From contig NZ_KB900537.1 in the NCBI RefSeq assembly GCF_000378965.1, positions 62,001 to 126,000 of the forward strand: a DNA stretch of 64,000 nucleotides. Reading direction: 5' to 3'. Numbering within the stretch: position 1 is the stretch's first letter; every line of letters begins with the position of its first letter. This DNA is from Thioalkalivibrio thiocyanodenitrificans ARhD 1. Lineage in GTDB: Bacteria > Pseudomonadota > Gammaproteobacteria > Ectothiorhodospirales > Ectothiorhodospiraceae. The position numbers and the translations under genes are program-made. This document shows positions 1 to 64,000 of this stretch, piece after piece. The notes below the pieces were generated by a model. It had not been told where the DNA came from, did not search any database, and saw nothing but the letters and a program-made list of their open reading frames with translations.

Positions 1-383
1 GGATCCTGGCTACCGTCGAAGGTCGGACGGGTGCTCACACCCATGTTGTCGTTGACGGCGTCACAGACTTCACCGGCGCTCACGACAGCAGTGGCGGAGG
101 TACCGGCGGTGGTCCAGCCGGAGGCCAGCACGTTCGGCAGGGAGGGCTCGGAGGCGAGGTAGTTCTCGCTCACCAGCGTGGCCACGTCGGAGGCGTAGGT
201 GCCACCGTTGTCAGCGGCGTGGATGGTCTGGGCAGCAGAGATCTGCATGGCCTGGTTGACGATGGCGGACGCATTGGCCTTCGCGCCACCCTGCGTAAAG
301 GCCGTGCCGCCATAGTAAATGGATGCCAGGGCCAGAGCCGCGATCAGGGCGATCGAGATGATGGTGATGATCAGAGAAAACAT
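1..383 (-). CDS. Type IV pilin-like protein (3' end beyond window)
   Basis: Reading leftward from an ATG at 383, the protein begins MFSLIITIISIALIAALALA, a hydrophobic pilin-type N-terminal helix, followed by a Gly/Ala-rich stretch and a polar globular region. About 127 codons are present and the frame is open to the window edge. There is no obvious basic prepilin leader with Gly before the helix, so processing is unclear. It is a paralogue of the protein at 20027, with a very similar first 40 residues. It lies just downstream of a pilus operon with a secretin and probably encodes a pilus subunit. Function is inferred from the N-terminus and context. Confidence 0.75.
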   Translation of the reverse strand, partial: MFSLIITIISIALIAALALASIYYGGTAFTQGGAKANASAIVNQAMQISAAQTIHAADNGGTYASDVATLVSENYLASEPSLPNVLASGWTTAGTSATAVVSAGEVCDAVNDNMGVSTRPTFDGSQD

Positions 384-456
384 GTAGGGTAATCCTCCAC
401 GGATTGTTCTGGTTGATTGCGTCCTGCGAGCGTATTCCCGCAGGACTTGCATGAAT

Positions 457-465
457 GTATAGTCA
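457..465 (-). promoter_or_regulatory. Promoter-like CTATAC motif, pilin gene
   Basis: The coding strand reads TGACTATAC, 74 bases before the pilin start. It is a variant of the recurrent TCGCTATAC box. Confidence 0.35.
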
Positions 466-516
466 CCGAGTGTGCAAATTTGCACATCGAGTGAAAAAAA
501 TTTCGCGCCACAAGCA

Positions 517-544
517 AAACGCCCGCGACGAGGCGGGCGTTTGT
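517..544 (-). terminator. Intrinsic terminator of the pilus operon
   Basis: On the minus strand a 10-bp stem (AAACGCCCGC paired with GCGGGCGTTT, loop about CTCGTC) is followed by TTTTGCTT. It closes the operon that runs from 6020 down to 545. Confidence 0.8.
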
Positions 545-898
545 TCAGATGGAAGCGGGAGGCGGCCTCTTCTCCGCCCTGTCTTGCGGATCACCTAAGT
601 CCCCGGGCGCGCTCTCCCGGCCGGCCGCCTCTTGCAACATCGCCATGCTCTTCAAATGAAAGGCGATCGCGCTTTCAAAACCGCCAGAGATCGCTTCGTT
701 GTAATGATTGAGCAGTGATTTTCGAAACCCCTCGAGCTCGGGCGCCTGGAAGGCGGGCTCATTGAGAATCTCGGAGGCGGTGCGCGTGATGACCGTTCGC
801 ACATCGCTAAGCGTGCCTCCGAGCGCTTTGAACTCTGCCGCGATTTTCATCACATTGCGGCGAAACACGGGCGTATCGGTCTCCGGACACTGAAGCAT
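545..898 (-). CDS. Hypothetical protein, last gene of pilus operon
   Basis: This is a 117-residue acidic, helical-looking protein (MLQCPETDTPVFRRNVMKIA...). No signal peptide, membrane segment or known motif is seen. The frame is open further upstream, but ATG 898 lies just after the preceding stop (910), which suits translational coupling, so it was chosen. It is the final gene before the terminator at 517-544. A role in pilus biogenesis is only suggested by operon position. Confidence 0.6.
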   Translation of the reverse strand: MLQCPETDTPVFRRNVMKIAAEFKALGGTLSDVRTVITRTASEILNEPAFQAPELEGFRKSLLNHYNEAISGGFESAIAFHLKSMAMLQEAAGRESAPGDLGDPQDRAEKRPPPASI

Positions 899-909
899 CA
901 CCAGCGCCC

Positions 910-1293
910 TTATTCGATCGCCATAATCATAACGAGGCCCATGCCCGGGCAGGCGGAGCCGAAGCAAAAGCTCTTGATCCGGTAGCCGTGACAGGCGTGA
1001 AGGGCCAGCGAGGCTCTGGTCAGCGTCTCTTTCGGGGAGTCGACGCCACGCTCTCTCAGGACAAACTCCTTGGGGGTGTTGATCGATCCCCCGGATGCCG
1101 AGAACGGGATCTTCAGCTGATTCAGGGAAGCCTCGCAGCGATTGCTCATCTGCATCTTGACAAGATCAGGATCCGCCGCGGGCTCGGGGTAGTCGAACAG
1201 CTGGTAGGCGCCAAAGCCGAGCATTACGAGCCCAAGCAGCATCAGAGCCACTCCAACGAGCTTGTTGGTGACTTCCACATCGCGATTCATCAA
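910..1293 (-). CDS. Membrane-anchored pilus-operon protein
   Basis: 127 residues with one N-terminal transmembrane helix (about residues 11-30, LVGVALMLLGLVMLGFGAYQ) and a C-terminal periplasm-sized domain that contains Cys residues near 99, 108 and 113. The ATG overlaps the stop of the upstream gene by 4 bases (1290-1293), so the two are translationally coupled. The family was not recognised. By position it is an inner-membrane accessory of the pilus assembly. Confidence 0.65.
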   Translation of the reverse strand: MMNRDVEVTNKLVGVALMLLGLVMLGFGAYQLFDYPEPAADPDLVKMQMSNRCEASLNQLKIPFSASGGSINTPKEFVLRERGVDSPKETLTRASLALHACHGYRIKSFCFGSACPGMGLVMIMAIE

Positions 1294-2069
1294 TTTCGCC
1301 TCCGCGCAGCAGACGGCCTCGGAGGCAGTCTGGAGAGATCATTTGCCCCGGGGTCGTCAGAGTCCACGGCCTCCAGATCCACCTGCCATTGCTTGGTCTG
1401 GGAGTTGTAGCGAAGCGCGGTCACGTAGGAGCGCTCGGCTTCATTAGCCGCCTGCTCGCGTAGAATGCGGTCCCACTGCGCGATGGGCAGGTCCTCGGCA
1501 GGCGTCGAGGTGGCAAAGGCCGGCGCCGTGGCGCGGGGGTAGAGGATCTGGAGATACTCCACGATATCGGTCTGAAGGTGCATCCCCAGGCTGTAATCCT
1601 GGGCAAGGGTCGTGACCCGATTGATCAGGCTGCCACTGATGGCAACGATCAGCCCGAGCGTGACCAGCACGCCGCCAGAGATCACCCACCCCTTGGCATC
1701 GCCCTTGGCGGGCTTGAGCTTCGGTCCGCCCTTGATGCCCGGGGTCTCCTCCTCGACTGAGGATTCCGGCAGCAGCAGGCACTGAAAGCCTCGCTCCGTG
1801 AAGCCGAGCCTGACCTGACGGGTGGAGGTCGGGATGATCACGGCATCCTCGGTCTGAAGTTTCTTCAGGATCGAGGGCAGCAGCGCGCGCCCCTTGCCGC
1901 CCTCCTGAATCTCGTAGAGGATGCCATCCTCGTACTTCTGGACCCAGTACCCGGTCGCATCGATAGCGTCGATGTTGCGCTCGATGTAAGCATGGACAAA
2001 CGCGGTACCGTCCTTGACGGACAGCCCCGGCATGTGCCCCGCGATGTAGCGGATCGGGAGCTGCTTCAT
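1290..2069 (-). CDS. Bitopic membrane protein of pilus operon
   Basis: 259 residues: a cytoplasmic-looking domain of about 125 residues, a Lys/Gly-rich linker, one transmembrane helix at about residues 128-150 (WVISGGVLVTLGLIVAISGS) and a C-terminal domain. This layout resembles inner-membrane PilO/PilM-like alignment proteins of type IVb pilus clusters, but no homology can be claimed by eye. It overlaps both neighbours by 4 bases, which marks a tight operon with the secretin. Confidence 0.65.
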   Translation of the reverse strand: MKQLPIRYIAGHMPGLSVKDGTAFVHAYIERNIDAIDATGYWVQKYEDGILYEIQEGGKGRALLPSILKKLQTEDAVIIPTSTRQVRLGFTERGFQCLLLPESSVEEETPGIKGGPKLKPAKGDAKGWVISGGVLVTLGLIVAISGSLINRVTTLAQDYSLGMHLQTDIVEYLQILYPRATAPAFATSTPAEDLPIAQWDRILREQAANEAERSYVTALRYNSQTKQWQVDLEAVDSDDPGANDLSRLPPRPSAARRRN

Positions 2070-3616
2070 GGACGCACCACCCGCTCGTCAACCAGCATGT
2101 CCCGATAGATCGTCACGCTGGGGCGCATCACGATGAACAGGGCGTTCTTGTTGACGTTCCTGTTCTGGCTGGCGGTGCGAAACCGGTCAAGGCCCGCAAG
2201 ACTCGAGCGGTTGTCGCTGATCTGGTCGTACACGATACCGCCAAGGATCACCGTGTCGCCGGCGCGGATGCGCACCAGGGAATTGAACGACTGGTCCTGT
2301 GTATTGGGCTGACTGATCGAGCCAACCTCTCGCCCCGCGGAGAGCTCCACAAACCCGAGCAGGCTCTTGAGCTCAAGATCGAGATCAACGGTGACCAGCT
2401 CGCTTTCGGCATCGAAGAAGGGCGTCATCTCAATGGTCAGGCCGGTCTCCACGGTGTCCGTGCGCGTCGACGAAGTGTTGAGCGAATCACTCACCGAGGA
2501 AACCCCGACATCGCCCACGTAAGGCACGGACTGCCCTGAGCGCAATCTCACCGGCAGGCCGGAAAGCGACTTCAGGTTCACGTTCTGCATGGTCTGCGCG
2601 CTGCCGTAGGTGGACAGCATGTTGATCATGCCGCTGAGCGAGAACTGATCGCGCACCACGCTTGCGCTCAGGCCCCCGGAGCTCAGCAGCGCCGTTGCCG
2701 TACGAATCGAATCCTCGATGACGCCTCCGTTCCCCGGATCCGGGGACTCGCCGTTCTCGAGCTCAGACAAGGTCGGGCCGAAATCGAACGGATCATCGCC
2801 GGCCTCCAGGGCGGGCTCCTGAGGGCCAGGTGCCCCGGGGATCGCCGGTGCACCGCCGGGATCCGGGATCCCTGGCCCCGGCCCGATCGGCGCATCGCCC
2901 AGGCGCAGTGCGAAGGTGTTCCAGTTGAGCCCCTGGTGGCGCTCACGATTGAGAGAAACATTGATCACCGCGACCTGGAGATCGACCAGGCCTGCGTTTT
3001 GCGAGATTCTCTGGATGTACGGCTCGATGGCGCGCTGTGTCTCCGGCGTCGCACGGTAGCTGATCAGCCCCGCGCCCTGGGAGACGCTGACATCACTGGC
3101 GCCAATGCTCTCGATGCCCGTTCTCACGCCGCTAAGCAGCGCCTCGTCCTGAGGAAGCGTGATCTGGTAGCGGGCGCTCTCGCCAAACACCACAAACCCG
3201 GATCGCCACTCCACAGCCAGCTCATTGGTGTCCCCGATGACCTCGAGCAGTTCCCCAAGGGTGCCCTTGTAGGAGGGGATGAAGAGCTGCCTTGCGAGGA
3301 TCTCGGAAGAGGCGCTGGTCACGGGGACGCTCATATTGCCGAGCATGGCGATGAAGTCTCCGATCGTCGTGCCGGGCTCCAGGGTGATCTCGATCGGGCT
3401 GTTGGCAATCGCCGCAGGCAGCCGGTTGGGCTGCGTGACGGTAATCCCGCTGCGCGCTCTTGCCTCGACCACCGCCGGGGTGAGCGCCCAGTCCTGGGTT
3501 GCTTGATCGACGATCTCGGACTCGGCCGGCAACGACAGATCGGTGGGAATGCTCGCGCATCCCTGAAACAACGCCAGAACCGCCACACCAAGGGTTAGCT
3601 TGCGAAAGTTGATCAC
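2066..3616 (-). CDS. Type IVb pilus secretin (PilN-like outer-membrane lipoprotein)
   Basis: 516 residues. The N-terminus has a lipoprotein signal (VLALFQGCAS, lipobox Cys about residue 20), as in the R64 PilN / TcpC group. The C-terminal part has secretin features: a conserved VILGGIVYDQ segment, beta-rich repeats and a late Val/Pro-rich motif (FIVMRPSVTIYRD). A Gly/Pro-rich low-complexity insert lies near residues 240-290. The protein would form the outer-membrane gate for the pilus. It overlaps neighbours on both sides by 4 bases. Confidence 0.85.
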   Translation of the reverse strand: MINFRKLTLGVAVLALFQGCASIPTDLSLPAESEIVDQATQDWALTPAVVEARARSGITVTQPNRLPAAIANSPIEITLEPGTTIGDFIAMLGNMSVPVTSASSEILARQLFIPSYKGTLGELLEVIGDTNELAVEWRSGFVVFGESARYQITLPQDEALLSGVRTGIESIGASDVSVSQGAGLISYRATPETQRAIEPYIQRISQNAGLVDLQVAVINVSLNRERHQGLNWNTFALRLGDAPIGPGPGIPDPGGAPAIPGAPGPQEPALEAGDDPFDFGPTLSELENGESPDPGNGGVIEDSIRTATALLSSGGLSASVVRDQFSLSGMINMLSTYGSAQTMQNVNLKSLSGLPVRLRSGQSVPYVGDVGVSSVSDSLNTSSTRTDTVETGLTIEMTPFFDAESELVTVDLDLELKSLLGFVELSAGREVGSISQPNTQDQSFNSLVRIRAGDTVILGGIVYDQISDNRSSLAGLDRFRTASQNRNVNKNALFIVMRPSVTIYRDMLVDERVVRP

Positions 3617-3906
3617 TGGGAACCTCCTCGTGCCTCGAGCGCTTGCAGGACATAACGCCCGCTCTCGCTATGATGGAAAACGGCGTATCCGTTGATGGTG
3701 CCGATCTGGCGTGCGCCGGACGGAGGATCCTGGTGGTAGGCAGGCGGCGGAGGTGGCTCGATCTCAGGCGGGATCTCTCCGGCAGGCCCCGCCACTGGAT
3801 TGACGGTCCCCGGCTTCAGGAATGGATTATCCCTGCTATCGGCGGTGGCACTGGCGCTCACAAAGAGAAAACCCATGAGAATCAGGGCAATCGTTGGCTT
3901 GTTCAT
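3613..3906 (-). CDS. Small secreted pilus-operon protein
   Basis: 97 residues with a signal peptide (MNKPTIALILMGFLFVSASA-T-A), a proline-rich middle and a short C-terminal domain (GTINGYAVFHHSESGRYVL). Size, export signal and position between the secretin and the HD protein suggest a periplasmic partner of the secretin, comparable in role to PilP. It overlaps the secretin start by 4 bases. Family not firmly recognised. Confidence 0.65.
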   Translation of the reverse strand: MNKPTIALILMGFLFVSASATADSRDNPFLKPGTVNPVAGPAGEIPPEIEPPPPPAYHQDPPSGARQIGTINGYAVFHHSESGRYVLQALEARGGSQ

Positions 3907-3914
3907 AATCGGAT

Positions 3915-6020
3915 CTAATCCTCGTTGGTCGCAGCGGGTTTTTTCTTGCTGCGAGCAGGTGTAGAGAATAATTTTGCAGTGTTTACGCCCATCCCTTTAT
4001 CGGTGAGCAGCCCCTTCAGCGGGTTCTTGCCTGACTTGAGCTTGACCCCCTTGCCTGAGCGCTTTCCAGGCCGCCCGGGTGGCTTTTGCAGGGCCTGAGA
4101 GGGCGCTTTGTCGGTCGTGGCCTGGGCCGCCTCAGGCGCCCTCTCGTCGCCCTGCTTTCCGGGGTCTTGCGGCGCCGCGGCGGGCGCCTCAGGTTCCGTG
4201 GGCGCGGTCGAACGGGCGTCCGAGCGCTCCTGCCCCGCGGACTCGGCCTTGGCGGGCGCCTCGGGCTCTGCCAGAACCACCACGCGCCGAGTCTTGCCGT
4301 TTTTGATCACCGTCTCAGGGGCGGGCCGTGCCTTCGGAGTCGATGTCGGCTCGGCCTTGTCGGGTTCGGCAGGGGAGGGGGGATTGGTTTTCTCAGCCTG
4401 CGGCGGGTTCAGGACGATCTCATCGTCAAAGGCGACCACAGGGTCGGCCGGTGGCAACGGGCTCGCCGGCGCTGGCGCCCCGCTCGAGTCAGCCGGCGGG
4501 TCCCCGAACAATTCATCGATCGCCGACTCGCCTGCCGCTGATTCTGGCTCCGGCGGGTCCGGGGCTACAGGGGCTTTCTTCTCGCCCGGCGCATTGGTTT
4601 TGGCGGGTTTCTTGGACCCAAGGATCGCGTCAGGCAGCTTGCCGCCGGAGATGACATGCATCCCGGGGGCGACAAACATCGGCGCCAGCACCTCGATCTC
4701 GTAGAGCGTATCCTCGCCGGGCAGCAACGCCTTGAGCTCCTCGGCCTGCGCCAGGTCGATGATGATGACGCCGTTGAACTCAAGCGATCCGGCGCGGATC
4801 TTCCACAGCGCATCCTCCCAGCCAAGCTTTGCCTCGCCTACGCGCTTGACCAGGCAGCCGCGCTCATTGAATTGCTCCATCAGCGCCATCGAGAAGGGCG
4901 CGATCTTGTTGTATTGGCGGTAATTCTCCCCCAGCGCCGCCCTGGTATGGGAATCCAGATGCTTCATGGCGGCCTTATGGATCGCAAGCTCGAGCAGGTA
5001 GAGCCGGTCGCCGACCTTCCAGCCCGCCGCCTTGATCTTTCTCGGCAGCCCCGGCACCTGTAGAGAAACCTCGCAGAGCGCCTTGCTGAAGGCCCGCCAG
5101 ACCATCTCCGGGAGAGGGAGATTCTCGAGAAACTCGCTCTTCTCCTCCCCGGTGGCTTTGCCATCGGCCTGCTTCATCTGGGAAACGAGCCCCTTCAGGC
5201 GATCGACCATTGATTCCTCGACCGGAGCCTGCCAGATTGAGTGGGAGTAGCGCACGGCGAGGCGTGCCAGCGTGCGATCCTCTTCGCAGAGTCGAACATA
5301 ACTGGGCAGCAGCGTCATCAGGCGCGCCGATTCCTTGTCATGCATGCGCGTGACGACCCAGCTGCCGCCACGCTTGAGGTAGGATGTGATTTTTCCCAGA
5401 TCGTGGGCCGCCAGGACCAGGGGGAGCAGAGGATCCATGTCTTCGATCTCAAAGCCCTTGCGCATGACTCTCAGCGTGTGCTCAAGCAAGGTGACCTCGC
5501 CGTGACCCTCGCCGACATAGGCCTCGGAGTGGGCGGCAATCGTCCCGAGCACCTCGCGAGTCAGCTCCGCGGCGCCCTCAGGCATGGCGCCCAGCGCCGT
5601 AGCCACAGGCCCTGCCGCCTTGAGCTTGACCGTGCGCCTGGGCAACTCCGGGGGCTGCGGGAATGCGCCGAGATTGACGCGCAGCCCCCGATAATCCCCC
5701 TTGCCTTGCTCGCGGCACACCCGCTGGCGATGGGTGCTGAATGCGGAGATCCAGACAGAGGAGTAGCCGATCAGCGCGATGGTTGCGGCAACCAGAAGAA
5801 AGGGCAATGTCCAGTAGGACAGGACCTGGATCTGCACGTGAATCGCGTTATGTGCGGCAACGCTCTCAGGAAGGTCCAGCCCCAGCCATGGCAGGGTCTC
5901 GGCGAGCCGGCGCGCCGCGGAGAGGTTGTTTGCGGGATCTCCGGCGGAGAACTTCACCAGTCCGACGATCCACCAGAACAGAGTGACGACAAAGGCGCTT
6001 CGAGCAAGAGTTGGTCGCAT
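3915..6020 (-). CDS. HD-domain membrane protein with TraI_2/MobH-like features
   Basis: About 701 residues, starting at the ATG at 6020. A TTG 18 bases upstream is in frame but has no better ribosome site. Two N-terminal membrane helices are followed by an HD-type region with LLEHTLRVM and, about 40 residues on, AAHDLGKI. Further on is a segment resembling the winged C-terminal part of MobH-type TraI proteins, then a long Pro/Ala/Glu-rich tail. In MobH relaxases an HD fold is linked to DNA processing. Here the gene leads the pilus operon, so an HD phosphohydrolase role is an equal alternative. No classical relaxase His-triad is claimed. Confidence 0.6.
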   Translation of the reverse strand: MRPTLARSAFVVTLFWWIVGLVKFSAGDPANNLSAARRLAETLPWLGLDLPESVAAHNAIHVQIQVLSYWTLPFLLVAATIALIGYSSVWISAFSTHRQRVCREQGKGDYRGLRVNLGAFPQPPELPRRTVKLKAAGPVATALGAMPEGAAELTREVLGTIAAHSEAYVGEGHGEVTLLEHTLRVMRKGFEIEDMDPLLPLVLAAHDLGKITSYLKRGGSWVVTRMHDKESARLMTLLPSYVRLCEEDRTLARLAVRYSHSIWQAPVEESMVDRLKGLVSQMKQADGKATGEEKSEFLENLPLPEMVWRAFSKALCEVSLQVPGLPRKIKAAGWKVGDRLYLLELAIHKAAMKHLDSHTRAALGENYRQYNKIAPFSMALMEQFNERGCLVKRVGEAKLGWEDALWKIRAGSLEFNGVIIIDLAQAEELKALLPGEDTLYEIEVLAPMFVAPGMHVISGGKLPDAILGSKKPAKTNAPGEKKAPVAPDPPEPESAAGESAIDELFGDPPADSSGAPAPASPLPPADPVVAFDDEIVLNPPQAEKTNPPSPAEPDKAEPTSTPKARPAPETVIKNGKTRRVVVLAEPEAPAKAESAGQERSDARSTAPTEPEAPAAAPQDPGKQGDERAPEAAQATTDKAPSQALQKPPGRPGKRSGKGVKLKSGKNPLKGLLTDKGMGVNTAKLFSTPARSKKKPAATNED

Positions 6021-6070
6021 AAGGGGCTGCCTAAACAAAAATCCCGTCCGATACGGGGGATATGTTCAGG

Positions 6071-6079
6071 GTATAGCGA
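6071..6079 (-). promoter_or_regulatory. TCGCTATAC promoter motif, pilus operon
   Basis: Exact TCGCTATAC on the coding strand, 51 bases before ATG 6020. AGCAAGCCG lies 15-20 bases further upstream, similar to the box before traG. Confidence 0.6.
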
Positions 6080-6108
6080 CAGAACGGCTTGCTATTACAT
6101 GTCGATTT

Positions 6109-6117
6109 AGACTATAC
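6109..6117 (+). promoter_or_regulatory. CTATAC promoter-like motif, small membrane protein
   Basis: AGACTATACTG lies 50 bases before ATG 6167. It is divergent from the motif at 6071-6079. Confidence 0.4.
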
Positions 6118-6166
6118 TGTCAGTATACAGCCGCCTTCAGGCAAGAGGGCGCAAGGAGTCAAAATC

Positions 6167-6433
6167 ATGGAAAAAATGCAAAGAACAATCACTTTTCTCG
6201 TCAACACGGCTTCGACCTTGTTCGCGCTCGCTTTTCTCCTGGCGATCCTGATCGCGGTCGGGGCGCTGGTTCAGGTGACGGCCTCGGGCATGTTCCTCAA
6301 CTGGGGATTCTCCGAGGAGATGTCCAACATCATCGGATGGGGCCTGGCCGTAGGCCTTGTCTGTTACTTCATCGTCAGCGACCCGGTGATCTTCATGCCA
6401 GGAGGCATCGGGATCAGGCGTAGACGCGAATAG
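6167..6433 (+). CDS. Small membrane protein with two helices
   Basis: 88 residues with two hydrophobic spans (FLVNTASTLFALAFLLAILI and IIGWGLAVGLVCYFIV) and a basic C-terminus (RRRRE). The start at 6167 is set by AAGGAG seven bases upstream. It is divergently transcribed from the pilus operon and convergent with traG. No family recognised. The location suggests an accessory of the transfer or pilus region. Confidence 0.65.
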   Translation: MEKMQRTITFLVNTASTLFALAFLLAILIAVGALVQVTASGMFLNWGFSEEMSNIIGWGLAVGLVCYFIVSDPVIFMPGGIGIRRRRE

Positions 6434-6441
6434 CATGGAGA

Positions 6442-6475
6442 AAAGAAAAGGGGCTCGAAGCCCCTTTTCTTTTGC
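6442..6475. terminator. Bidirectional terminator between convergent genes
   Basis: AAAAGGGGCTTCGAGCCCC-type hairpin: AAAAGGGGCT pairs with AGCCCCTTTT around a short GA loop. The stem is flanked by A and T runs, so it can stop both the + gene (ends 6433) and traG (ends 6488). Confidence 0.85.
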
Positions 6476-6487
6476 CTGCCTGTCTGG

Positions 6488-9400
6488 CTAGGGCATAGCC
6501 ATGCTCATGAAGTTGTTGCTCGTCAGCCGCTCCTTGGTCAGAGGCCCGTTGCGATCCTGCTCTTGTCTTGCATAATCCAGGATCGCCTGATCCTGAGCCT
6601 GTATCGACTCCACGGAAACCCCCGTCTCTGCGGCCCGCTCAACAAGGCTACCGGACAGTTCATTTCCGATGCTATCCAGATCAAGGAGGTTGTTGCCTGT
6701 CGCGTTCTGCCCCAGCAACGACTGAACCCTCCTTGCCTGATCAGTCATGTTGTCGCGGATCTGGTTGATCCTGTCGCGCTCAGCCTGAAGCTCAGGCGCA
6801 TCCAGCCGGTCCATCTGGGAGGCGAGATTATCCAGATCACGGATGCTGACCGCCCCGTTATGCATGCCATTCATGATGTTTCGCGCCTGACTCTGCAAGG
6901 CAAGCATCTCCTGCTCTCTCTGGGAGAGCTGGCCGGCGCCCTGCTGGATCGCCGCCAACCCGGCTCCGCCTTGCGCGTTCAGTGAGGCTTGGCGTGCAGC
7001 GTTCTGGCTACGCAGGCTGCTCGCGCCTTCCGACAGAGTGCCAAAGCCTTCCTCCATCTGGCGCATCTGCTCACCAACCCCGGCACCGCCCGCCCGCGCA
7101 ACCATGGACCCGTGCGGGCCTGCGCCCCGGTGCGCCGCGTAGGCATCCCCGGGCCGGGTAAACGTGGTCGAATCAAGCTCTGCGGCCGTGTTCTGCCAGG
7201 TTGCGGTCTCCACAACCCCGCGCGAGATGTCGTTGACCCAGTCCTGCGAAACACCAAGGTTTGTTGTATATCCCTGCGATTCCGCTGCCTTGGTAGAGGC
7301 CATCAGGTTCTGAGCAATCGCCATAGAGTCGCGCGCCGAGATCTGATGCTTCAGGCTTTCTCCGAACGCTTCCGTATCAGAGATAGAGACCTTGTGGTCA
7401 GCCCCCTCGGATGTAGACGCGCCAGTACCTGCCTCGAGTTTTACACCCGCCTTGCCGACTAGGCGATTCCAGAGCGCTCCAGCAGAGGCGCCCACGCCGG
7501 CGCCGAGCCCAAGTCTGGTGGCGACCCCGCCAAGCGCAATCTTGCCTCCCTTGGCCGCTCCAACGCCAAGCGCGGCAATGCCAGCGCCCGCCGCCAGCTT
7601 AGGCAGAGCCACCGCCGCTGCCACCACAAGACCAGCGCCGACCGCCGCAGCAAGCCCCTTGTTGTTGGAAAGGGTGTTCTTGAATCGATCCAGGACGCCG
7701 CCGATCGCGTTCCTGATATCCTCCGCGCTCCCACCCCTTTTCCTGGCCGCATCCGCCGCACCCTTGGCCGCGCCTCCGAGGAGAGACTCCAGATAGGCCG
7801 CTTTGGAGGTATCATCCTTGAGGGTTGATGCATAGGAGAGCGCATCGCTCGTTTGGCGATCCAGCCTGTTGGACAGCTCCTGGCCTTGGTCGCTGGACAT
7901 ATCCCAACCGATCTGGTCGAGCTGACTGACAGTATCGGCAATATCCTTCCCGAGCTGCTGGGACTGCGCATACACGGAAGACGACATTCCCTGCTCGCGC
8001 TGAGTTGCGGCTTGCGAATAGGTCGCCGCGAGCTGCTGATTCCGAGCGATACTCGCTTGGTCGCTTGCGGAGTGCGCCAGAGATATCTGCTGCCCGTGCT
8101 CACTGGCCGTACGGCCACCGTAATCCGCACGAAAGAGGCTGTTTGACCCTGAGACAGAGGCTTCCGGAACGGAGTAGCCGCCGGTGAACTTCGGCGCCAT
8201 GTTCTGCTGTGCAAACGACTGGTTTCCCATGCTTTGGGAATCAAGCGCCACCGAGCCGGCGGCCATCCCTGTCGCGGCGCCGGAGGACTGCGCCATACCC
8301 ACGCCCGAGGAGATGAATTCAGAGAACGCCAGAGCGCCCTTCACGATACCCCACGAGATCATCGGCACCAAGGTCGCCATAAAGCCCGCCGCGGTCAAAA
8401 AGTGGCTCGTCTGGTTCGTGATCGAGGGCAGATTCGCCATCGCCATGCCGTCGAAATCAGCCAGGACCCCGGAAAGACCCTGCCGGGCATAGACGTGGAT
8501 GATGAAATTGATGATCGAGAGCATGGGCTCCCAGAGCACCATCCAGATGGTGACCTGAGCGTAGTTCACGATGATGGTCTTACCGAACCCCGGGATCATC
8601 ACGGCGACCAGCAGAAGCGGGATGACCGCAAAGATGAAGGCCTGCAAGATCGAGTAGATGTAACCCACCATGTCCCGAAACAGCTCAGATGCCGCCTGCC
8701 ATTGGCTTTTCTGCGCCTGCTTGCCCTGCGCGATCGACATGGCCATGACCAGCTCGTTGTTGCCGGACATCGCCGAGGCGTGCGTGAACGAGTTCTCCAT
8801 CATCGAGATGGTGGCAGCCTGCTGGACCGCCTGAGAGGCGCTGACGTTGGCCGTGCCGTCCGACAGCCACGTGAACGCGCTCTGCGTGGCGCCGGCAAGC
8901 CAGGCCATTGAGCGATCGGCATACCACGCCGAGGATGCGGCCCCGATCAGATCGGGCGCGTAGTTGTTCAGATCGTTCGCCACCGCCACGTAGGCTGCGC
9001 TGCAAGGCACCACGGTGCCGTCTGGCGCCGCAGGCGAGTAGTACTGGGTGAGGGCGGCCTCGTTGCTCGACTGGATGAGCGCGAAGAGATCGTTTGAATT
9101 CATGATCTCGTGAGTGGTCAGCTCCCCGCTGACGATCATGGGGATCACGCAGTCGATCATGTAGTAAGACATGGACTGGCGAAGCATCGGATCCATGATG
9201 CGCACCTCGCTTGCGTTCTTCACAAGCTGGATACCGGTAGTGAATCCGCCGGCCCCTGAGATCGCCATGGAGTTCGGGAACCCGGCGAGGGAGAAATTCT
9301 GCTCGATCTTGCGGGTGATCCAGTTCCCGATATTGGAAATGACGGCCGCCGGCACCCCGACCGCGGCCGGCACGCCTGTGGCAATATTCGAATAGCCCGA

Positions 9401-9748
9401 TACCGGGTCATGTACCTCGATATTGGTTTCAAGCTTGGTCATGGCGAAGATCGCCACCCAGGCCAGCACGAAGTACACGATCAACCGATAGGCTCTCTGC
9501 GGATTGAACGCTGTCGCAACGCCAAGCACCAGCACGGCGATCACGGCGATCAGGGTCATCAGATTGAGGTATCCCCCATCCGACGTCATCGCCGAGATCG
9601 CGTTGAGAATGTGCCAGATGACATCTCCGTTGCCGAACACGTAGAGCGTCCAGGTGTTACCCGAGCCCGGCTCTACCGTCTGCCCCAGGGCAACGGCAGG
9701 CACCGAAAGGCCGGCAAACGCAAGCAGTGTAAGCAGAAAGCGAACCAT
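6488..9748 (-). CDS. traG: F-type conjugative transfer protein TraG
   Basis: 1086 residues from ATG 9748; a GTG 24 bases upstream is possible. It has a signal peptide, then hydrophobic segments in the first 130 residues (the TraG N-terminal inner-membrane domain), further membrane helices around residues 370-490, and a long Ala/Gln/Ser-rich C-terminal region. This matches F TraG, which supports pilus assembly through its N-terminal part and mating-pair stabilisation and entry exclusion through its C-terminal part. It sits immediately downstream of traH, as in F. Confidence 0.85.
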   Translation of the reverse strand: MVRFLLTLLAFAGLSVPAVALGQTVEPGSGNTWTLYVFGNGDVIWHILNAISAMTSDGGYLNLMTLIAVIAVLVLGVATAFNPQRAYRLIVYFVLAWVAIFAMTKLETNIEVHDPVSGYSNIATGVPAAVGVPAAVISNIGNWITRKIEQNFSLAGFPNSMAISGAGGFTTGIQLVKNASEVRIMDPMLRQSMSYYMIDCVIPMIVSGELTTHEIMNSNDLFALIQSSNEAALTQYYSPAAPDGTVVPCSAAYVAVANDLNNYAPDLIGAASSAWYADRSMAWLAGATQSAFTWLSDGTANVSASQAVQQAATISMMENSFTHASAMSGNNELVMAMSIAQGKQAQKSQWQAASELFRDMVGYIYSILQAFIFAVIPLLLVAVMIPGFGKTIIVNYAQVTIWMVLWEPMLSIINFIIHVYARQGLSGVLADFDGMAMANLPSITNQTSHFLTAAGFMATLVPMISWGIVKGALAFSEFISSGVGMAQSSGAATGMAAGSVALDSQSMGNQSFAQQNMAPKFTGGYSVPEASVSGSNSLFRADYGGRTASEHGQQISLAHSASDQASIARNQQLAATYSQAATQREQGMSSSVYAQSQQLGKDIADTVSQLDQIGWDMSSDQGQELSNRLDRQTSDALSYASTLKDDTSKAAYLESLLGGAAKGAADAARKRGGSAEDIRNAIGGVLDRFKNTLSNNKGLAAAVGAGLVVAAAVALPKLAAGAGIAALGVGAAKGGKIALGGVATRLGLGAGVGASAGALWNRLVGKAGVKLEAGTGASTSEGADHKVSISDTEAFGESLKHQISARDSMAIAQNLMASTKAAESQGYTTNLGVSQDWVNDISRGVVETATWQNTAAELDSTTFTRPGDAYAAHRGAGPHGSMVARAGGAGVGEQMRQMEEGFGTLSEGASSLRSQNAARQASLNAQGGAGLAAIQQGAGQLSQREQEMLALQSQARNIMNGMHNGAVSIRDLDNLASQMDRLDAPELQAERDRINQIRDNMTDQARRVQSLLGQNATGNNLLDLDSIGNELSGSLVERAAETGVSVESIQAQDQAILDYARQEQDRNGPLTKERLTSNNFMSMAMP

Positions 9749-9796
9749 AGTCAGCAAGTCTCTTGAAGCCACCCGGGCGGATCCCGGGCGTCTTTC

Positions 9797-9805
9797 GTAT
9801 AGCGA
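9797..9805 (-). promoter_or_regulatory. TCGCTATAC promoter motif, traG
   Basis: Exact box 49 bases before ATG 9748, preceded by AAGCAAGGCC, which recurs before several other boxes. Confidence 0.55.
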
Positions 9806-9871
9806 CTCACAGGCCTTGCTTTACAGGCCGATGCCGGTCGCGTGTATCAAAGGCTCAGCGCAGCGCCGCGG

Positions 9872-11413
9872 TCAGTTGCCGACCATCTGGCGAGTGACGT
9901 TGTAGGCAAACTCCTGGTTCCCCATCAACCCTCTGGACCAGATGGTGTCCTGCATGACGCGCTCGACACGCTGAATCTGAGCAAGCATTGTTTGCTGGCG
10001 CGCCAGCATGTCATCGAACATCGCCATGTTGGAGTCCATCCCATCAAGCATATCCATCTGGAACTCATGCAAGGCCCGGATCAGTGATCCGCTGATCGCG
10101 GTCTCGCGGCCGTGGCGACGCACATCGAGCATGAGGTGGCGCACGTAGGCGTCGGCGAACAGGTAGGCAAGCAGGAAGGCGTTGTTCTGGATCATCTGCT
10201 CGGCCACGCCCGGGTATACCGCCGCGAAGTTGATGACCTTGTAGAGCGGCAGCGGCGCGGTGGCGATCAGCGCGATCTCGTTGTGGGCAAGGGCCTGACC
10301 GGCGCGCGCCTTCTGCACGGCCGACATGAGCGTGTTGTAGGTGTTGAGAATGAACCCATGCCCCACGCGGTCGCTGACCTGGTTGACCCACTGTGTCAGC
10401 CCGAGCTGCTGGACGGTCATGCAGGTTGCTCGCGCCCCAGTACTCGTCCCGCAGTGATAGACTCCACCCACGCTCCCGACGCTGCCAAGGTGCGACTGGC
10501 AGAACTTGTCGCGCTCAGGGAAATCAGAGTTCGCGATGTAGCCGCACATGAATACGGCAACCGCCTGCTCCGGGTCGGTGAGAAGCGGCGGGTAGCGCCG
10601 CGGCTCCTCCATATCCGGGAGCATGACCGATGTACCGACCATGCTCATCAGTAGCTCTGCCATCTCAGGATCATGCTCGAACCCCATCGCCCGCAGTGCG
10701 TTCCACGTGGAGTTACCGACCAGCCCGGTCAGAGCCTCTCGCTGGCGGGGGTTGTTCTGCACGAAATCGTGAAGCGCTTGGCTCGCCCTTTTCATGGAGT
10801 TACACACGCCGCCGATCACGGACATGACGCTGCTCCAACCCTCACCGAGGCCGGTGTATTCCTGGCCGCAGATGGCCTCCACGCCGGCCTGGGACGATAC
10901 GTTATCGTCACCCATCGGATCCCCCATCATGCGCCGGGCGATGGATTGACCGACCTGGCAGGAATCCACCGCCATCGCGTTGGCCATCGCCGCCGCGCGC
11001 TGCAAGGCCTGAATGACCGCCTCACATTGGGGGCATAGCTGCTTGAGGGCCAGCATGACCACGTAGCCGAGCGTCGCCTGCCCGATATCGCGTATCAGCT
11101 GCTGGAACTGCTCGGCATTGATGAAAGAGAGCCCGCCAAAGAACATGTCGATCCCGCCGCACCCGGCGGAGACGTTCGGCGGCGTGATGGAGAAGAGCTG
11201 TACGTTGCTCGAGGGGAAGCGCACGCCCGCGCCGCCGAGCACGAACGAGTTGCGCGCCTGGCTCTGATATGAGCCCGGGTTCTGGGTGGAGACGTTCGCG
11301 CCTTGCAGCAAGCTGCCAAATGCCGAGCCCAGCTGAGCGTGCGCCGGGAACGTGCAAGCGAACGCGAGCACCGCGCCGAGCATCAAGTTTCTGATCAGCT
11401 TTCCGAAAGCCAT
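9872..11413 (-). CDS. traH: F-type conjugative pilus assembly protein TraH
   Basis: 513 residues with a signal peptide ending PAHA-Q. Recognisable TraH features include a Cys-rich segment (AGCGGIDMFFGGLSFINAEQ), a CPQC pair and SCQVGQSIA. TraH is a periplasmic/outer-membrane protein needed for F pilus extension and mating-pair formation, with its disulphides likely maintained by the TraF thioredoxin-fold protein encoded next to it. It is slightly longer than F TraH. Its order between traF and traG is that of F. Confidence 0.9.
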   Translation of the reverse strand: MAFGKLIRNLMLGAVLAFACTFPAHAQLGSAFGSLLQGANVSTQNPGSYQSQARNSFVLGGAGVRFPSSNVQLFSITPPNVSAGCGGIDMFFGGLSFINAEQFQQLIRDIGQATLGYVVMLALKQLCPQCEAVIQALQRAAAMANAMAVDSCQVGQSIARRMMGDPMGDDNVSSQAGVEAICGQEYTGLGEGWSSVMSVIGGVCNSMKRASQALHDFVQNNPRQREALTGLVGNSTWNALRAMGFEHDPEMAELLMSMVGTSVMLPDMEEPRRYPPLLTDPEQAVAVFMCGYIANSDFPERDKFCQSHLGSVGSVGGVYHCGTSTGARATCMTVQQLGLTQWVNQVSDRVGHGFILNTYNTLMSAVQKARAGQALAHNEIALIATAPLPLYKVINFAAVYPGVAEQMIQNNAFLLAYLFADAYVRHLMLDVRRHGRETAISGSLIRALHEFQMDMLDGMDSNMAMFDDMLARQQTMLAQIQRVERVMQDTIWSRGLMGNQEFAYNVTRQMVGN

Positions 11414-11440
11414 GTCTGCTCCATCTGTAGTCGTTTGGCG

Positions 11441-11449
11441 GTATAGCGA
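11441..11449 (-). promoter_or_regulatory. TCGCTATAC promoter motif, traH
   Basis: Exact TTCGCTATACC box 28 bases before ATG 11413, preceded by AAGCGGCACGG. Confidence 0.6.
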
Positions 11450-11464
11450 AATCCGTGCCGCTTC

Positions 11465-12451
11465 TTACCGGGCCTGCCTGAGCATCGTCTCGATCCCGGA
11501 GGTTGATCCCGGTCCAGGCTCAAGTCCCCGGCCCAGGCCACGCGCCCCTGTGCCGCCTTGTGTTGAGAAATCCACCGGCACCTGTCCGTCTTCAGGCTCG
11601 ATACCCTTGATCATGGCCGCTCTATACGCCGAGAAGAAATTCACGATTCTCGATTCCAGCACGTCATAGGTCACGATGCCGTTGCCCACGCGGATCCAGG
11701 TATCGGGCTCGACATAGAGAAAGATCGAGGGGACGATCGAGACCTCCAGGACGCTCGCGGGATCAAGCGTAGCGGGCGCCACCATGCACAGCTGCTCAAA
11801 TCCCGGCATGCAGTCCTCATCGAGCGAGGCGTTCCAGATCGACAGCCCGGTGCGCTCTGCGACCATCTCCAGCACCGGGCGCATGTTGTGGCAGTAGACA
11901 CAATCGGTACGCGAGAAATAGACCAGGTAGCCGTTCTCGGAGAGGAAGTCGAAGATATCTCCGGAGTTGGACTCCCTGATATCGTGGAGGATGCGCAAAC
12001 CGAAGTTGGTGACCGGGTAGGTGACCCTCGGGTCAAGCTCCGGATTCTGAACCCGGTTGAACGTCCACATCGAGGCCACCGCCGTGGCCTGGTCCATCAT
12101 CCACTTGGTGTAGTACTGAAACGCCTCAACAGCCTTTCTGTCCTGGGGGTTCATCACCATGTGGTTGAGGAGCTCATCGCGCTGACGCTCCTGGAAAGAG
12201 AAGTCGTTACCCGGGTTCACGAACCCGCAACTGACCGTCCACGTATCCTTGTCCAGGCAAGGATCCTCCGGGCCCTGATCCGGCTCGGCGGGTTTCGCGG
12301 CCGAAGGCGGCGGGATCGTCCAGATCTCCTCCTCTTCAGTCTCGGGCGGGGCTTCGTAGAACCACCACCCGCGCTCAACGCGCTCGTTGGCCCCGGCGCC
12401 GAGCGCGACGAAAAGCCCGATGAGGATGATCGGAAGGGTGAACGATTTCAT
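11465..12451 (-). CDS. traF: F-type transfer protein TraF (thioredoxin fold)
   Basis: 328 residues from ATG 12451, which begins a clear signal peptide (MKSFTLPIILIGLFVALGAG). The C-terminal half is a thioredoxin-like fold with an active-site pair in SRTDCVYCHNMRPVLE (CxxC) and a cis-Pro-like region VSIVPSIF. F TraF often lacks the CxxC; keeping it implies real oxidoreductase or isomerase activity on periplasmic transfer proteins such as TraH. The gene follows a terminator at 12471, so its own promoter or read-through must drive it. Confidence 0.85.
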   Translation of the reverse strand: MKSFTLPIILIGLFVALGAGANERVERGWWFYEAPPETEEEEIWTIPPPSAAKPAEPDQGPEDPCLDKDTWTVSCGFVNPGNDFSFQERQRDELLNHMVMNPQDRKAVEAFQYYTKWMMDQATAVASMWTFNRVQNPELDPRVTYPVTNFGLRILHDIRESNSGDIFDFLSENGYLVYFSRTDCVYCHNMRPVLEMVAERTGLSIWNASLDEDCMPGFEQLCMVAPATLDPASVLEVSIVPSIFLYVEPDTWIRVGNGIVTYDVLESRIVNFFSAYRAAMIKGIEPEDGQVPVDFSTQGGTGARGLGRGLEPGPGSTSGIETMLRQAR

Positions 12452-12470
12452 GCTTACTCCGCATCGATAG

Positions 12471-12500
12471 AAAAAGGATGCGCAACAGCGTTGCGCATCC
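12471..12500 (-). terminator. Intrinsic terminator upstream of traF
   Basis: On the minus strand GATGCGCAAC pairs with GTTGCGCATC around a GCT loop, followed by CTTTTTC. It ends the transcript of the gene at 12510-12776. Confidence 0.8.
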
Positions 12501-12509
12501 CGGGGGAAA

Positions 12510-12776
12510 TCAGGCCGCGTTGGCAGCCCGCTGGTCATCGGTCTCCGTGAGGAGATCCGCAAATACGCGCCTCATGTCCTGGCGAGCGAGGATGTCGTTG
12601 GCGTAGAGTCGCCAGCGTGAAGCCCGCCCCTCGTCGATGACGACCCGGGCGCACACGCCCGTGAACATGTCCACGATCTCGTCGGCGCCCTGCGGCTTCT
12701 CCACGATCACGGGATCCGCATCACGATGCTGGCGGACCGTGTACCAGATGCCTCGCTTGGTCTCGATCTGGGCCAT
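12510..12776 (-). CDS. Hypothetical small cytoplasmic protein
   Basis: 88 residues (MAQIETKRGIWYTVRQHRDA...), mixed charge, no signal or membrane segment. The start is fixed by a strong AAAAGGAGAG ribosome site. It has its own promoter motif and terminator, so it is a monocistronic unit inside the transfer region. No family recognised. Confidence 0.65.
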   Translation of the reverse strand: MAQIETKRGIWYTVRQHRDADPVIVEKPQGADEIVDMFTGVCARVVIDEGRASRWRLYANDILARQDMRRVFADLLTETDDQRAANAA

Positions 12777-12806
12777 CTCTACTCTCCTTTTCGGTTGACT
12801 CCCTCC

Positions 12807-12815
12807 GTATAGGGA
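12807..12815 (-). promoter_or_regulatory. TCCCTATAC promoter motif
   Basis: TTCCCTATACG, the C variant of the box, lies 31 bases before ATG 12776. Confidence 0.6.
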
Positions 12816-12861
12816 AAAACCGATCGGAACGGACGCGGGCCCTCAAGAGCCCGGCGTCAGA

Positions 12862-13242
12862 TCAGATCCGCCCCCAGAATCTGGGCATCGTCTCGTCATC
12901 ACAGGTTTCACAGATGATGTGATCCGCCCCCTGGGAGAACTCCGCGGTTGGCGTACTGCACTGGGTGTCGTCCTCATCGGCGATCAGGAACCCGTCTCCT
13001 TGCCGACACACGGAGATGTCGACAACATCGGACACGCCTACGGCCGTGACGTAGAGCACGCCTCGCGTCTCGCCGATGTCCAGACGTACTTCCAGCTCGG
13101 CTATGCCCGCGATGATCGCAAGATCGGCGCTGCCGGACGTATAATCCGCCTGGTACGAGGCCATGGTCTGATTCGCGGACACCAAGGGGCCGAGACCCGC
13201 CGTGGCGATAGCCAGCAGCAACGCTGCAATGGTCTTTTTCAT
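12862..13242 (-). CDS. Exported hypothetical protein with Cys pairs
   Basis: 126 residues. The signal peptide is MKKTIAALLLAIATAGLGPL, cleaved near SANQ. The mature part is short and ends with a Cys-containing segment (ICETCDDETMPRFWGR), and earlier Cys residues could form disulphides. Its position in the transfer region suggests a periplasmic accessory, but the family is not recognised. Confidence 0.65.
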   Translation of the reverse strand: MKKTIAALLLAIATAGLGPLVSANQTMASYQADYTSGSADLAIIAGIAELEVRLDIGETRGVLYVTAVGVSDVVDISVCRQGDGFLIADEDDTQCSTPTAEFSQGADHIICETCDDETMPRFWGRI

Positions 13243-13253
13243 GACAACTCCTA

Positions 13254-13281
13254 TAAAAGAGACCCTGCATCGCAGGGTCTA
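13254..13281 (-). terminator. Terminator after the dNMP kinase gene
   Basis: Minus strand: AGACCCTGC pairs with GCAGGGTCT around GAT, followed by CTTTTAT. It lies between the kinase stop (13289) and the exported-protein start (13242). Confidence 0.75.
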
Positions 13282-13288
13282 TTGAAGG

Positions 13289-13963
13289 TCAACCGACAAG
13301 TCCGAGCTTGAGGGTAGATTCCAGGTTGAGCGCTTGTTCCGCCTCCCGATAGAGCGCGGCGATCTCGCCTTCGCGGTTGGTGAGCGTGATATCCGTGCTG
13401 AAATCATCGAGCGCGGTCTCGCTCGGGTGTTCATCGGCTCTGCTCTTGTTCTGGTTGAGCAGGGCAGGGCGAACAACCCGCACCGTATGGACCTCCAGCC
13501 CAAGCTCCGGGAACTGATCCATGAACAGGTCAGCCTCGTTTGGGAAACGGACATCGGTGATGATGTAATCACCGTCTCCCGAGCTTCTCACCTTCCCGAC
13601 GAGCTTTTTGGTCCAGTACTCCGGATCCCCCTCTGGGCCCAGCCTGCGATACTCGGTACCCCAGTGCTGAAGGACCTCCCGCGGCGAGCGCTTGAGAAAC
13701 CCCAGTGGCGCGAGAATGCGGCGCATGAACCCCCGGAATCCGACATCCCAGGGCGCCGGCGGGGCAAGTTCCTTGCAGGGGGTCTCCTTGCGGTCCCGAT
13801 CAAGCAAAAGCTCAACCGGGACACCGAAATGCTCGGCGACCTCCTCGCGAAGCGCATCCGCGAAGGCCATGCGTTTGAACCCGTATACCTCGCACAGGTG
13901 GTCCGCGACCGTGTCTTTGCCGTGCCCGCGCTTACCCAGCATGCCGATGATTCTGCCTTTCAT
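13289..13963 (-). CDS. Deoxynucleoside monophosphate kinase-like protein
   Basis: 224 residues with a P-loop at the N-terminus (GMLGKRGHGKDTVADHL) and the layout of phage-type dNMP kinases (T4 gp1-like): a D-A-L-R-E segment, a central W-G-T-E-Y region and YIITDVRFPNEAD. Such enzymes phosphorylate dNMPs to feed DNA synthesis. The start has AAGGAG. It is flanked by its own box (13994) and terminator (13254). Phage-like nucleotide metabolism on a conjugative element suggests demand for dNTPs during replication. Confidence 0.75.
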   Translation of the reverse strand: MKGRIIGMLGKRGHGKDTVADHLCEVYGFKRMAFADALREEVAEHFGVPVELLLDRDRKETPCKELAPPAPWDVGFRGFMRRILAPLGFLKRSPREVLQHWGTEYRRLGPEGDPEYWTKKLVGKVRSSGDGDYIITDVRFPNEADLFMDQFPELGLEVHTVRVVRPALLNQNKSRADEHPSETALDDFSTDITLTNREGEIAALYREAEQALNLESTLKLGLVG

Positions 13964-13993
13964 ATCGTCTCCTTATGTGTCTGGTCCTGGCGT

Positions 13994-14002
13994 GTATAGG
14001 GA
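13994..14002 (-). promoter_or_regulatory. TCCCTATAC promoter motif, dNMP kinase
   Basis: ATTCCCTATACAC box 31 bases before ATG 13963, preceded by CAGGCC. Confidence 0.6.
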
Positions 14003-14021
14003 ATATCGGCCTGGCTCTCGC

Positions 14022-15749
14022 TCAGCTCAGGCGGGACAGACGCAGCCATTCACGCACCGAGACCTCTCCACGAAGAACCAAGCCGGCCAAGCGGCGCAAC
14101 ATGCTCTTGAATCCCTGCGCGTTGGCGATAGCCAGCAGCTCCTCGGCGGACACCCCAGTGGCGATATGCTCACGAAACTCCTTGGTGACAGGCAGAAGCT
14201 CATAGATCAGGGTCCTACCCTTGTGTCCGGTATGCCCACAGCGCACGCAACCGGTTGCTCGCATCACCTTGCCCTTCGCAAATCCCTTTGGCGGATCCGG
14301 GTCCGGCTCCTTGCAGTAGGGGCAGAGTTTGCGCACCAGTCGCTGGGAGAGCACCGCGCTCAGGGCGGAGCGCAGCAGGTAATCGGGCACGCCCATCTCA
14401 AGGAGGCGCGCAACGGCGCCGGGCGCGTGTATCGTATGAAGGGTCGAGAGCACAAGATGCCCGGTCATGGCCGCCTCGATGCCGATCTTGGCGGTTACCT
14501 GATCACGCACCTCGCCGACCATGATCACATCAGGGTCCTGCCTAAGGGCGTGCTTGAGCGCCACCGAGAAGGAAAAATCGTGCTCAGGGTCGACCTCCAT
14601 CTGGGCGACCCCGGGCAGCCGGTACTCGATCGGATCCTCCAGGGTGAGGATGTTTCGCCCGTCGCAAGCCATGCTCAGCAGGCTCGAGGCGAGCGTGGTG
14701 GTCTTCCCCGAGCCCGTAGGCCCTGTGACAAGCACAAACCCCTGGCTCTGATTCATCAGCCGCTCCCACAGCGCCAGATCTTCCTCATCAAACCCGAGGC
14801 CTTTGGGGGAGGGCGGCAGTTCGCTTTGATTGAGCACGCGAATCACCAGGTTCTCGCCATAAGCGGAGGGCATGGTCGAGACCCTGAAATCAACGTCAAG
14901 ATTCTCGAACGAGCCTCGAATATGGCCATCCTGCGGGCGGCGCGTAATCGTGGTATCCATCTTCCCCATCACCTTGACGCGGTTGACCATATAGGCGAAA
15001 AAAGCCTTCCCCATGCGCCGCGCCTCCTTGAGGATTCCATCTACCCGGTAACTGATCGTCACCGTATCGATACCGGGGCTGATGTGAATGTCCGAGGCCT
15101 CACGCTCCACGGCGGTGCGCAGCACATGATCGACGAGACGCACCGCCAAGCCATCGCGCTTGGTGCGCTCGACCCGATGACCGTATATCTTCGTGGTCGC
15201 CTCCTGGCCCTGCGCATCCGGGAGGTTCTCTGCGCGCAGATCGTACATCTCTAGCAACGCCCACTGGATGTCTTCCTCGCGCGCCATGACCGCCATGATC
15301 GGGCGCGAGGCATGAAAGCCCAGGGAGTCGATCTGCTTCTCATCGGTTGGGTTGGTCATGGCCACGACCAGCCGCCCCTTCATGATTCCGACCGGGATCG
15401 CGCTCAGCTCACGGCAAAGCGTCTCTGGGATCTCGAAGGCCAGGGAGGGGTCGGGTTTGATCAGATCAAGATCGACAATAGGGATCTGTAGCTTCTCGCA
15501 GAGCGCCCATGTGACCTGATCGGCGGTAAGCACCTTCTGCTCGACGAGGATCTCGCCGATCAGCTTTCCGGGATGCTCGTTCTGATATGCAATGGCCGCC
15601 TCAAGCTCCGCCTCGGTGAGGTAGGCCGCCTGGAGCAGAAAATCGCCAATGCGCCGCACTTCGACCGGGGTTCCGGGGATCCCGGAAACCCACGCTTCGA
15701 GGTCAGCAAAACTCTTTAGGGCCGTCTCTGGGAGGGTCTTCATACTCAT
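14022..15749 (-). CDS. GspE/PilB-family pilus extension ATPase
   Basis: 575 residues. The N-terminal part is a GspE-type domain. The motor has Walker A GPTGSGKTTT, an Asp box, Walker B (DPDVIMVGEVRD), a His box (LVLSTLHTIHAPGA) and a four-Cys zinc site (CPYCKE ... CVRCGH). All are intact, so it should be an active hexameric ATPase powering pilin assembly for the secretin cluster at 0.5-6 kb. It is separated from that cluster by the transfer genes. ATG 15749 and ATG 15743 are both plausible starts. Confidence 0.9.
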   Translation of the reverse strand: MSMKTLPETALKSFADLEAWVSGIPGTPVEVRRIGDFLLQAAYLTEAELEAAIAYQNEHPGKLIGEILVEQKVLTADQVTWALCEKLQIPIVDLDLIKPDPSLAFEIPETLCRELSAIPVGIMKGRLVVAMTNPTDEKQIDSLGFHASRPIMAVMAREEDIQWALLEMYDLRAENLPDAQGQEATTKIYGHRVERTKRDGLAVRLVDHVLRTAVEREASDIHISPGIDTVTISYRVDGILKEARRMGKAFFAYMVNRVKVMGKMDTTITRRPQDGHIRGSFENLDVDFRVSTMPSAYGENLVIRVLNQSELPPSPKGLGFDEEDLALWERLMNQSQGFVLVTGPTGSGKTTTLASSLLSMACDGRNILTLEDPIEYRLPGVAQMEVDPEHDFSFSVALKHALRQDPDVIMVGEVRDQVTAKIGIEAAMTGHLVLSTLHTIHAPGAVARLLEMGVPDYLLRSALSAVLSQRLVRKLCPYCKEPDPDPPKGFAKGKVMRATGCVRCGHTGHKGRTLIYELLPVTKEFREHIATGVSAEELLAIANAQGFKSMLRRLAGLVLRGEVSVREWLRLSRLS

Positions 15750-15802
15750 CCGCTATACCTTTTGATCCTTCGGCGCGCAGCGCCATATCGAGGCCGTAAC
15801 GG

Positions 15803-15811
15803 GTATAGCGA
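15803..15811 (-). promoter_or_regulatory. TCGCTATAC promoter motif, pilus ATPase
   Basis: TTCGCTATACCC box 54 bases before ATG 15749, preceded by GCAAAGGCCG. Confidence 0.55.
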
Positions 15812-15944
15812 ATACGCCACGGCCTTTGCACACGGATCAGGGTTTTTTTCGGACAAGCGACAAGGCGCGAAAACCTCGGCATAAACGGCGCGCGCCGCAC
15901 ACCTCTCATCTATGCCTGCAAACCTCAGGGGTGAGTCATCACCT

Positions 15945-15974
15945 CAAATAAAAACCCCCGGAGAACCGGGGGCG
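15945..15974 (-). terminator. recA terminator
   Basis: Minus strand: GCCCCCGG pairs with CCGGGGG around TTCT, followed by TTTTTATTT. It lies 37 bases past the recA stop. Confidence 0.85.
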
Positions 15975-16010
15975 TGAAAGGGGGTAGAGGGGAGACTCTC
16001 GCCAGACCTG

Positions 16011-17093
16011 CTATGCGTCGAGCTCCGGTCCCTCGTGTTCCTCGTCAGCATCTTCTCGTGCGGGCTCGACACCGATCTCCGGCATATAGTTCGAGCGGAT
16101 TTCCTTCTCGATCGCCGCCCGCGCATCGGGGTTGGAGCTGAGCCACTCGCCCGCATTGGCCTTGCCCTGGCCGATGCGCTCTTCCCCGTAGCTGTACCAC
16201 GCGCCGGATTTCTTGATCAGGCCGCAAGCCACGCCGAGATCGACGATCTCCGCGTTACGGTTGATCCCGGCCCCGTAGATCACCTCGAAGATGGCCTGAC
16301 GGAAGGGAGGGGCCACCTTGTTCTTGACCACCTTGACCTTCAGCTCGTGGCCGATCACCTCATCCCCGGACTTGATCGCGCCAGCGCGGCGCAGGTCCAG
16401 TCGAACAGAGGAGTAAAACTTCAGAGCGTTGCCCCCGGTGGTGGTCTCCGGGTTGCCGAACATGACGCCGATCTTCATGCGCAGCTGGTTGATGAAGATC
16501 ACCAGGGTGTTGGAGCGCTTGATGTTGGCGGTAAGCTTGCGCAGCGCCTGGGACATGAGCCGGGCCTGAAGGCCGACGTGAGAATCGCCCATCTCGCCCT
16601 CGAGCTCCGCCTTGGGGGTGAGCGCGGCCACCGAGTCGACCACGATCACGTCAACCCCTCCCGAGCGCACCATCACATCGGCGATCTCCAGCGCCTGCTC
16701 GCCGTGATCCGGCTGGGAGATCAGCAGATCGTTGATATCGACGCCCACGTTGACAGCGTAGCTGGGGTCCAGCGCATGCTCGGCGTCAATGAAGGCACAG
16801 GTCAGGCCCTGCTTCTGCGCTTCGGCCAGCACATGCAGACACAGCCCCGTCTTGCCGGTACCCTCCGGGCCGTAGATCTCGACCACACGCCCGCGCGGAA
16901 GACCGCCCACGCCCAGCGCAATATCAAGACCGATGGAGCCCGTGGAGATGACGGGGATATCTGCCGTCTTCTGCTCCCCCAGGCGCATCACCGACCCCTC
17001 GCCATAGGCCTTCGAGATCTGTGCCAGCGCCGCCGCCAACGCCTTGTTCTTCTGCGTATTCACGGCGGAATCGTTGCGGATATCTTCACTCAT
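16011..17093 (-). CDS. recA: RecA recombinase
   Basis: 360 residues, the normal bacterial RecA length. It has Walker A GPEGTGKT (residues 75-82, where most RecA proteins have GPESSGKT), the [10 protein letters not shown] region, Walker [11 protein letters not shown], loop L1 ([17 protein letters not shown]), L2 region ([20 protein letters not shown]) and an acidic C-terminus. RecA drives strand exchange and LexA cleavage. A full recA on a conjugative element is uncommon and may let the element repair itself or recombine without the host gene. It precedes a terminator and is followed downstream by unrelated genes. Confidence 0.97.
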
Positions 17094-17184
17094 CGTCGCT
17101 TCCTCACTTCATGCCGCATGGCGGCAGGGTTTCCAATCGCGCCGCAACAGTTCGCGCGGCACATCTATCGTTCTGATGTGGCCA

Positions 17185-17214
17185 AGTATAGCATGGGTAT
17201 CGTGCGTACTTCAA
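17185..17214 (-). promoter_or_regulatory. Sigma70-type promoter of recA
   Basis: The -35 TTGAAG and -10 TATACT are separated by 18 bases, 92 bases before the recA start. No clear SOS box (CTGT-N8-ACAG) was seen. Confidence 0.65.
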
Positions 17215-17275
17215 GCAGTTATATGGCGGGGACTGGGCGCTACCCTCAATGAACCCTCGAAGGCATTGGGGCCTC

Positions 17276-19498
17276 TCAGGCGGCAAGCAGTCGCGCCAGG
17301 TTCGTCACTCTCTGGCGGGCCGTCACGGTACGCACGGCGCGTTTGAGGGCGCGCTCCTGACCAATGAGAAGCACCAACTGCCTTCCGCGGGTGATGCCGG
17401 TGTAGATCAGCTGTCTCTCGAGCATGATGGTGTGCTGAGTGGTCAGAGGGATCACCACCGCCGGGTACTCGCTGCCTTGGGATTTATGAATGCTCTTGGC
17501 GTAGGCCAGGGAGAGGTTGATGAGGTCACTGGTCTTGTACTCAACGACCCGCCCCTCCATGTCCACCCACATGAGCCCGGCGCCCAACTCGATACGCACA
17601 ACCCGGCCCATGTCTCCGTTGAACACGTCGCGGTCATAATCATTGGACAGCTGGATAACCTTGTCGCCAACCGCGTAGGACTGCTGGCCATGGGTGAGCC
17701 GCACGCCCTGCGAGGGGTTCAATGCCTTCTGGAGCGCCTCGTTGAGCGCCTGCGTTCCCAGTGCCCCGCCGTGCATCGGGGTCAGCACCTGGATATCCTT
17801 GATCGAATGCAGGCCGAAGGTCTGAGGGATCTTGACGGTGACCGCCTCGAGAATGCGCTCACGGATGCGCTCATAGACCTCTGGGCGATCCTCATCGTGC
17901 GCACCGTCTACCTTGAAGTAGTAGAAATCGGAAGATTTCCCGGGCTCTCGAGCCAAGGGCATCTGTCCGTTGTTGATGCGGTGGGCGTTGACCACGATCA
18001 TCGAGCCCTGCGCCTGTCTGAAGATCTCGTTGAGCTCCACCACCGGGATGGCCTTGCTCTCGATCAGGTCCCGAAGCACCGCCCCGGCGCCAACCGAGGG
18101 GAGCTGGTCCTTGTCGCCAACGAGGATCAGGATCGCATGGTCAGGGAGCGCCTCGACAAGCGCCGCCATCAGCTGAACGTCAACCATGGACATCTCGTCG
18201 ATGACCACAACATCGGCTTCAAGCTTGTTATCGGCATTGAACTTAAAGCCCCCTGCCGGGCTTACTCCGAGCAGGCGATGGATGGTGGAAGCGTCTCTCT
18301 TGGTTGCCTCTCCCATGCGCTTGGCGGCCCTGCCGGTGGGCGCGCAGAGCAGGACCCGCTTGTCTGAGTGAAACTCGAGCAGGGCCTTGAGGGTGGTGGT
18401 CTTCCCGCACCCCGGCCCGCCCGTGATCACCAGGACCTTCTCAACCGCCCCAAGGCGCACCGCCTCGCGCTGGCGGCCGGCAAGCGTGATCGAGTTTCGG
18501 GCCTCGACCTCGGCGAGAGCCTTATCGAGATCCGGCGCGCAATCCGCGCCCGCGCCTGACATCAGCCTCTTGAGCCCGCGCGCCACTTTACGCTCGGCGT
18601 ACCAGTAACGGGGCAGGTAGACCACGAGCCCAAGCCCTTCGATCTCGGTGGAGAGAAGCTGGCGTTCAGCAATCTCCAGCTCGATGCCGCGCCTCAAATG
18701 ATCATCGCTGACCTGGAGAAGCGTCCTGGATTCTTTCAAAAGCTCACCCGCCGGCAAAGCGCAGTGCCCGTTGTTGGCTGCTTGCAAGAGGGCGTGATGA
18801 AGCCCGGCCCTGACCCTCTCCATGGAGTCGTGCGCGATCCCGAGGCTTCGAGCCATCCCGTCAGCGATCAGGAACCCAATCCCCTCCACCTCGATCGAGA
18901 GCCGGTAGGGGTTTTCCTTGATTCGCTCGACAGCCTGATCGCCGTAACGGTCATAGACCGCCTTGGCTCGGTTCGCGCCCAGGCCGTGAGTATGGAGAAA
19001 AACCATGATCTCCTGCACAGCCCGATGCTCGGACAGGGCGTTCACGAGCGCTTCAGCGCGTTTTGGCCCGATCCCCTTGATCTCGTTGATGCGATGGGGC
19101 TCTTTCTCGAGCACCTCAAGGGTTTGATCGCCAAATGCCTCGACAAGGGTGCGCGCGAACTCAGGGCCAATTCCCTTGACCATCCCCGAAGACAGAAACT
19201 TGACGATCCCTTCGCTTGAGCTTGGGTTTTCGATCTCCAGGCGGCTCGCCTTGAACTGCGGCCCCCACTGCCTGTGGGTCGTCCAGACACCCTCGGCAGA
19301 GCACTTCTGCCCGGCGCCCGCGCAGTTGGTGACGTGCCCGATCACGGTGGCCGGCTCACGCTGGCCGGCCAGGCGCACCTTGAGAACGGCCCAGCCGGAA
19401 TCAGGCTTGTACGCCTTGACCGATACGATCTGCCCGGCAATACGCTCCACGCCCCCTTTGGGAGACATAGCGGCGTTGGAGCGCGTTGTTGTGGTCAC
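17276..19498 (-). CDS. recD2: RecD2-family helicase
   Basis: 740 residues from a GTG at 19498, chosen because GGGAGGATC sits just upstream. The N-terminal region has an OB-like part and tandem helix-hairpin-helix motifs (GIGPEFARTL, GIGPKRAEAL) typical of RecD2. The helicase core has Walker A ITGGPGCGKTTT, DEMSMVD (Walker B), VGDKDQLPSVGAGAVL and the C-terminal TGITRGRQLVLLIGQ motif. RecD2 is a 5'-3' SF1B helicase that acts without RecBC. Placed next to recA it forms a DNA-repair pair. Confidence 0.93.
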   Translation of the reverse strand: MTTTTRSNAAMSPKGGVERIAGQIVSVKAYKPDSGWAVLKVRLAGQREPATVIGHVTNCAGAGQKCSAEGVWTTHRQWGPQFKASRLEIENPSSSEGIVKFLSSGMVKGIGPEFARTLVEAFGDQTLEVLEKEPHRINEIKGIGPKRAEALVNALSEHRAVQEIMVFLHTHGLGANRAKAVYDRYGDQAVERIKENPYRLSIEVEGIGFLIADGMARSLGIAHDSMERVRAGLHHALLQAANNGHCALPAGELLKESRTLLQVSDDHLRRGIELEIAERQLLSTEIEGLGLVVYLPRYWYAERKVARGLKRLMSGAGADCAPDLDKALAEVEARNSITLAGRQREAVRLGAVEKVLVITGGPGCGKTTTLKALLEFHSDKRVLLCAPTGRAAKRMGEATKRDASTIHRLLGVSPAGGFKFNADNKLEADVVVIDEMSMVDVQLMAALVEALPDHAILILVGDKDQLPSVGAGAVLRDLIESKAIPVVELNEIFRQAQGSMIVVNAHRINNGQMPLAREPGKSSDFYYFKVDGAHDEDRPEVYERIRERILEAVTVKIPQTFGLHSIKDIQVLTPMHGGALGTQALNEALQKALNPSQGVRLTHGQQSYAVGDKVIQLSNDYDRDVFNGDMGRVVRIELGAGLMWVDMEGRVVEYKTSDLINLSLAYAKSIHKSQGSEYPAVVIPLTTQHTIMLERQLIYTGITRGRQLVLLIGQERALKRAVRTVTARQRVTNLARLLAA

Positions 19499-19536
19499 AA
19501 TAGATCCTCCCTGCATAGGCCGGGCAGCTTACTTTT

Positions 19537-19545
19537 GTATAGGGA
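19537..19545 (-). promoter_or_regulatory. TCCCTATAC promoter motif, recD2
   Basis: GTTCCCTATACAA box 39 bases before GTG 19498, preceded by AGCAAACCCC. Confidence 0.6.
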
Positions 19546-19556
19546 ACAGGGGTTTG

Positions 19557-19802
19557 CTACCTGCCCTGGTGGGCGCGGATGGTTTTTTCGCGCTGATGCC
19601 AATCCTCGCACTCAGCGCAGCGCTGCACACCAGGGATGGTGCGCTTTCTGTAATCCTCGATCGGATCATCGCAATCCAGGCAAAGCTCCCTCGACGGAGG
19701 CAGGGCCCTTGTCTGCTGCTGCTGATCCTGTGCGCGCGCCTTAAGGATACTGGCCACCTCCTGATCAGTGATCTCTCCGGCCCAATCGGCATCGTCCGCC
19801 AT
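19557..19802 (-). CDS. traR: TraR/DksA-type zinc-finger regulator
   Basis: 81 residues. A helical N-terminus (DADWAGEITDQEVASILKAR) precedes a C4 zinc finger: CLDCDDPI ... RCAECEDW. Size and finger match TraR of F and other plasmid DksA mimics, which bind the RNA polymerase secondary channel and change promoter choice without ppGpp. The start is preceded by GGAGAAG. It lies upstream of recD2 in the same direction. It could favour the element's own promoters (inference). Confidence 0.88.
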   Translation of the reverse strand: MADDADWAGEITDQEVASILKARAQDQQQQTRALPPSRELCLDCDDPIEDYRKRTIPGVQRCAECEDWHQREKTIRAHQGR

Positions 19803-19867
19803 GTGTCTTCTTCTCCGAGTAGTTGATGGGTGCTCTCAATGCCGCTTACCGGCTGAGAGGCGATCCT

Positions 19868-19876
19868 GTATAGCGA
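19868..19876 (-). promoter_or_regulatory. TCGCTATAC promoter motif, traR
   Basis: ATCGCTATACAGG box 66 bases before ATG 19802. It diverges from the plus-strand box at 19923. Confidence 0.55.
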
Positions 19877-19922
19877 TTTATCCTGCCCATCTGCACGAAG
19901 TGCGCAAAACAGCGCCCGCTTG

Positions 19923-19931
19923 TCGCTATAC
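19923..19931 (+). promoter_or_regulatory. TCGCTATAC promoter motif, second pilin
   Basis: TGTCGCTATACC box 96 bases before ATG 20027, so the transcript would carry a leader of about 90 bases. Confidence 0.5.
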
Positions 19932-20026
19932 CAAGACCAGATAGACAACCGCGATGGGCCAATGGCCTATCGAAGAAGGGCTTGGGCTCTTTTCCAACAA
20001 ACAACCTGTAAACAGAGGATCGCGAC

Positions 20027-20425
20027 ATGTTTTCACTCATCATCACCATCATTTCCATCTTGCTGGTTGCTGTACTGGCCATTGCGTCGATTTACTTCGG
20101 GGGAACGGCCTGGAACCAGGGCGGCACCAAGGCAGCGGTGACCCAGTACTTCAACGAAGGCCAGCAGATCGCCGCGGCGGCCACGCTCTATCGCGCCGAG
20201 AACGGCGGGCGCAACCCGGAGAGCATCCAGGTCCTGCTGGATAACAACTACCTCAGGGTCCTGCCTGAGGGTCAGTGGGAGTTTGGCAACGAGATCATCA
20301 CGCGCGGCTCCCTGAACTACGATCAGTGCCTGCTGGCCAACCAGATGGCCGGTTACGAGGATGTCCCGATGTGTGATGACCCGGGTATCAGCGGATCCGT
20401 ACGCTGCTGCGAAGTCCCGGAGTAA
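20027..20425 (+). CDS. Type IV pilin-like protein, second paralogue
   Basis: 132 residues. The N-terminus MFSLIITIISILLVAVLAIA matches the pilin at 1-383 almost residue for residue, then diverges to a globular domain with four Cys residues (one near residue 105, one near 120 and a CC pair near the end) suited to disulphide bonding. The shared N-terminal helix suggests assembly into the same fibre, as major and minor subunits. It stands alone with its own promoter box and terminator. Confidence 0.78.
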   Translation: MFSLIITIISILLVAVLAIASIYFGGTAWNQGGTKAAVTQYFNEGQQIAAAATLYRAENGGRNPESIQVLLDNNYLRVLPEGQWEFGNEIITRGSLNYDQCLLANQMAGYEDVPMCDDPGISGSVRCCEVPE

Positions 20426-20447
20426 TCCAGACCGCAAGAAAGCAGAA

Positions 20448-20482
20448 GAGCCACGCACCGAAAGGGGCGTGGCTCTTTCTTT
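20448..20482 (+). terminator. Terminator of second pilin gene
   Basis: GAGCCACGC pairs with GCGTGGCTC, then TTTCTTT. It also faces the convergent small gene ending at 20486. Confidence 0.85.
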
Positions 20483-20485
20483 GAA

Positions 20486-20668
20486 TTATTGAACAGGCAG
20501 CCAACCGGGGAGATTGATCCTGCCATTTTCCCTTACGCAATCCGCGTATATCTGAGCGGCGCGGTCGGTGGGGAACTTCATCCCACGATCATAACGCTGC
20601 CCGTCCAGCGTGGTGGCCTCCACCCGCAGACCCTTTGCCTCGACTTTCTCGATCTTCTTTCTATGCAT
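20486..20668 (-). CDS. Small basic hypothetical protein
   Basis: 60 residues (MHRKKIEKVEAKGLRVEATT...). AGGAGGT lies six bases before the ATG and a promoter box lies 38 bases upstream, so it is probably real despite its size. No family recognised. Confidence 0.55.
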   Translation of the reverse strand: MHRKKIEKVEAKGLRVEATTLDGQRYDRGMKFPTDRAAQIYADCVRENGRINLPGWLPVQ

Positions 20669-20705
20669 GCTACCTCCTAATTGGTCAGGCCCTGTTTCTA
20701 GGCCT

Positions 20706-20714
20706 GTATAGGTA
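20706..20714 (-). promoter_or_regulatory. CTATAC promoter motif (TACCTATAC)
   Basis: GTACCTATACAGG lies 38 bases before ATG 20668, a variant with A in place of G/C. Confidence 0.4.
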
Positions 20715-20741
20715 CTCGCTGGCGCGTGCTGCGCGAGGTAA

Positions 20742-20750
20742 TCGCTATAC
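20742..20750 (+). promoter_or_regulatory. TCGCTATAC promoter motif
   Basis: AATCGCTATACGC box 33 bases before ATG 20783. Confidence 0.6.
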
Positions 20751-20782
20751 GCCTTGAGAACACACTCAAGTGGAGGACATGT

Positions 20783-21541
20783 ATGAGAAGAGTCAGTGGT
20801 TCTACAGGAAGCCGCGGCTGCGGCTCACGCAAGGCGGGTGGTGTTTACCTGTGCACCGGCCTGGCGGAAGAGGGACTCCCGCTTTCACACTTCATGATCG
20901 ATCCGGTCAGAAGTCTCGATCTGGAGGCGTTTCGCGCCCCTATCGTGTTCAAGGATCCGTACAACGAGAACCTCAATCACGTGCTGATCTGGGTGGGTGC
21001 GGAGCACTATCCCTCGCCCGCGGATTTCCTGGTGGAGTGCCAGTTCAAGGGCGCGAGCCGGCGGATTCCCGCCGAGTTCGATCTCTCAGACCTGACGCCC
21101 GGCGCGAGCCGGATGGTATTGGTCCATCCCAAGGCCTTCACCAAGCGCATCGATGAGCCGAACTGGTGCCCGAAGGATATCCATCCCGAGAAGCCCGAGC
21201 CGTGCCTTGGCGCTCATTGGCGCTACGCCGGTGCCCTGGGCTCGAAGCCGAAGAGAGGTCCTGATGGTGATATTCCCGAGCACTTCGTGGTCGGGGATCT
21301 GAGCTATCGCGGCGACGGCCAGATCGAGGTGCGAGCCTCGGAGTTCTCGCCCGGCGCGTTCCTGCAACTGCCTGTCACTCATATCGAGTACCAGGCCAAG
21401 GACGTGAAGGATGACGGCCCCGACGTGCTGAAAAAGCACGACAAGCAAGGCTGGCGCGTCGATATCGTCGACGACCCGGGTGTCTATGTGAGCCCGGCAC
21501 GAGCTCTTGGAGGGGATCCTGATGAAGAAGAAGGAGTCTGA
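20783..21541 (+). CDS. Hypothetical protein upstream of ParB-like gene
   Basis: 252 residues. ATG 20783 was chosen because GTGGAGGACATGT precedes it; the frame is open further upstream but covers the promoter box. The protein is rich in beta-type segments and Pro (YNENLNHVLIWVGAEHYPSP), with no signal or membrane span. Its stop is one base before the ATG of the ParB-like gene, so both are co-translated. Function unknown. Confidence 0.65.
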   Translation: MRRVSGSTGSRGCGSRKAGGVYLCTGLAEEGLPLSHFMIDPVRSLDLEAFRAPIVFKDPYNENLNHVLIWVGAEHYPSPADFLVECQFKGASRRIPAEFDLSDLTPGASRMVLVHPKAFTKRIDEPNWCPKDIHPEKPEPCLGAHWRYAGALGSKPKRGPDGDIPEHFVVGDLSYRGDGQIEVRASEFSPGAFLQLPVTHIEYQAKDVKDDGPDVLKKHDKQGWRVDIVDDPGVYVSPARALGGDPDEEEGV

Positions 21542-21542
21542 A

Positions 21543-22211
21543 ATGAGAATCGAGAGCGAGGTTTTTACCGGAACGATCCGGGTGGTCCCCGTCTCCAGTA
21601 TCTTCGGCGGCGGTGTTCAGGCCAGACCCTCCATGGTGCGAAGCATCAAGAGCCGCGGCCTGCGCAGCCTTCCAGTGGTTCGCGAGGTCCGCGACGCTGA
21701 CCGCGAACGATGGGCCGAGGAGGGGTTCCTGGATACCGGGTTCGAGTATGCGATCGAGGCCGGTCGTCACCGGATCGCGGCAATCAAGGAGCTCAACATC
21801 CAGGAAGTGCCGGTGATCGTCGCCGAGGATGATGCAGATGAAACCACCCTGGTGGAGAATCTGGTTCGAGGCCGCAACCTGATCAGCGAGCTCGAGGCCC
21901 TCGAGGGTCTGCTCGATGCAGGCAAGGAGCCTGAAGATATCCAGAAGGAGCTGGGCATCTTCAAGCGTGATCTCAACAGATTGCGCCGGCTCTCGAATAT
22001 GGGCAAGGTCACCCGCGGCAAGCTCGCCGCCGGCCTGATCGCCCCCTCGACCGGGGAGGTGCTGGCAAAGATGCCTGAGCAGTACCAGGAGGCCTTCTTC
22101 AAGGCCGCGGACAAGACAACCCTGAAGGCGGCCCGGGAGTTTCTGTGGAAGTACCGGTTGCCGAGCAACCAGCTCGACTTCCTGGCCGAGGACCTGCCAA
22201 CGCTGGAGTAA
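21543..22211 (+). CDS. ParB/Srx-fold nuclease-like protein
   Basis: 222 residues. The first 110 residues carry ParB N-terminal features: VPVSSIF, a Pro-Ser-Met-Val-R-S-I-K segment, YAIEAGRHRIAAIKELN (box GRHRxxA) and VPVIVAEDDADETTLVENLVR. A helix-turn-helix-like second half (EALEGLLDAGKEPEDIQKEL) follows. Such proteins act in partition or as plasmid regulators. No ParA is adjacent, so partition is not proven. ATG 21543 has AAGGAG; ATG 21522 with GGAGGGG is an alternative. Confidence 0.75.
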   Translation: MRIESEVFTGTIRVVPVSSIFGGGVQARPSMVRSIKSRGLRSLPVVREVRDADRERWAEEGFLDTGFEYAIEAGRHRIAAIKELNIQEVPVIVAEDDADETTLVENLVRGRNLISELEALEGLLDAGKEPEDIQKELGIFKRDLNRLRRLSNMGKVTRGKLAAGLIAPSTGEVLAKMPEQYQEAFFKAADKTTLKAAREFLWKYRLPSNQLDFLAEDLPTLE

Positions 22212-22220
22212 GCCATTCAA

Positions 22221-22249
22221 ACACCCCGGATCCTTCCGGGGTGTTTTTT
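22221..22249 (+). terminator. Terminator after ParB-like gene
   Basis: ACACCCCGGA pairs with TCCGGGGTGT around TCCT, then TTTTTT. Confidence 0.85.
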
Positions 22250-22277
22250 CTTGCGCACCGCAAGCCCGCCGCGCTTT

Positions 22278-22286
22278 TCGCTAAAC
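22278..22286 (+). promoter_or_regulatory. Variant promoter motif TCGCTAAAC
   Basis: TTTTCGCTAAACC lies 37 bases before ATG 22323, one base different from the main box. Confidence 0.4.
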
Positions 22287-22322
22287 CAATAAGGACCCTG
22301 CATACCACCAATGGAGGATATC

Positions 22323-22628
22323 ATGGCAAGCAGACTGGAAAACGTCGCCAGACTCTATGTCGAGGCGATCCGCAACAAGGGTGACGTGGGTGAGGCATAT
22401 CGGGAGCTCGTCAAAGCCGTTGATATGTCCGCATATGAGAACTTCATTCCCTACATCGCCGCGGGCAAGGCCCTCCAGCAGGAGGGGGAGATCGAGGTTG
22501 ACGACGACGCCTGCGTTTCGCTCGGCGAGGGCGGCGCCTACGTGGCCGCATGGCTTTGGGTGGAGAACAAAGATGTCCAAAAGTTCATCGATGACCCAGG
22601 GCTGATCCCGTGGGGCATGCGGACGTAA
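22323..22628 (+). CDS. Hypothetical protein
   Basis: 101 residues, start set by GGAGG nine bases upstream. Acidic, predicted mostly helical at the N-terminus (LENVARLYVEAIRNKGDVGE). It shares a transcript with the gene at 22646, 17 bases downstream. Not recognised. Confidence 0.6.
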   Translation: MASRLENVARLYVEAIRNKGDVGEAYRELVKAVDMSAYENFIPYIAAGKALQQEGEIEVDDDACVSLGEGGAYVAAWLWVENKDVQKFIDDPGLIPWGMRT

Positions 22629-22645
22629 TAACTGGAGAACGCACC

Positions 22646-23215
22646 ATGTCATACGGTTTCGACGACTTCGACATTCCGAGCAACAGGCCGGCTCCGCCTG
22701 AGCACCACGCGCCACAATGGGATGGTGCTGCACCCAAGCGAACAGGGGGGCAGTACCAGAACCACAAGGTCTACGCGGGCAAGGCGGCACTGCACGTTGA
22801 GCCAGATGAGACGCGCGCCGGCGTGGCGACGATTCGCATCGAGGCAGCTCCAGCGAAGTCGCCGAGGGTTTACGACTGGAAATCGAAGGTCACCATCCAG
22901 GTAACCCAGTCGGAGCTTCCGCTGATCGCAGCAACGCTTCTGGGCTTTATCCAGGAGGTAAGCTTCACGGCTCACGGTGAAGGGAAGGATAAGGGCTTCT
23001 CGATCACACGCCAACCCGAGCGCGGCGGACTGTTCGTGCGCGTGTTCAAGACCGGCACGGCGATGGCGATACCTGTCCCCGCCACGGATGTCACTTATCT
23101 CCTGGCAATGGTGTTGAGTCAGATCAGCAAGAACGGGTTCGGTGTCCATCCGGCGCTGCTGCCTGGGATCATCAAGGCCGCGGCTTCGTTGTACAAGCCC
23201 CCTGAAAGGGCGTAA
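22646..23215 (+). CDS. Hypothetical protein
   Basis: 189 residues from ATG 22646 (GGAGA upstream). Pro-rich N-terminus, then a domain with alternating beta strands (VTIQVTQSELPLIAATLLGF) and a final helical segment (ALLPGIIKAAASLYKP). It forms an operon with the preceding gene and ends before a terminator. No family is recognised; single-strand or nucleic-acid binding is only a guess from size and context and is not asserted. Confidence 0.6.
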   Translation: MSYGFDDFDIPSNRPAPPEHHAPQWDGAAPKRTGGQYQNHKVYAGKAALHVEPDETRAGVATIRIEAAPAKSPRVYDWKSKVTIQVTQSELPLIAATLLGFIQEVSFTAHGEGKDKGFSITRQPERGGLFVRVFKTGTAMAIPVPATDVTYLLAMVLSQISKNGFGVHPALLPGIIKAAASLYKPPERA

Positions 23216-23244
23216 TACCAGCACGAGCACTTGCGTGCCATTCA

Positions 23245-23288
23245 AGAGACCCTCGCAGTCCCAGCGGACTACGGGGGTCTTTCTCTTG
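23245..23288 (+). terminator. Terminator of the 22323-23215 operon
   Basis: AGACCC...GCAGTCC pairs with GGACT...GGGTCT around CAGC, followed by TTTCTCTT. Confidence 0.7.
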
Positions 23289-23388
23289 CCTCGATCAGCG
23301 CCCCGGCCGTCGAGGGCCCGGATCTTGACCTGGCGGCGTCAACAATATACGCTGTACAGAGATAGCGAAGCGACCGGGGTAGGCGAAA

Positions 23389-23955
23389 ATGGCTAAAGGT
23401 TGGAGCGCAGCCGAGGAGGCCCTTCTTCGTCGGCACTATCCGCACGAGGGGGCCCTTGCCGTGGCGAGCAGGCTTGGGCGCAGCGCAACCGCGGTACGTC
23501 AACGCGCGGCGGCCCTCAACGTGCGAAGCACGGAATGGTGGTCAAAGCGTGATGATGATTTCCTGCGGGCCAATTACGCAAAGCACGGCGCCTCCTGGTG
23601 CGCCCGCAAGCTGAAACGCACCGCCTTGTCGGTACTCACCCGCGCCTCCCGCCTGGGGCTGTCTGAGAACCAGGCGTGGACAAGCGCCGAGGATACCCAC
23701 CTGCGCCGCCATTACCAACGCACCGGGGCGCAAGCCTGCTCAAAGGCTATCGGGCGAAGCCCTCATGCCATTCACCAGCGCGCCGCCCAGCTCGGACTCT
23801 CCCGGACAAACAACACGCCCTGGAAGGACAGCGAGGATCGCTACCTCATGCGCCACTACTCAAAAAAGGGACCCAACTGGTGCGCCGAGCGTCTCGAACG
23901 GAGCTATCGCGCCGTCGTCTCCCGTGCCTACCGCCTCAAGCTCCCCGCCAAATAA
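23389..23955 (+). CDS. Four-repeat SANT/Myb-like DNA-binding protein
   Basis: 188 residues made almost entirely of four tandem repeats at about residues 5-45, 50-91, 96-137 and 143-184. Each starts with W (WSAAEEALLRRHY, WSKRDDDFLRANY, WTSAEDTHLRRHY, WKDSEDRYLMRHY) and ends in a recognition-helix-like segment (RSATAVRQRAAALNV and equivalents). The W-x3-E/D-D-x2-L-R-x2-Y spacing resembles SANT/Myb and GcrA-like helix-turn-helix units. It is probably a sequence-specific DNA-binding protein of the element. No catalytic domain is present. Confidence 0.75.
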   Translation: MAKGWSAAEEALLRRHYPHEGALAVASRLGRSATAVRQRAAALNVRSTEWWSKRDDDFLRANYAKHGASWCARKLKRTALSVLTRASRLGLSENQAWTSAEDTHLRRHYQRTGAQACSKAIGRSPHAIHQRAAQLGLSRTNNTPWKDSEDRYLMRHYSKKGPNWCAERLERSYRAVVSRAYRLKLPAK

Positions 23956-23996
23956 GAACCCCTCGCGCCGCGTACGGCAGGGAGGGGGTGTGAATG

Positions 23997-24218
23997 TTAC
24001 GTGCTTTCTTCTTCCCAGATCCGGCGGAAGCGATCAAAGTGTGATTGCATCAGATCCACCAGATCCGCTCCGCTGATTTCCTCGTCGCCGCCGTAGCCGA
24101 TGCTTCGGAGGTCGCTGACCAGGTAGTCGATAGCGGTCATGACCTCTTCGGCTCTTGCCCCGAGGGCTTCGGCTCGCTCCTGGCTGTCGGCGTTTAGAAA
24201 CTGACAAAGTGCCGGCAT
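23997..24218 (-). CDS. Small acidic hypothetical protein
   Basis: 73 residues, mostly helical (SQERAEALGARAEEVMTAID). CAGGAGA precedes the ATG. It follows the gene at 24238 by 20 bases in the same direction and likely shares its transcript. Not recognised. Confidence 0.6.
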   Translation of the reverse strand: MPALCQFLNADSQERAEALGARAEEVMTAIDYLVSDLRSIGYGGDEEISGADLVDLMQSHFDRFRRIWEEEST

Positions 24219-24237
24219 ATCTCTTTCTCCTGTGTTC

Positions 24238-24495
24238 CTAGAAGTGGTACGGATTTCCCGTGATCACCTCTATAATCTCCGCCTTCGGAAGATCAACCCA
24301 GATATCTGGATCGCGGTTCAAGTATGTCGGGCCAGGCATCGCCTTGAAAACCACCTGCGCCTCCTCATCCAGCACGCCCACGGACGTGTCTGGATTGAAG
24401 AAGCTAACATACTGGACGCCATCGATGGTCAGATAGCTTTCTCCGAAGCTGTTCTCTGCAATGTCGATACACTCGACAGCGCCTAATACATACAT
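24238..24495 (-). CDS. Hypothetical protein
   Basis: 85 residues, beta-rich (YLTIDGVQYVSFFNPDTSVG). AAAGGAGGGG lies just before the ATG and a promoter box lies 31 bases upstream. No family recognised. Confidence 0.6.
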   Translation of the reverse strand: MYVLGAVECIDIAENSFGESYLTIDGVQYVSFFNPDTSVGVLDEEAQVVFKAMPGPTYLNRDPDIWVDLPKAEIIEVITGNPYHF

Positions 24496-24525
24496 CGCCC
24501 CTCCTTTCGTGCCCTTTTGTCCCTC

Positions 24526-24534
24526 GTATAGCGA
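24526..24534 (-). promoter_or_regulatory. TCGCTATAC promoter motif
   Basis: GATCGCTATACGAG box 31 bases before ATG 24495. It overlaps the stop region of the kinase-like gene. Confidence 0.6.
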
Positions 24535-25113
24535 TCAAAGCTCGCCGCTTCTCATCGCCTTGTTGTACGCTCGCTCGGAGAACACCGGGTCAGAGAGCAC
24601 AAGCTCTCCAGTGGATTCCCGAACCATCAGATTGGCCTCATGCAGATCCGCGCCCACGCGATACTCGCCGGCAAACCTGAGCAAGCTCGCCAATGCGTCC
24701 AGGAGAACCCGGCTGACAAGTCGTTCTCGCCTGACGCAACGCACCACATCGGAGAACCTCTTCTCCCGAAAGAAGATGCTCTCCAGTCTGTGCGCAATCG
24801 CGACCAGGTGCTTGTGCCGAGTCCGGTGTATCGGCGTGAGCCGCTCGATGCGAAACAGGTCAAGTCCAAAGGACCTGTCTTGCCAGACAACCCCGAAATC
24901 TCGTAACACCCTGGGGAATGCCGGGCTTTCAATGCCCGATTCGCACAACAACCAGCGCGTGGCCGGGTCTTTCGTGAGTTTCAGTACACTGCCTTTTCCC
25001 GACTCACGCTCAAAGACCACGCCAAAGGCGCCTCGGGCGAGCACCCGGGCGCCCCTCAGTGGAGGCTTGCGGATCAGCGCGTTATAGGGACTGCACCTCA
25101 GATCAATCGCCAT
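24535..25113 (-). CDS. Minimal protein-kinase-fold protein
   Basis: 192 residues. A kinase-like core is visible: Gly-rich loop ARGAFGVVFE, ATP-anchoring Lys in GSVLKLT (K45), catalytic loop GADLHEANLMV (D156 and N161, equal to the D-x4-N of kinases) and LVLSDPVF (D175 in the DFG position). All four key residues are present, so it may be active despite being shorter than normal kinases. Targets are unknown. Similar short kinases occur in phages, where they modify host proteins; that role is inferred here. Confidence 0.7.
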   Translation of the reverse strand: MAIDLRCSPYNALIRKPPLRGARVLARGAFGVVFERESGKGSVLKLTKDPATRWLLCESGIESPAFPRVLRDFGVVWQDRSFGLDLFRIERLTPIHRTRHKHLVAIAHRLESIFFREKRFSDVVRCVRRERLVSRVLLDALASLLRFAGEYRVGADLHEANLMVRESTGELVLSDPVFSERAYNKAMRSGEL

Positions 25114-25145
25114 CTTCTGCGCTACCTGTCATGTGAGACTGACAG

Positions 25146-25154
25146 GTATAGCGA
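25146..25154 (-). promoter_or_regulatory. TCGCTATAC promoter motif, kinase-like gene
   Basis: GTTCGCTATACCT box 33 bases before ATG 25113. Confidence 0.6.
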
Positions 25155-25222
25155 ACAACGAGGTCCGCCAGATCCCTCACCGGCGCAAGGTGGAGGGCTA
25201 TTGCTGTACCGGGAGTTGGAGT

Positions 25223-25255
25223 CGAAAAAGCCCGTGACCGATAACAGTCACGGGC
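25223..25255 (-). terminator. Terminator of LPD29-type gene
   Basis: Minus strand: CCCGTGACTG pairs with CGGTCACGGG around TTAT, then CTTTTTC. Confidence 0.85.
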
Positions 25256-25269
25256 AAGTGAATCTTGTA

Positions 25270-25947
25270 TCAGGGGGCGTCGACAAACAGGTACTCAACC
25301 CCGCCGAACACCTCATTCCAGGGGGTGCGGTGGTAATCGTAGCAGTCCGTCATGCCGTTGAACCTCCCCTTCTCGTACTTGGCGGCCAGCGCCTTGATCT
25401 CCTTGATGCCCGGCACGCCCTCCTGCCCTGTCGGCTCCCAGGTCACCCGCACACACGAATGACCCTGTTTCCTGACAGAGAACTTGACCCCGGGAAACCG
25501 GGTCTTGAGCTCCTTGCGAAGGTTGGCAGCCACCAGCTTTGCGCCGCGCCATTCATGGCCTTCGCCCTGGCGCAGTTGCGGGTGCGCCTCTCGAAGCGCT
25601 GCGACGGCCTGATCGAACTCCAGTTTGGCTGCTTGCGCTTCGCGCTCCTTGCGCTGCTCGAATTCCTTCGCCAGGCGAACACGACGCTCGACCTCTTCCC
25701 GGGAGACGACCTCGTCGTAGATCCTCCACTGAACGCCGTGAAGGATCGTCTCGGGGATTGTGCTGCGCGCGCCGTTGTCGTAGACCACCTCAAGAGTGGC
25801 GTTACCGCCGGCCCGCCCGATCCCGTTGGCGATAGAACGAACGCTTTGCGGGGCCTGCTCGCCGAGAATGCCGACCACGACCCCGTTGCGCCCTCCATAG
25901 AGGATGCTGTGTACCCGCTGACCTATCTCGACAGGTTTGTTGCTCAT
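25270..25947 (-). CDS. LPD29-domain-like protein
   Basis: 225 residues from ATG 25947 (GCGGAGGG upstream). The N-terminal beta domain (VEIGQRVHSILYGGRNGVVV) is KOW/SH3-like. A central coiled coil rich in E/R/K/A follows, then a C-terminal segment KTRFPGVKFSVRKQGHSCVR typical of the large polyvalent protein-associated domain 29 found on plasmids and phages. The function of this domain is not established. It is a monocistronic gene with its own terminator. Confidence 0.65.
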   Translation of the reverse strand: MSNKPVEIGQRVHSILYGGRNGVVVGILGEQAPQSVRSIANGIGRAGGNATLEVVYDNGARSTIPETILHGVQWRIYDEVVSREEVERRVRLAKEFEQRKEREAQAAKLEFDQAVAALREAHPQLRQGEGHEWRGAKLVAANLRKELKTRFPGVKFSVRKQGHSCVRVTWEPTGQEGVPGIKEIKALAAKYEKGRFNGMTDCYDYHRTPWNEVFGGVEYLFVDAP

Positions 25948-26044
25948 GAAAATGCCCTCCGCATGCATCACGACAAAACCGCAACCGGTGTTGCCGCTCG
26001 ATAATTCTCTCCAAAGCGACTTCTCGTCGCACTGGTCCTGGTAA

Positions 26045-26053
26045 GTATAGGGA
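26045..26053 (-). promoter_or_regulatory. TCCCTATAC promoter motif, LPD29-type gene
   Basis: GGTCCCTATACTT box 98 bases before ATG 25947. It diverges from the box at 26083. Confidence 0.5.
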
Positions 26054-26082
26054 CCGCAGGAGGGGCTCACTTGCGAAGCGCC

Positions 26083-26091
26083 TCCCTATAC
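26083..26091 (+). promoter_or_regulatory. TCCCTATAC promoter motif
   Basis: CCTCCCTATACTC box 36 bases before ATG 26127. Confidence 0.6.
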
Positions 26092-26126
26092 TCATTGGAA
26101 ATGCAACACACCTGAGAGAGGAACCG

Positions 26127-26525
26127 ATGAGCGAGAAAATCAAGCTTGAGATCAGCAATATGCGCGATTGGCGCATCGAGGAGGGCCTAACGTCAAAGGA
26201 TGACGCCGACCTTCATCCAGGAGACGAGCGCTTGTTCCAGGCAACCGTGGAATACAACGGTGCTTCCCAGCTCTTCGTGATGATCGCCCCTGTGGGCGAA
26301 GGCGCCGGCGCCGGCGCCGATAACAGCCCCCAGATCGGGATCTCGATCGAGATCAACAACGGCGTGCCGTGCGTCCACCTGTCGGCCGACGCCCTCGGGG
26401 ATAACCTGCTCCACGTATTCTCCCCGGACGGCAAGCGCCTGGTGCTCAATACGGAAGGCGAGACGAAATACGAGCCTCCGTCGCGACTGACCTACCGAAA
26501 CCACGGTGTCATCGCTGTCTCGTGA
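26127..26525 (+). CDS. Hypothetical protein
   Basis: 132 residues, acidic, with a Gly/Ala repeat (GEGAGAGADN) joining two beta-rich halves. AGAGGAA precedes the ATG. A complete unit with promoter box and terminator. Not recognised. Confidence 0.65.
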   Translation: MSEKIKLEISNMRDWRIEEGLTSKDDADLHPGDERLFQATVEYNGASQLFVMIAPVGEGAGAGADNSPQIGISIEINNGVPCVHLSADALGDNLLHVFSPDGKRLVLNTEGETKYEPPSRLTYRNHGVIAVS

Positions 26526-26528
26526 TCA

Positions 26529-26556
26529 TTCCCCCCGGGCTCTGCCCGGGGTTTTT
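26529..26556 (+). terminator. Terminator
   Basis: CCCCGGGC pairs with GCCCGGGG around TCT, followed by TTTTTG. Confidence 0.85.
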
Positions 26557-26598
26557 GTGTTCCGGTGCCGCCCACCCGGTTCAGGATTTGCCTTGTAT

Positions 26599-26607
26599 TC
26601 GCTACAC
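26599..26607 (+). promoter_or_regulatory. TCGCTACAC motif directly before a start codon
   Basis: TTCGCTACACG ends only five bases before ATG 26613. If it is a -10 box, the transcript would start at or next to the ATG. Confidence 0.4.
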
Positions 26608-26612
26608 GCATC

Positions 26613-27002
26613 ATGCGCGTGTTCGTATACAAGAACCTCCACAAGGGGTGCTTCTCTGTCAAATCCCTCGAAGGAGAGGACAAGGGCAGGGTGATTGCGC
26701 ACGCCCGCGCCGTGCTTCTCCAGGATGCGTGCTTCAAGGTATCCGAAGCAGGCCGCCAACGTGTGCTCAAGGAAAGGCGCAAGAACGTGCACGCAGGTGT
26801 TGTAGGGCAGCTGAGCCTTATGGTGGCGCTCGATGAACCGCCTGACAGGACGCTGACGCCTCCCCCTCGCTGCGTCCTGGTCACCTACAACCCTTACCGG
26901 TACAGAACCTTTGTAACGGATGGCACAGAAATCCCTGTGCAGCACGCCGCCAGCGCATATCTGGCGGATGGCCGGGTCTACGTCTGCACGCCTTGGGGGT
27001 AG
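26613..27002 (+). CDS. Conserved plasmid/phage hypothetical protein
   Basis: 129 residues starting MRVFVYKNLHKGCFSVKSLE and continuing with KGRVIAHARAVLLQDACFKV. I recognise this as a conserved type of small protein on plasmids and phages without assigned function. There is no ribosome site before ATG 26613, and the promoter box almost abuts it, so a leaderless message is possible. It ends before a shared terminator at 27064. Confidence 0.65.
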   Translation: MRVFVYKNLHKGCFSVKSLEGEDKGRVIAHARAVLLQDACFKVSEAGRQRVLKERRKNVHAGVVGQLSLMVALDEPPDRTLTPPPRCVLVTYNPYRYRTFVTDGTEIPVQHAASAYLADGRVYVCTPWG

Positions 27003-27063
27003 GGCAGCGCTTGCGCCGCAAAGCCCCTGCGAACAGAGACCTCTCGCCTTCACTGGAGCGCAC

Positions 27064-27099
27064 AAAAAATCCCCTGAAGCCGCGAGGCTTTAGGGGATT
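27064..27099. terminator. Bidirectional terminator
   Basis: AATCCCCTGAAGCC pairs with GGCTTTAGGGGATT around GCGA. A T run follows on the minus strand (TTTTTTG), ending the gene at 27150. Confidence 0.8.
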
Positions 27100-27149
27100 G
27101 AGAGGGTGAATATCTTCGTGCTCCTGGCTTTCTGCCGGTGCTGGCCGGC

Positions 27150-27815
27150 CTACCGGCGGGTCAGCGGTTCGTGGATCTCGCCGGTCATGAACGCGACCCA
27201 GTGTGCCGCTTGCCCCATTGTCTCGAACCGGGCGTGAGTCTCGCCATCGGCCTTGACCGATACCGGCAACTCCCCGCAGGCAGCCTTTGTGATGAGGAAC
27301 TCGGGCTGATGGTAGCCCCGATGGCGGTACAGCTCGCGCCCCGTCTCGACGTCGATGATTCGAATGACGTTGGAGTCAAGGATGCCGCCGCCTCCGATTC
27401 CGCCTTCCTCCTCAATCAACAGCGGGATCTTCAGGGTGCCCATAGAGCGCCCGATCCTGCCGAGCACATCGTGCTCGGACAACCAGTCGCGGCCGGTCTG
27501 GGCATCACCGAAGAACAATCGCAGCCGAGTGCCGTTCTTGCGGGCTTTCTCGAGGATGGCTCGAACCTTCTTCGGGGTGTCCGGGTTGAACCAGGTCCCC
27601 AGTTCGCTCTTGGCCGCCTCCTTGAGCAGCTGGTCGCGCTTCTCCAGCGCGGCCATCGTACCGAACTCGTCATCGCTTGGCGCCAGCTCAGGCAGGCCCA
27701 GGCGCGTTGACAAGGCCGCGGCCTCCTTGAACAGGTTCTCGAACCCAAGGCAGGAGAATCCGTGCCCCAGGTCGAACACGTACATCTCCTGTTCGTGATT
27801 CAGCAGTACACGCAT
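27150..27815 (-). CDS. Hypothetical protein, conserved-looking
   Basis: 221 residues from ATG 27815, chosen because GAGGTG lies upstream; a GTG 12 bases earlier is possible. A helical N-terminal half (FGTMAALEKRDQLLKEAAKS) is followed by a segment reading RLRLFFGDAQTGRDWLSEHD and a Gly-rich turn. No signal or membrane span. The family is not assigned. It may share a promoter region with jetD downstream, but its own box is at 27850. Confidence 0.6.
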   Translation of the reverse strand: MRVLLNHEQEMYVFDLGHGFSCLGFENLFKEAAALSTRLGLPELAPSDDEFGTMAALEKRDQLLKEAAKSELGTWFNPDTPKKVRAILEKARKNGTRLRLFFGDAQTGRDWLSEHDVLGRIGRSMGTLKIPLLIEEEGGIGGGGILDSNVIRIIDVETGRELYRHRGYHQPEFLITKAACGELPVSVKADGETHARFETMGQAAHWVAFMTGEIHEPLTRR

Positions 27816-27849
27816 GCTACACCTCACTTGATGTGGTTGACCTCAAGAG

Positions 27850-27858
27850 GTATAGCGA
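27850..27858 (-). promoter_or_regulatory. TCGCTATAC promoter motif
   Basis: GTTCGCTATACCTC box 35 bases before ATG 27815. It lies in the short gap after the jetD stop (27862). Confidence 0.6.
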
Positions 27859-27861
27859 ACC

Positions 27862-29061
27862 CTACAGGGGCCTGGCCACCGGGACCCTGCGCGCCACGAT
27901 CTGCTCCTGCTCCAGACGCCCTGTGCCGCGCTCGAGCATATCAAGAACAAGCGGGTCGACCGCCGGGTTGATGGGCAGGAGCCGCTTGAGATCGTCCATC
28001 TGCTTCGTGGAGAATGCCTCGCCCTCGTCTAACCCCATGAGGTGAGGGTGAACCGTTATGCCGGCGCTGGCCTGTTGCAGACACTTGAGGATCCTGAACC
28101 CTCCTACATCCGTATCCCCCCAATGATACACAGGCGCCTGGCTCGTAGCGGTGAGGCGTCGGTAGAAGGCCTGGAGCGCGCGAACGGGGAATCCCGCCGT
28201 GTAGATAACCACCCCCTCGTCTCGAAAAGTCGCGGTGTACTCGTTGAAGCTCGATTGATTCTCGATGGTGAGAATGTACTCCGGACCTGCGGTGAGGGCG
28301 CAGGATTGCAGGAGGGCTCCTGGTACACCCACATAGGGCTGCACGCGGGCATCCACGCGATGCTCGCCATCGAACACAGTCAGAGGCCCTCTCAGGAGTA
28401 CCGGCTGGGAAAGCGGGACCAGGTTGAGCTGGGCGAGCACCTCGCGCGACTCCAGCTCGACCCCCACCCGCGGGCGGTAGAGCGCAACAAGCGGCGCCTC
28501 AAGAAAGCGCAGCGCCTTTGAGTCGCCAAGGTATCTGGCGCCGAATTGGCGAAAATCGAGCGCGCCCTCGGGCTCAAGTGCCTCGATGGCGCGTACCGCC
28601 TTGATGAGCAGGGGCAGTTTTCCCGCATCCTCGACGCGAAGGGCGTAGCGCGAAGCGCCTCGAAGCCAACTCTCGCGTAACTGCGAAAGCGCTCCCTGGA
28701 GCCATTGCGGCAACCCGCCGAGGTCCAGCGCCTCGAATGCCTGATCAACCTGTTCCGGCAAAAAGGGCCTACCCAGAAATCTCGCCAGCGCCGGCGCGTC
28801 ACGAAGGCGCACGCGCGCCAGCTCATGGCCTATGTAGCCACGCACCCATTCAACCGCGATGGCGCCGCGTTTCTCCGCATACTTCAGGGTTTCGTGGAAC
28901 TCTGCGGCTGCTTGTGCGTCCCTGATCGGGTACCCGGCAATCCTGGATGCCGGCAGGGTGATGTCTCGTACCCGCTCGCTCGCCACCTCTCCGCGGCGAA
29001 GAAGGCTCTCCAGGACGCCCTTCGCAGACAGGCTCCTAACCATCCTGAGCCACCGCCTCAT
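27862..29061 (-). CDS. jetD: Wadjet nuclease subunit JetD
   Basis: 399 residues (DUF3322/DUF2220 type). The C-terminal half has the Toprim-like acidic motif YHWGDTDVGGFRIL, with an upstream conserved Glu in the TIENQSSFNEY region. In Wadjet systems JetD cleaves circular DNA held by the JetABC SMC complex. The start overlaps the end of jetC; ATG 29061 is annotated, and ATG 29043 is an alternative. All catalytic residues that can be seen are intact. Confidence 0.88.
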   Translation of the reverse strand: MRRWLRMVRSLSAKGVLESLLRRGEVASERVRDITLPASRIAGYPIRDAQAAAEFHETLKYAEKRGAIAVEWVRGYIGHELARVRLRDAPALARFLGRPFLPEQVDQAFEALDLGGLPQWLQGALSQLRESWLRGASRYALRVEDAGKLPLLIKAVRAIEALEPEGALDFRQFGARYLGDSKALRFLEAPLVALYRPRVGVELESREVLAQLNLVPLSQPVLLRGPLTVFDGEHRVDARVQPYVGVPGALLQSCALTAGPEYILTIENQSSFNEYTATFRDEGVVIYTAGFPVRALQAFYRRLTATSQAPVYHWGDTDVGGFRILKCLQQASAGITVHPHLMGLDEGEAFSTKQMDDLKRLLPINPAVDPLVLDMLERGTGRLEQEQIVARRVPVARPL

Positions 29062-32000
29062 CCTGCAAGAAAGCCTGCTTGAGCAGGCGCTGCGCGCCCG
29101 CAGTCACGTAATCAGGCTCAACCCATGCCTTGTCCCCGTCGCGAATAAAGAACAGCACGGTATCGACGACACACCGAAGCCGGGCCTCCGCGTTATCCGG
29201 GGCGGCAACAAAGAGCTGGAGCCCGATCGATTTCAGGTAATCGGCGGCCTGAGCGGTGTTGATGGAGTCCATTTTCTCGAACGCCTCGTCGGCGAGATAC
29301 AGATTCAGCCCTCCGTCGAAGCCTCCGTTTCCAGGGCGAGGTTCAATCCGGTACGCGCTCGCCATCGAGGCGCCCATTGCCACGTAGAAGGGTGTCTTGT
29401 GCTCACCTCCAGAGGCCGAGCCGATGCGCTTTGAAAGCCGCTCCTTGATACCGGTCTCCGGGTCCTGGATCTCGATATCGAAGGTGAAATACTGGCGGTA
29501 GTCGGCAAATTCGTCCCCGGCGTCTTCGGCAAGCATCTGCTCGATCTTCTCATTGATCCCGGCATGCACGTCAAACAGGCCGTCGATGTCCGCGACGACA
29601 TGCTCATCGACGTTGTCGATGAAGCTCAGAAACTCCTTGAACTCGGGCTTTCTTTCATAACGGAACTGATAGATCTGGTTCGAGGAGAACGGCCGGCGGC
29701 GAAGCTCGGAGTTGAGTTCCGTGAATCTTCTCTCCATTTCCTTGATCTGGGTCTGGAGCTTGATGGCGATATCCGAGCGCAGCACCCGCTGCACCCGGCG
29801 AAGCGCCTCATCGAGCTCCTCAGCACGCTCGTGGAGTCCGACCTCACGAAGCTCACGCACCAGGTCCTGGACCTCCGCCCGGCGCCCGGCTTCGCTCACC
29901 GCGTCCATGAAATGGCGCGTCTCGTAGGTAACCCTGTACTCAGCGAGCTTTTCGCGGCCATCGTCGGCGTCTCTTTTCTGAAGCTTCTCCGCCGATTTGC
30001 TGCGCTCGGTCGCCTTCGCGATCAGATCCTGATAGCCATCAGGACCCTCCTCGGAGATCGTCTCGTCGAGGTCCGCAAGCATCTCGTTGGTTCGTGTGGC
30101 GTCGTAGTCCTCATCCTGCTCGCATTCGCGCCGCGCCTGCGCCAGATCAGGGAGCTGGCGGGCCAGCTGACGGCGTTGCTTGTTGGTGTTGCGAAAGGTC
30201 GCTCGCAGCTCGCCGATACGCTGAGTCCCCTTGCTCAGAAGCGCGTCGACCTCATGCCACTTCCCTTCCAGGGCCTTCTCCTGGGCTTCCAGCTGCTCCA
30301 GGTGGCTGGTATCGATCGCCTCGATCATCTTCTCCAGGCTGCGGGTCTCATCGCGCGCCCCGCCAAGGGCCTTGACGCGCGAGGCGACCGTATCGGTGAG
30401 CTCATTGAGCTGGTGGTTGAACCCGGACAACGCCCCGGCGAGCGCGCCAAGGGCTCGGTGCTCCTCATTCTGGCTCGTAAGCTCAGCGCCCAGGCGCTCG
30501 GCCTCCCGGGTGATCTGCTTGATCTGCTCTTCGGCCGCCCCCTTGCCCAGTGTCGGCACCGAAGGCAGACGCAGCCTCTGGATGCCCGCCTCTCGCACGA
30601 ACATCCCATCCTTGGTCAAGGCCCGTTTTTCATTCATCAGGGCGCGGGTATCGACGTCTCTGAGGGCGATATCATGAAGGAGCCGGCGCACATAGGCGAC
30701 CGCGAGCGGATCACTGCCCTCGATCAATGCGCCCGCGGTGCCGGGCTCGACTCTGTCCCGCCAGCCGGAGACTTTGAGGGTGTTGACCACGGTGGCGCCG
30801 TAGACATCGCCTTTCTTGAGCCGCCGGTATATCTCGGTCGCCTCGGTGGCCTGCTCGGCAGGCACGATCAGCGCCTCCATGTTCGAGCGCAGATACGCCT
30901 CAATGGCCGGCTGCCACTGGGGGTCGCTGACCTCTACAAGCTCGCAGACAGGCACAGCCCGGATCCCGGCCTCCTCGAGGGCTTCCTGAAGCACCAGAGT
31001 GTTGCGCGACAGGTCCGAGGCGCCGCCCTCAAGGCGCTTGCGCCTGCCTTCGAGCTCAGCGATGCGCTCCCTGATGCGCTCGCCCTGGTAGCCCTGGCGG
31101 GCGTGCTTCTCGGCCGTTTCTTCAATCATCCGCCCGATCGCGCCCCGCACGGCCTTGGTCGCGCGATCCACGGCGGCGGCGTCTTCAGGCCAGTCAGGGG
31201 AGATTTGCGCGCAGACCCGGTTCAGTTCGCTCAGAAGAGCGATATCAGAGGCATCCAGCCGATCCTTGTACTCGAGCACCTCCGAGACATGCGCCAGGCG
31301 ATCCCGCGCGCGCGAAAGCGCCTCTTGCGCACGCTCGATCTTGCCGCGCACCGCCTGGAGTCTCTGCTCAAGCAGCGTCTTTCTGGTCTTGGCGTCGTCA
31401 TTTGCGAGCGCGCCTCGCACCGCCATGAGCTCCGTCTCAAGGCGCTGACGCTGCGCCGCCAGCGCCCGGCGCTCTGCGCGCAGTGCGCTGTACTGCCCGG
31501 CCGTCTCGACAAGGCTCTCGGTGAGCTGTTCTCTTTGGCTGTCCGCCATCTGGAACCGGTACTCGGCTGCGCACCAGGCATAGCCGGCGCGGCGCTGCCC
31601 GCTGCGCTGGGCCCGGGTAAGCAGGGCGTCGATCTCGTTGAGACGCTCGATCTGCTCTTTGGTGCGCTGCACCGCCTCCTGCTTGCGACGATAGCTGGCG
31701 ATGCTCTCGCGCATCTGCTCGAGGTTGAGCGTCTTGCTGTCCAGGATGGAGGTGCGTACAAAATCCGAAACCGACTCATCGAGCCCGCTCAGGCTCACGG
31801 TCTGCTTGAACGCACGCCGAAACTTCGAGTCGAGCGGGATCCGTGAAGCGGTCCCGAGGCTTGAGAGCAGCTGCTTGACCATCTCGGTGGGCGCGTGGGG
31901 GTAGAAATGGACCCTGGTGTCGGCCAGATGGTGCCCAAGCATCGCCTTGAGGGCAGGGTAGGGCTTGGGGATCTCCCCGAGATCCGTGGTATCCAGAAGA

Positions 32001-32434
32001 TCACTCAAGCGAAGCTCGTGGCCCTCCGCGATGAAAAACCCCTCAAACTGCGCCTGCGGGTCGCTCTTTCTGGCCGAGATCGCCGCGCCGACGCTGACCT
32101 TCTCGCCGGTTTCCTCGTCCGTGAAGACCAGGACGATGCGCGAGAGCGCATCCGGGCGCGGCTGATAGAAGGCGGATCCCGCAACCGCATCCTCATCCTT
32201 GACAAGACCCAGGACGTAGCTTCGCACATCGCGCGCGCCACGCCGGTCAGTCGCCTTGGCGTTGGAGCGCCAATCAGCGAGGTTGCCGCCGAGCATCACG
32301 AGCTGGATCGCGTCGATCAGGCTCGATTTCCCGGCCCCGTTCTTGCCCAGCAGGGCCGCGTGCCCGCGTATCTCCCACTCGACGGCCTCAAAGAGATACC
32401 AGTTGACCAATACAATACGGGTGAGTGCCTTCAC
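29036..32434 (-). CDS. jetC: Wadjet SMC-like ATPase JetC
   Basis: 1132 residues beginning at a GTG that overlaps the jetB stop. It has Walker A GKNGAGKSS (residues 30-38), long coiled coils (about 250-900), an ABC-type signature IGSASGGEHK and Walker B LYLADEAFEKMDS. This is the MukB/MksB-like motor of Wadjet, which extrudes DNA loops and detects small circular DNA. The protein is full length with intact ATPase motifs, so the system is probably active. Confidence 0.92.
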   Translation of the reverse strand: MKALTRIVLVNWYLFEAVEWEIRGHAALLGKNGAGKSSLIDAIQLVMLGGNLADWRSNAKATDRRGARDVRSYVLGLVKDEDAVAGSAFYQPRPDALSRIVLVFTDEETGEKVSVGAAISARKSDPQAQFEGFFIAEGHELRLSDLLDTTDLGEIPKPYPALKAMLGHHLADTRVHFYPHAPTEMVKQLLSSLGTASRIPLDSKFRRAFKQTVSLSGLDESVSDFVRTSILDSKTLNLEQMRESIASYRRKQEAVQRTKEQIERLNEIDALLTRAQRSGQRRAGYAWCAAEYRFQMADSQREQLTESLVETAGQYSALRAERRALAAQRQRLETELMAVRGALANDDAKTRKTLLEQRLQAVRGKIERAQEALSRARDRLAHVSEVLEYKDRLDASDIALLSELNRVCAQISPDWPEDAAAVDRATKAVRGAIGRMIEETAEKHARQGYQGERIRERIAELEGRRKRLEGGASDLSRNTLVLQEALEEAGIRAVPVCELVEVSDPQWQPAIEAYLRSNMEALIVPAEQATEATEIYRRLKKGDVYGATVVNTLKVSGWRDRVEPGTAGALIEGSDPLAVAYVRRLLHDIALRDVDTRALMNEKRALTKDGMFVREAGIQRLRLPSVPTLGKGAAEEQIKQITREAERLGAELTSQNEEHRALGALAGALSGFNHQLNELTDTVASRVKALGGARDETRSLEKMIEAIDTSHLEQLEAQEKALEGKWHEVDALLSKGTQRIGELRATFRNTNKQRRQLARQLPDLAQARRECEQDEDYDATRTNEMLADLDETISEEGPDGYQDLIAKATERSKSAEKLQKRDADDGREKLAEYRVTYETRHFMDAVSEAGRRAEVQDLVRELREVGLHERAEELDEALRRVQRVLRSDIAIKLQTQIKEMERRFTELNSELRRRPFSSNQIYQFRYERKPEFKEFLSFIDNVDEHVVADIDGLFDVHAGINEKIEQMLAEDAGDEFADYRQYFTFDIEIQDPETGIKERLSKRIGSASGGEHKTPFYVAMGASMASAYRIEPRPGNGGFDGGLNLYLADEAFEKMDSINTAQAADYLKSIGLQLFVAAPDNAEARLRCVVDTVLFFIRDGDKAWVEPDYVTAGAQRLLKQAFLQDEAVAQDG

Positions 32435-33066
32435 GCCTCGTCCTCCTCGACAGACTCATCTTCCTGGTGTTCGCTGGTATCGATATCCTCAGCCCTGAGG
32501 TATACCTCGATGCGCTTGATGGCCTCACCATTGAGTAGCGCGGTGATGGTCGGCAGAATGCGCAGGCGCTCGATCTCCGGGTGCTCCTCATCGGCGCCGT
32601 GCTCCAGGATGGCGCAGCGGATGAAAGGGGCGATCAGGGCGTCGAAGTCGCCCTTGGTCTTGGGTAGGTCGCGCTTGGTAAACTGATGGTGGCGGATCTC
32701 GAAATCCTCAACGGTGAGCTCCACCGTGCCGTCCTCGTTGGCGGAAAAGTTGGTAACCGCCTCGTCGTAGAGATAACGCAGGGTGAACAGCACCAGCGTC
32801 TCGGCAAGGCTCATGCGGCGCGTATAATCCAGCGGCACCGCTCCGACGTACCCTCGCTCCTCGCTGATGACGAGTTCGTAGTTGAGCGCCTCCATGAGGT
32901 TTCGGAAGTACCCCGGAAATCGAACCACCAGGTCATAGTGCTTGCGATGCCTGCCTTTGTGCTGGAGCAAGAACTGGCGGGCCAACAGATTGTAGGCCGC
33001 CTCCTTGATCGCGCTCTCCTCGATATCCTCATGCCGGGCGAGCAGGTTCTTCAAATCGGAAATCAC
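32431..33066 (-). CDS. jetB: Wadjet subunit JetB (DUF4194, MukE-like)
   Basis: 211 residues from a GTG at 33066, overlapping the jetA stop and preceded by AAGGAGGGG. A winged-helix MukE-like layout is suggested by LLARQFLLQHKGRHRKHYDL and the acidic C-terminus (EDESVEEDEA). It is the kite-type subunit that bridges JetA and JetC. GTGA-type overlaps on both sides indicate stoichiometric co-translation. Confidence 0.85.
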   Translation of the reverse strand: MISDLKNLLARHEDIEESAIKEAAYNLLARQFLLQHKGRHRKHYDLVVRFPGYFRNLMEALNYELVISEERGYVGAVPLDYTRRMSLAETLVLFTLRYLYDEAVTNFSANEDGTVELTVEDFEIRHHQFTKRDLPKTKGDFDALIAPFIRCAILEHGADEEHPEIERLRILPTITALLNGEAIKRIEVYLRAEDIDTSEHQEDESVEEDEA

Positions 33067-34514
33067 AGCCCCTCCTTGCGCCGCGTGATGGTCACGTTGC
33101 GCATGCAAAAATAGTCGGTCTCGACCCAGTCTTCCCCGGGGGTCAGCTGGTAGCGAGATAGAACATCCGGGAATTCCTGCGCACCGCTCCCCGGGCAGCG
33201 TGCCGCCCTGCGAAGCGCCAGTGTGCAGAAGTAATCACGCACTGTGCGTACCTCGAACGCACCGAGCTCTCCCTTGCCGCCAGGACCTACCCGCTGGGAG
33301 AGGAACTCACCGAGCGCCCGCTCGGTCACCTGAACTGCCTGGTGCGCAAACCTCTCCCGATCCGATCGCGCACGGACCTTCGGATCAAGCGGCGTTTTCT
33401 TCACCGCCCGCGGCGCCGGCGCTTCGCGCACACGTTTTGGCTGAGCAAGCCTCGCCTCGCCGGGCAGCTCAGCGCCCATCAAGGGCAGGGCGATACCTGC
33501 TTGAGGGTGCCTTTCGCCATGGCGCACGAGCGCCGCGCTCAGGCGCGCCAGATCCTTGCCAAGGGTGCGCGGGGCGCGGGTCGCGTAATCGATCACCGTG
33601 TCGATACGGCGCTCGTAGCGAACCTTCATCGCATCGATCGCATCGAGCTGGCGCTCTATGTTGAGAAACACCTGCTCAAGGCGGGAGAGGTCCTGATCGA
33701 GGCGCACGCGGGCATCTCCCACCTCCACCTCACCATAAAGGCGCTTGTACCCCTCGAGGAGCTCCGCCTTGATCTCGTCCTGGTAACGCAACGCAGTCAC
33801 GATACGCAAGAGCTCGTCGCGGATGCGCAGCGGGTTCTCCGAGGTCTTGATGGGCGCGTAATCTCGCACCAGAAGATCCCGCAGGAAGTCATCGAAGAAG
33901 GTGGCCACGATCTCACGGGTGGGCAGATCCCCGCGGATCCGGTCATAAAGAGCCTTGATCGCGCCGCGGATGCTGTTGACGTGGCGCGCGAATCGCCCGG
34001 CGTCCTTGGCAAGCTCGGTGAGCGTGTCGGCCTGTTCGCGGGGCGACTCATAGACCTGGCGCATCCCGGCCGCCATCCCCTTGAGCTTTCCAGTGACGAT
34101 CAGGGGCCGGCCCTCGGCCATCTCTATCAGAAGAGACAGGCACTGGCTGACTCTCGATGCCATCGATACATAATCGTGGTAGCCCCTGCGCTCTTCTTCC
34201 AGCCACCCCGCCGCCCGGAGGGCGTAGTAGGTGTTGTTGGCACGCAAGCGCCTGGGGTTGTCCGTTTTCTCGGATCCTGCGCCCTCGCCACCCTCATCCA
34301 CCCAAAGATCGGAGCGCTCATCGAGCACCGCCTCGATCGCGTCGATGACAGATGATCGCGCATGCCCATAGTCGAGCACCTCGACCTCATCATCGAACAT
34401 GGTCTTGTACAGACGCAGCAGCACCTGCCAGTACAGGCGCCGGTTCGGCGAGGCCAGGGGGCCAAACAGCCCCTCGGGCAATTGATCAAACAGGTTGCGC
34501 GGCGTTCTCGACAT
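33063..34514 (-). CDS. jetA: Wadjet kleisin-type subunit JetA
   Basis: 483 residues from ATG 34514. It begins SRTPRNLFDQLPEGLFGPLA and continues with helical segments and R/D-rich coiled regions, as in MukF/MksF-like JetA proteins. The sequence looks closer to the DUF5716-type (Wadjet type II) than to the DUF3375 type, but this subtype call is tentative. It is the first gene of jetABCD. Confidence 0.82.
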   Translation of the reverse strand: MSRTPRNLFDQLPEGLFGPLASPNRRLYWQVLLRLYKTMFDDEVEVLDYGHARSSVIDAIEAVLDERSDLWVDEGGEGAGSEKTDNPRRLRANNTYYALRAAGWLEEERRGYHDYVSMASRVSQCLSLLIEMAEGRPLIVTGKLKGMAAGMRQVYESPREQADTLTELAKDAGRFARHVNSIRGAIKALYDRIRGDLPTREIVATFFDDFLRDLLVRDYAPIKTSENPLRIRDELLRIVTALRYQDEIKAELLEGYKRLYGEVEVGDARVRLDQDLSRLEQVFLNIERQLDAIDAMKVRYERRIDTVIDYATRAPRTLGKDLARLSAALVRHGERHPQAGIALPLMGAELPGEARLAQPKRVREAPAPRAVKKTPLDPKVRARSDRERFAHQAVQVTERALGEFLSQRVGPGGKGELGAFEVRTVRDYFCTLALRRAARCPGSGAQEFPDVLSRYQLTPGEDWVETDYFCMRNVTITRRKEGL

Positions 34515-34948
34515 CACGGGCTCTTCAAGTGGGCATCACAGGCCTTTCTGCTTCGGCCGACCCACCTTCTGTCATGAAGGTGCTTCGCGCCATGCTTCTC
34601 TTGTTTCGATGGTCAGAGTATAGCAATTGTAACATCTATACCCCCTCAGAGGCAATTATGCGAAACGCAGGATCCGCCCCAAGTCGCTCAGGCGGAGCGC
34701 GCAGTGCGTCTGTCAATTTAATCTGGAGGGGTTCGCCCGCAGGCGGCGCTCGCGCACCAGGCCCGGAAGGGGCAAACGGAAAGCCCATTACCTGGCCGGC
34801 GAAGGCGTCATCGGTCCGCGACCATAAATACGGCTTATAGAAGCCGCGAAAGCCCCAGGGCAGGGCGGCGGGGTTGATTGAAGGGTGTCGGTCAGGCGCC
34901 ATTGCGCTGCGAGCGCGCCGGCCGCCTGACGGGTTCGAGGGCTGCGGG
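34515..34948 (-). other. Intergenic region upstream of jetABCD
   Basis: About 430 bases without a convincing gene. A TATACT -10-like box lies at 34617-34622 (coding strand TTGCTATACT), 103 bases before jetA, without a clear -35. An open frame (34636-34902, minus; contains GFRGFYKPYLWSRTDDAFAG) runs through the rest but lacks a ribosome site. It may be a decayed or unrecognised gene. Confidence 0.4.
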
Positions 34949-35494
34949 TCAGCGCCCCAGCCGGGTCTTCTGATCCTGTATCTGGCGCACAATGCGGTTC
35001 CACGCGTCCGCGTGCTCGTCGGACTGAATCTTTGCTGAGACGCCCTCGTTATCGGACAGGATCGACTGCATTCCTACGGTCTCCAGGCCCAGGCAGCGAA
35101 CATAGACCACGGCGCGCGGCCAGCGTGCCTGAGGGTTGTAGAGCAGCGCCTCTGGCATGCACCCGGCGATGCCGGCGCTGCCGGCAATGGTGCATGTGCT
35201 CAGGACTCCGTAGTTGCGGGTGCCGTTCGCATCATCGCATTCGCAATTCGCGCTCAACAGGAGGGTGTCTTCCGGGCAGTTGATGTGCGCAACCCCATCG
35301 ATGGGCGCAGTGGAGTCATCGGCCCCTATGGTGTGGATGATGACTGCGGACAGGGAGCGCTCCAGGAGGGCTTGAAAGTTCTCGTTTACTTCGCTGGCCC
35401 GAGCCGGCTGTCCCGCCTGAAATGTATGCGGCAGCTCGGCGTATACCGCCCCGCTCATCAGCCAGAACGACAAGAACACTGCGCGTTTGAACAT
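34949..35494 (-). CDS. Exported hypothetical protein
   Basis: 181 residues from ATG 35494 with a signal peptide (FKRAVFLSFWLMSGAVYA-E). The mature protein begins with LPHTFQAGQPARASEVNENF, a pattern common in secreted coiled or trimeric surface proteins. Several Cys residues (CPEDT, CECDD, CTIAG, GCMPE) suggest disulphides. It follows a lipoprotein gene in the same direction. Function unknown. Confidence 0.65.
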   Translation of the reverse strand: MFKRAVFLSFWLMSGAVYAELPHTFQAGQPARASEVNENFQALLERSLSAVIIHTIGADDSTAPIDGVAHINCPEDTLLLSANCECDDANGTRNYGVLSTCTIAGSAGIAGCMPEALLYNPQARWPRAVVYVRCLGLETVGMQSILSDNEGVSAKIQSDEHADAWNRIVRQIQDQKTRLGR

Positions 35495-35518
35495 CACCGG
35501 TCCCTCCCTGAAGAGATC

Positions 35519-35734
35519 CTATTGCCACGTGGCGCTATCCCAGTCCCCGCTATCCCACGCGAGCGGGGCGGCCTCACCGCCGGGCGGTGGTGCAGCGCCA
35601 TTTCCGGGGGCAGGGGTCGATGAGCTCGAGCCTCCGCCGCCGCATCCTGCGAGCACGAGAAAACAGATGACCAGGGGAATCGCCACGCGAAGCCGTGACC
35701 CTGCAAATCGACGAAGGTGCGTGTTCGGATTCAC
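35519..35734 (-). CDS. Small lipoprotein
   Basis: 71 residues with a lipobox (LVLAGC, Cys near residue 31) followed by GGGGSSSSTPAPG and a Pro/Gly-rich short mature part. The start is a GTG at 35734. It lies 24 bases upstream of the exported protein gene, likely in one operon. Possibly a surface-anchored partner. Confidence 0.6.
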   Translation of the reverse strand: MNPNTHLRRFAGSRLRVAIPLVICFLVLAGCGGGGSSSSTPAPGNGAAPPPGGEAAPLAWDSGDWDSATWQ

Positions 35735-35835
35735 TGACAGCCCCCAAAATGAACCCGGCGCTTTCTCAGGCGCCGGCTCTCCCCACCTAGACCTTAGGCA
35801 GCCCTCGCGGGATTGTCAACGAAGCCTGGCCGCGC

Positions 35836-36606
35836 TCAGAGGTCTTTCAGCGCCTCGCTGATGAGCTCTTCGGGGGGATCCTCGTAGATCAGGGTCGTGG
35901 AGGGGTTCACATGCCCGGCGATCTTCTGGGCGACCTTGACCGATTTCTTCTGCTTGTGGATGACGTTGGTGATCACCGAGCGCCTCCCGCTGTGCGAGCT
36001 GGCCTTCTCGATCCCCGCCCAGTCCCGCAGCATCAGCGCCATGTGCTCCTGGAGCGTATTGGGGGAGTAGGGCCCGCCTTTCTGCGTCACGAACAGCGGG
36101 TCCGTGGGACGAAGGACTCTGGCCTTGTCCAATCGCACGCGTAGATGGTCCTCCAGGGCCTCCCGTAACACGCCATCGACCATGGGGAGATCGCGCGCGT
36201 TGCCTTTATGTTTCTTGACGTTTGGATAGAAATCCTCTGGGTCGATCTCGGCGCCAGCCTTGGCCTGTTTCTCTACCTCGCGCAGAATCTTGGCGAAGTC
36301 CTCGACGCTGAAGCTCACAGCCCTGCGCTGGTAACGGCTTTTGGATCGACCCATGGCGTTCGCGCCCTTGGTGTAGGACGCAGGCAGACTCAGGACCTCC
36401 AGAAGCCTGAAATCCTTGCCCGTGGGCGCAAGATGAGCCACCTCCTTGATCTGGAGCAGCGCGATCTCCTGGGCACGCAGGCCAAGCTTGAAGCTCACCT
36501 GCATGATGGCCGTGTTCTTCTCGGGATGGCGGTGCTCGCGGATCACATCGAAGAGATGACGCTGCTGCTCGGCGGTGGGTACGCGTGCCTGGCCGGATTT
36601 TGCCAT
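35836..36606 (-). CDS. Tyrosine recombinase/integrase
   Basis: 256 residues with the catalytic signatures of phage-type integrases: an Arg in LGLRAQEIALLQ, H-x-x-R in SSHSGRRSVITN, His in IAGHVNPSTTL and nucleophile Tyr in LIYEDPPEEL. There is little N-terminal arm-binding region. It could act in dimer resolution, inversion or integration of the element. It is divergent from a toxin-antitoxin pair. No attachment site was identified next to it. Confidence 0.85.
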   Translation of the reverse strand: MAKSGQARVPTAEQQRHLFDVIREHRHPEKNTAIMQVSFKLGLRAQEIALLQIKEVAHLAPTGKDFRLLEVLSLPASYTKGANAMGRSKSRYQRRAVSFSVEDFAKILREVEKQAKAGAEIDPEDFYPNVKKHKGNARDLPMVDGVLREALEDHLRVRLDKARVLRPTDPLFVTQKGGPYSPNTLQEHMALMLRDWAGIEKASSHSGRRSVITNVIHKQKKSVKVAQKIAGHVNPSTTLIYEDPPEELISEALKDL

Positions 36607-36638
36607 GGGGGACCTCTGGGCAGGGTGGGCTCTAAAAT

Positions 36639-36661
36639 CCGTAATAATGTTATTTTAACGG
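36639..36661. promoter_or_regulatory. Imperfect palindrome, candidate operator
   Basis: CCGTAATAAT and ATTTTAACGG are partly inverted, in the divergent region between the integrase and the Xre antitoxin. It is AT-rich relative to its surroundings. Confidence 0.35.
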
Positions 36662-36773
36662 ATATCCACGCAAAATTGGCAGCACATGGGAAAAATCGAG
36701 GCCTTGAGCGTTTCTGCTGCACAATTTATGTGCTATCGTTTCCCTAGAATATACTTAGCGGGAGATCACAGCC

Positions 36774-37163
36774 ATGCTGAGTACCGACACGCAACACACC
36801 AGGCATTCACCGCCGACCCGCGCGCAGGTCCTGACAAAGGCTGTTCTGCGCGCCGCGGACCTACTTGGCCTCAAGCGCAGCCAGCTCGGCGCCGCCATCG
36901 GGTTGAGCCCGGCGACGCTGAGCCGCATGCACGCCGGCAAGTACCAGCTCGATCCTGGAGACAAGTCCTGGGAGCTGGCCTTGTTGCTGGTTCGACTCTA
37001 CCGCGGCCTGGATGCGCTCATGGGCGGAGATGAGCGCTCCCTTCAGGCATGGATGCGAAACCCCAACAAGGATCTGCATGAGGCCCCCGTCAATATGATC
37101 GGGCAGGTGGCCGATCTTGCCCGACTGGTCGCCTATGTGGACGCACATCGCGCTCGCGTCTGA
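36774..37163 (+). CDS. Xre/MbcA/ParS-type antitoxin
   Basis: 129 residues. An Xre-like helix-turn-helix (RSQLGAAIGLSPATLSRMHA) is followed by the toxin-binding ParS/DUF2384 domain (LYRGLDALMGGDERSLQAWM ... NMIGQVADLARLVAYVD). It pairs with the overlapping RES toxin. Such antitoxins usually repress their own promoter, and the palindrome at 36639 is a candidate site. Confidence 0.88.
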   Translation: MLSTDTQHTRHSPPTRAQVLTKAVLRAADLLGLKRSQLGAAIGLSPATLSRMHAGKYQLDPGDKSWELALLLVRLYRGLDALMGGDERSLQAWMRNPNKDLHEAPVNMIGQVADLARLVAYVDAHRARV

Positions 37164-37842
37164 AGCCCAGCCCGCTGCCGGCGAGGCCTGGAGGGTGGTG
37201 GAGCACCAGCACACGTTCTCCACGCGCAAGGTGGTCGATACGCAGGAAGAGCAGCTGGTGCTTGAGGACCTGGTCGAGCAAAGCAAGCCCCCGTACCCAC
37301 CCGGCACCGAGCACCTACATTACCTCCTGAAGACCCCCTTTCGCTACTATCCACCCTCTCCCTGGGGGTCCCGATTTCGCCGCGCGGATGATGGCCGCGG
37401 CGTCTTCTACTGCGCCCCTGAGAAGCGCGCCGCGATGGCTGAGTGCGCCTACTGGCGCCGGCGCTTCCTGGATGCCTCCCCCGGCACGCCTCTGCCGCGC
37501 AACCCCGGACTGCTCACCGTATTCTGCATTGCCTATGAGAGCGATCTCCAGCTCGATCTGACGCGCCCGCCGCTCGATGCCGATCGCGCGCTCTGGGTTC
37601 ACCCTGAGGATTACTCCTCCACTCAGGCGCTGGCCGATGCGGCGCGCCAGGACGGGATAGAGATCATCCGTTACGAATCGGTCCGGGATCCGCAGCGCGG
37701 AGACAACCTCGCCCTTCTGACCCCCGCCGCCTTCTCCGAGCCGAGGCCGATCACAGAACAGGCCTGGTACCTCTATCTCGACGCAACCGAGTCTAACTTG
37801 AAGCGCTCGGGTGGCGCAGAGGTGGTGACGTTCTACGTTTGA
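37135..37842 (+). CDS. RES-domain toxin
   Basis: 235 residues from ATG 37135, which overlaps the antitoxin end by 29 bases. The RES signature is present: FRYYPPSPWGSRFRRADDG (Arg), GVFYCAPEKRAAMAECAYWR (Tyr and Glu) and a later Ser-containing segment. RES toxins degrade NAD+ or ADP-ribosylate targets, halting growth unless neutralised. Order antitoxin-toxin is typical. It is likely an addiction module for the element. Confidence 0.87.
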   Translation: MWTHIALASEAQPAAGEAWRVVEHQHTFSTRKVVDTQEEQLVLEDLVEQSKPPYPPGTEHLHYLLKTPFRYYPPSPWGSRFRRADDGRGVFYCAPEKRAAMAECAYWRRRFLDASPGTPLPRNPGLLTVFCIAYESDLQLDLTRPPLDADRALWVHPEDYSSTQALADAARQDGIEIIRYESVRDPQRGDNLALLTPAAFSEPRPITEQAWYLYLDATESNLKRSGGAEVVTFYV

Positions 37843-37866
37843 TGGGGCCGCCCCGGCGGCCGGCAA

Positions 37867-37896
37867 AAGAAAGCACCCCTGCGAGAGGGGTGCGGA
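37867..37896 (-). terminator. Terminator of GNAT gene
   Basis: Minus strand: GCACCCCTCT pairs with AGGGGTGC around CGC, followed by TTTCTTTTG. Confidence 0.75.
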
Positions 37897-37922
37897 ATTG
37901 ATCATGCTCACGCCAAACGGGC

Positions 37923-38594
37923 TCAGGCAGCCTCACGGAGAGCTTCGGAAAGTTCGAGATACCGACGAGGTACCCGATTCCTCCCCCAGTGCCCCATGTG
38001 GTGCGCAACAGAATAGGCCTTTGACAGTGCCCGCCAGGTCTCCTCGGCGCCTCCACCTGGAACCACGCAAGTGGATCCGTAGAGGCGCAGATTGCGTTCA
38101 TTCATCCAGCGCGTAGCTTCGATGTACAGAGCGGTGCCGATGCCTCGTCTGCGCCACTCTTCCTCGACACCCACAAAGTCGACCACCGGCTTGTCCACAA
38201 ACCAGCCCAGAAACTCCCTGTACGACCTCTGATGTCGGCGCTCAACGGCCTCGAGAAGCTCGAGCGCCTCGTCGATCGGCATCTCGCCGCGCTCCAGCTT
38301 GAGATAGGTGTCGTAGCTACAAAAGCCAAGCGCCGCCTGTTTCGCGAACTCCAGCGTGCCAACACCAAAAGACATGCCGACTCGGCCCTTGATCTTCCTC
38401 AGCCAATCCCAGATGCCGTGCTTATAGAGTGCCTTGAGATTCTCCCGCGGGATGTAGCTGATCTTCAGATAGCCCGCCCGGCTGCGGCCGATCCAGGCAT
38501 CCACCGAATGAACCACCCATCCCCGATTATGCGGCTCGGTGTCCTCAAGGCGCTCCATCACGATCGGCTCGCCTTGCTTGGTCGCATATCTCAT
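37923..38594 (-). CDS. GNAT-family acetyltransferase-like protein
   Basis: 223 residues. The acetyl-CoA binding motif is visible at VGVEEEWRRRGIGTALYIEA (R-x-x-G-I/x-G pattern). The N-terminal region is unusual (SVDAWIGRSRAGYLKISYIP). The ATG overlaps the preceding gene's stop by 4 bases. Substrate unknown; similar proteins on plasmids modify antibiotics, tRNAs or proteins. Confidence in the fold is good, in the role low. Confidence 0.75.
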   Translation of the reverse strand: MRYATKQGEPIVMERLEDTEPHNRGWVVHSVDAWIGRSRAGYLKISYIPRENLKALYKHGIWDWLRKIKGRVGMSFGVGTLEFAKQAALGFCSYDTYLKLERGEMPIDEALELLEAVERRHQRSYREFLGWFVDKPVVDFVGVEEEWRRRGIGTALYIEATRWMNERNLRLYGSTCVVPGGGAEETWRALSKAYSVAHHMGHWGRNRVPRRYLELSEALREAA

Positions 38595-38854
38595 ACGGCA
38601 TCCCTCCTTGAGGGGTCGGCGCTTGCGTCAGCGGGATCGTGCTCTGCGCGCACCCGCTCCACAATCTTTGCGATATCGGCGACCCGCTCGCCCATGCCAA
38701 ACTCATCAGTGGCGCCCGCCTCCTTCATGATCTGTCGTCGAAACTCACCCAGGATCAGGCCGTAGTCTTCGAGCCACTCCAGCGGCATCACCACCACAAT
38801 ACCGCCCTCCTCCGTGCGCCTCGCATCCCCTACTACCAAGTCCTCACAAGCCAT
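38591..38854 (-). CDS. Hypothetical protein co-transcribed with GNAT
   Basis: 87 residues, helical, acidic. GGAGGAG lies before the ATG and a promoter box lies 43 bases upstream. The 4-base overlap with the GNAT gene suggests a functional pair. No family recognised. Confidence 0.6.
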   Translation of the reverse strand: MACEDLVVGDARRTEEGGIVVVMPLEWLEDYGLILGEFRRQIMKEAGATDEFGMGERVADIAKIVERVRAEHDPADASADPSRRDAV

Positions 38855-38896
38855 CGTAATGCTCCTCCGAATACGAGATCCTCATGTGTGTGCCAC

Positions 38897-38905
38897 GTAT
38901 AGCGA
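38897..38905 (-). promoter_or_regulatory. TCGCTATAC promoter motif, GNAT operon
   Basis: TTTCGCTATACGTG box 43 bases before ATG 38854, just after the terminator at 38911. Confidence 0.6.
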
Positions 38906-38910
38906 AAAGC

Positions 38911-38942
38911 ACAAAAAACCCCTCAAGCAAAAGCCTGAGGGG
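38911..38942 (-). terminator. Terminator of nucleotidyltransferase-PcfJ gene
   Basis: Minus strand: CCCCTCAGGC pairs with GCTTGAGGGG around TTTT, followed by TTTTTTG. Confidence 0.85.
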
Positions 38943-38965
38943 TGCCTTCCAGGGAAGGGAAAAAT

Positions 38966-40993
38966 CTAAAACGGGATGCTCTGTTCCTCGATCGGCACCT
39001 GAGGCATTGGCACGGGTCGCCACACCTGCTCGTGATCCGGATACGGATCGGCGTCCTGATTCAGAAGGGTGTTGACCTGATCGCACAATACCTGCGCTGC
39101 TTGACGCAAAGTCTCCGGCGCCTCTCGATTATAAGGCCCCCTGTTCTGAGCGATTCGCGCCCCGCCCTGAGCCATCTTCAGCTCCAGCGTGACCCGCTCG
39201 CCCGTGTTGCACTGCGTCAGCGAGAAGATGCGACTGCTCCCTTTCTCCACGGCATGCATGTAGCCGCCCACGCAATGGTGCATTCGCACGCCTTCCTCAT
39301 ACAGCCTGGTCCCTGTAACGAGCTCTTCTACGCGAACCCGCTCGGGATCCTCGATCTCCAGCGTGACAGCCCCGAAAAACGGCTCCGCCAGGGTGCGATT
39401 CATCTGCTCGAGCTCGCTCTGGATATACCCGTCCAGAACCTCCAGGTAATCCTCAACAGTCATGTCTCCACGCAATCTGGAGCGCAGCACCCTCAACACA
39501 TCGATATACTGTGGGCCTGAAGGCTGAGAAACGGTCTCCAGGGCTCCGTAGACAATCGGCCCGTATTTCGCCGTCATACGAAGCACGCCATCGATCAGCG
39601 TTCGCAGCTTCGGGACAGGCAAATGCGTGAACTGAGTGATCGCCGTGGGATGCTCACGCCCGATCCTGTCGAGCCTGGCAAGGAGTACCTTGTCGGGGCG
39701 CTCCAGGATAAACTGCGGCCCCCTGTTCAGAAGAACAGCGTAGACAAGGCTCCCTGGCTTGCTTCCGTGGCATGCCAAGAGCCTGTGATACTGCTCGATC
39801 ACCGCCTTGGACCACATCCCCAGGTCGAGCCTGTAGCTCTGCAACAGCACCACCGGCTCACTGCCCAGCGCGTCCGTGTTGCGCATCTGCTCAAGCCAAT
39901 CCTCACGCACAAACGCCTGGTTGATCTCGGATACCCCCCAAAGGGAGTCACCTGCGGGGGACTCGCGGCGCCAAAGGGCATAACGCGGGTCCGCCTTGAT
40001 CACGCTCGCGACGGGCCGTTCTACAAGCCTGAATACCTTCTGAAGGATCGGGTACTCAAGCGATCGCTCCATGATCTTGCGCGAGAAGAGCTCACGGAAT
40101 CGCTCCGTCGTCAGTCCCACGCGCTTGTTGAGATACCTCCCGAAGCGCTGCTTGAGGAAATCATCATCTTTCGGGTGAGCGCACAGATCCGAGATCTCGC
40201 TGCACGACATCATTGTCTGCGATGACTCATCGAACTCCTGGCGGACCACCTGCCGGTACTTGACCGCCTGAAGCGTAGTCGCGACCAGCTCGAGAGCCCG
40301 CCTGTCATTGCCGTAGCAGCCCAGCTGACGCTTCTTGTCAAAGTACCTGACCAAGGTCCGATACGGCGTGGTGGCTCTGGTTATCCTGAGCTCGTAACTG
40401 CGCAGGAATTCGAGAAACTCCCCGGTACAGCACACCTCCTTGCGATTAAGGTCGAGCGCCACCTGAACGCAGTTCAGATCAAACCTTTTGATCAGTTCGG
40501 GTCCAAACATCTCGCGCTCTTCAGGCCCGTAAGCGTTGACCTCGATGAGATTCAGAATCCCCGCGGTCATCGTTCTTTTGACCATGTAGCTGACCTTCTC
40601 CGAGTTGATGACTCCGATCAGATCATACTCCGCATCATTATCCAGACAGGGGACCGGGGTTGGGTCGCGCGCGATGTACATCGAGTCATCGTGACGCCAG
40701 CCGTTCTCCAGGTTGCCCGCGGCATGTGGATTCTCCACCCTGAAACCAGGGCCGTGTTCGGTAAGATCCGGGTAGAACACGTCGATATCTTTGATGACCA
40801 GCGGCCCTATACCGAGAAGGTGTAGGACTGCGCTCGCCACGGCCTGGCCACTCACAACAAGCGGCCAGTTCTCCACGTCCATGTGCCCCTCAGGGAAGCA
40901 CAGAGCGCGAAGATTCTCTCCAGAGAGATCCGCGTAGCCTGACAGCACGCGGAAAATCTCGTTATAGCTTGGAAGCTCGATCTCTCGATCCAT
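38966..40993 (-). CDS. Nucleotidyltransferase-like/PcfJ-like fusion protein
   Basis: 675 residues from ATG 40993, chosen over ATG 40999, which is too close to CAGGAG. The N-terminal 110 residues resemble a nucleotidyltransferase head: VVSGQAVASAVLHLL followed by IKDIDVFYPDL, a D-x-D pair. The C-terminal 110 residues match PcfJ-type proteins of conjugative plasmids: MHHCVGGYMHAVEKGSSRIF, then ERVTLEL and AQNRGPYN. The 450-residue middle is helical. PcfJ function is unknown. The combination in one chain is unusual. Confidence 0.65.
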   Translation of the reverse strand: MDREIELPSYNEIFRVLSGYADLSGENLRALCFPEGHMDVENWPLVVSGQAVASAVLHLLGIGPLVIKDIDVFYPDLTEHGPGFRVENPHAAGNLENGWRHDDSMYIARDPTPVPCLDNDAEYDLIGVINSEKVSYMVKRTMTAGILNLIEVNAYGPEEREMFGPELIKRFDLNCVQVALDLNRKEVCCTGEFLEFLRSYELRITRATTPYRTLVRYFDKKRQLGCYGNDRRALELVATTLQAVKYRQVVRQEFDESSQTMMSCSEISDLCAHPKDDDFLKQRFGRYLNKRVGLTTERFRELFSRKIMERSLEYPILQKVFRLVERPVASVIKADPRYALWRRESPAGDSLWGVSEINQAFVREDWLEQMRNTDALGSEPVVLLQSYRLDLGMWSKAVIEQYHRLLACHGSKPGSLVYAVLLNRGPQFILERPDKVLLARLDRIGREHPTAITQFTHLPVPKLRTLIDGVLRMTAKYGPIVYGALETVSQPSGPQYIDVLRVLRSRLRGDMTVEDYLEVLDGYIQSELEQMNRTLAEPFFGAVTLEIEDPERVRVEELVTGTRLYEEGVRMHHCVGGYMHAVEKGSSRIFSLTQCNTGERVTLELKMAQGGARIAQNRGPYNREAPETLRQAAQVLCDQVNTLLNQDADPYPDHEQVWRPVPMPQVPIEEQSIPF

Positions 40994-41024
40994 CTCCATC
41001 TCCTGTATGCGTTGACCTCAAGAG

Positions 41025-41033
41025 GTATAGGGA
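41025..41033 (-). promoter_or_regulatory. TCCCTATAC promoter motif
   Basis: CGTTCCCTATACCTC box 31 bases before ATG 40993. It diverges from the box at 41053. Confidence 0.6.
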
Positions 41034-41052
41034 ACGCCTTCTCCGGCGGGAT

Positions 41053-41061
41053 TCGCTAGAC
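41053..41061 (+). promoter_or_regulatory. Variant promoter motif TCGCTAGAC
   Basis: ATTCGCTAGACAT lies 32 bases before ATG 41093. Confidence 0.4.
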
Positions 41062-41092
41062 ATGAAAGGTCCAAAGCCAAACAGAGGTTCAA

Positions 41093-41629
41093 ATGGATAT
41101 TCAGAAAGAAGACCCCTCCTTGATCGAGACCCTCAAGCCCTACAGGTGGGCGCACCCGAGCTCCTACGGCGGGTTCTCCCCGGATGGGGATTACGTGGTC
41201 GCCTCCTACAACCGCGACTCCAAGTTGCTGGAGAGAGCCAACTTCGAGGCATTCAAGAGCGCGCTGGAGAGCGCCGCGAAACCTTTCGGTGACGCGCCGT
41301 GCCTTGGTGACATGCACAGGGAATACGTGTACACCTGGCGCGCTCGGCACTGGGGCTGTGGCTGGGTGGAGTACCTTGGCGTACGTTCGGACGCGCCTTA
41401 CGTGATCCTGAAGACCGCCGGCGACATCCTCGACGCGATGGCCGACTACCCAATCATCGACGATGAGCTTCACTCGTTCCTCGAAAGCGAGGAAGTCGAG
41501 AAAGCCTGGGATCAGGCCTCGATGAATGAGAAGATCGATTACTGCCGCAATGCAGAGATCTCGATTTTCGCCGCAAGGGAGGAGATGCCTCGTTCCGAGG
41601 TATTTGAACGCATTCGCGAACAGATCTAG
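41093..41629 (+). CDS. Hypothetical protein
   Basis: 178 residues, aromatic-rich N-terminal domain (YVYTWRARHWGCGWVEYLGV) and an acidic helical C-terminus. No signal or membrane span. Flanked by a promoter box and a strong terminator. Not recognised. Confidence 0.6.
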   Translation: MDIQKEDPSLIETLKPYRWAHPSSYGGFSPDGDYVVASYNRDSKLLERANFEAFKSALESAAKPFGDAPCLGDMHREYVYTWRARHWGCGWVEYLGVRSDAPYVILKTAGDILDAMADYPIIDDELHSFLESEEVEKAWDQASMNEKIDYCRNAEISIFAAREEMPRSEVFERIREQI

Positions 41630-41639
41630 CTCACTCAAT

Positions 41640-41669
41640 AAACCCCCACCAATTTGGTGGGGGTTTCGT
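41640..41669. terminator. Terminator between convergent genes
   Basis: AAACCCCCACC pairs with GGTGGGGGTTT around AATTT. A T-rich tail follows on the plus side and TTTATT on the minus side. Confidence 0.85.
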
Positions 41670-41686
41670 TTTCAATGACGCAAGTT

Positions 41687-42178
41687 TCAGATCATCCCTC
41701 TCTCCGCAAAGCTGACCTGCGTGCTATCTCCGATGATCACATGATCCAGGACATCCACACCCACCAGCTTCAATGCTCCGGACAGCTTCTGGGTAATAGC
41801 CTCGTCCGATCTTGAAGGCTCCGCGACCCCGGATGGGTGATTATGCGCAAAGATCGCGGCGCCTGCGTTCAAGGAGAGTGCCTCCTTGACGACTTCTCGC
41901 GGATGGACACTAGCCCCGTCGATGGTTCCTCGAAACATCTCCTGCATTGCGATGATGCGGTTACGCACATCAAGGAAGATGACAAAGAACACCTCATGTT
42001 CGAGAGGGGTGAGACGAAGCCTGAGGTACTTGTAGAGATCCTCAGTACCGTGAATCGCATACTCCTTCTCGACGAGCCTGCTCTGAAGAATCTCCAGCGC
42101 CTGCTCGATAATCCGGTCTTCCTCGACCCGGTCCTGCTCATCACTCTTGAAAAGCTGACTCACTTGCCCTGGCGCCAT
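41687..42178 (-). CDS. radC: RadC-like JAB-domain protein
   Basis: 163 residues. The JAB/MPN core motif is intact: E (in [12 protein letters not shown] context) and [20 protein letters not shown] (H-x-H-x-P-x-G ... D). RadC-like proteins are common on plasmids and islands; a DNA-repair role was once proposed but is not established. It is shorter than chromosomal RadC, lacking the N-terminal helix-hairpin-helix domain. Confidence 0.88.
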
Positions 42179-42207
42179 CTTGGTTCTCCTGTCTTGGGTT
42201 CTCCCTG

Positions 42208-42216
42208 GTATAGCGA
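42208..42216 (-). promoter_or_regulatory. TCGCTATAC promoter motif, radC
   Basis: GGTCGCTATACCAG box 30 bases before ATG 42178. Confidence 0.6.
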
Positions 42217-42264
42217 CCCACGGGCCGCATACCGAGCACCGGGCTCACGCCCTCCGCGCACGAT

Positions 42265-42273
42265 TCCCTATAT
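42265..42273 (+). promoter_or_regulatory. Variant promoter motif TCCCTATAT
   Basis: ATTCCCTATATCTG lies 38 bases before ATG 42311. Confidence 0.5.
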
Positions 42274-42310
42274 CTGAGTGAGCGACAATTCATTCTCAGG
42301 AGGGCAAGTA

Positions 42311-44572
42311 ATGCGTGAGTTGATTGTCTTGCAGGGCCCCGCCGGGTGCGGGAAGAGCTATTTCACAGAAACCCAGGGGCTTTCGCCCTACACGCTCAGC
42401 TCCGACACGATCCGACTCATCAAGAGCGGCGCTGTTGCGAGTCCCGAGGGTGGGTTTATGATCGACCAGAGTCAGGCGGCTGCGGTCTGGCAGCTGCTCT
42501 TTGAGTGTCTCGATGAGCGCATGGGTCGGGGCGAGTTGGTGGTGGTTGACGCCACGCACACCAAATCATCCGAGCTGGAGCGCTACCGGCAGCTGGCCCG
42601 CAAGTACCGCTACCGGTGCACGCTGGTTCAGTTCCCGTTCGACCGCGAGACGCTTCGTGAGCGTAACGAGCATACTCGGCCGCCCTACAGGAAGGTGCCG
42701 ATGACTTCGATCGATCGCATGATCGAGGAGCTCTCGAGATTCAAGGCCCCTTCCGGTATGCGGGTCATCCGCCCTGGAGAGATTCGCGAGGTGCTCAATC
42801 GGCCTCCCAGGGATCTTGCCGGCTACAAGCGGGTGATCCATATCGGGGATATCCACGGGGTTTACAGTGCGCTGCTGAGTGCGCTTGACGCAAAGGCGCT
42901 CGATCCGGACGTGTTCTACGTGTTCCACGGCGACTATATCGATCGTGGCCCGGAGAACGCCAAGGTGCTGGCGTTTGTCGAGCATTACCTCTATGCGCCC
43001 AACGTGGCGTTCCTGCGCGGCAACCACGAGCTTCACCTGTGGCGCTTCGCGGAAGGCATGGAGAGCGTTTCCAACGAGTTCGAGCGCATCACCCGCCCTG
43101 AGCTTGAACGCCATGGCTTCGCGCCTGAGCGTGTCGGGGTGATCTTTGATGCCATGCTTGATGGGATGGTCTACCGGACGCAGGCCGAGCAGGGTCGTAC
43201 GATCTCAGTCCTATGCACCCACGCCGGGCTTTCCTTCATGCCAAGCGCCGAAGAGATGGCGCTGGTGCCGTCCTGGCAGATGATCAAGGGTGTCGGCAAC
43301 TATGGAGACCCGGTGCATCAGTGGTGGGATCGAAATACCGGCCCTACCGAGTACCAGGTCCATGGCCATCGCAATACGCTCGATCTGCCTCATCAGGCCT
43401 CAGAGCGCTGCATCAACCTGGAAGATCAGGTGGAGTTCGGAGGCGGCCTTCGTACCGTGGCGGTATCGGCTCAAGGGTTTTCCTTTGAGACCCATCGGTG
43501 CACCGAGGGCCTTGACTCCAGGGAGCGGCGCGGGCGCGGTGCGATTCTCCGGGCGCATTATCCGGAGATCAAGGACGACTGCCTGATTTCTGAGCAGATG
43601 ACGGAGAAGCTGGAGGCCTCGAGCTACGTTCGGGTCAAGGATTTCGGATCCGTGCGCTCCTACGCCTTCACACCCAAGGCCTTCTATAAGGGGGTCTGGG
43701 ATGATGTCACCGTCAAGGCCAGGGGGCTTTTCGTGGACCCGAAGACGCGCAGGATCATCTCCCGGGGCTATGACAAATTCTTCAACATCGGGGAGCGGGA
43801 AGAAACCCAGATCGACCGCCTTGCAGAGGATCTGGTCTATCCGGTGACGGTCTATCTCAAGGAGAACGGGTTTCTCGGCATCGCCGGGTACCACGAGGAG
43901 GAGGGTCGGCTGTTTCTGTCCTCCAAGAGCACTCCTGAGGGAGAGTTCGCCTCCTGGTTCAGGGAGATCCTGGGTGAGACCCTGGGCCCTGTGGCGCTTG
44001 AGCGTTTCGGGCGCTATCTCAGGGACGCCGGCGTGACCGCGGTCTTTGAGGTCATCGACCCCGAGCGGGATCCGCACCTGGTGCGCTATGCCTCTCGAAA
44101 GGTCGTGCTGCTGGATCTGATCCGGCGCAGCGAGAGCTTTGAAAAGCTGCCTTTTGACGCGGTCAAGGTGATTGCCAAGCGCTTTCGCCTTGAGCACAAG
44201 GAGCGTGTCACCGAGATCAAGGATGACCGGGCCCTGGTGGGGTGGTACAAGCAGGCGAGCAGCCGCAAGTATTCCTATCGCGGCCAGGAGGTCGAGGGCT
44301 TTGTGCTCGAGGACGCTGCCGGGCGCCACGTGAAGGTCAAGTGCTTTGCTTACGGATGGTGGAAGAAGATGCGCTCTGTCAAGGACAGGCTCATCAAGGC
44401 CCGTGAGAAGGGGCTTGAGCTTCCGACCGCCGAGCGTCTCGGTCTCACCGAGAATCATCAGCGCCAGGTGCTCGAGTTCATGCTCGGGTTGCTCGATGAG
44501 GGGCGGCTCGATCAGCCCATTCTCGAGATCAAGGCGTTGTTCGAAAAGACATCAACCAAGGCTGTCGCGTAA
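42311..44572 (+). CDS. RNA repair enzyme: polynucleotide kinase, phosphatase and RNA ligase in one chain
   Basis: 753 residues from ATG 42311 (AGGAGGG upstream). Three modules: an N-terminal P-loop kinase (LQGPAGCGKS, residues 7-16, and a lid-like R-x-R region near 117); a calcineurin-like phosphatase (HIGDIHG about 176, GDYIDRG about 207, GNHE about 237, HGHRN later); and a C-terminal nucleotidyl-ligase with ARGLFVDP, FFNIGE and the Lys motif KENG (K517). Kinase-phosphatase-ligase order is that of bacterial Pnkp RNA repair proteins, while the ligase motifs look more T4 Rnl1-like. It should heal and reseal cut RNA such as nicked tRNA. Confidence 0.85.
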   Translation: MRELIVLQGPAGCGKSYFTETQGLSPYTLSSDTIRLIKSGAVASPEGGFMIDQSQAAAVWQLLFECLDERMGRGELVVVDATHTKSSELERYRQLARKYRYRCTLVQFPFDRETLRERNEHTRPPYRKVPMTSIDRMIEELSRFKAPSGMRVIRPGEIREVLNRPPRDLAGYKRVIHIGDIHGVYSALLSALDAKALDPDVFYVFHGDYIDRGPENAKVLAFVEHYLYAPNVAFLRGNHELHLWRFAEGMESVSNEFERITRPELERHGFAPERVGVIFDAMLDGMVYRTQAEQGRTISVLCTHAGLSFMPSAEEMALVPSWQMIKGVGNYGDPVHQWWDRNTGPTEYQVHGHRNTLDLPHQASERCINLEDQVEFGGGLRTVAVSAQGFSFETHRCTEGLDSRERRGRGAILRAHYPEIKDDCLISEQMTEKLEASSYVRVKDFGSVRSYAFTPKAFYKGVWDDVTVKARGLFVDPKTRRIISRGYDKFFNIGEREETQIDRLAEDLVYPVTVYLKENGFLGIAGYHEEEGRLFLSSKSTPEGEFASWFREILGETLGPVALERFGRYLRDAGVTAVFEVIDPERDPHLVRYASRKVVLLDLIRRSESFEKLPFDAVKVIAKRFRLEHKERVTEIKDDRALVGWYKQASSRKYSYRGQEVEGFVLEDAAGRHVKVKCFAYGWWKKMRSVKDRLIKAREKGLELPTAERLGLTENHQRQVLEFMLGLLDEGRLDQPILEIKALFEKTSTKAVA

Positions 44573-44597
44573 CCGCACAACCTTTCATTGCAACCCA

Positions 44598-44626
44598 GCC
44601 CCTTACCGCGAGGTGAGGGGCTTTTT
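44598..44626 (+). terminator. Terminator of RNA repair gene
   Basis: AGCCCCTTACC pairs with GGTGAGGGGCT around GCGA, followed by TTTTTT. Confidence 0.85.
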
Positions 44627-44672
44627 TATGCAGCACCCCTTCTTCCACGCCCTGCCCTGGGTTCGCGCCCAT

Positions 44673-44681
44673 TCCCTATAC
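44673..44681 (+). promoter_or_regulatory. TCCCTATAC promoter motif
   Basis: CATTCCCTATACCTC box 30 bases before ATG 44711. Confidence 0.6.
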
Positions 44682-44710
44682 CTCCTGAGGACAACACAAT
44701 ACAACGAGGC

Positions 44711-45790
44711 ATGAAAATGACAGGATCAGTCTCTGAAACGCTGCGCAAAGAGGCTCACAGGAAATGGTCTCAGCACTATAAGGAGTATCTGGATCACGTC
44801 GAGGAAAGCGGCCGGCATGTGGTCATCAAGCCTTCCCGGAACAAAGGGCTGGCTGAATGGGTGCGAACCCAGCGCCACATGTATCGCAAAGGGCTTCTCG
44901 ACCCGAGACGAAAGGCCATGCTCGACGCCTCCGGGTTCCTCTGGTACTGCGGAGGAAACGCCTACTGCTGGGGCTACCTGTACGCCCAGCTGTCGATGTA
45001 CAAGGACCATCACGGCAACGCCAACGTCCCCTACAGCCTGTACCGGGAAAAAGATCCCGATTTCGGCTACCTGGCGATGTGGGTTCACTGTCTTCGGATG
45101 CAACACAGGAAGGGCCAGCTCAGCCAATACAAGGCCGGCATGCTGCGCTCGCTCGGCTTTGACTGGGGCCGCCCAGGTGTCACGCCAAAGCCGTGGATAG
45201 AGATGTACGAGCTGCTTCGGGATTACCACGAGAAGAACGGTCACCCGAACGTCACGCAAAAGGAAGATCGACGTCTCTACCAGTGGTTGCAGAACCAGCG
45301 CACCGCTATGAAGGGAGGGAGCCGGGACCGCAAGCCGTTGACGAAGGAGCAGACCTGGCTTCTGAACGCCATCGATGTCTACCCGACGGTACTCCCCTCC
45401 TTCGATGAAGGCATGCGGCGGCTATCGGTGTTTCACGCGATGCACGGTCACGGGATGGTCCCGTCGAGCTACCCGCAGGATCCGCGCCTGGCTATCTTTG
45501 CCAAGCAGGCCCAGCGTGCCGCCAAGGCTGGTCGCTTGACGCCTTGGCAGTTGCGTCAGCTTGAGTCCCTGGGGCTTAACCCCTTCGGTCGCCAGTTGCC
45601 GCGCCGTGAGCTTGATCGACGCTTGAAGCTGTTCGTAGAGCGCCACGGGCATGCGGATGTTCCAAGGCATTACCCCGAGGATCAGGTGCTGGCCGACTAT
45701 GTGTACTATGTGCGCCATGAAAGCGCATATCGCACCATGAAGAAGTACACGTGGCTGCTGAAGCGATTGGAGAGCAAGTTCAAGTCTTAA
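44711..45790 (+). CDS. Protein of five helicase-associated (HA) domain repeats
   Basis: 359 residues from ATG 44711; ATG 44717 is equally plausible. It consists of five repeats of about 65 residues ending in L-x-x-L/I-G-F/L-x-W-type helices. The repeats carry G-H/N-A/P-x-V-P signatures such as HHGNANVPYSLY, KNGHPNVTQKE, MHGHGMVPSSYP and RHGHADVPRHYP, which is the hallmark of helicase-associated domains. Here no helicase is attached. Probably nucleic-acid binding; role unknown. Confidence 0.75.
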   Translation: MKMTGSVSETLRKEAHRKWSQHYKEYLDHVEESGRHVVIKPSRNKGLAEWVRTQRHMYRKGLLDPRRKAMLDASGFLWYCGGNAYCWGYLYAQLSMYKDHHGNANVPYSLYREKDPDFGYLAMWVHCLRMQHRKGQLSQYKAGMLRSLGFDWGRPGVTPKPWIEMYELLRDYHEKNGHPNVTQKEDRRLYQWLQNQRTAMKGGSRDRKPLTKEQTWLLNAIDVYPTVLPSFDEGMRRLSVFHAMHGHGMVPSSYPQDPRLAIFAKQAQRAAKAGRLTPWQLRQLESLGLNPFGRQLPRRELDRRLKLFVERHGHADVPRHYPEDQVLADYVYYVRHESAYRTMKKYTWLLKRLESKFKS

Positions 45791-45800
45791 GCTCTACCAC

Positions 45801-45835
45801 CCTCTCGCTACCGTCTTGGCGGCGAGAGGTTTTTT
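45801..45835 (+). terminator. Terminator of HA-repeat gene
   Basis: CCTCTCGC pairs with GCGAGAGG around a 13-base loop, followed by TTTTTTG. Confidence 0.75.
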
Positions 45836-45880
45836 GTGCTCATTGCGGGCATCGCCGACGCCTCTGGACCGGAACCCAGG

Positions 45881-45917
45881 AAAAACAATCCCCTTCAACC
45901 GTCGGGTTGGAGGGGAT
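45881..45917 (-). terminator. Terminator of zinc-ribbon gene
   Basis: Minus strand: TCCCCTCCAACC pairs with GGTTGAAGGGGA around CGAC, followed by TTGTTTTT. Confidence 0.8.
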
Positions 45918-45994
45918 GGATAAAGGAAAGTGTCGAGTCGGCTCAATGGTGCTGGATGGTTACTTGGCGAGCCGAAGGTGTCGCCTGGGTGTAC

Positions 45995-46246
45995 TCAGCG
46001 CCTGAGATCACACCACTCAGGCAGGCGGGCCTCGTAGACCTCTTTGGGTACATCGAACTCGATATGCTGGCAGTGTTTGCAATACAGCCCGGCGCCACCG
46101 TGCGCTTGCTTGCACAGATGATTCCAGCCGCGGGTCCAGTTGTTGCCGCGCACAGTATCGCGCGACCCGCAGGCACTGCACCGCTCACCAAAGAGCGTAT
46201 TCAGGATACGCTCGATCAGAGATTTTTCGCTGCTCTTGCGCTTCAT
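45995..46246 (-). CDS. Small zinc-ribbon protein, upstream region split by TnpB element
   Basis: 83 residues with four paired Cys: ERCSACGSRD and LYCKHCQH, giving a zinc ribbon. The ATG is at 46246. The TnpB element begins nine bases upstream at 46255. Joining the two flanks restores ACAGGAGTAAAACC-ATG, so the element has separated the start codon from its AGGAG site and from a promoter box now at 47714. Expression is probably lost or altered. Confidence 0.6.
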   Translation of the reverse strand: MKRKSSEKSLIERILNTLFGERCSACGSRDTVRGNNWTRGWNHLCKQAHGGAGLYCKHCQHIEFDVPKEVYEARLPEWCDLRR

Positions 46247-46348
46247 GGTTTTACCTTGGCGCGCCGTAAAGCCTCACCCTTCAGGGCGGGGATATAAGGC
46301 GCGGTGTGCGAGGCGCGCCTGAAGGCGCGTGCAGGCCGGCGGTTTCTG

Positions 46349-46357
46349 TCGCTATAC
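46349..46357 (+). promoter_or_regulatory. TCGCTATAC box before tnpB
   Basis: TGTCGCTATACTG lies eight bases before ATG 46366 and is repeated in copy 2 at 52943-52951. It matches the box used by the element's own genes. Confidence 0.45.
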
Positions 46358-46365
46358 TGCCCGGT

Positions 46366-47643
46366 ATGAAGCGTCTACAGGCTTTCAAGTTCGAGCTACG
46401 CCCCGACGGTGAGCAGCGGCGCCAGATGCGCCGCTTCGCCGGCTCCTGCCGATTCGTATTCAACAAGGCCCTGGCGTTGCAAAAAGAACGCTACGAGCGC
46501 GGGGAGAAAAAGCTCGGCTACGCAGAGCTATGTAAGGAGCTGATATCCTGGAAGCGGAATACGGAAACCACCTGGCTTGGCGATACCCCCTCTCAGGCTC
46601 TCCAGCAAACGCTCAAGGACCTTGAGCGGGCTTATACCAACTTCTTCGCCAAGCGGGCCGCCTTCCCGCGCCGCAAGAAGAAAGGCCTTGCCGATAGCTT
46701 TCGCTATCCGCAAGGCTGCAAGCTCGATCAAGGCAACAGCCGGATCTTCCTGCCCAAGCTTGGCTGGCAGCGCTACCGCAACAGCCGAAAGGTGCCCGGT
46801 GTGGTGAAAAACGTCACCGTCAGCCTGGCAGGGGGTAAATGGTTTGTGTCGATCCAAACCGAGCGGGAGGTGGAACAGCCGATCCCGAAAGCTATTAGCG
46901 CCATCGGTATCGACATGGGGGTCACCCGCTTCGCCACCCTTTCGGACGGAACATCCTACGCGCCGCTGAGTAGCTTCAAGCGGCACCAGGACAGGTTGCG
47001 TAACGCGCAACAGTCCTTGAGCCGAAAAGCAAAGTTCAGCAACAACTGGAAGCGGGCAAGGGCCCGCGTCCAGAAGATTCACGCCCGCATCGGCAATGCC
47101 CGCCGGGACTACCTGCACAAGACCTCAACCGCGATCAGCAAAAACCACGCGATGGTGTGTATCGAGGACTTGCAGGTGCGGAATATATCCCAATCCGCGG
47201 CAGGCACCATCGAGCAACCGGGCAGGTATGTTCAGGCCAAGGCCAGCCTGAACAAGGCCATCCTCGACCAGGGCTGGTTCGAATTCCGTCGTCAATTGGA
47301 CTACAAGCTGGCGTGGCAAGGCGGGTGGTTGGTGGCCGTGCCACCACAAAATACCAGCCGCACATGCCCGGCCTGTGGCCATGTCTCGGCGGACAACCGC
47401 CAGACGCAGGCCAGGTTCGTGTGCGTCGGATGCGGTTTCGAGGAGAACGCCGACATGGTCGGCGCGATCAACATCCTCTCTCGCGGGATGCAAAAGCTGC
47501 GAGACGAAGGGCAGGACACGGCGGATGCTTCCGCTGGGTGTGAAAGCACAGCCCGGATCGCCTGTGAAGTGAGCGGTGCAGTAATGCCGCCAGCAGCAGG
47601 AACCTACCGAAGCGACTCAGGAGTGGCTCGACGCCTCGCCTGA
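46366..47643 (+). CDS. tnpB: TnpB RNA-guided nuclease, copy 1
   Basis: 425 residues from ATG 46366. RuvC residues are intact: D183 (AIGIDMGVTRFA), E267 (MVCIEDLQVRN) and D363 (ENADMVGAINIL). A four-Cys zinc finger (CPACGH ... CVGCGFEE) lies between the last two. TnpB cuts DNA next to a TAM under guidance of an omega RNA made from the element's right end. The C-terminus ends RRLA and differs from copy 2, because the right ends differ. Confidence 0.93.
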   Translation: MKRLQAFKFELRPDGEQRRQMRRFAGSCRFVFNKALALQKERYERGEKKLGYAELCKELISWKRNTETTWLGDTPSQALQQTLKDLERAYTNFFAKRAAFPRRKKKGLADSFRYPQGCKLDQGNSRIFLPKLGWQRYRNSRKVPGVVKNVTVSLAGGKWFVSIQTEREVEQPIPKAISAIGIDMGVTRFATLSDGTSYAPLSSFKRHQDRLRNAQQSLSRKAKFSNNWKRARARVQKIHARIGNARRDYLHKTSTAISKNHAMVCIEDLQVRNISQSAAGTIEQPGRYVQAKASLNKAILDQGWFEFRRQLDYKLAWQGGWLVAVPPQNTSRTCPACGHVSADNRQTQARFVCVGCGFEENADMVGAINILSRGMQKLRDEGQDTADASAGCESTARIACEVSGAVMPPAAGTYRSDSGVARRLA

Positions 47644-47706
47644 GCGCCGTAGGAATCCCCGGCCTTCAGGCCGGGGAGGATGTCAATCCTGTGTCTTGAT
47701 ACGGGC
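47600..47706 (+). ncRNA. Predicted omega RNA 3' part and guide, copy 1
   Basis: The right end has a perfect hairpin CCCCGGCC-TTCA-GGCCGGGG just before GGATGTCAA. In TnpB systems the bases directly after the element act as guide, here starting TCCTGTGTCTTGATACGG at 47687. The 5' limit of the RNA cannot be set by eye. Confidence 0.5.
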
Positions 47707-47713
47707 CTGCTTC

Positions 47714-47722
47714 GTATAGACA
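47714..47722 (-). promoter_or_regulatory. Displaced promoter-like box TGTCTATAC
   Basis: GTGTCTATACGAAG reads toward the zinc-ribbon gene and would lie about 37 bases before its ATG if the TnpB element were removed. Confidence 0.4.
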
Positions 47723-47753
47723 CCAGAGGGGATCAGCGTAGCCCGAATAGAAA

Positions 47754-47785
47754 ACACCCCTGAAACCAGACGGTTAAAGGGGTGT
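47754..47785 (-). terminator. Terminator of DUF4942 methyltransferase gene
   Basis: Minus strand: ACACCCCTTTAACC pairs with GGTTTCAGGGGTGT around GTCT, followed by TTTTCTATT. Confidence 0.8.
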
Positions 47786-47824
47786 GTGATTGAATGCGTC
47801 AAAGATCAACGCATGATGCGTGTG

Positions 47825-49405
47825 CTACAGACGCTTCGCCTGCAATTGGACAACCGAAACGCCCGTGCCCTCGAACGCCCCGGTGATCGGCGCCGTCCAA
47901 TGGAGATCGTAGCCTGATATGCTGAACTTTCGAGCCATGCTCGCCGGCAGAATCGCTGCCAGCCGCCCCCCGGGTTTGAGAAGCCCGAGCGCCGCACGAA
48001 GGTGGGCTTCCGCCCTGCCCTCCCCAAATGGCGGGTTCATGAGCACTACGTCGACCGGCGCGATATGCTGCGCCTGCTCCAGGAAATCCCCAGGGATCAC
48101 CTCGTAGCCGCTCGCCTCCAGGATCTTCGCGTGCGTGGGGCTCACCTCGACACAGAGCGTGCGGTCTTTCGGCAAATGCGCCGCGAGACTCCCGTGTCCT
48201 GCGCTCGGTTCCAGGCAGCGATCCTCAGGACCGATGTCAATCATGGCCGCAAGCGACTCAGCAAGCTCCTCCGGTGTCGGATAGAACTGGTGGGACTTGT
48301 GGTTCGGAATCATGCCGCGGGTCAGCACCTCGCCGATGACATCGTCAACCACATAAGCGAACCTCCAGCAATCGCCTCCCTCACGAGCGCCACCGAGTGC
48401 CTCCATAATGGTCGCCACCCTCCTCTTGATGTGCTTGTCAAGAGATTGGTGATCATACGGAGCCCTCCAGTGAAACCCGTCCACGCGACCATCCGCGATC
48501 ACCTTCAATACGCTGAACGGGATCGGGTCTTCGATGAGCACAAAGGTCTTGTCTTTCGCGATCTTCTCGGGCTTCTTGCGAAACTGCGACGGGATCGCAT
48601 TAGGGTAGCGGTGCGACAGGATCTGGTTCAGCCGATAGGCCAGGTGCGGGTGCACCTCCAGATGCGCCGTACCTTTCTTGTAGATCCGGATGCGAAATGC
48701 GCCGCCGTCCACCCAGTTCCACTGCCCCGGAACCTTGCGGACATGCTCGATCAGCTTCATCGACGAACCCTGGAAGGGGTGATCTCGCCCCATGAACTTT
48801 GCGATCACGAACCGGAGATCATGGATCAGGCCGGATTTGCGATGGGTAAACCCGTAGCTGTCAACGACATAGTCGATGATCATGCGCTTGGAGAACCCTT
48901 CCGGCTGATTGGTCACATGCTCGCCAGACAGCCCGTAGAAGATACCGTCGACCATCTCGGCCAGGAATTCCGCGCGCTGATTCAGGAGGGTATTGATCGT
49001 CGCCCTGACCGTCTCGGAGGTGAACTCCGGGGTCTTTCGCGCCTTGATCTGCTCATACCACTCCGTACGCCTTGCACTGGGCATGAAGTCCATGACATCG
49101 GTCAGATTCAAAGCCCGTTGCCAGTACGCGCTGTTCAGCGCACCGATCGCCGGCTCCTTCTGAAAGAGACTCGCGATATTCCGTATCGCATAGCCCTCGA
49201 TGTCAGCTCCTTCCATGAAGTACGAGACCGCTGAGCGCATCTCGCCAGACGCCATGAATTCCTCGACTCTCTCCAGATTTGCCCTCTCCGCGTCATACTT
49301 CGCAACAAGAACATCAAGGGCATCCGTGTCGGCCGGGGCAAAGAACGGCTCATCGTGCTCCGCCAGATCCACTCCCCCGCCACTACCTGCTTCAATAATC
49401 CTCAT
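47825..49405 (-). CDS. DUF4942-type protein with SAM-dependent methyltransferase domain
   Basis: 526 residues. The N-terminal 330 residues look like the DUF4942 region common on plasmids (KSGLIHDLRFVIAKFMGRDH). The C-terminal domain is a class I methyltransferase: FYPTPEELAESL, LEPSAGHGSLAAHL (SAM-binding motif I) and VVLMNPPFGEGRA (N-P-P-F catalytic motif of N6-adenine enzymes). It may methylate element DNA to resist host restriction (inference). No cognate endonuclease is adjacent. Confidence 0.82.
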   Translation of the reverse strand: MRIIEAGSGGGVDLAEHDEPFFAPADTDALDVLVAKYDAERANLERVEEFMASGEMRSAVSYFMEGADIEGYAIRNIASLFQKEPAIGALNSAYWQRALNLTDVMDFMPSARRTEWYEQIKARKTPEFTSETVRATINTLLNQRAEFLAEMVDGIFYGLSGEHVTNQPEGFSKRMIIDYVVDSYGFTHRKSGLIHDLRFVIAKFMGRDHPFQGSSMKLIEHVRKVPGQWNWVDGGAFRIRIYKKGTAHLEVHPHLAYRLNQILSHRYPNAIPSQFRKKPEKIAKDKTFVLIEDPIPFSVLKVIADGRVDGFHWRAPYDHQSLDKHIKRRVATIMEALGGAREGGDCWRFAYVVDDVIGEVLTRGMIPNHKSHQFYPTPEELAESLAAMIDIGPEDRCLEPSAGHGSLAAHLPKDRTLCVEVSPTHAKILEASGYEVIPGDFLEQAQHIAPVDVVLMNPPFGEGRAEAHLRAALGLLKPGGRLAAILPASMARKFSISGYDLHWTAPITGAFEGTGVSVVQLQAKRL

Positions 49406-49433
49406 AGCTACTCCTTGGTGTTGGCCTCAGGAG

Positions 49434-49442
49434 GTATAGCGA
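49434..49442 (-). promoter_or_regulatory. TCGCTATAC promoter motif, methyltransferase
   Basis: TTTCGCTATACCTCC box 29 bases before ATG 49405. Confidence 0.6.
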
Positions 49443-49526
49443 AACCGCCGGCGCCGCCTGGCGGCACACAGTCAAGAGAAGACCTGGCGCTATCGAGGAG
49501 ACCGAACAGAAGGGCCCACGTCAGGC

Positions 49527-50609
49527 TCAGAGCAGCGCGAGCTCCTCGCGCTCGACCACCATGCTCTTGTGCTCATACTGGCCGTCGAATTCGACCTCGA
49601 AAGCAGGGCCTTGCTCTCGATCGCGCACAATCCCGATGATCGTGCCGCTCATCCCTTGCGGATCAGCGTCGTACCAGACCCGGGCACCGACCTTGATATC
49701 TGCCGAGCTCTGCCGCCGGGTTTTCTCGATAACCCACTGCCGACACCAGCGCGTGACCTGCTCCTCAAGTGCCGAGATCGAGCGTGGCGGCGATTGCGAA
49801 AGGAGTTCGTCCTGGTGCTCAAGCACCGGGATCCCTGGGACGGTCTCAGCAAACCCTCGAAGCCATCTCCTTGCGAGCTCCACGCTTGGCGCCGACAGCT
49901 CGACACGGGTATTGAACCGACGAACCACCGCGCGATCCAAGAGCTCCTCGTGATTCGTCGCCCCGATGAGGATCACGTTGTCCGGCAGGCGGTCGATCTC
50001 AAGAAGGAGCGTCGAGACCACCCTGCCCACTTCCCCGACATCCCGGCCGCCGCCATCGCGCTCGGTCAGCACTGTTTCGAGCTCATCAATGAAAAGCACC
50101 ACCGAGTGAGAGGATGCGGCCCGAAAGAGCTTCGCGAGCTTCGCGCCGGTCTCACCCAGCATGCTCGAGATGATCGAGGAGAAATCGGCCACCCAGAACG
50201 GCAGGCCCAGTTCCTTGGCAATCGCCGCGGCAAGGGTTGTCTTGCCGTTTCCTGGAGGACCTGACAGCAGGAGCTTGTGGGGGACGGGCAAGCCTGCGGC
50301 CTTGATCTGCTCTGCGTATCGGCGCTCATCAAGGAAGCTCTCCACCGCGTCCTTTGCGCCCTCATCGAGCACCACGCCGGACAGATCGATCCGCGCGCTC
50401 TGCTCCAAGACGAGAGGCCTCACCTTGGGGTCGAGCTCGACCATCTCAGGGCGCCTGGTTATGCTGTTGAGCTTGTGGGCCAGGGCTCGCTTCAGTGTCG
50501 ATCCCTGACGCTCGCGCGCGATGATCTGCTGACAGATGCTTGAAACCCTGTCGCGCTCCCCTTTGAGAGCCGCATCCGCAAGCGCCAGTACATGTTCTTT
50601 TGTTGCCAT
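49527..50609 (-). CDS. AAA+ ATPase with C-terminal SH3-like domain
   Basis: 360 residues from ATG 50609 (AAGGAGAG upstream). Walker A LLSGPPGNGKTTLA, Walker B VVLFIDELETVL, sensor-type ATNHEELLDRAVVRRF with an Arg finger. The core resembles classical (FtsH/SpoVK-like) AAA+ modules. The final 55 residues form a KOW/SH3-like beta domain (VGARVWYDADPQGMSGTIIG). Possibly a remodelling ATPase for an element protein. It shares a transcript with the gene at 50621. Confidence 0.8.
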   Translation of the reverse strand: MATKEHVLALADAALKGERDRVSSICQQIIARERQGSTLKRALAHKLNSITRRPEMVELDPKVRPLVLEQSARIDLSGVVLDEGAKDAVESFLDERRYAEQIKAAGLPVPHKLLLSGPPGNGKTTLAAAIAKELGLPFWVADFSSIISSMLGETGAKLAKLFRAASSHSVVLFIDELETVLTERDGGGRDVGEVGRVVSTLLLEIDRLPDNVILIGATNHEELLDRAVVRRFNTRVELSAPSVELARRWLRGFAETVPGIPVLEHQDELLSQSPPRSISALEEQVTRWCRQWVIEKTRRQSSADIKVGARVWYDADPQGMSGTIIGIVRDREQGPAFEVEFDGQYEHKSMVVEREELALL

Positions 50610-50620
50610 TGTATCTCTCC

Positions 50621-50968
50621 TTAAAGAATCTTTGCGCCCTGCTCCAGCGCCGCCTTGCGAATAACCTCCGCCTTGTCCGCAGGACATTCGATCACCAGGC
50701 AGACCTTTTTGATCTGGCGCCGCCACTTGTTGAAGTGCGATTTCAGCGTCTTGATTGGGATCTCCTGCCCTTCCTGATAAACAGCCCCGCCAGAAACCTT
50801 CATCGAGGCATCGTTCGGAATATCATCGAGCCGGGCGATCTCGGCCGCATCTGCGCGCTGCCCGTCGATCTCTATGAGGGCATTACGAAAGGTGACCGTG
50901 GGCGGCCAAAACTGGTGATCGGAGAGAAACCGCTTCCATTCGGCGCCTGTTGTCAGAATACTCTTCAT
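50621..50968 (-). CDS. Hypothetical protein upstream of AAA+ ATPase
   Basis: 115 residues from ATG 50968 (ACGGAGATC upstream). Beta-rich, basic C-terminus (KTLKSHFNKWRRQIKKVCLV). It begins 24 bases past the tmRNA 3' end and ends 11 bases before the ATPase start, so both may be expressed by read-through from the tmRNA promoter. Not recognised. Confidence 0.6.
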   Translation of the reverse strand: MKSILTTGAEWKRFLSDHQFWPPTVTFRNALIEIDGQRADAAEIARLDDIPNDASMKVSGGAVYQEGQEIPIKTLKSHFNKWRRQIKKVCLVIECPADKAEVIRKAALEQGAKIL

Positions 50969-50991
50969 GAGCGATCTCCGTGAGGGAAAAT

Positions 50992-51361
50992 TGGTGGAGG
51001 TGACGGGAGTCGAACCCGTGTCCGAAACACATCTCACTGCGTGGTTCTACGTGCGTAGTCAGCGGTTGAATACATCAGGCACTACGCCCGCCGACGGCGC
51101 CTGCCTAACGAACCCCTCTTGTATCAGGCAAAGAACCGAAGGGCTGAAGTGCTTGCCTGTTGCGCGTTTAATCGATACCCGATCACGCCAACGCGCGAGC
51201 GTTAATCGGGCAGATCAGGCCGCGAGGGCGCGATCGAAGCTGTCGTCGTTGGCAGCTATAGCTTTTGTGTGTTGACCCTGCCTCTTAACGGCAGGCGGAA
51301 GGCACACTCTTCCGGCACGCACCACGGAGTTGATAAGCCTCGTCGAAGCCGAAACACCCCC
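50992..51361 (-). ncRNA. ssrA: Transfer-messenger RNA (tmRNA)
   Basis: 370 nt. The 5' end GGGGGTGTTTCGGCTTCGAC pairs with a 3' acceptor strand ending CACCTCC-A-CCA; the T arm reads ACACGGGTTCGACTCCCGT and the CCA is encoded. The tag frame (51215-51253) resumes at GCC and encodes ANDDSFDRALAA then stop, ending in LAA as required for ClpXP/ClpAP degradation. tmRNA rescues stalled ribosomes. It is structurally complete and carried next to the tRNA array. Confidence 0.96.
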
Positions 51362-51373
51362 GGGTATTGTCAA

Positions 51374-51403
51374 AGTATAGCACCTGTAGGCACCGTTTGT
51401 CGA
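51374..51403 (-). promoter_or_regulatory. tmRNA promoter
   Basis: -35 TCGACA and -10 TATACT with an 18-base spacer; the -10 lies 13 bases before the tmRNA 5' end. Confidence 0.7.
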
Positions 51404-51439
51404 GGACGCGGCGCACCCAAGCCCATCACGCACGCTCGC

Positions 51440-52120
51440 CTAAGCGGCGCCCGCAATCTGCTTTCTCACCTGGTTGAGCTCAAAGCGTGCATTCGAGAGG
51501 TCCGTCTTGAGCGCCCTGATCTTCTCGCCCCTCCTGTCAAGATCCCTGAGGATGCGTTGATTCGCCCCCTCGGCGGCCCGCAGTCTCTGGTTGAGCGCTT
51601 CCGGGTCTCCAACGCGAGAGAGCATCTCGGTCATCAGGAACAGCTCACCTTCGACAGACCGCTCGAACTGCATCGCCAGCAGCGCCTTCTCGTACTCACC
51701 ATAGGCCGCTTTGGCGTTGTGGTAGCGAAGCTGCGCCGCCGGGCCGGCCGCGGCCTTGATCCCGCCTCTGGAGGTCACCAGGAGCAATCCCCAGCCATCC
51801 GGGAGGTCGTCAGGGGTAATCACGCCCTGCGGGCACAGGTAGTAGCGCCACCGCCCCAGTCCGACCCTGTCTCCGTTTCGGTGCGGCTTTCGCCGATCCG
51901 CCAGGAAATCGCCGCGAGTCACCTTGACTTCGACCACGGTGGATCCGTCCAGCGGGTGACCCCCCTGGTACCTGAAGCCGATGGCATCTGGGATCTCCCC
52001 CTCGTGCCCGCTCCTGGCTTCACTGAAGGCAATCCTGCACCCTGGCCCTCCTGCGCTTTGCGGGCGCTTCAACCACCTCGTGGCGAGCTCGCAGAGCTGC
52101 GTATGCGTGATGGGCTTCAT
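51440..52120 (-). CDS. PD-(D/E)XK nuclease-like (MmcB-type) protein with coiled coil
   Basis: 226 residues from ATG 52120. The first 150 residues carry a restriction-endonuclease-like core: IPDAIGF, then TVVEVKVTRGDFLADRRKPH, the E-V-K-V-x-R-x-D-F-x-x-D pattern of MmcB-type DNA-repair nucleases. The last 70 residues are a coiled coil (ANQRILRDLDRRGEKIRALK). Likely DNA processing or repair. Confidence 0.7.
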   Translation of the reverse strand: MKPITHTQLCELATRWLKRPQSAGGPGCRIAFSEARSGHEGEIPDAIGFRYQGGHPLDGSTVVEVKVTRGDFLADRRKPHRNGDRVGLGRWRYYLCPQGVITPDDLPDGWGLLLVTSRGGIKAAAGPAAQLRYHNAKAAYGEYEKALLAMQFERSVEGELFLMTEMLSRVGDPEALNQRLRAAEGANQRILRDLDRRGEKIRALKTDLSNARFELNQVRKQIAGAA

Positions 52121-52206
52121 TCTCGAAATCTCCAGTTCGCGCGCGCCGCGCGCATGTATATCTATCAGCGCCCTACCCCGCAAAGGAGCAAGGCGCCTGC
52201 GCCCAG

Positions 52207-52215
52207 GTGTAGCGA
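52207..52215 (-). promoter_or_regulatory. TCGCTACAC promoter motif
   Basis: ATTCGCTACACCTG lies 87 bases before ATG 52120, the C variant at the seventh position. Confidence 0.45.
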
Positions 52216-52265
52216 ATCGCCCGCCCTGGCTGACATCCGCAGCGCGGCGCCGTGGTCGAGTCTCC

Positions 52266-52511
52266 TCAAGCGAGAACGCGGTACTCGAACAGCCCGAAGT
52301 TGACAGGGTTGGCGCGATGCGCCTCGATGCGCTGATTCAGCGCAAAGCGGCTCTCCTCTTGCGCGAGCACGTGCCAGCCGGCCTGCGCCGCGGATGTCGT
52401 CTTCTTACGACAAAGCGCGGCAAAAGGCCGGCGTGGATCCGGGCGAAATGTCTCCGGGGTGAGAGGGCGTCTGGCGCCCGACTGCGATTGATTTCTCGAT
52501 GGGGATCTCAT
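52266..52511 (-). CDS. Small basic protein downstream of the tRNA array
   Basis: 81 residues from ATG 52511 (ACAGGAGGCG upstream), Arg/Pro-rich N-terminus then KKTTSAAQAGWHVLAQEESR. It starts 18 bases past tRNA-His and may be translated from the read-through tRNA transcript. Not recognised. Confidence 0.5.
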   Translation of the reverse strand: MRSPSRNQSQSGARRPLTPETFRPDPRRPFAALCRKKTTSAAQAGWHVLAQEESRFALNQRIEAHRANPVNFGLFEYRVLA

Positions 52512-52529
52512 GACGCCTCCTGTGAAATT

Positions 52530-52606
52530 TGGGGTGTCCGATCGGAGTTGAACCGACATCTGCCTGGGTCACATCCAGGAGCTCTACCTGTTGAGCTACG
52601 AACACC
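52530..52606 (-). tRNA. tRNA-His (GTG)
   Basis: 77 nt with the extra 5' G opposite C73 that marks tRNA-His. Anticodon loop ATGTGAC, CCA encoded. Confidence 0.95.
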
Positions 52607-52631
52607 ATGGGTTGCACTGCAAGGTTGGGTC

Positions 52632-52718
52632 TGGTGCGCGCCGAGGGACTCGAACCCTCACGGCCTGCCGGCCACCTGGTTTTGAAGCAGGCGTGTCTAC
52701 CTGTTCCACCACACGCGC
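52632..52718 (-). tRNA. tRNA-Leu (CAA)
   Basis: 87 nt, class II with variable stem GGCC/GGCC. Anticodon loop TTCAAAA reads UUG codons. The D arm is Leu-type and CCA is encoded. The last acceptor pair (G-G) is mismatched. Confidence 0.88.
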
Positions 52719-52723
52719 GTGAT

Positions 52724-52797
52724 TGGCTGTCGCCCAGGGACTCGAACCCCGGTTTTCTGGTCCAGAACCAGACGTCCTACCACTAGACGAGGCGACA
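52724..52797 (-). tRNA. tRNA-Gln (CTG)
   Basis: 74 nt. Anticodon loop TTCTGGA, stem TCTGG/CCAGA, discriminator G, T1-A72 pair as usual for Gln. CCA encoded. Confidence 0.93.
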
Positions 52798-52806
52798 AGG
52801 ATAAAG

Positions 52807-52848
52807 TGGAGCCGAAGGCGAGATTCGAACTCGCGACCGCCCGGTTAC
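52807..52848 (-). pseudogene. tRNA-Thr (CGT), 3' part, interrupted by TnpB element
   Basis: Contains the 3' anticodon strand, variable loop, T arm and TCCA end. Together with 54280-54314 it forms a 77-nt tRNA with anticodon loop TTCGTAA. The break falls between C34 and G35 of the anticodon. Confidence 0.88.
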
Positions 52849-54279
52849 CTTGGCGCGCCGTAAAGCCTCACCCTTCAGGGCGGGGATATAAGGCGCGGTG
52901 TGCGAGGCGCGCCTGAAGGCGCGTGCAGGCCGGCGGTTTCTGTCGCTATACTGCCCGGTATGAAGCGTCTACAGGCTTTCAAGTTCGAGCTACGCCCCGA
53001 CGGTGAGCAGCGGCGCCAGATGCGCCGCTTCGCCGGCTCCTGCCGATTCGTATTCAACAAGGCCCTGGCGTTGCAAAAAGAACGCTACGAGCGCGGGGAG
53101 AAAAAGCTCGGCTACGCAGAGCTATGTAAGGAGCTGATATCCTGGAAGCGGAATACGGAAACCACCTGGCTTGGCGATACCCCCTCTCAGGCTCTCCAGC
53201 AAACGCTCAAGGACCTTGAGCGGGCTTATACCAACTTCTTCGCCAAGCGGGCCGCCTTCCCGCGCCGCAAGAAGAAAGGCCTTGCCGATAGCTTTCGCTA
53301 TCCGCAAGGCTGCAAGCTCGATCAAGGCAACAGCCGGATCTTCCTGCCCAAGCTTGGCTGGCAGCGCTACCGCAACAGCCGAAAGGTGCCCGGTGTGGTG
53401 AAAAACGTCACCGTCAGCCTGGCAGGGGGTAAATGGTTTGTGTCGATCCAAACCGAGCGGGAGGTGGAACAGCCGATCCCGAAAGCTATTAGCGCCATCG
53501 GTATCGACATGGGGGTCACCCGCTTCGCCACCCTTTCGGACGGAACATCCTACGCGCCGCTGAGTAGCTTCAAGCGGCACCAGGACAGGTTGCGTAACGC
53601 GCAACAGTCCTTGAGCCGAAAAGCAAAGTTCAGCAACAACTGGAAGCGGGCAAGGGCCCGCGTCCAGAAGATTCACGCCCGCATCGGCAATGCCCGCCGG
53701 GACTACCTGCACAAGACCTCAACCGCGATCAGCAAAAACCACGCGATGGTGTGTATCGAGGACTTGCAGGTGCGGAATATGTCCCAATCCGCGGCAGGCA
53801 CCATCGAGCAACCGGGCAGGTATGTTCAGGCCAAGGCCAGCCTGAACAAGGCCATCCTCGACCAGGGCTGGTTCGAATTCCGTCGTCAATTGGACTACAA
53901 GCTGGCGTGGCAAGGCGGGTGGTTGGTGGCCGTGCCACCACAAAATACCAGCCGCACATGCCCGGCCTGTGGCCATGTCTCGGCGGACAACCGCCAGACG
54001 CAGGCCAGGTTCGTGTGCGTCGGATGCGGTTTCGAGGAGAACGCCGACATGGTCGGCGCGATCAACATCCTCTCTCGCGGGATGCAAAAGCTGCGAGACG
54101 AAGGGCAGGACACGGCGGATGCTTCCGCTGGGTGTGAAAGCACAGCCCGGATCGCCTGTGAAGTGAGCGGTGCAGTAATGCCGCCAGCAGCAGGAACCTA
54201 CCGAAGCGACTCAGGAGTGGCTCGAGGCCAGGATGAGCGCCGTAGGAATCCTCGTCCTTTAGGGCGAGGAGGATGTCAA
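52849..54279 (+). mobile_element. IS605-family TnpB-only element, copy 2
   Basis: 1431 bases. Inserted after TTAC in the minus-strand tRNA-Thr gene, opposite to the direction of tRNA transcription. It is nearly identical to copy 1 until the last 60 bases, where changes cluster. No target duplication is visible, so precise excision would restore the tRNA. Confidence 0.9.
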
Positions 54280-54303
54280 GAATCGGGAGCTCTGGCCGGC
54301 TGA
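52960..54303 (+). CDS. tnpB: TnpB RNA-guided nuclease, copy 2 (C-terminally extended)
   Basis: 447 residues. Identical to copy 1 through the catalytic and zinc-finger regions, with one visible substitution (NMSQS for NISQS). A one-base length difference in the right end removes the normal stop, so the frame runs through the omega hairpin into the tRNA remnant and adds about 25 residues. RuvC residues are intact. Whether the tail affects activity is unknown. Confidence 0.9.
   Translation: MKRLQAFKFELRPDGEQRRQMRRFAGSCRFVFNKALALQKERYERGEKKLGYAELCKELISWKRNTETTWLGDTPSQALQQTLKDLERAYTNFFAKRAAFPRRKKKGLADSFRYPQGCKLDQGNSRIFLPKLGWQRYRNSRKVPGVVKNVTVSLAGGKWFVSIQTEREVEQPIPKAISAIGIDMGVTRFATLSDGTSYAPLSSFKRHQDRLRNAQQSLSRKAKFSNNWKRARARVQKIHARIGNARRDYLHKTSTAISKNHAMVCIEDLQVRNMSQSAAGTIEQPGRYVQAKASLNKAILDQGWFEFRRQLDYKLAWQGGWLVAVPPQNTSRTCPACGHVSADNRQTQARFVCVGCGFEENADMVGAINILSRGMQKLRDEGQDTADASAGCESTARIACEVSGAVMPPAAGTYRSDSGVARGQDERRRNPRPLGRGGCQESGALAG
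54190..54299 (+). ncRNA. Predicted omega RNA 3' part and guide, copy 2
   Basis: Right-end hairpin CCTCGTCC-TTTA-GGGCGAGG, different in sequence from copy 1 but still fully paired. The predicted guide starts GAATCGGGAGCTCTGG at 54280, which is tRNA-Thr sequence. Confidence 0.5.
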
Positions 54304-54314
54304 GCTACTTCGGC
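54280..54314 (-). pseudogene. tRNA-Thr (CGT), 5' part, interrupted by TnpB element
   Basis: Acceptor GCCGAAG, D arm and 5' anticodon strand up to the first anticodon base. Partner of 52807-52848. Confidence 0.88.
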
Positions 54315-54324
54315 TTAGAAGAAA

Positions 54325-54414
54325 TGGCGGCGAGGGTGGGATTTGAACCCACGGACCCTAAAGGGCCTCCCGCTTTCGAGGCGGACACGATAAACCAGGC
54401 TCCGTCACCTCGCC
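54325..54414 (-). tRNA. tRNA-Ser (CGA)
   Basis: 90 nt, class II. Anticodon loop CTCGAAA, variable stem GGCCC/GGGTC, CCA encoded. Confidence 0.93.
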
Positions 54415-54430
54415 GCAGAACATTGCTTGC

Positions 54431-56461
54431 CTACTTCAAAGGCAGGTGTTTTCCAGCATGGCCGATCACGACCATACGATCCTCGGCATCCCAAAGAAAA
54501 TGCACCCGCAGGGTCCGCTCGATGTTATCGGCCACCCCGATACCGAGGTGCGCGAACATCGCCCTGCTCTTGCCCTTGTAGAAAAAATGGCGCTTTTGAG
54601 CCAGCGCCTTGCTCTTGCGGATCGTCTCTGACTCCGTGGCGCGATAAGCCTCGCCAAGCCACTCGCGGGCTTCCGCGTCAGGCCGGCCGCTTCGCAGAGA
54701 ATCCACGTAATCGGTCACCAGGGTCCTGAGAAGACCGAACATCCGTGCCCCATACTCAAAGCCGGGCACCTGCGCAGCGCTCTCGTAGGCGGAGTCCAGG
54801 ATCCGGACGCGATCACCCCACAGCCATTCGACAGCCCGCAGCACCTGCTCGGGAGTCGGGCTGCCGGACAGGCATTCGCGCACATCCTGCCATCGCGGGT
54901 CGCGCTCCTGGCCCTCCAGGGATTGTTTCAGCCGCGCCTCGCCGGCCTCGACGCGCTGGCGCAGATCGAACGCCTCCGCTTTGGCTTGAGCGGCCTCCTT
55001 GAGCGCCTCAGCCTCCCGGTCACGCGCCTTCGCCAGCTCGACCTCCAGCTGACGCTTGCCCAACGAGACCTCTTCGAGCGCTTTCTCCAGTTCCCGCGCC
55101 TGATGCTCCTGGGGGTCAGCCTGCACCGACGGCTCCGCTGAGCCTCTGTCAAAAACCTCCCCTTTGCGCCATTCAGAGACCCCTGCGTAGCACGCGCAGA
55201 CCTCCTCCAGCGCATCACTGATCGACAGCTTCGCCGCCTCCAGCTTCGCTGTTGCCTTGGAGAGATCGGCGGCATGAAGCACCGGATCCTTGCTGTAGCG
55301 CGTAACGTCTTGCGCCGCGTCGTGGATCGCCTGCTCTGCCTCCGGGAACTGGTGCAAGAGAACCGGGATCGTGCTGGTGATCCGCTCGAACACGTCTCGA
55401 TGCAATGTGGCGTAATCCCAGAGCGTTTCGCAGGCGTGATACCAGCCGACATACTCCTTGCAAATCTGATCCGTACGGAATTTTCCGGTGGGGATTCCAT
55501 ACTTCTCGGCCGTCTCGTTGAGCCGATCGAGCGTCTTTTGCAGAGGGCCACCCAGGCTGATCTCCTCAAGCACAGCCTCTGGCAGTGCGGTTCGAAGAGC
55601 GGCGTGCGGGCCGATGATGTCGTCCATTCGCGCCGCCGCCTCAAGACTTGCGAATCGCGGCATCTGGCGAAAGACGGCGTTCTTTAGATCGTCCCACCAG
55701 CAGACAAGGTCGTTGACCTTCTCCATGGCTTCACTGAGCGCCCCGCCCTTAACCTCCATGCCAGAGGAGCCTTCGACGAGGTTGTCCCTCTCGTCTTTCA
55801 TGATCTCGGCGAAGCCGAAACGGAACTCCTCGGAACTATCCAGGTAATGGCGGATGACCCCCTGCCAGCCGCATAATGTCGCCAGGGCCACCAGCGCCAG
55901 CAGGAATACTTCGAACTTCTCCAGCCGATGCAGCCCGGGGATGCGATCTTCACCAACGAGACGCTCAATCTCCACCGCCAGCATTAGCCAGCGCGCGCCT
56001 TCACGGGAAAGGGGCTCCTGTGCCGCTTCTCTTTCAAGCCACTGCGCCGCCCACGGGACTTCGCGAGCGAATACTTCCTCGTCGAACTGCTTTGGCGCCG
56101 AAAGACTGTACTGCTTGATGAACCGCTCTAAAGCCCCCCGCTCTACTGAAGGAACCGACCCGGTCTCGCTGAGATTGAATATCAATCTACGGTTGGTTGG
56201 TTCTGCCAGAAGCTCTCCGATCAATTCCTCGGATGACGGCTTCCCCTGGCCCTTCTGCGCGAAGCGCTTCTTGGTCTTGCTCAGAAGCTCGGCGATCTCG
56301 GGGGTCTTTTCATAGGTCTGCATGACTTTCTTGAGAGAGCCGCCCAGATGGCGCGGCAGCACCCCTTGCGAAGAGATTCTCGAGCGAGATGCTGCGTACA
56401 GATAGGCGATGCCTGGAAGGATGTCATCGGCCGCGTGGCTTTCTATGGGAGAAGTATTCAT
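54431..56461 (-). CDS. Large coiled-coil protein inside the tRNA array
   Basis: 676 residues from ATG 56461 (AGAGGACTT upstream). Helical throughout, one hydrophobic stretch (FEVFLLALVALATLCGWQGV), a long coiled coil near residues 460-560 (ELEKALEEVSLGKRQLEVEL) and a distinct C-terminal domain ending HFLWDAEDRMVVIGHAGKHL. That end looks like a small compact domain, reminiscent of RelE/ParE-type strands, but this is only an impression. It lies between tRNA-Ser genes, in the array direction. Function unknown. Confidence 0.65.
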   Translation of the reverse strand: MNTSPIESHAADDILPGIAYLYAASRSRISSQGVLPRHLGGSLKKVMQTYEKTPEIAELLSKTKKRFAQKGQGKPSSEELIGELLAEPTNRRLIFNLSETGSVPSVERGALERFIKQYSLSAPKQFDEEVFAREVPWAAQWLEREAAQEPLSREGARWLMLAVEIERLVGEDRIPGLHRLEKFEVFLLALVALATLCGWQGVIRHYLDSSEEFRFGFAEIMKDERDNLVEGSSGMEVKGGALSEAMEKVNDLVCWWDDLKNAVFRQMPRFASLEAAARMDDIIGPHAALRTALPEAVLEEISLGGPLQKTLDRLNETAEKYGIPTGKFRTDQICKEYVGWYHACETLWDYATLHRDVFERITSTIPVLLHQFPEAEQAIHDAAQDVTRYSKDPVLHAADLSKATAKLEAAKLSISDALEEVCACYAGVSEWRKGEVFDRGSAEPSVQADPQEHQARELEKALEEVSLGKRQLEVELAKARDREAEALKEAAQAKAEAFDLRQRVEAGEARLKQSLEGQERDPRWQDVRECLSGSPTPEQVLRAVEWLWGDRVRILDSAYESAAQVPGFEYGARMFGLLRTLVTDYVDSLRSGRPDAEAREWLGEAYRATESETIRKSKALAQKRHFFYKGKSRAMFAHLGIGVADNIERTLRVHFLWDAEDRMVVIGHAGKHLPLK

Positions 56462-56537
56462 TGCAAGTCCTCTGCGATGGGTCACCGCTTTATAGTTTAC
56501 GTCGAGAGCGCCGCGCGCTCTATCCAGGCGAGGGGCA

Positions 56538-56777
56538 TCAAAACGGCAGGCATTGCTCGTGCTTCCCATACCGCTTACCGCAGTCCCGGCACTTCTCAGG
56601 CATCCACCTGCGCCAGAACCAGTACCCGACCCATTCCTTGAATCGATTGTGCCGCGTGTCTCCCGCCAGGTCTTGGTACGAGAGAAGCTGATCGCAGTGC
56701 GCGCAGTGCAGGTGCTCCGGGGGAGCCGGATCCTCCGGGTGGCCTTCGCAGCCGAACCACCAACATTTCAAGCCCAT
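56538..56777 (-). CDS. Small zinc-binding phage-type protein
   Basis: 79 residues from ATG 56777 (GCGGAGG upstream). LKCWWFGCEGH followed by HCAHCDQ and CRDCGKRYG gives several Cys/His pairs, similar to DUF1660-type prophage proteins. Encoded in the tRNA array. Function unknown. Confidence 0.6.
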   Translation of the reverse strand: MGLKCWWFGCEGHPEDPAPPEHLHCAHCDQLLSYQDLAGDTRHNRFKEWVGYWFWRRWMPEKCRDCGKRYGKHEQCLPF

Positions 56778-56818
56778 ATCAACCTCCGCAGACAAGAATC
56801 AGACCAGTCCCTTCAGCA

Positions 56819-57046
56819 TCACTCACCGGCGATCGCCACCTGAATCTGACGACGCAGATCGTTGAGCGCCGCGCGGTCATCGGGGTGCATTTCCGATAAA
56901 GGGCGATCGAGGATGTTGCTGATCTCGCACTCGGCACGCTTGAGCGTCCCAAGGCGATATCGCTCCGGGGTCATGCCCCTCTTGTTGCACTCCGCGACGA
57001 GCACGGCCTTGGTGGCGCTGGTTTCTCCTGGCGACGTGATGTGCAT
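56819..57046 (-). CDS. Small hypothetical protein
   Basis: 75 residues from ATG 57046 (ACGGAGAA upstream), charged and helical (LKRAECEISNILDRPLSEMH). Part of the set of small genes placed between tRNAs. Not recognised. Confidence 0.55.
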   Translation of the reverse strand: MHITSPGETSATKAVLVAECNKRGMTPERYRLGTLKRAECEISNILDRPLSEMHPDDRAALNDLRRQIQVAIAGE

Positions 57047-57138
57047 GCGATTCTCCGTTGTTGATGTAGTATCGGCCGCGGGGGACCGCCGGACTCTCTG
57101 CGTCAACCCTTTATACTCAGGCCGGCTCGTTTTATGTA

Positions 57139-57233
57139 TGGCGAAGGGCGTGGGATTCGAACCCACGAAACCACAATATGTGTGGTTTTCCCGCTTAGCA
57201 GGCGGGTGCTTTAAGCCGCTCAGCCAGCCCTTC
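57139..57233 (-). tRNA. tRNA-Ser (GCT)
   Basis: 95 nt, class II. Anticodon loop CTGCTAA between CCCGC/GCGGG; long variable arm AACCACA/TGTGGTT. CCA encoded. Confidence 0.95.
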
Positions 57234-57283
57234 GAACAGGATAGAGGCAGGCTCGCGCCCCGGAACATTTCCGGGTTGTTCAT

Positions 57284-57313
57284 AGTATAGCGCGAGTATT
57301 ACCCATTACTCAA
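57284..57313 (-). promoter_or_regulatory. Internal tRNA-array promoter
   Basis: -35 TTGAGT and -10 TATACT with 18-base spacing, about 50 bases before tRNA-Ser (GCT). Confidence 0.6.
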
Positions 57314-57326
57314 GATCAATAATATG

Positions 57327-57420
57327 CGGCGAGAGTGGGATTCGAACCCACGGGCGCTCTTTCTAAGATCGCCTCCCGCGTTCAAGGCGGGCACGATAAA
57401 CCAGACTCCGTCATCTCGCC
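57327..57420 (-). tRNA. tRNA-Ser (TGA), CCA not encoded
   Basis: 94 nt, class II. Anticodon loop CTTGAAC in CCCGC/GCGGG. After discriminator G73 the DNA reads CAT, so CCA must be added. Confidence 0.9.
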
Positions 57421-57544
57421 ATAACTTGCCAGAGCATAGGGCTTTGAGCCCTCGACCTCGTGCTCACAAGGCCGTCGCACACGCTTGCGCCGCCATGCTT
57501 GGAGCTCTCTATCGGCCGGCCCTGCTCCTGGGTTCGGCCAATAT

Positions 57545-57629
57545 TGGTGGCAGCGGAGAGACTCGAACTCTCACGGAATAATCCACTGGATCCTAAATCC
57601 AGCGCGTCTACCGGTTTCGCCACGCTGCC
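57545..57629 (-). tRNA. tRNA-Leu (TAG)
   Basis: 85 nt, class II. Anticodon loop TTTAGGA in CTGGA/TCCAG, CCA encoded. Confidence 0.94.
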
Positions 57630-57634
57630 GTGTT

Positions 57635-57711
57635 TGGTGGTGACGGCGCGGATCGAACGCGCATGCTCGGCCTTATGAATGCCGCGGTATTGCCTCTTCA
57701 CCCACGTCACC
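57635..57711 (-). tRNA. tRNA with CAT anticodon (Met or Ile2)
   Basis: 77 nt, anticodon loop TTCATAA. The acceptor GGTGACG/CGTCACC is perfect and CCA is encoded. It lacks initiator features, so it is an elongator Met or a lysidine-type Ile tRNA. The innermost anticodon pair is A-G. Confidence 0.85.
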
Positions 57712-57725
57712 GAATACAGGGAAGT

Positions 57726-57800
57726 TGGTGCACCTGACGGGAATCGAACCCGTGTCGAGAGGTTGAGAACCTCCAATCCTGACCGCTAGACGACAGGTGC
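57726..57800 (-). tRNA. tRNA-Glu (CTC)
   Basis: 75 nt, anticodon loop TTCTCAA, acceptor GCACCTG/CAGGTGC, CCA encoded. Shares its acceptor with tRNA-Glu (TTC) at 58289. Confidence 0.93.
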
Positions 57801-57845
57801 TGATGGTATATGTCGCTCAAGCCCTTGAGCTGAGCAGACGGAATA

Positions 57846-57921
57846 TGGCGGGCCTGATGGGTTTCGATCCCACTACCTCCTGCGTGACAGGCAGGCGCTC
57901 TCCCGATTGAGCTACAGACCC
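57846..57921 (-). tRNA. tRNA-Asp (GTC)
   Basis: 76 nt, anticodon loop CTGTCAC in CCTGC/GCAGG, discriminator G, CCA encoded. Its 5' end overlaps the stop codon of the gene at 57912. Confidence 0.95.
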
Positions 57922-58163
57922 GGGTTGAAGTCTTCCTTGACGATCGCCTCGTGCCGGCGTTCCTGGATGGTCTTTTTTCGCCACCTTCTGCGCGGATTGC
58001 CGCACATGAAGCACGAACAGGGGCATGGCGTGTCGACCACCATACTGAGGTGTTTGCGCTCGCCGCTGAGGTCCCTTCCCCAGAAGCGGCGCCTGGCGTT
58101 TTTGAGCCGTTCGACATGGTGCCTGCGTATCGATCGGCTTTGATCCTTCACCTGATCATTCAT
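57912..58163 (-). CDS. Small Cys-rich basic protein overlapping tRNA-Asp
   Basis: 83 residues from ATG 58163 (ACGGAGGAGTG upstream). Basic N-terminus, then CPCSCFMCGNPRRRW and KKTIQERRHE, a signature of small conserved proteins in bacteria and phages whose function is unknown. Its TAG stop lies inside tRNA-Asp, so mRNA translation and tRNA processing from one transcript would compete. Confidence 0.65.
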   Translation of the reverse strand: MNDQVKDQSRSIRRHHVERLKNARRRFWGRDLSGERKHLSMVVDTPCPCSCFMCGNPRRRWRKKTIQERRHEAIVKEDFNPGL

Positions 58164-58188
58164 GCACTCCTCCGTAGTTGGTTGATGG

Positions 58189-58284
58189 TGGTACCCCCGG
58201 TGGGACTCGAACCCACACCATGCGCTAATCGGGCGCCATTGCCGGGACATAAATCCGGAGTTCTACCAATTAAACTACGGGGGT
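58189..58284 (-). tRNA. Atypical tRNA with long variable arm (anticodon TAT by symmetry)
   Basis: 96 nt with good acceptor (ACCCCCG/CGGGGGT), D arm, T arm and CCA. The anticodon stem CCGG/CCGG encloses ATTTATGTC, giving TAT with a U33 but an A-C closing mismatch. A class II-type variable arm (GGCGC/GCGC) of about 23 nt follows, which is wrong for tRNA-Ile. Identity uncertain. Confidence 0.7.
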
Positions 58285-58288
58285 AAAT

Positions 58289-58363
58289 TGGTGCACCTGG
58301 CGGGATTCGAACCCGCGTAACGAGCTTGAAAGGCTCGTCTCCTGACCGCTAGATGACAGGTGC
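58289..58363 (-). tRNA. tRNA-Glu (TTC)
   Basis: 75 nt, anticodon loop CTTTCAA in CGAGC/GCTCG, CCA encoded. Confidence 0.95.
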
Positions 58364-58481
58364 GTGGGGGCGGAGGGCTCGAACCAGGGCACGCAACCCA
58401 AGGTAGTAGTGTATGCAACGAAGAGAAAGCGCGCCCTTCCAGGGGAGAAATATGGTAGCTCATTGTTTTGAAAGCAAAATG

Positions 58482-58554
58482 TGAGCCGTGTTGGATTCGA
58501 ACCAACGACCAACGGATTAAAAGTCCGATGCTCTACCAACTGAGCTAACGGCCC
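58482..58554 (-). tRNA. tRNA-Lys (TTT), CCA not encoded
   Basis: 73 nt, anticodon loop CTTTTAA, acceptor GGGCCGT/ACGGCTC. After A73 the DNA reads CAT. Confidence 0.92.
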
Positions 58555-58609
58555 ATAGCAAACCTAATTTTACCGCGACTTCATGCGCGCACACGTACGA
58601 CTACAGATA

Positions 58610-58664
58610 AGAACCTCGCCGCCCGGGTAAAAACCGGGTGCTCTTCCATCTGAGCTACACCCCC
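58610..58664 (-). pseudogene. Truncated tRNA-Lys (TTT)-like fragment
   Basis: Acceptor 5' strand GGGGGTG, a full D arm and a perfect anticodon arm (CCCGG-TTTTTAC-CCGGG), then the sequence breaks off in the T arm. There is no TTCGA loop or 3' acceptor. Confidence 0.75.
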
Positions 58665-58722
58665 TTTGGGACATCTTCTCCCCGGCGCAAACGCGAGGAC
58701 CGCTTGCGCAAGAGGAATGAAT

Positions 58723-58798
58723 TGGAGCTGGCGACAGGAGTCGAACCTGCGACCCGCTGATTACAAATCAGCCGCTCTACCAACTGAGCTACACCAGC
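58723..58798 (-). tRNA. tRNA-Thr (TGT)
   Basis: 76 nt, anticodon loop TTTGTAA, CCA encoded. It can also read ACG codons served by the broken tRNA-Thr (CGT). Confidence 0.94.
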
Positions 58799-58799
58799 G

Positions 58800-58873
58800 T
58801 GGATCACCCGCCAGGACTCGAACCTGGATCTCAAGGGCCAAAGCCTTGGGTCCTACCATTAGACGACAGGTGA
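58800..58873 (-). tRNA. tRNA-Gln (TTG)
   Basis: 74 nt, anticodon loop CTTTGGC in CAAGG/CCTTG, CCA encoded. One base separates it from tRNA-Thr (TGT). Confidence 0.93.
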
Positions 58874-58979
58874 GCTGAAAAGAAGATCGAAGGAAACTTC
58901 CAGCCTCCGGACGAGAGACTGTCCCGCTTGTCCAAGGCGACGGATCTGAACAACCCGCTTCCCTTCGAAAACTGGAAAT

Positions 58980-59056
58980 TGGTCCGGGTAGAGAGATTCG
59001 AACTCCCGACATCCTGCTCCCAAAGCAGGCGCGCTACCAGACTGCGCTATACCCGG
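58980..59056 (-). tRNA. tRNA-Pro (TGG)
   Basis: 77 nt, anticodon loop TTTGGGA in CCTGC/GCAGG, acceptor CCGGGTA/TACCCGG, CCA encoded. Confidence 0.95.
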
Positions 59057-59070
59057 GTACTGACTTTAAC

Positions 59071-59146
59071 TGGTGGACCGTGTAGGGCTCGAACCTACGA
59101 CCATCGGATTAAGAGTCCGGAGCTCTACCAACTGAGCTAACGACCC
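59071..59146 (-). tRNA. tRNA-Lys (CTT)
   Basis: 76 nt, anticodon loop CTCTTAA, acceptor has two G-U pairs, CCA encoded. Confidence 0.93.
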
Positions 59147-59169
59147 ATGAAAACCTGCTGCGTGAAGAT

Positions 59170-59244
59170 TGGTAGGGACGGAGAATTTCGAAATCTCGAC
59201 ATCCGCTTTGTGAGAGCGGCGCTCTGCCTCTGAGCTACGTCCCT
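59170..59244 (-). tRNA. tRNA-Val (CAC)
   Basis: 75 nt, anticodon loop CTCACAA in CCGCT/AGCGG, A1-T72, CCA encoded. The T stem has one weak pair. Confidence 0.9.
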
Positions 59245-59251
59245 CTTTGAT

Positions 59252-59328
59252 TGGCACCCCCGGCAGGGCTCGAACCTGCAACCTTCGAGTTAGGAACACG
59301 ACGCTCTATCCAGTTGCGCTACAGGGGT
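59252..59328 (-). tRNA. tRNA-Arg (CCT)
   Basis: 77 nt, anticodon loop TTCCTAA, discriminator G, CCA encoded. The anticodon stem has one T-T mismatch. Confidence 0.9.
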
Positions 59329-59402
59329 GTGGTCGATCGCAAGCGCGCCTCGATGCCGCAAGAGAAGCAGCGCTGCCCTGTGCGCCTCGAGGCCAGGCCA
59401 AT

Positions 59403-59479
59403 TGGCGCCCCCGGAGGGACTCGAACCCCCAACTATCGATTTAGAAGACCGATGCTCTATCCGGTTGAACTACAGGGGC
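59403..59479 (-). tRNA. tRNA-Arg (TCT)
   Basis: 77 nt, anticodon loop CTTCTAA, acceptor GCCCCTG/CGGGGGC, CCA encoded. Confidence 0.94.
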
Positions 59480-59482
59480 GGA

Positions 59483-59926
59483 TCAGGGTTTCTCGGAAGG
59501 GGTCGATACAGCCGCCATGCGTTCGAGATAACGCTCTTCGAGCTCCGGCCGGTAGAAGCCATGACCGCTGACCTCTTCGTAGATCTGACGCATCAGGCTC
59601 AACGCGGCGTCCAGGCGCCTCTGGTGTTCGCCCTCGCCATAGAGCTGATCGTAGTACCCCGGGCAACCAAGGCCGTGGTCATAGCGAAGCGCCATGCTCA
59701 TGAGAAGGCCCTTAAGGGGCTCTTCTGAGAGCGCCACGCACGGCTGCGTACCGCCACATTCAAACCATTGAGCCCAAGTCAGATCGGCAATGGTTTGCGC
59801 ATCCTCCACGGGAGGGTGATCGAAGATCTCGTGGTTGCCTGTCATGCAGGCCTGATCAAAGTTCCGTGCCGCCCAGGCGGCCAGGAAAGAAGCGATAAAT
59901 TGCGCTTTGAAGGTCTGCTCGTCCAT
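59483..59926 (-). CDS. Hypothetical protein in tRNA array
   Basis: 147 residues from ATG 59926 (GAGGCG upstream), helical with Trp/Tyr-rich centre (ADLTWAQWFECGGTQPCVAL). Ends three bases before tRNA-Arg (TCT), so it must share the tRNA transcript. Not recognised. Confidence 0.6.
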   Translation of the reverse strand: MDEQTFKAQFIASFLAAWAARNFDQACMTGNHEIFDHPPVEDAQTIADLTWAQWFECGGTQPCVALSEEPLKGLLMSMALRYDHGLGCPGYYDQLYGEGEHQRRLDAALSLMRQIYEEVSGHGFYRPELEERYLERMAAVSTPSEKP

Positions 59927-60116
59927 CGATTGGCGCCTCGACAAAGGAAAGTGGGGTGGGCAGTTATCAACCGCACCCCCTTCCTCCCGTGGGTGCGACG
60001 GCTGCGGGGAGCGCCGGAATTAGGTGGGCGCGACATTACCGGTGGCTTTACCTTCCGTAACCCGCGGCGAGCGTTGTTGATGAGCGCTGACTGTGACACA
60101 ACGCCCATCAGGAATT

Positions 60117-60192
60117 TGGCTGGCACGGTAGGGGTCGAACCTACGACCACTCGAGTAACAGTCGAGCGCTCTACCAACTGAGCTACGCGCCA
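60117..60192 (-). tRNA. tRNA-Asn (GTT)
   Basis: 76 nt, anticodon loop CTGTTAC in CTCGA/TCGAG, discriminator G, CCA encoded. Confidence 0.95.
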
Positions 60193-60229
60193 AAAAACAA
60201 GGACAGGGACAGTATGTTTCGCCCTGTCT
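60193..60229 (-). terminator. Terminator-like hairpin before tRNA-Asn
   Basis: Minus strand: GACAGGG pairs with CCCTGTC across a 13-base loop, followed by CTTGTTTTTT that ends directly at tRNA-Asn. Confidence 0.6.
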
Positions 60230-60850
60230 GGCTTGACCCGGTAAAGTTTGATAGCAGAACCGGTACATACACAGCGCGATTAAACGCCTTCAAGCCCTTC
60301 GCTTGGCACTCTCTCTTTGGGGTCAGAGGCGACAACCCTCCAAGACGCAGGCTTCTAGGCGGCTCACGGCGGGATTGGCCAATCCCCCATAACCACCTGT
60401 CGACGCCGGACATGGACTGTCATGCCAAACATCGACCCCTTTCGGGACGCGCCCAGCTTTCGCCGCAGCACGTTAAGCGCATTACCTGCACCAAGGACGC
60501 TTTATTCAGCCATCGGACATTGACTTTTCAGAGTCATGTCATAACCGTGAGTGTTGATTGCGCTTCCAGGAAAAGCATTAAAACCTGGTCGGGATTGACA
60601 GAAAAACGGTTGGCGCCGCCCTCTTGCCGATCCCCTGGTACTGCACCGCCTTGAGCCGCCAAGCACACTAGCGATGCGCTGCGTTCTGGGAAGTAACTCG
60701 GGAAAACACCCTAAAACCTTCCTCGCAGCCCCTCTATCCCTAACGGGCCGGTATCCGCGCACACAGACACCGGTTTCATTGGCGGAGGTCTCGCCAAATA
60801 CTGTTCACTTACCCAATCCAAAACCCTCCGGGATAGCAACCACCGAGGGG
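60193..60850 (-). ncRNA. Candidate large noncoding RNA in the tRNA array
   Basis: About 660 bases without a credible gene on either strand, bounded by a TATACT box (60857-60862) and a terminator-like hairpin (60193-60229). Internal pairing is visible: GGGATTGGCCAATCCC (60371-60386), CCC-TTTC-GGG near 60440 and CCGGT...ACCGG at 60748-60773. Large structured RNAs such as GOLLD and ROOL are known to sit beside tRNAs in phages and mobile elements. No match to RNase P, 6S or SRP RNA was seen. Class unknown. Confidence 0.45.
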
Positions 60851-60856
60851 CGCCAT

Positions 60857-60862
60857 AGTATA
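60857..60862 (-). promoter_or_regulatory. -10-like TATACT before the candidate noncoding RNA
   Basis: Coding strand TTCCTATACTATGG. The -35 position (AGGAAT) is weak. Confidence 0.4.
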
Positions 60863-60947
60863 GGAACCGCCTCGCCGGAAATTCCTCCCGGGGCCCGCAC
60901 TCCAAGCCGTGCGACCCTGAGAACCAGTCAGAGCCTGGTTCGAAAAA

Positions 60948-61033
60948 TGGTGGGCAGGGAGGGATTCGAACCCCCAAAGTCGGAGACGCCAGATTTACAG
61001 TCTGGTGCAGCTCGCCGTCGCTGCCGCCTACCC
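60948..61033 (-). tRNA. tRNA-Tyr (GTA)
   Basis: 86 nt, class II. CAGA-CTGTAAA-TCTG anticodon arm, variable arm GTCTCCGAC, acceptor GGGTAGG/CCTGCCC, CCA encoded. Confidence 0.94.
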
Positions 61034-61388
61034 AGTGCGGCGCCAGGGAGCACGGCCTGGCACCACCCTCCTATCCTGGCCAGGAGAAGCCACCACTCGC
61101 CGTACCGAGGGATAGGGTGCGCGCTGATCCCCTCGACACCATTCGAGGTTGAGATGCGCGCCCTGGTATGCCGGGTCTCCATTTAAGATCAGCCCTTGCC
61201 CGAGGCGCTTGCCTCGGGCAGTTGCATTCAGCGGGCCCGATACTCCACCGAACTAAGCGGCCAGTGGCGGCGCTCGGAACCTGCACGCCGCGGAGTCACA
61301 ATCCCTGAACACCTAGCGGACCGCCCGTCCGCTCATCCCGCGCCCGCGAGACTTAAGCGTAGCTACTTCAGTGCCAGGGTTGTTGTGA
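61034..61388 (-). other. Gene-free spacer between tRNA-Gly and tRNA-Tyr
   Basis: 355 bases with no convincing gene. It holds a strong hairpin, GCCCGAGGC-AAGC-GCCTCGGGC (61198-61220 region), without a T run, and several G/C-rich inverted segments. It is transcribed between two tRNAs if the array is one operon, so it is either a processed spacer or a structured RNA. Confidence 0.5.
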
Positions 61389-61464
61389 TGGTGCGGGCAG
61401 TGAGGTTCGAACTCACGACCTCCTCGTTGGCAACGAGGCGCTCTACCAGCTGAGCCATGCCCGC
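61389..61464 (-). tRNA. tRNA-Gly (GCC), first tRNA of the array
   Basis: 76 nt, anticodon loop TTGCCAA in CCTCG/CGAGG, acceptor GCGGGCA/TGCCCGC, CCA encoded. Confidence 0.96.
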
Positions 61465-61546
61465 GGACATGTGTATAGCTACCGGAAATTGGCGGTTTCC
61501 GGCCGATGCCGGACATGCCGGCCGGCATCTGAGACATTTCACCCAG

Positions 61547-61558
61547 TTGTTAAAGAGT
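61547..61558 (-). promoter_or_regulatory. BoxA-like antitermination element
   Basis: Coding strand ACTCTTTAACAA, close to the rRNA boxA TGCTCTTTAACA. In rRNA operons boxA loads NusB/NusE to prevent Rho termination of untranslated RNA. Here it lies 83 bases before tRNA-Gly. Confidence 0.7.
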
Positions 61559-61604
61559 TCCGGGGAATAACAAAGACTCCGCCGGGAAACCCTGCGGAGC
61601 CAAA

Positions 61605-61640
61605 AACAAGACATGGAGATGTTTCTTGTTGTTATCTGGA
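61605..61640 (-). terminator. Terminator-like hairpin in tRNA-array leader
   Basis: Minus strand AACAAGAAACAT pairs with ATGTCTTGTT around CTCC, followed by TTTTTGG. Upstream of boxA, so it could act as an attenuator. Confidence 0.5.
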
Positions 61641-61861
61641 TCCGGAGGGCTTCGTGACACCCTCCGGTTAAAAGGAGAGCGTCAGCTCGTGTTGATCGTT
61701 TCTCTGGACAAGGCTGGGATACAAGCCTGATTCCAGGCAGCCACGACCAACCACCAGGCCTTTCGGCTGGCTCGGCATGTTTGTCGATATGGTCGTGATG
61801 CTGTTCATTTTTACGATTCCGTGATCAGTTTTCAGGTCGATCTGATTCGATCGTGTGTCAT

Positions 61862-61891
61862 AGTATAGCGCATGTTTATGGCAAATGTCAC
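61862..61891 (-). promoter_or_regulatory. tRNA-array promoter
   Basis: -35 GTGACA and -10 TATACT with 18-base spacing, same layout as the recA and tmRNA promoters. Confidence 0.6.
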
Positions 61892-61910
61892 TGGTGCGGT
61901 AAATTTTTTT

Positions 61911-62081
61911 TCAGGGCCATTGCACGATGGCACTGACCCACACCCAGATACCGAGCGCGGCAGGCCAGCCGGCCAGAGCAATCAGCAGGCAGTTGAGCAC
62001 GGCTCTAGTCCCTTGCTCTAACTTTCCGCTCAAGGATCTCGGGCTTTGATCGTGCGCTGAAAGGGCGCCGTCAGCGTTCAT
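61911..62081 (-). CDS. Small membrane protein
   Basis: 56 residues from ATG 62081, one hydrophobic helix (AVLNCLLIALAGWPAALGIW) near the C-terminus. It starts 11 bases after the upstream membrane protein stop, with GCAGGG nearby. Possibly a two-gene membrane unit. Not recognised. Confidence 0.45.
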   Translation of the reverse strand: MNADGALSAHDQSPRSLSGKLEQGTRAVLNCLLIALAGWPAALGIWVWVSAIVQWP

Positions 62082-62091
62082 CCCTGCGCCC

Positions 62092-62361
62092 CTACAAGCC
62101 AAGCATATCGGCAATCATAAAGAGAAGAACCGGAGAGGTCACTAAGCCGAGGATCGTGAGCACCCACGCCAGCACGTTTACTCCAATCCCCGCGATATTC
62201 ATGTTCTTAATGGCGATAATTGTGCCAAATATAGCGACAATCGCGGCGAGCGGAACAAATATAAAGCCGATAGTGACGATCCCAAGAACAGCTAATACAC
62301 AGGCGATAATTCCTGCGACTAATCCGCTCCCCGATCTGGGCTCTAGTTGTGATTCAATCAT
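62092..62361 (-). CDS. Small multi-pass membrane protein
   Basis: 89 residues with about three helices (GLVAGIIACVLAVLGIVTIG, IFVPLAAIVAIFGTIIAI, VNVLAWVLTILGLVTSPVLL). AAGGGGG lies upstream of the ATG. It resembles small phage and plasmid membrane proteins of the superinfection-immunity or DUF4190 kind in hydropathy only. Function unknown. Confidence 0.6.
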   Translation of the reverse strand: MIESQLEPRSGSGLVAGIIACVLAVLGIVTIGFIFVPLAAIVAIFGTIIAIKNMNIAGIGVNVLAWVLTILGLVTSPVLLFMIADMLGL

Positions 62362-62543
62362 GGTACCCCCTTGTTTATCGTTAGATGCCAGCGCTTATCC
62401 AGGGGTGCGTGACGGGCATGAGATGTAGCGTGCTGCGAACACCCCCGTGAGGCCTTGAAGCGCCTTGTCGCAGCAGCCGGATCCTGGTAACAGACCCCTC
62501 CCTTATGCGCTTACAACCCTTGAGACTTACGGCTGCTGAGAAT

Positions 62544-62552
62544 GTGTAGGGA
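62544..62552 (-). promoter_or_regulatory. TCCCTACAC promoter motif
   Basis: TTTCCCTACACATT box reading toward the membrane-protein genes, 183 bases before ATG 62361. Confidence 0.4.
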
Positions 62553-62606
62553 AAACACCTCCGAAACCGGCAATGTCTACGGACCCCTGAGGTTGAGTAC
62601 AACCGC

Positions 62607-62615
62607 TCCCTACAC
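62607..62615 (+). promoter_or_regulatory. TCCCTACAC promoter motif, cca
   Basis: GCTCCCTACACAAGG box 31 bases before ATG 62647. Confidence 0.55.
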
Positions 62616-62646
62616 AAGGAAGGCAATTACGAAAGAGGATTTAGTT

Positions 62647-63879
62647 ATGGATATCTATCTGGTAGGAGGCGCGGTGAGGGACTCCCTGCTTGGAAAGGAG
62701 GTCCGGGATCGTGATTACGTGATCGTCGGAGCAACTGCGGAGGATGTCGCCCGCCTGGAGAGTGAGGGTTACGCGCCGGTGGGGAAAGACTTCCCGGTGT
62801 TTCTGCACCCGAAGACCAAGGAGGAGTACGCACTGGCACGGCGTGAGCGCAAGGTGGCGCCTGGTCATACGGGCTTTGCCGTGGAGGCTTCCCCGGAGAT
62901 CACCCTGGAGGAGGATCTGTCCCGGAGGGATCTGACCATCAATGCGATGGCCCAGGCCTCGGATGGTTCGCTGATCGACCCCTTCAACGGGGCTAAGGAC
63001 CTGAAGGCCGGCATTCTGAGACACGTCTCTGATGCCTTTCGCGAGGATCCGCTGCGAGTACTCCGAGTGGCCCGCTTTGCGGCCCGTTACGACTTTCAGG
63101 TGGCCTGGGATACCTTCGAGCTGATGCGCGACATGGTCTCCGAAGGTCTCCTTGAGAGCCTGAGCACGGAACGCGTGTGGGCGGAGACCCAAAAGGCCCT
63201 GGGAGAGCCAAGCCCTCAGCGCTACTTCGAGATCCTTAGGATCACGGGTGCGTTGAAGCGGCTGTTCCCGGAGGTGGCTTGCCTGTTCGGAGTACCTCAG
63301 CCTGTCGAGCACCATCCTGAGAAGGATAGTGGCGTGCATACGCTGATGGTGCTGAAGCAGGCCGCGGCCCTGTCGGATGACCCTGTGGTGCGCTTCTGCG
63401 CCCTGGTTCATGATCTGGGCAAAGGAGTGACGCCGGAGGCTGAGCTCCCCAAGCACCAGGGGCACGAGGAGGCCGGCGTAGCGCTCATCGAGCAGATGTC
63501 CGAACGCCTGCGTATCCCCACAGCCTACCGACAGCTGGGGCGCCTGGTGTCTCAGCATCACTTGAGGGCTCACAGGGCCTTCGAGCTTCGAGCGGGATCG
63601 GTGTTGAAGGTGCTGGAGGCCTTGGATGCTCTGAAGCGTCCTGAACGCCTCGAGACGTTCCTGCTGGCCTGTGAAGCAGATGCCCGAGGTCGTCTTGGGC
63701 GCGAAGATCACCCCTACCCTCAGGCAGAGGTGTTTCGGGTTGCGCTCTCGGCGGCCAAGTCCGTCGACGCAAAGCCACTCGCAGCGCAGGGCTACGGCGG
63801 CGCAAAGCTCGGTGAGCTCCTGAGGGCCGGGAGAATCAGGGCAATCAAGAAAGCAGTATCTGCAATTCGCCCCGCCTAG
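62647..63879 (+). CDS. cca: CCA-adding tRNA nucleotidyltransferase
   Basis: 410 residues from ATG 62647 (GAGGAT upstream). Class II nucleotidyltransferase head: YLVGGAVRDSLLGKEVRDRD with the D-x-D pair, then DLSRRDLTINAMA and DPLRVLRVARFAARY. It continues with an HD domain (CALVHDLGKG) as in the gammaproteobacterial multifunctional enzyme. It adds or repairs the 3' CCA of tRNAs. This suits the array, in which at least two tRNAs lack encoded CCA. Confidence 0.95.
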   Translation: MDIYLVGGAVRDSLLGKEVRDRDYVIVGATAEDVARLESEGYAPVGKDFPVFLHPKTKEEYALARRERKVAPGHTGFAVEASPEITLEEDLSRRDLTINAMAQASDGSLIDPFNGAKDLKAGILRHVSDAFREDPLRVLRVARFAARYDFQVAWDTFELMRDMVSEGLLESLSTERVWAETQKALGEPSPQRYFEILRITGALKRLFPEVACLFGVPQPVEHHPEKDSGVHTLMVLKQAAALSDDPVVRFCALVHDLGKGVTPEAELPKHQGHEEAGVALIEQMSERLRIPTAYRQLGRLVSQHHLRAHRAFELRAGSVLKVLEALDALKRPERLETFLLACEADARGRLGREDHPYPQAEVFRVALSAAKSVDAKPLAAQGYGGAKLGELLRAGRIRAIKKAVSAIRPA

Positions 63880-63894
63880 CAGCGGGGCTTTTTC
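63869..63894 (+). terminator. cca terminator
   Basis: GCCCCGC pairs with GCGGGGC around CTAGCA, then TTTTT. The stem includes the last codons of cca. Confidence 0.85.
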
Positions 63895-63911
63895 GTGTGC
63901 CTGTCGTCAGC

Positions 63912-63941
63912 CACAAGAAAAGCCTCCCGAAGGGGAGGCTT
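63912..63941 (-). terminator. Terminator of the gene entering from the right
   Basis: Minus strand: AAGCCTCCC pairs with GGGAGGCTT around CTTC, followed by TTCTTG. Confidence 0.75.
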
Positions 63942-63950
63942 GTTGAAGAT

Positions 63951-64000
63951 TCAATCGTGATTCTCGGCATACTCGAAGACCGAGTCTTCGACGTATCGCA
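63951..64000 (-). CDS. C-terminal end of a gene entering from the right
   Basis: Only the last 16 codons are visible, reading YVEDSVFEYAENHD then stop, just before a terminator on the same strand. Nothing can be said about function. Confidence 0.45.
   Translation of the reverse strand, partial: RYVEDSVFEYAENHD

What the first reader, a model, noticed from the sequence alone, without database searches (positions are those of the whole stretch)
52807..54314. TnpB element inserted inside the anticodon of tRNA-Thr (CGT), with a guide that targets the empty tRNA site
Joining 54280-54314 and 52807-52848 (minus strand) gives a complete 77-nt tRNA with anticodon CGT. The element splits it between anticodon bases 34 and 35. 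The site is TTAC followed by GAATCGGGAGC. The first bases after the right end are the natural omega RNA guide, so TnpB copy 2 should cut any intact copy of this tRNA gene next to TTAC, including a matching host gene. This can homing-copy the element or punish loss of it. The anticodon is a highly conserved target, so it is a smart landing site.
Basis: partly seen in the sequence, partly recalled or inferred. Interest (0 to 1): 0.82.

Follow-up and report, generated by a model that had tools for sequence, protein, structure and literature searches.

The report
TnpB transposon splitting a plasmid tRNA
A small RNA-guided jumping gene has landed in the anticodon of a spare threonine tRNA gene on a bacterial megaplasmid; its guide fits that empty site, as such guides normally do, but does not match the host's own tRNA gene.

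Summary
A TnpB-only IS200/IS605-type element (52849-54279) lies 3' of TTAC; joining the flanks gives a 77-nt tRNA-Thr(CGT) split between bases 34 and 35. TTAC as TAM is supported three ways: the flank, the left-end guide tetranucleotide AAAG, and TTAC-type residues at TnpB TAM-contact positions 77, 116, 117. That the guide GAATCGGGAGCTCTGG fits the uninterrupted site is a sound inference, but it is the general TnpB property. "Highly conserved target" and "matching host gene" are not supported: the chromosomal tRNA-Thr(CGT) has 5 mismatches in 16, and 49 such sites found in 48 of 58 genomes have 4-7. A tRNA insertion was seen only here: 1 of 54 rows with both flanks, 0 of 6 other genome hits, 0 of 53 viral stretches. 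Unexpected: copy 2 looks hybrid, its last 61 nt identical to the right end of a tnpA+tnpB element on the same plasmid. The plasmid also carries 37 detected tRNA genes, tmRNA and tRNA-repair-type enzymes. No activity was tested. Verdict: new member of a known kind with instructive details.

The parts
52849..54279 (+). TnpB-only IS200/IS605-type element, copy 2 (1431 bp)
52845..52848 (+). TTAC: left cleavage site / TAM, part of the tRNA anticodon loop read on the other strand
52862..52865 (+). AAAG left-end guide tetranucleotide (GL)
   Evidence: IS608 set in PMC5934647 passages
52866..52885 (+). left-end subterminal imperfect hairpin
   Evidence: sequence; inverted repeats
52960..54303 (+). tnpB (447 aa from ATG); HTH_OrfB_IS605, OrfB_IS605 and Cas12f1-like_TNB domains; the frame runs through the right end and stops 24 nt beyond it, in the tRNA half
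54160..54279 (+). right end / predicted omega RNA scaffold (stretch aligned)
   Evidence: alignment A1 and consensus fold of 26 right ends; sub-threshold HgcC match 54169-54292
54219..54279 (+). 61-nt right-end stretch identical to that of the tnpA+tnpB element at C2 about 190 kb (L126)
54246..54249 (+). GAAT right-end guide tetranucleotide (GR)
   Evidence: sequence; IS608 GR
54250..54269 (+). right-end hairpin
54276..54279 (+). TCAA right cleavage site
54280..54295 (+). predicted 16-nt guide GAATCGGGAGCTCTGG
   Evidence: guide length from PMC8612924
54280..54314 (-). 5' half (35 nt) of tRNA-Thr(CGT)
52807..52848 (-). 3' half (42 nt) of tRNA-Thr(CGT)
46255..47686 (+). copy 1 of the element, TTAC flank, 99.2% identical, with a different right end

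Best explanation
A TnpB-only IS200/IS605 element following the IS608 end rule inserted 3' of TTAC in the anticodon loop of a plasmid tRNA-Thr(CGT) gene that the chromosome backs up, most likely moved by a TnpA acting in trans, and broke that gene. Its omega RNA would take GAATCGGGAGCTCTGG as guide, so TnpB would cut the re-formed empty site or an element-free copy of the same plasmid and favour copies that keep the element. The host's own tRNA-Thr(CGT) gene should be spared because it differs where the guide reads. Shown: anatomy, boundaries, agreement of TTAC with GL and TnpB residues, lack of a matching host gene. Inferred: RNA production, cleavage, retention or drive, TnpA in trans.
For: Flank join gives tRNA-Thr(cgt). 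Flank and GL agree in all 55 rows where both were read. TnpB has the expected domains and aligns with ISDra2 TnpB over residues 3-375, with D183, E267, D363 and CPxCG/CVxCG-type cysteines in place (that these acids are the catalytic ones is partly recalled). By the stricter test, the columns that separate the 7 other TTAC rows from TGAC rows are 77, 116 and 117, which align to ISDra2 F77, T123, N124, named TAM contacts in PMC10097598 (passage); copy 2 has the TTAC states. A consensus fold of 26 right ends keeps 21 pairs, 10 with changes on both sides in at least one sequence. A Y1 transposase gene covering the whole domain model lies beside a related tnpB on the same plasmid. Spread of such elements in plasmid populations through TnpB is reported in the preprint PMC11870625 (abstract and discussion read).
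Against: No expression or cleavage data. No tnpA in the element. The left-end hairpin is imperfect. Copy 2 has a right end shared with another element and an altered TnpB C terminus, so the fit of TnpB and omega RNA is untested. No uninterrupted orthologue of the gene was found, so the empty site is reconstructed only. A looser test gives six separating columns (40, 74, 77, 116, 117, 343), three of them not contacts, and the TTAC rows form one side of one branch, so shared ancestry could explain the association. No control was run for the consensus fold, whose 26 rows were picked from 56 for ease of alignment.
Confidence: 0.8

Rival explanations
1. Dead passenger: the element inserted by chance in a dispensable tRNA, and its TnpB or omega RNA (shared right end, altered C terminus) no longer works. 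Partly compatible with the best explanation, so the odds do not add to one.
For: No tnpA inside; right-end replacement and altered C terminus; a chromosomal tRNA-Thr(CGT) exists.
Against: Acidic residues, zinc-ribbon cysteines and TTAC-type contact residues present; the hairpin of the replaced right end still pairs; only one SNP between the copies in the first 1377 positions.
Confidence: 0.25
2. Strategic tRNA targeting: the family prefers tRNA anticodon loops and its guide attacks conserved tRNA genes in hosts and rivals.
For: TTACGAA sites of tRNA-Thr(CGT) type are common: 49 places in 48 of 58 genomes.
Against: 1 of 54 rows with both flanks in a tRNA; none of 6 other genome hits and none of 53 viral stretches with the right-end tail plus tRNA-Thr signature is a right end; the guide has 4-7 mismatches to all 49 places.
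Confidence: 0.03
3. Intron-like insertion (IStron, or a group I intron at 34/35) that splices out and leaves the tRNA working.
For: Some bacterial tRNA group I introns sit in the anticodon (recalled); IStrons combine IS parts with group I introns (PMC4227781 passages).
Against: No intron family among the 8 Rfam matches up to E 5 on either strand; the tRNA is antisense to tnpB.
Confidence: 0.01

Closest known systems
IS608 (IS200/IS605 family, Helicobacter pylori)
   Same: TTAC left cleavage site, AAAG GL, GAAT GR, TCAA right cleavage site, subterminal hairpins (published set seen in passages)
   Different: no tnpA inside this element; not compared with IS608 sequence itself
ISDra2 TnpB, RNA-guided nuclease with TTGAT TAM
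   Same: homologous TnpB (residues 3-375), right-end RNA layout and 16-nt guide rule
   Different: flank TTAC; S76, Q77, Q116, G117 at the places aligned to K76, F77, T123, N124
TnpB as gene drive of IS in plasmids (preprint PMC11870625)
   Same: TnpB element on a plasmid with a guide for the element-free site
   Different: only inferred here; the target lies in a tRNA gene of a tRNA array
tRNA array units on plasmids (PMC12803027, outline and passages; PMC5966550, search listing only)
   Same: clustered tRNA genes on a large plasmid; the array tRNA-Thr(CGT) has a differing chromosomal counterpart
   Different: one tRNA gene is interrupted by a TnpB element; redundancy of the other array tRNAs with this chromosome was not tested

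Membership tests
IS200/IS605 with IS608-type ends | cleavage-site/guide tetranucleotide rule (TTAC-AAAG, TCAA-GAAT) | tested here: met
IS200/IS605 with IS608-type ends | insertion 3' of the target without duplication | tested here: met
   flanks join to a gap-free 77-nt tRNA
IS200/IS605 with IS608-type ends | subterminal hairpins at both ends | tested here: met
   the left one imperfect
IS200/IS605 with IS608-type ends | own Y1 TnpA | tested here: not met
   none of the 9 Y1_Tnp matches in the genome lies in the element; hence a TnpB-only derivative
TnpB RNA-guided nuclease | OrfB/RuvC-type and TNB zinc-ribbon domains with acidic residues in place | tested here: met
TnpB RNA-guided nuclease | TAM equal to the transposon target site | tested here: inconclusive
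   TTAC-type residues at aligned TAM contacts; no cleavage assay
TnpB RNA-guided nuclease | right-end omega RNA with the flanking guide | not testable with these tools
   only a predicted consensus fold
IStron / tRNA group I intron | self-splicing intron in the insertion | tested here: not met
   no intron family up to E 5 on either strand

The most novel reading that the evidence does not exclude
In this TnpB clade the target tetranucleotide, the element's guide tetranucleotide and the TnpB TAM-contact residues have switched together (TGAC, TTAC, perhaps TGAT), and the copy at hand also captured the right-end/omega RNA module of the resident tnpA-bearing element, so that one transposase and a shared omega RNA pool serve several elements of one megaplasmid; its guide reads a part of the tRNA that tells plasmid from host, giving a drive against element-free relatives of the plasmid that leaves the host tRNA unharmed.
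Probability: 0.2. Interest if true: 0.6.

Novelty: new member of a known kind. Interest (0 to 1): 0.38.

Why it matters
As a single insertion it is ordinary. It matters as a clear natural case: a TnpB guide aimed at a plasmid tRNA but mismatched to the host's counterpart, a right-end (omega RNA) stretch shared between two otherwise 67-70% identical elements of one plasmid, and a set of close TnpB relatives in which target site and TAM-contact residues differ together, which offers ready-made swap experiments on TnpB TAM specificity.

Tried and rejected
Host-gene targeting: rejected on mismatches. The pattern demands GCTCTNCC and so would miss D-arms like that of the interrupted gene (GCTCTGGCC). 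(20-mer, up to 3 mismatches, 58 relatives) was run to cover that: 6 of 58 genomes had a hit, one being the element's own junction; the other five places were not examined, the closest being G045 (2 mismatches, full TTAC and first 10 guide bases); the reversed-pattern control gave 2 hits. The group counts typed into the script were partly wrong (they sum to 46) but were not used; the counts in this report come from the list (49 places).

Recurrent tRNA insertion: the right-end tail plus tRNA-Thr signature gave 7 of 369 genomes (reversed control: 2), one being this element; the other 6 lack the GGAAT/hairpin of a right end; of 53 viral stretches two carried a GGAAT string upstream (L183, L187) but no right-end hairpin by eye. 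The signature covers tRNA-Thr and this right-end type only. Of the 56 mapped rows, L059 and L062 have no sequence beyond the right end, so 54 could be tested.

Hairpin-loop targeting (tRNA stem-loop as single-stranded target): 3 of 54 joints fold better than 50 shuffles at 0.05, about chance, and this site is not among the 12 strongest (RNA energies).

Intron reading: no intron family hit. Uninterrupted relatives: the array piece 52500-52806 matches relatives over single tRNAs only, no plasmid or phage record covers 80% of the array; the 712-aa neighbour has only distant plasmid relatives and no close viral one; the 19-kb stretch L224 has 21 tRNAs but no Thr(CGT); L225 and L226 hold one tRNA each. 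Host organism: not identified by name.

Right-end origin in copy 2: direction is inferred, not proven. The TGAT group gave 7 separating columns, 1 at a TAM contact, P 0.12, not significant; the TTAC P of 4e-6 treats columns as independent and ignores phylogeny, and the looser test gave 6 columns of which 3 are contacts. The script stopped with an error in its last lines, after the tree and most of the identity table had printed; its bootstrap had not settled.

Literature: no paper on TnpB elements in tRNA anticodons was seen in the listings, nor one on natural co-switching of TAM and TnpB residues in the listing; the library lacks most subscription papers, and listings show titles and abstract starts only.

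Full report
Check of the observation. The DNA at 52807-54314 is as reported. The minus-strand flanks join to a 77-nt sequence which ARAGORN calls tRNA-Thr(cgt) with the anticodon from position 35; the 5' piece is 35 nt long, so the break is between anticodon bases 34 and 35. Acceptor, D and T stems are paired in ARAGORN's drawing; the anticodon stem has one A31.C39 mismatch. The tRNA scan of the window does not list the gene as it stands.

Ends of the element. One search found 242 relatives of the TnpB in genome contigs and kept the best 80 (79 loci). In these, the window and 8 loci of own or related genomes (88 sources), left and right ends were paired in 65 cases; 9 were dropped because no T[TG]A[CT] flank was seen next to the left-end motif. 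In the 56 rows left (near-copies occur; L081 gives three rows, one with a doubtful right end), flank and left-end guide tetranucleotide go together: TGAC-CAAG 39, TTAC-AAAG 9, TGAT-CAAA 7, and one TGAC with the guide unread. For IS608 the published set is TTAC with AAAG and TCAA with GAAT (PMC5934647, passages). Copy 2 has all four. The element is therefore 52849-54279, and the uninterrupted site is TTAC followed by GAATCGGGAGCTCTGG.

TAM of this TnpB. By a strict test, the TnpB columns separating the 7 other TTAC rows from the TGAC rows (37 of 39 readable there) are 77 (Q against H), 116 (Q against K) and 117 (G, once R, against Q); a looser test adds 40, 74 and 343. Columns 77, 116, 117 align to F77, T123 and N124 of ISDra2, which PMC10097598 names as TAM contacts (passage). 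Copy 2 has Q77, Q116, G117 and the serine at 76 shared by the TTAC rows. The hypergeometric P of the strict test is 4e-6 (3 of 3 columns among 7 contacts in 375), but it ignores phylogeny: the 9 TTAC rows form one side of one branch (96/98; 53 rows, bootstrap not settled), so this is one historical change. For TGAT against TGAC, 7 columns separate, one a contact (56), P 0.12: suggestive only.

Guide targets. The chromosomal tRNA-Thr(CGT) (C1:2216258) keeps TTAC but mismatches the guide at 6, 8, 9, 15 and 16. In 58 relatives the pattern TTACGAA-N6-GCTCTNCC found 49 places in 48 genomes; against the guide 7 places have 4 mismatches and 42 have 5-7. The pattern would miss D-arms like that of the interrupted gene; a 20-mer search with up to 3 mismatches found hits in 6 of 58 genomes, one the element's own junction, the others not examined, with 2 hits for the reversed control. 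The exact 18-mer is absent from 369 genomes of the class and from the viral contigs. On the plasmid and the small contig the 16-nt guide with up to 3 mismatches has two places besides the element's own junction, neither behind TTAC. PMC11043419 (passages) reports strong loss of action on mismatches at a weak TAM but tolerance of single mismatches at a strong one, so sparing of the host gene is likely, not proven.

Is the site special? 5 of 148 TTAC sites of the window outside the elements lie in tRNA genes. Of the mapped rows, 54 have both flanks; only this one joins to a tRNA. A right end joined to a tRNA-Thr signature was seen nowhere else in 369 genomes or the viral contigs. The tRNA looks expendable: the chromosome has its own tRNA-Thr(CGT). 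PMC12803027 (passages) says that array tRNAs of M. [quoted passage not shown] here the two tRNA-Thr(CGT) genes differ in D-arm and anticodon stem, where the guide reads, and also in acceptor and T stems.

Shared right end. Copy 1 (46255-47686) and copy 2 differ by one SNP in the first 1377 positions and by 10 differences in the last 54. The last 61 nt of copy 2 are identical to the right end of the tnpA+tnpB element at C2 about 190 kb (L126), whose TnpB is 67-70% identical. Copy 1's right end is within 3 mismatches in 54 (ungapped) of nine other rows; that of copy 2 differs by 9 or more from every row but L126. So copy 2 most likely took its right end, part of the predicted omega RNA scaffold, from that element; the direction is inferred. 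The hairpin still pairs, with changes on both sides (26 of the 56 rows were aligned, and no control was run for the fold). The change shifts the reading frame, so TnpB of copy 2 ends at 54303 in the tRNA half, while that of copy 1 ends at 47643. A benefit such as better fit to the resident TnpA is a guess.

Mechanism. By PMC8612924 (passages) TnpB with right-end RNA is proposed to cut the donor joint so that the element is restored by repair; the preprint PMC11870625 (abstract and discussion) reports such elements helping IS-carrying plasmids displace others. Applied here: retention, and drive against element-free copies of this plasmid. Nothing in the sequence shows activity; only the anatomy is shown.

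Verdict. Confirmed anatomy, ordinary logic, overstated reach. The TAM co-switch and the shared right end are the parts worth a bench test.

Noticed in passing
window 42278-44569: 764-aa protein with AAA_33 (kinase-type), calcineurin-like phosphoesterase and T4-type RNA ligase domains: a tRNA-repair-like enzyme on the tRNA-array plasmid; plasmid relatives over 90% of its length at 33-36% identity in Bacillus, Priestia and Erythrobacter.
   Followed up: partly
window 62542-63876: Protein with poly(A) polymerase head, RNA-binding and HD domains, like CCA-adding enzymes, near the array.
   Followed up: no
contig C2 28728-42255 and window 50992-61464: 37 tRNA genes detected on one 301,689-bp plasmid (14 in 28.7-42.3 kb, 23 in the window, plus tmRNA), each anticodon once except Met(cat), all 20 amino acids covered; with the repair-type enzymes it looks like a tRNA replacement and repair kit.
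   Followed up: partly
window 27862-34517: Wadjet-like proteins: JetD C-terminal domain, an SbcC/RAD50-like protein, JetA.
   Followed up: no
window 16011-17093 and 17276-19516: Plasmid-borne RecA and RecD2-like helicase.
   Followed up: no
contig C2: All 5 TNB-domain (PF07282) matches of the genome lie on the plasmid, none on the 3.4-Mb chromosome.
   Followed up: partly
L043 8221-8295 / L044 1304-1378 (Aromatoleum buckelii plasmid pU120): A tRNA-Thr(cgt) gene on a plasmid between two TnpB elements with identical TnpB rows.
   Followed up: no
window 54169-54292: Right end plus guide gives a full-length but sub-threshold match to Rfam HgcC (26.5 bits, gathering 50, E 0.0012), a hint that HgcC RNAs may be related to omega RNAs.
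   Followed up: no
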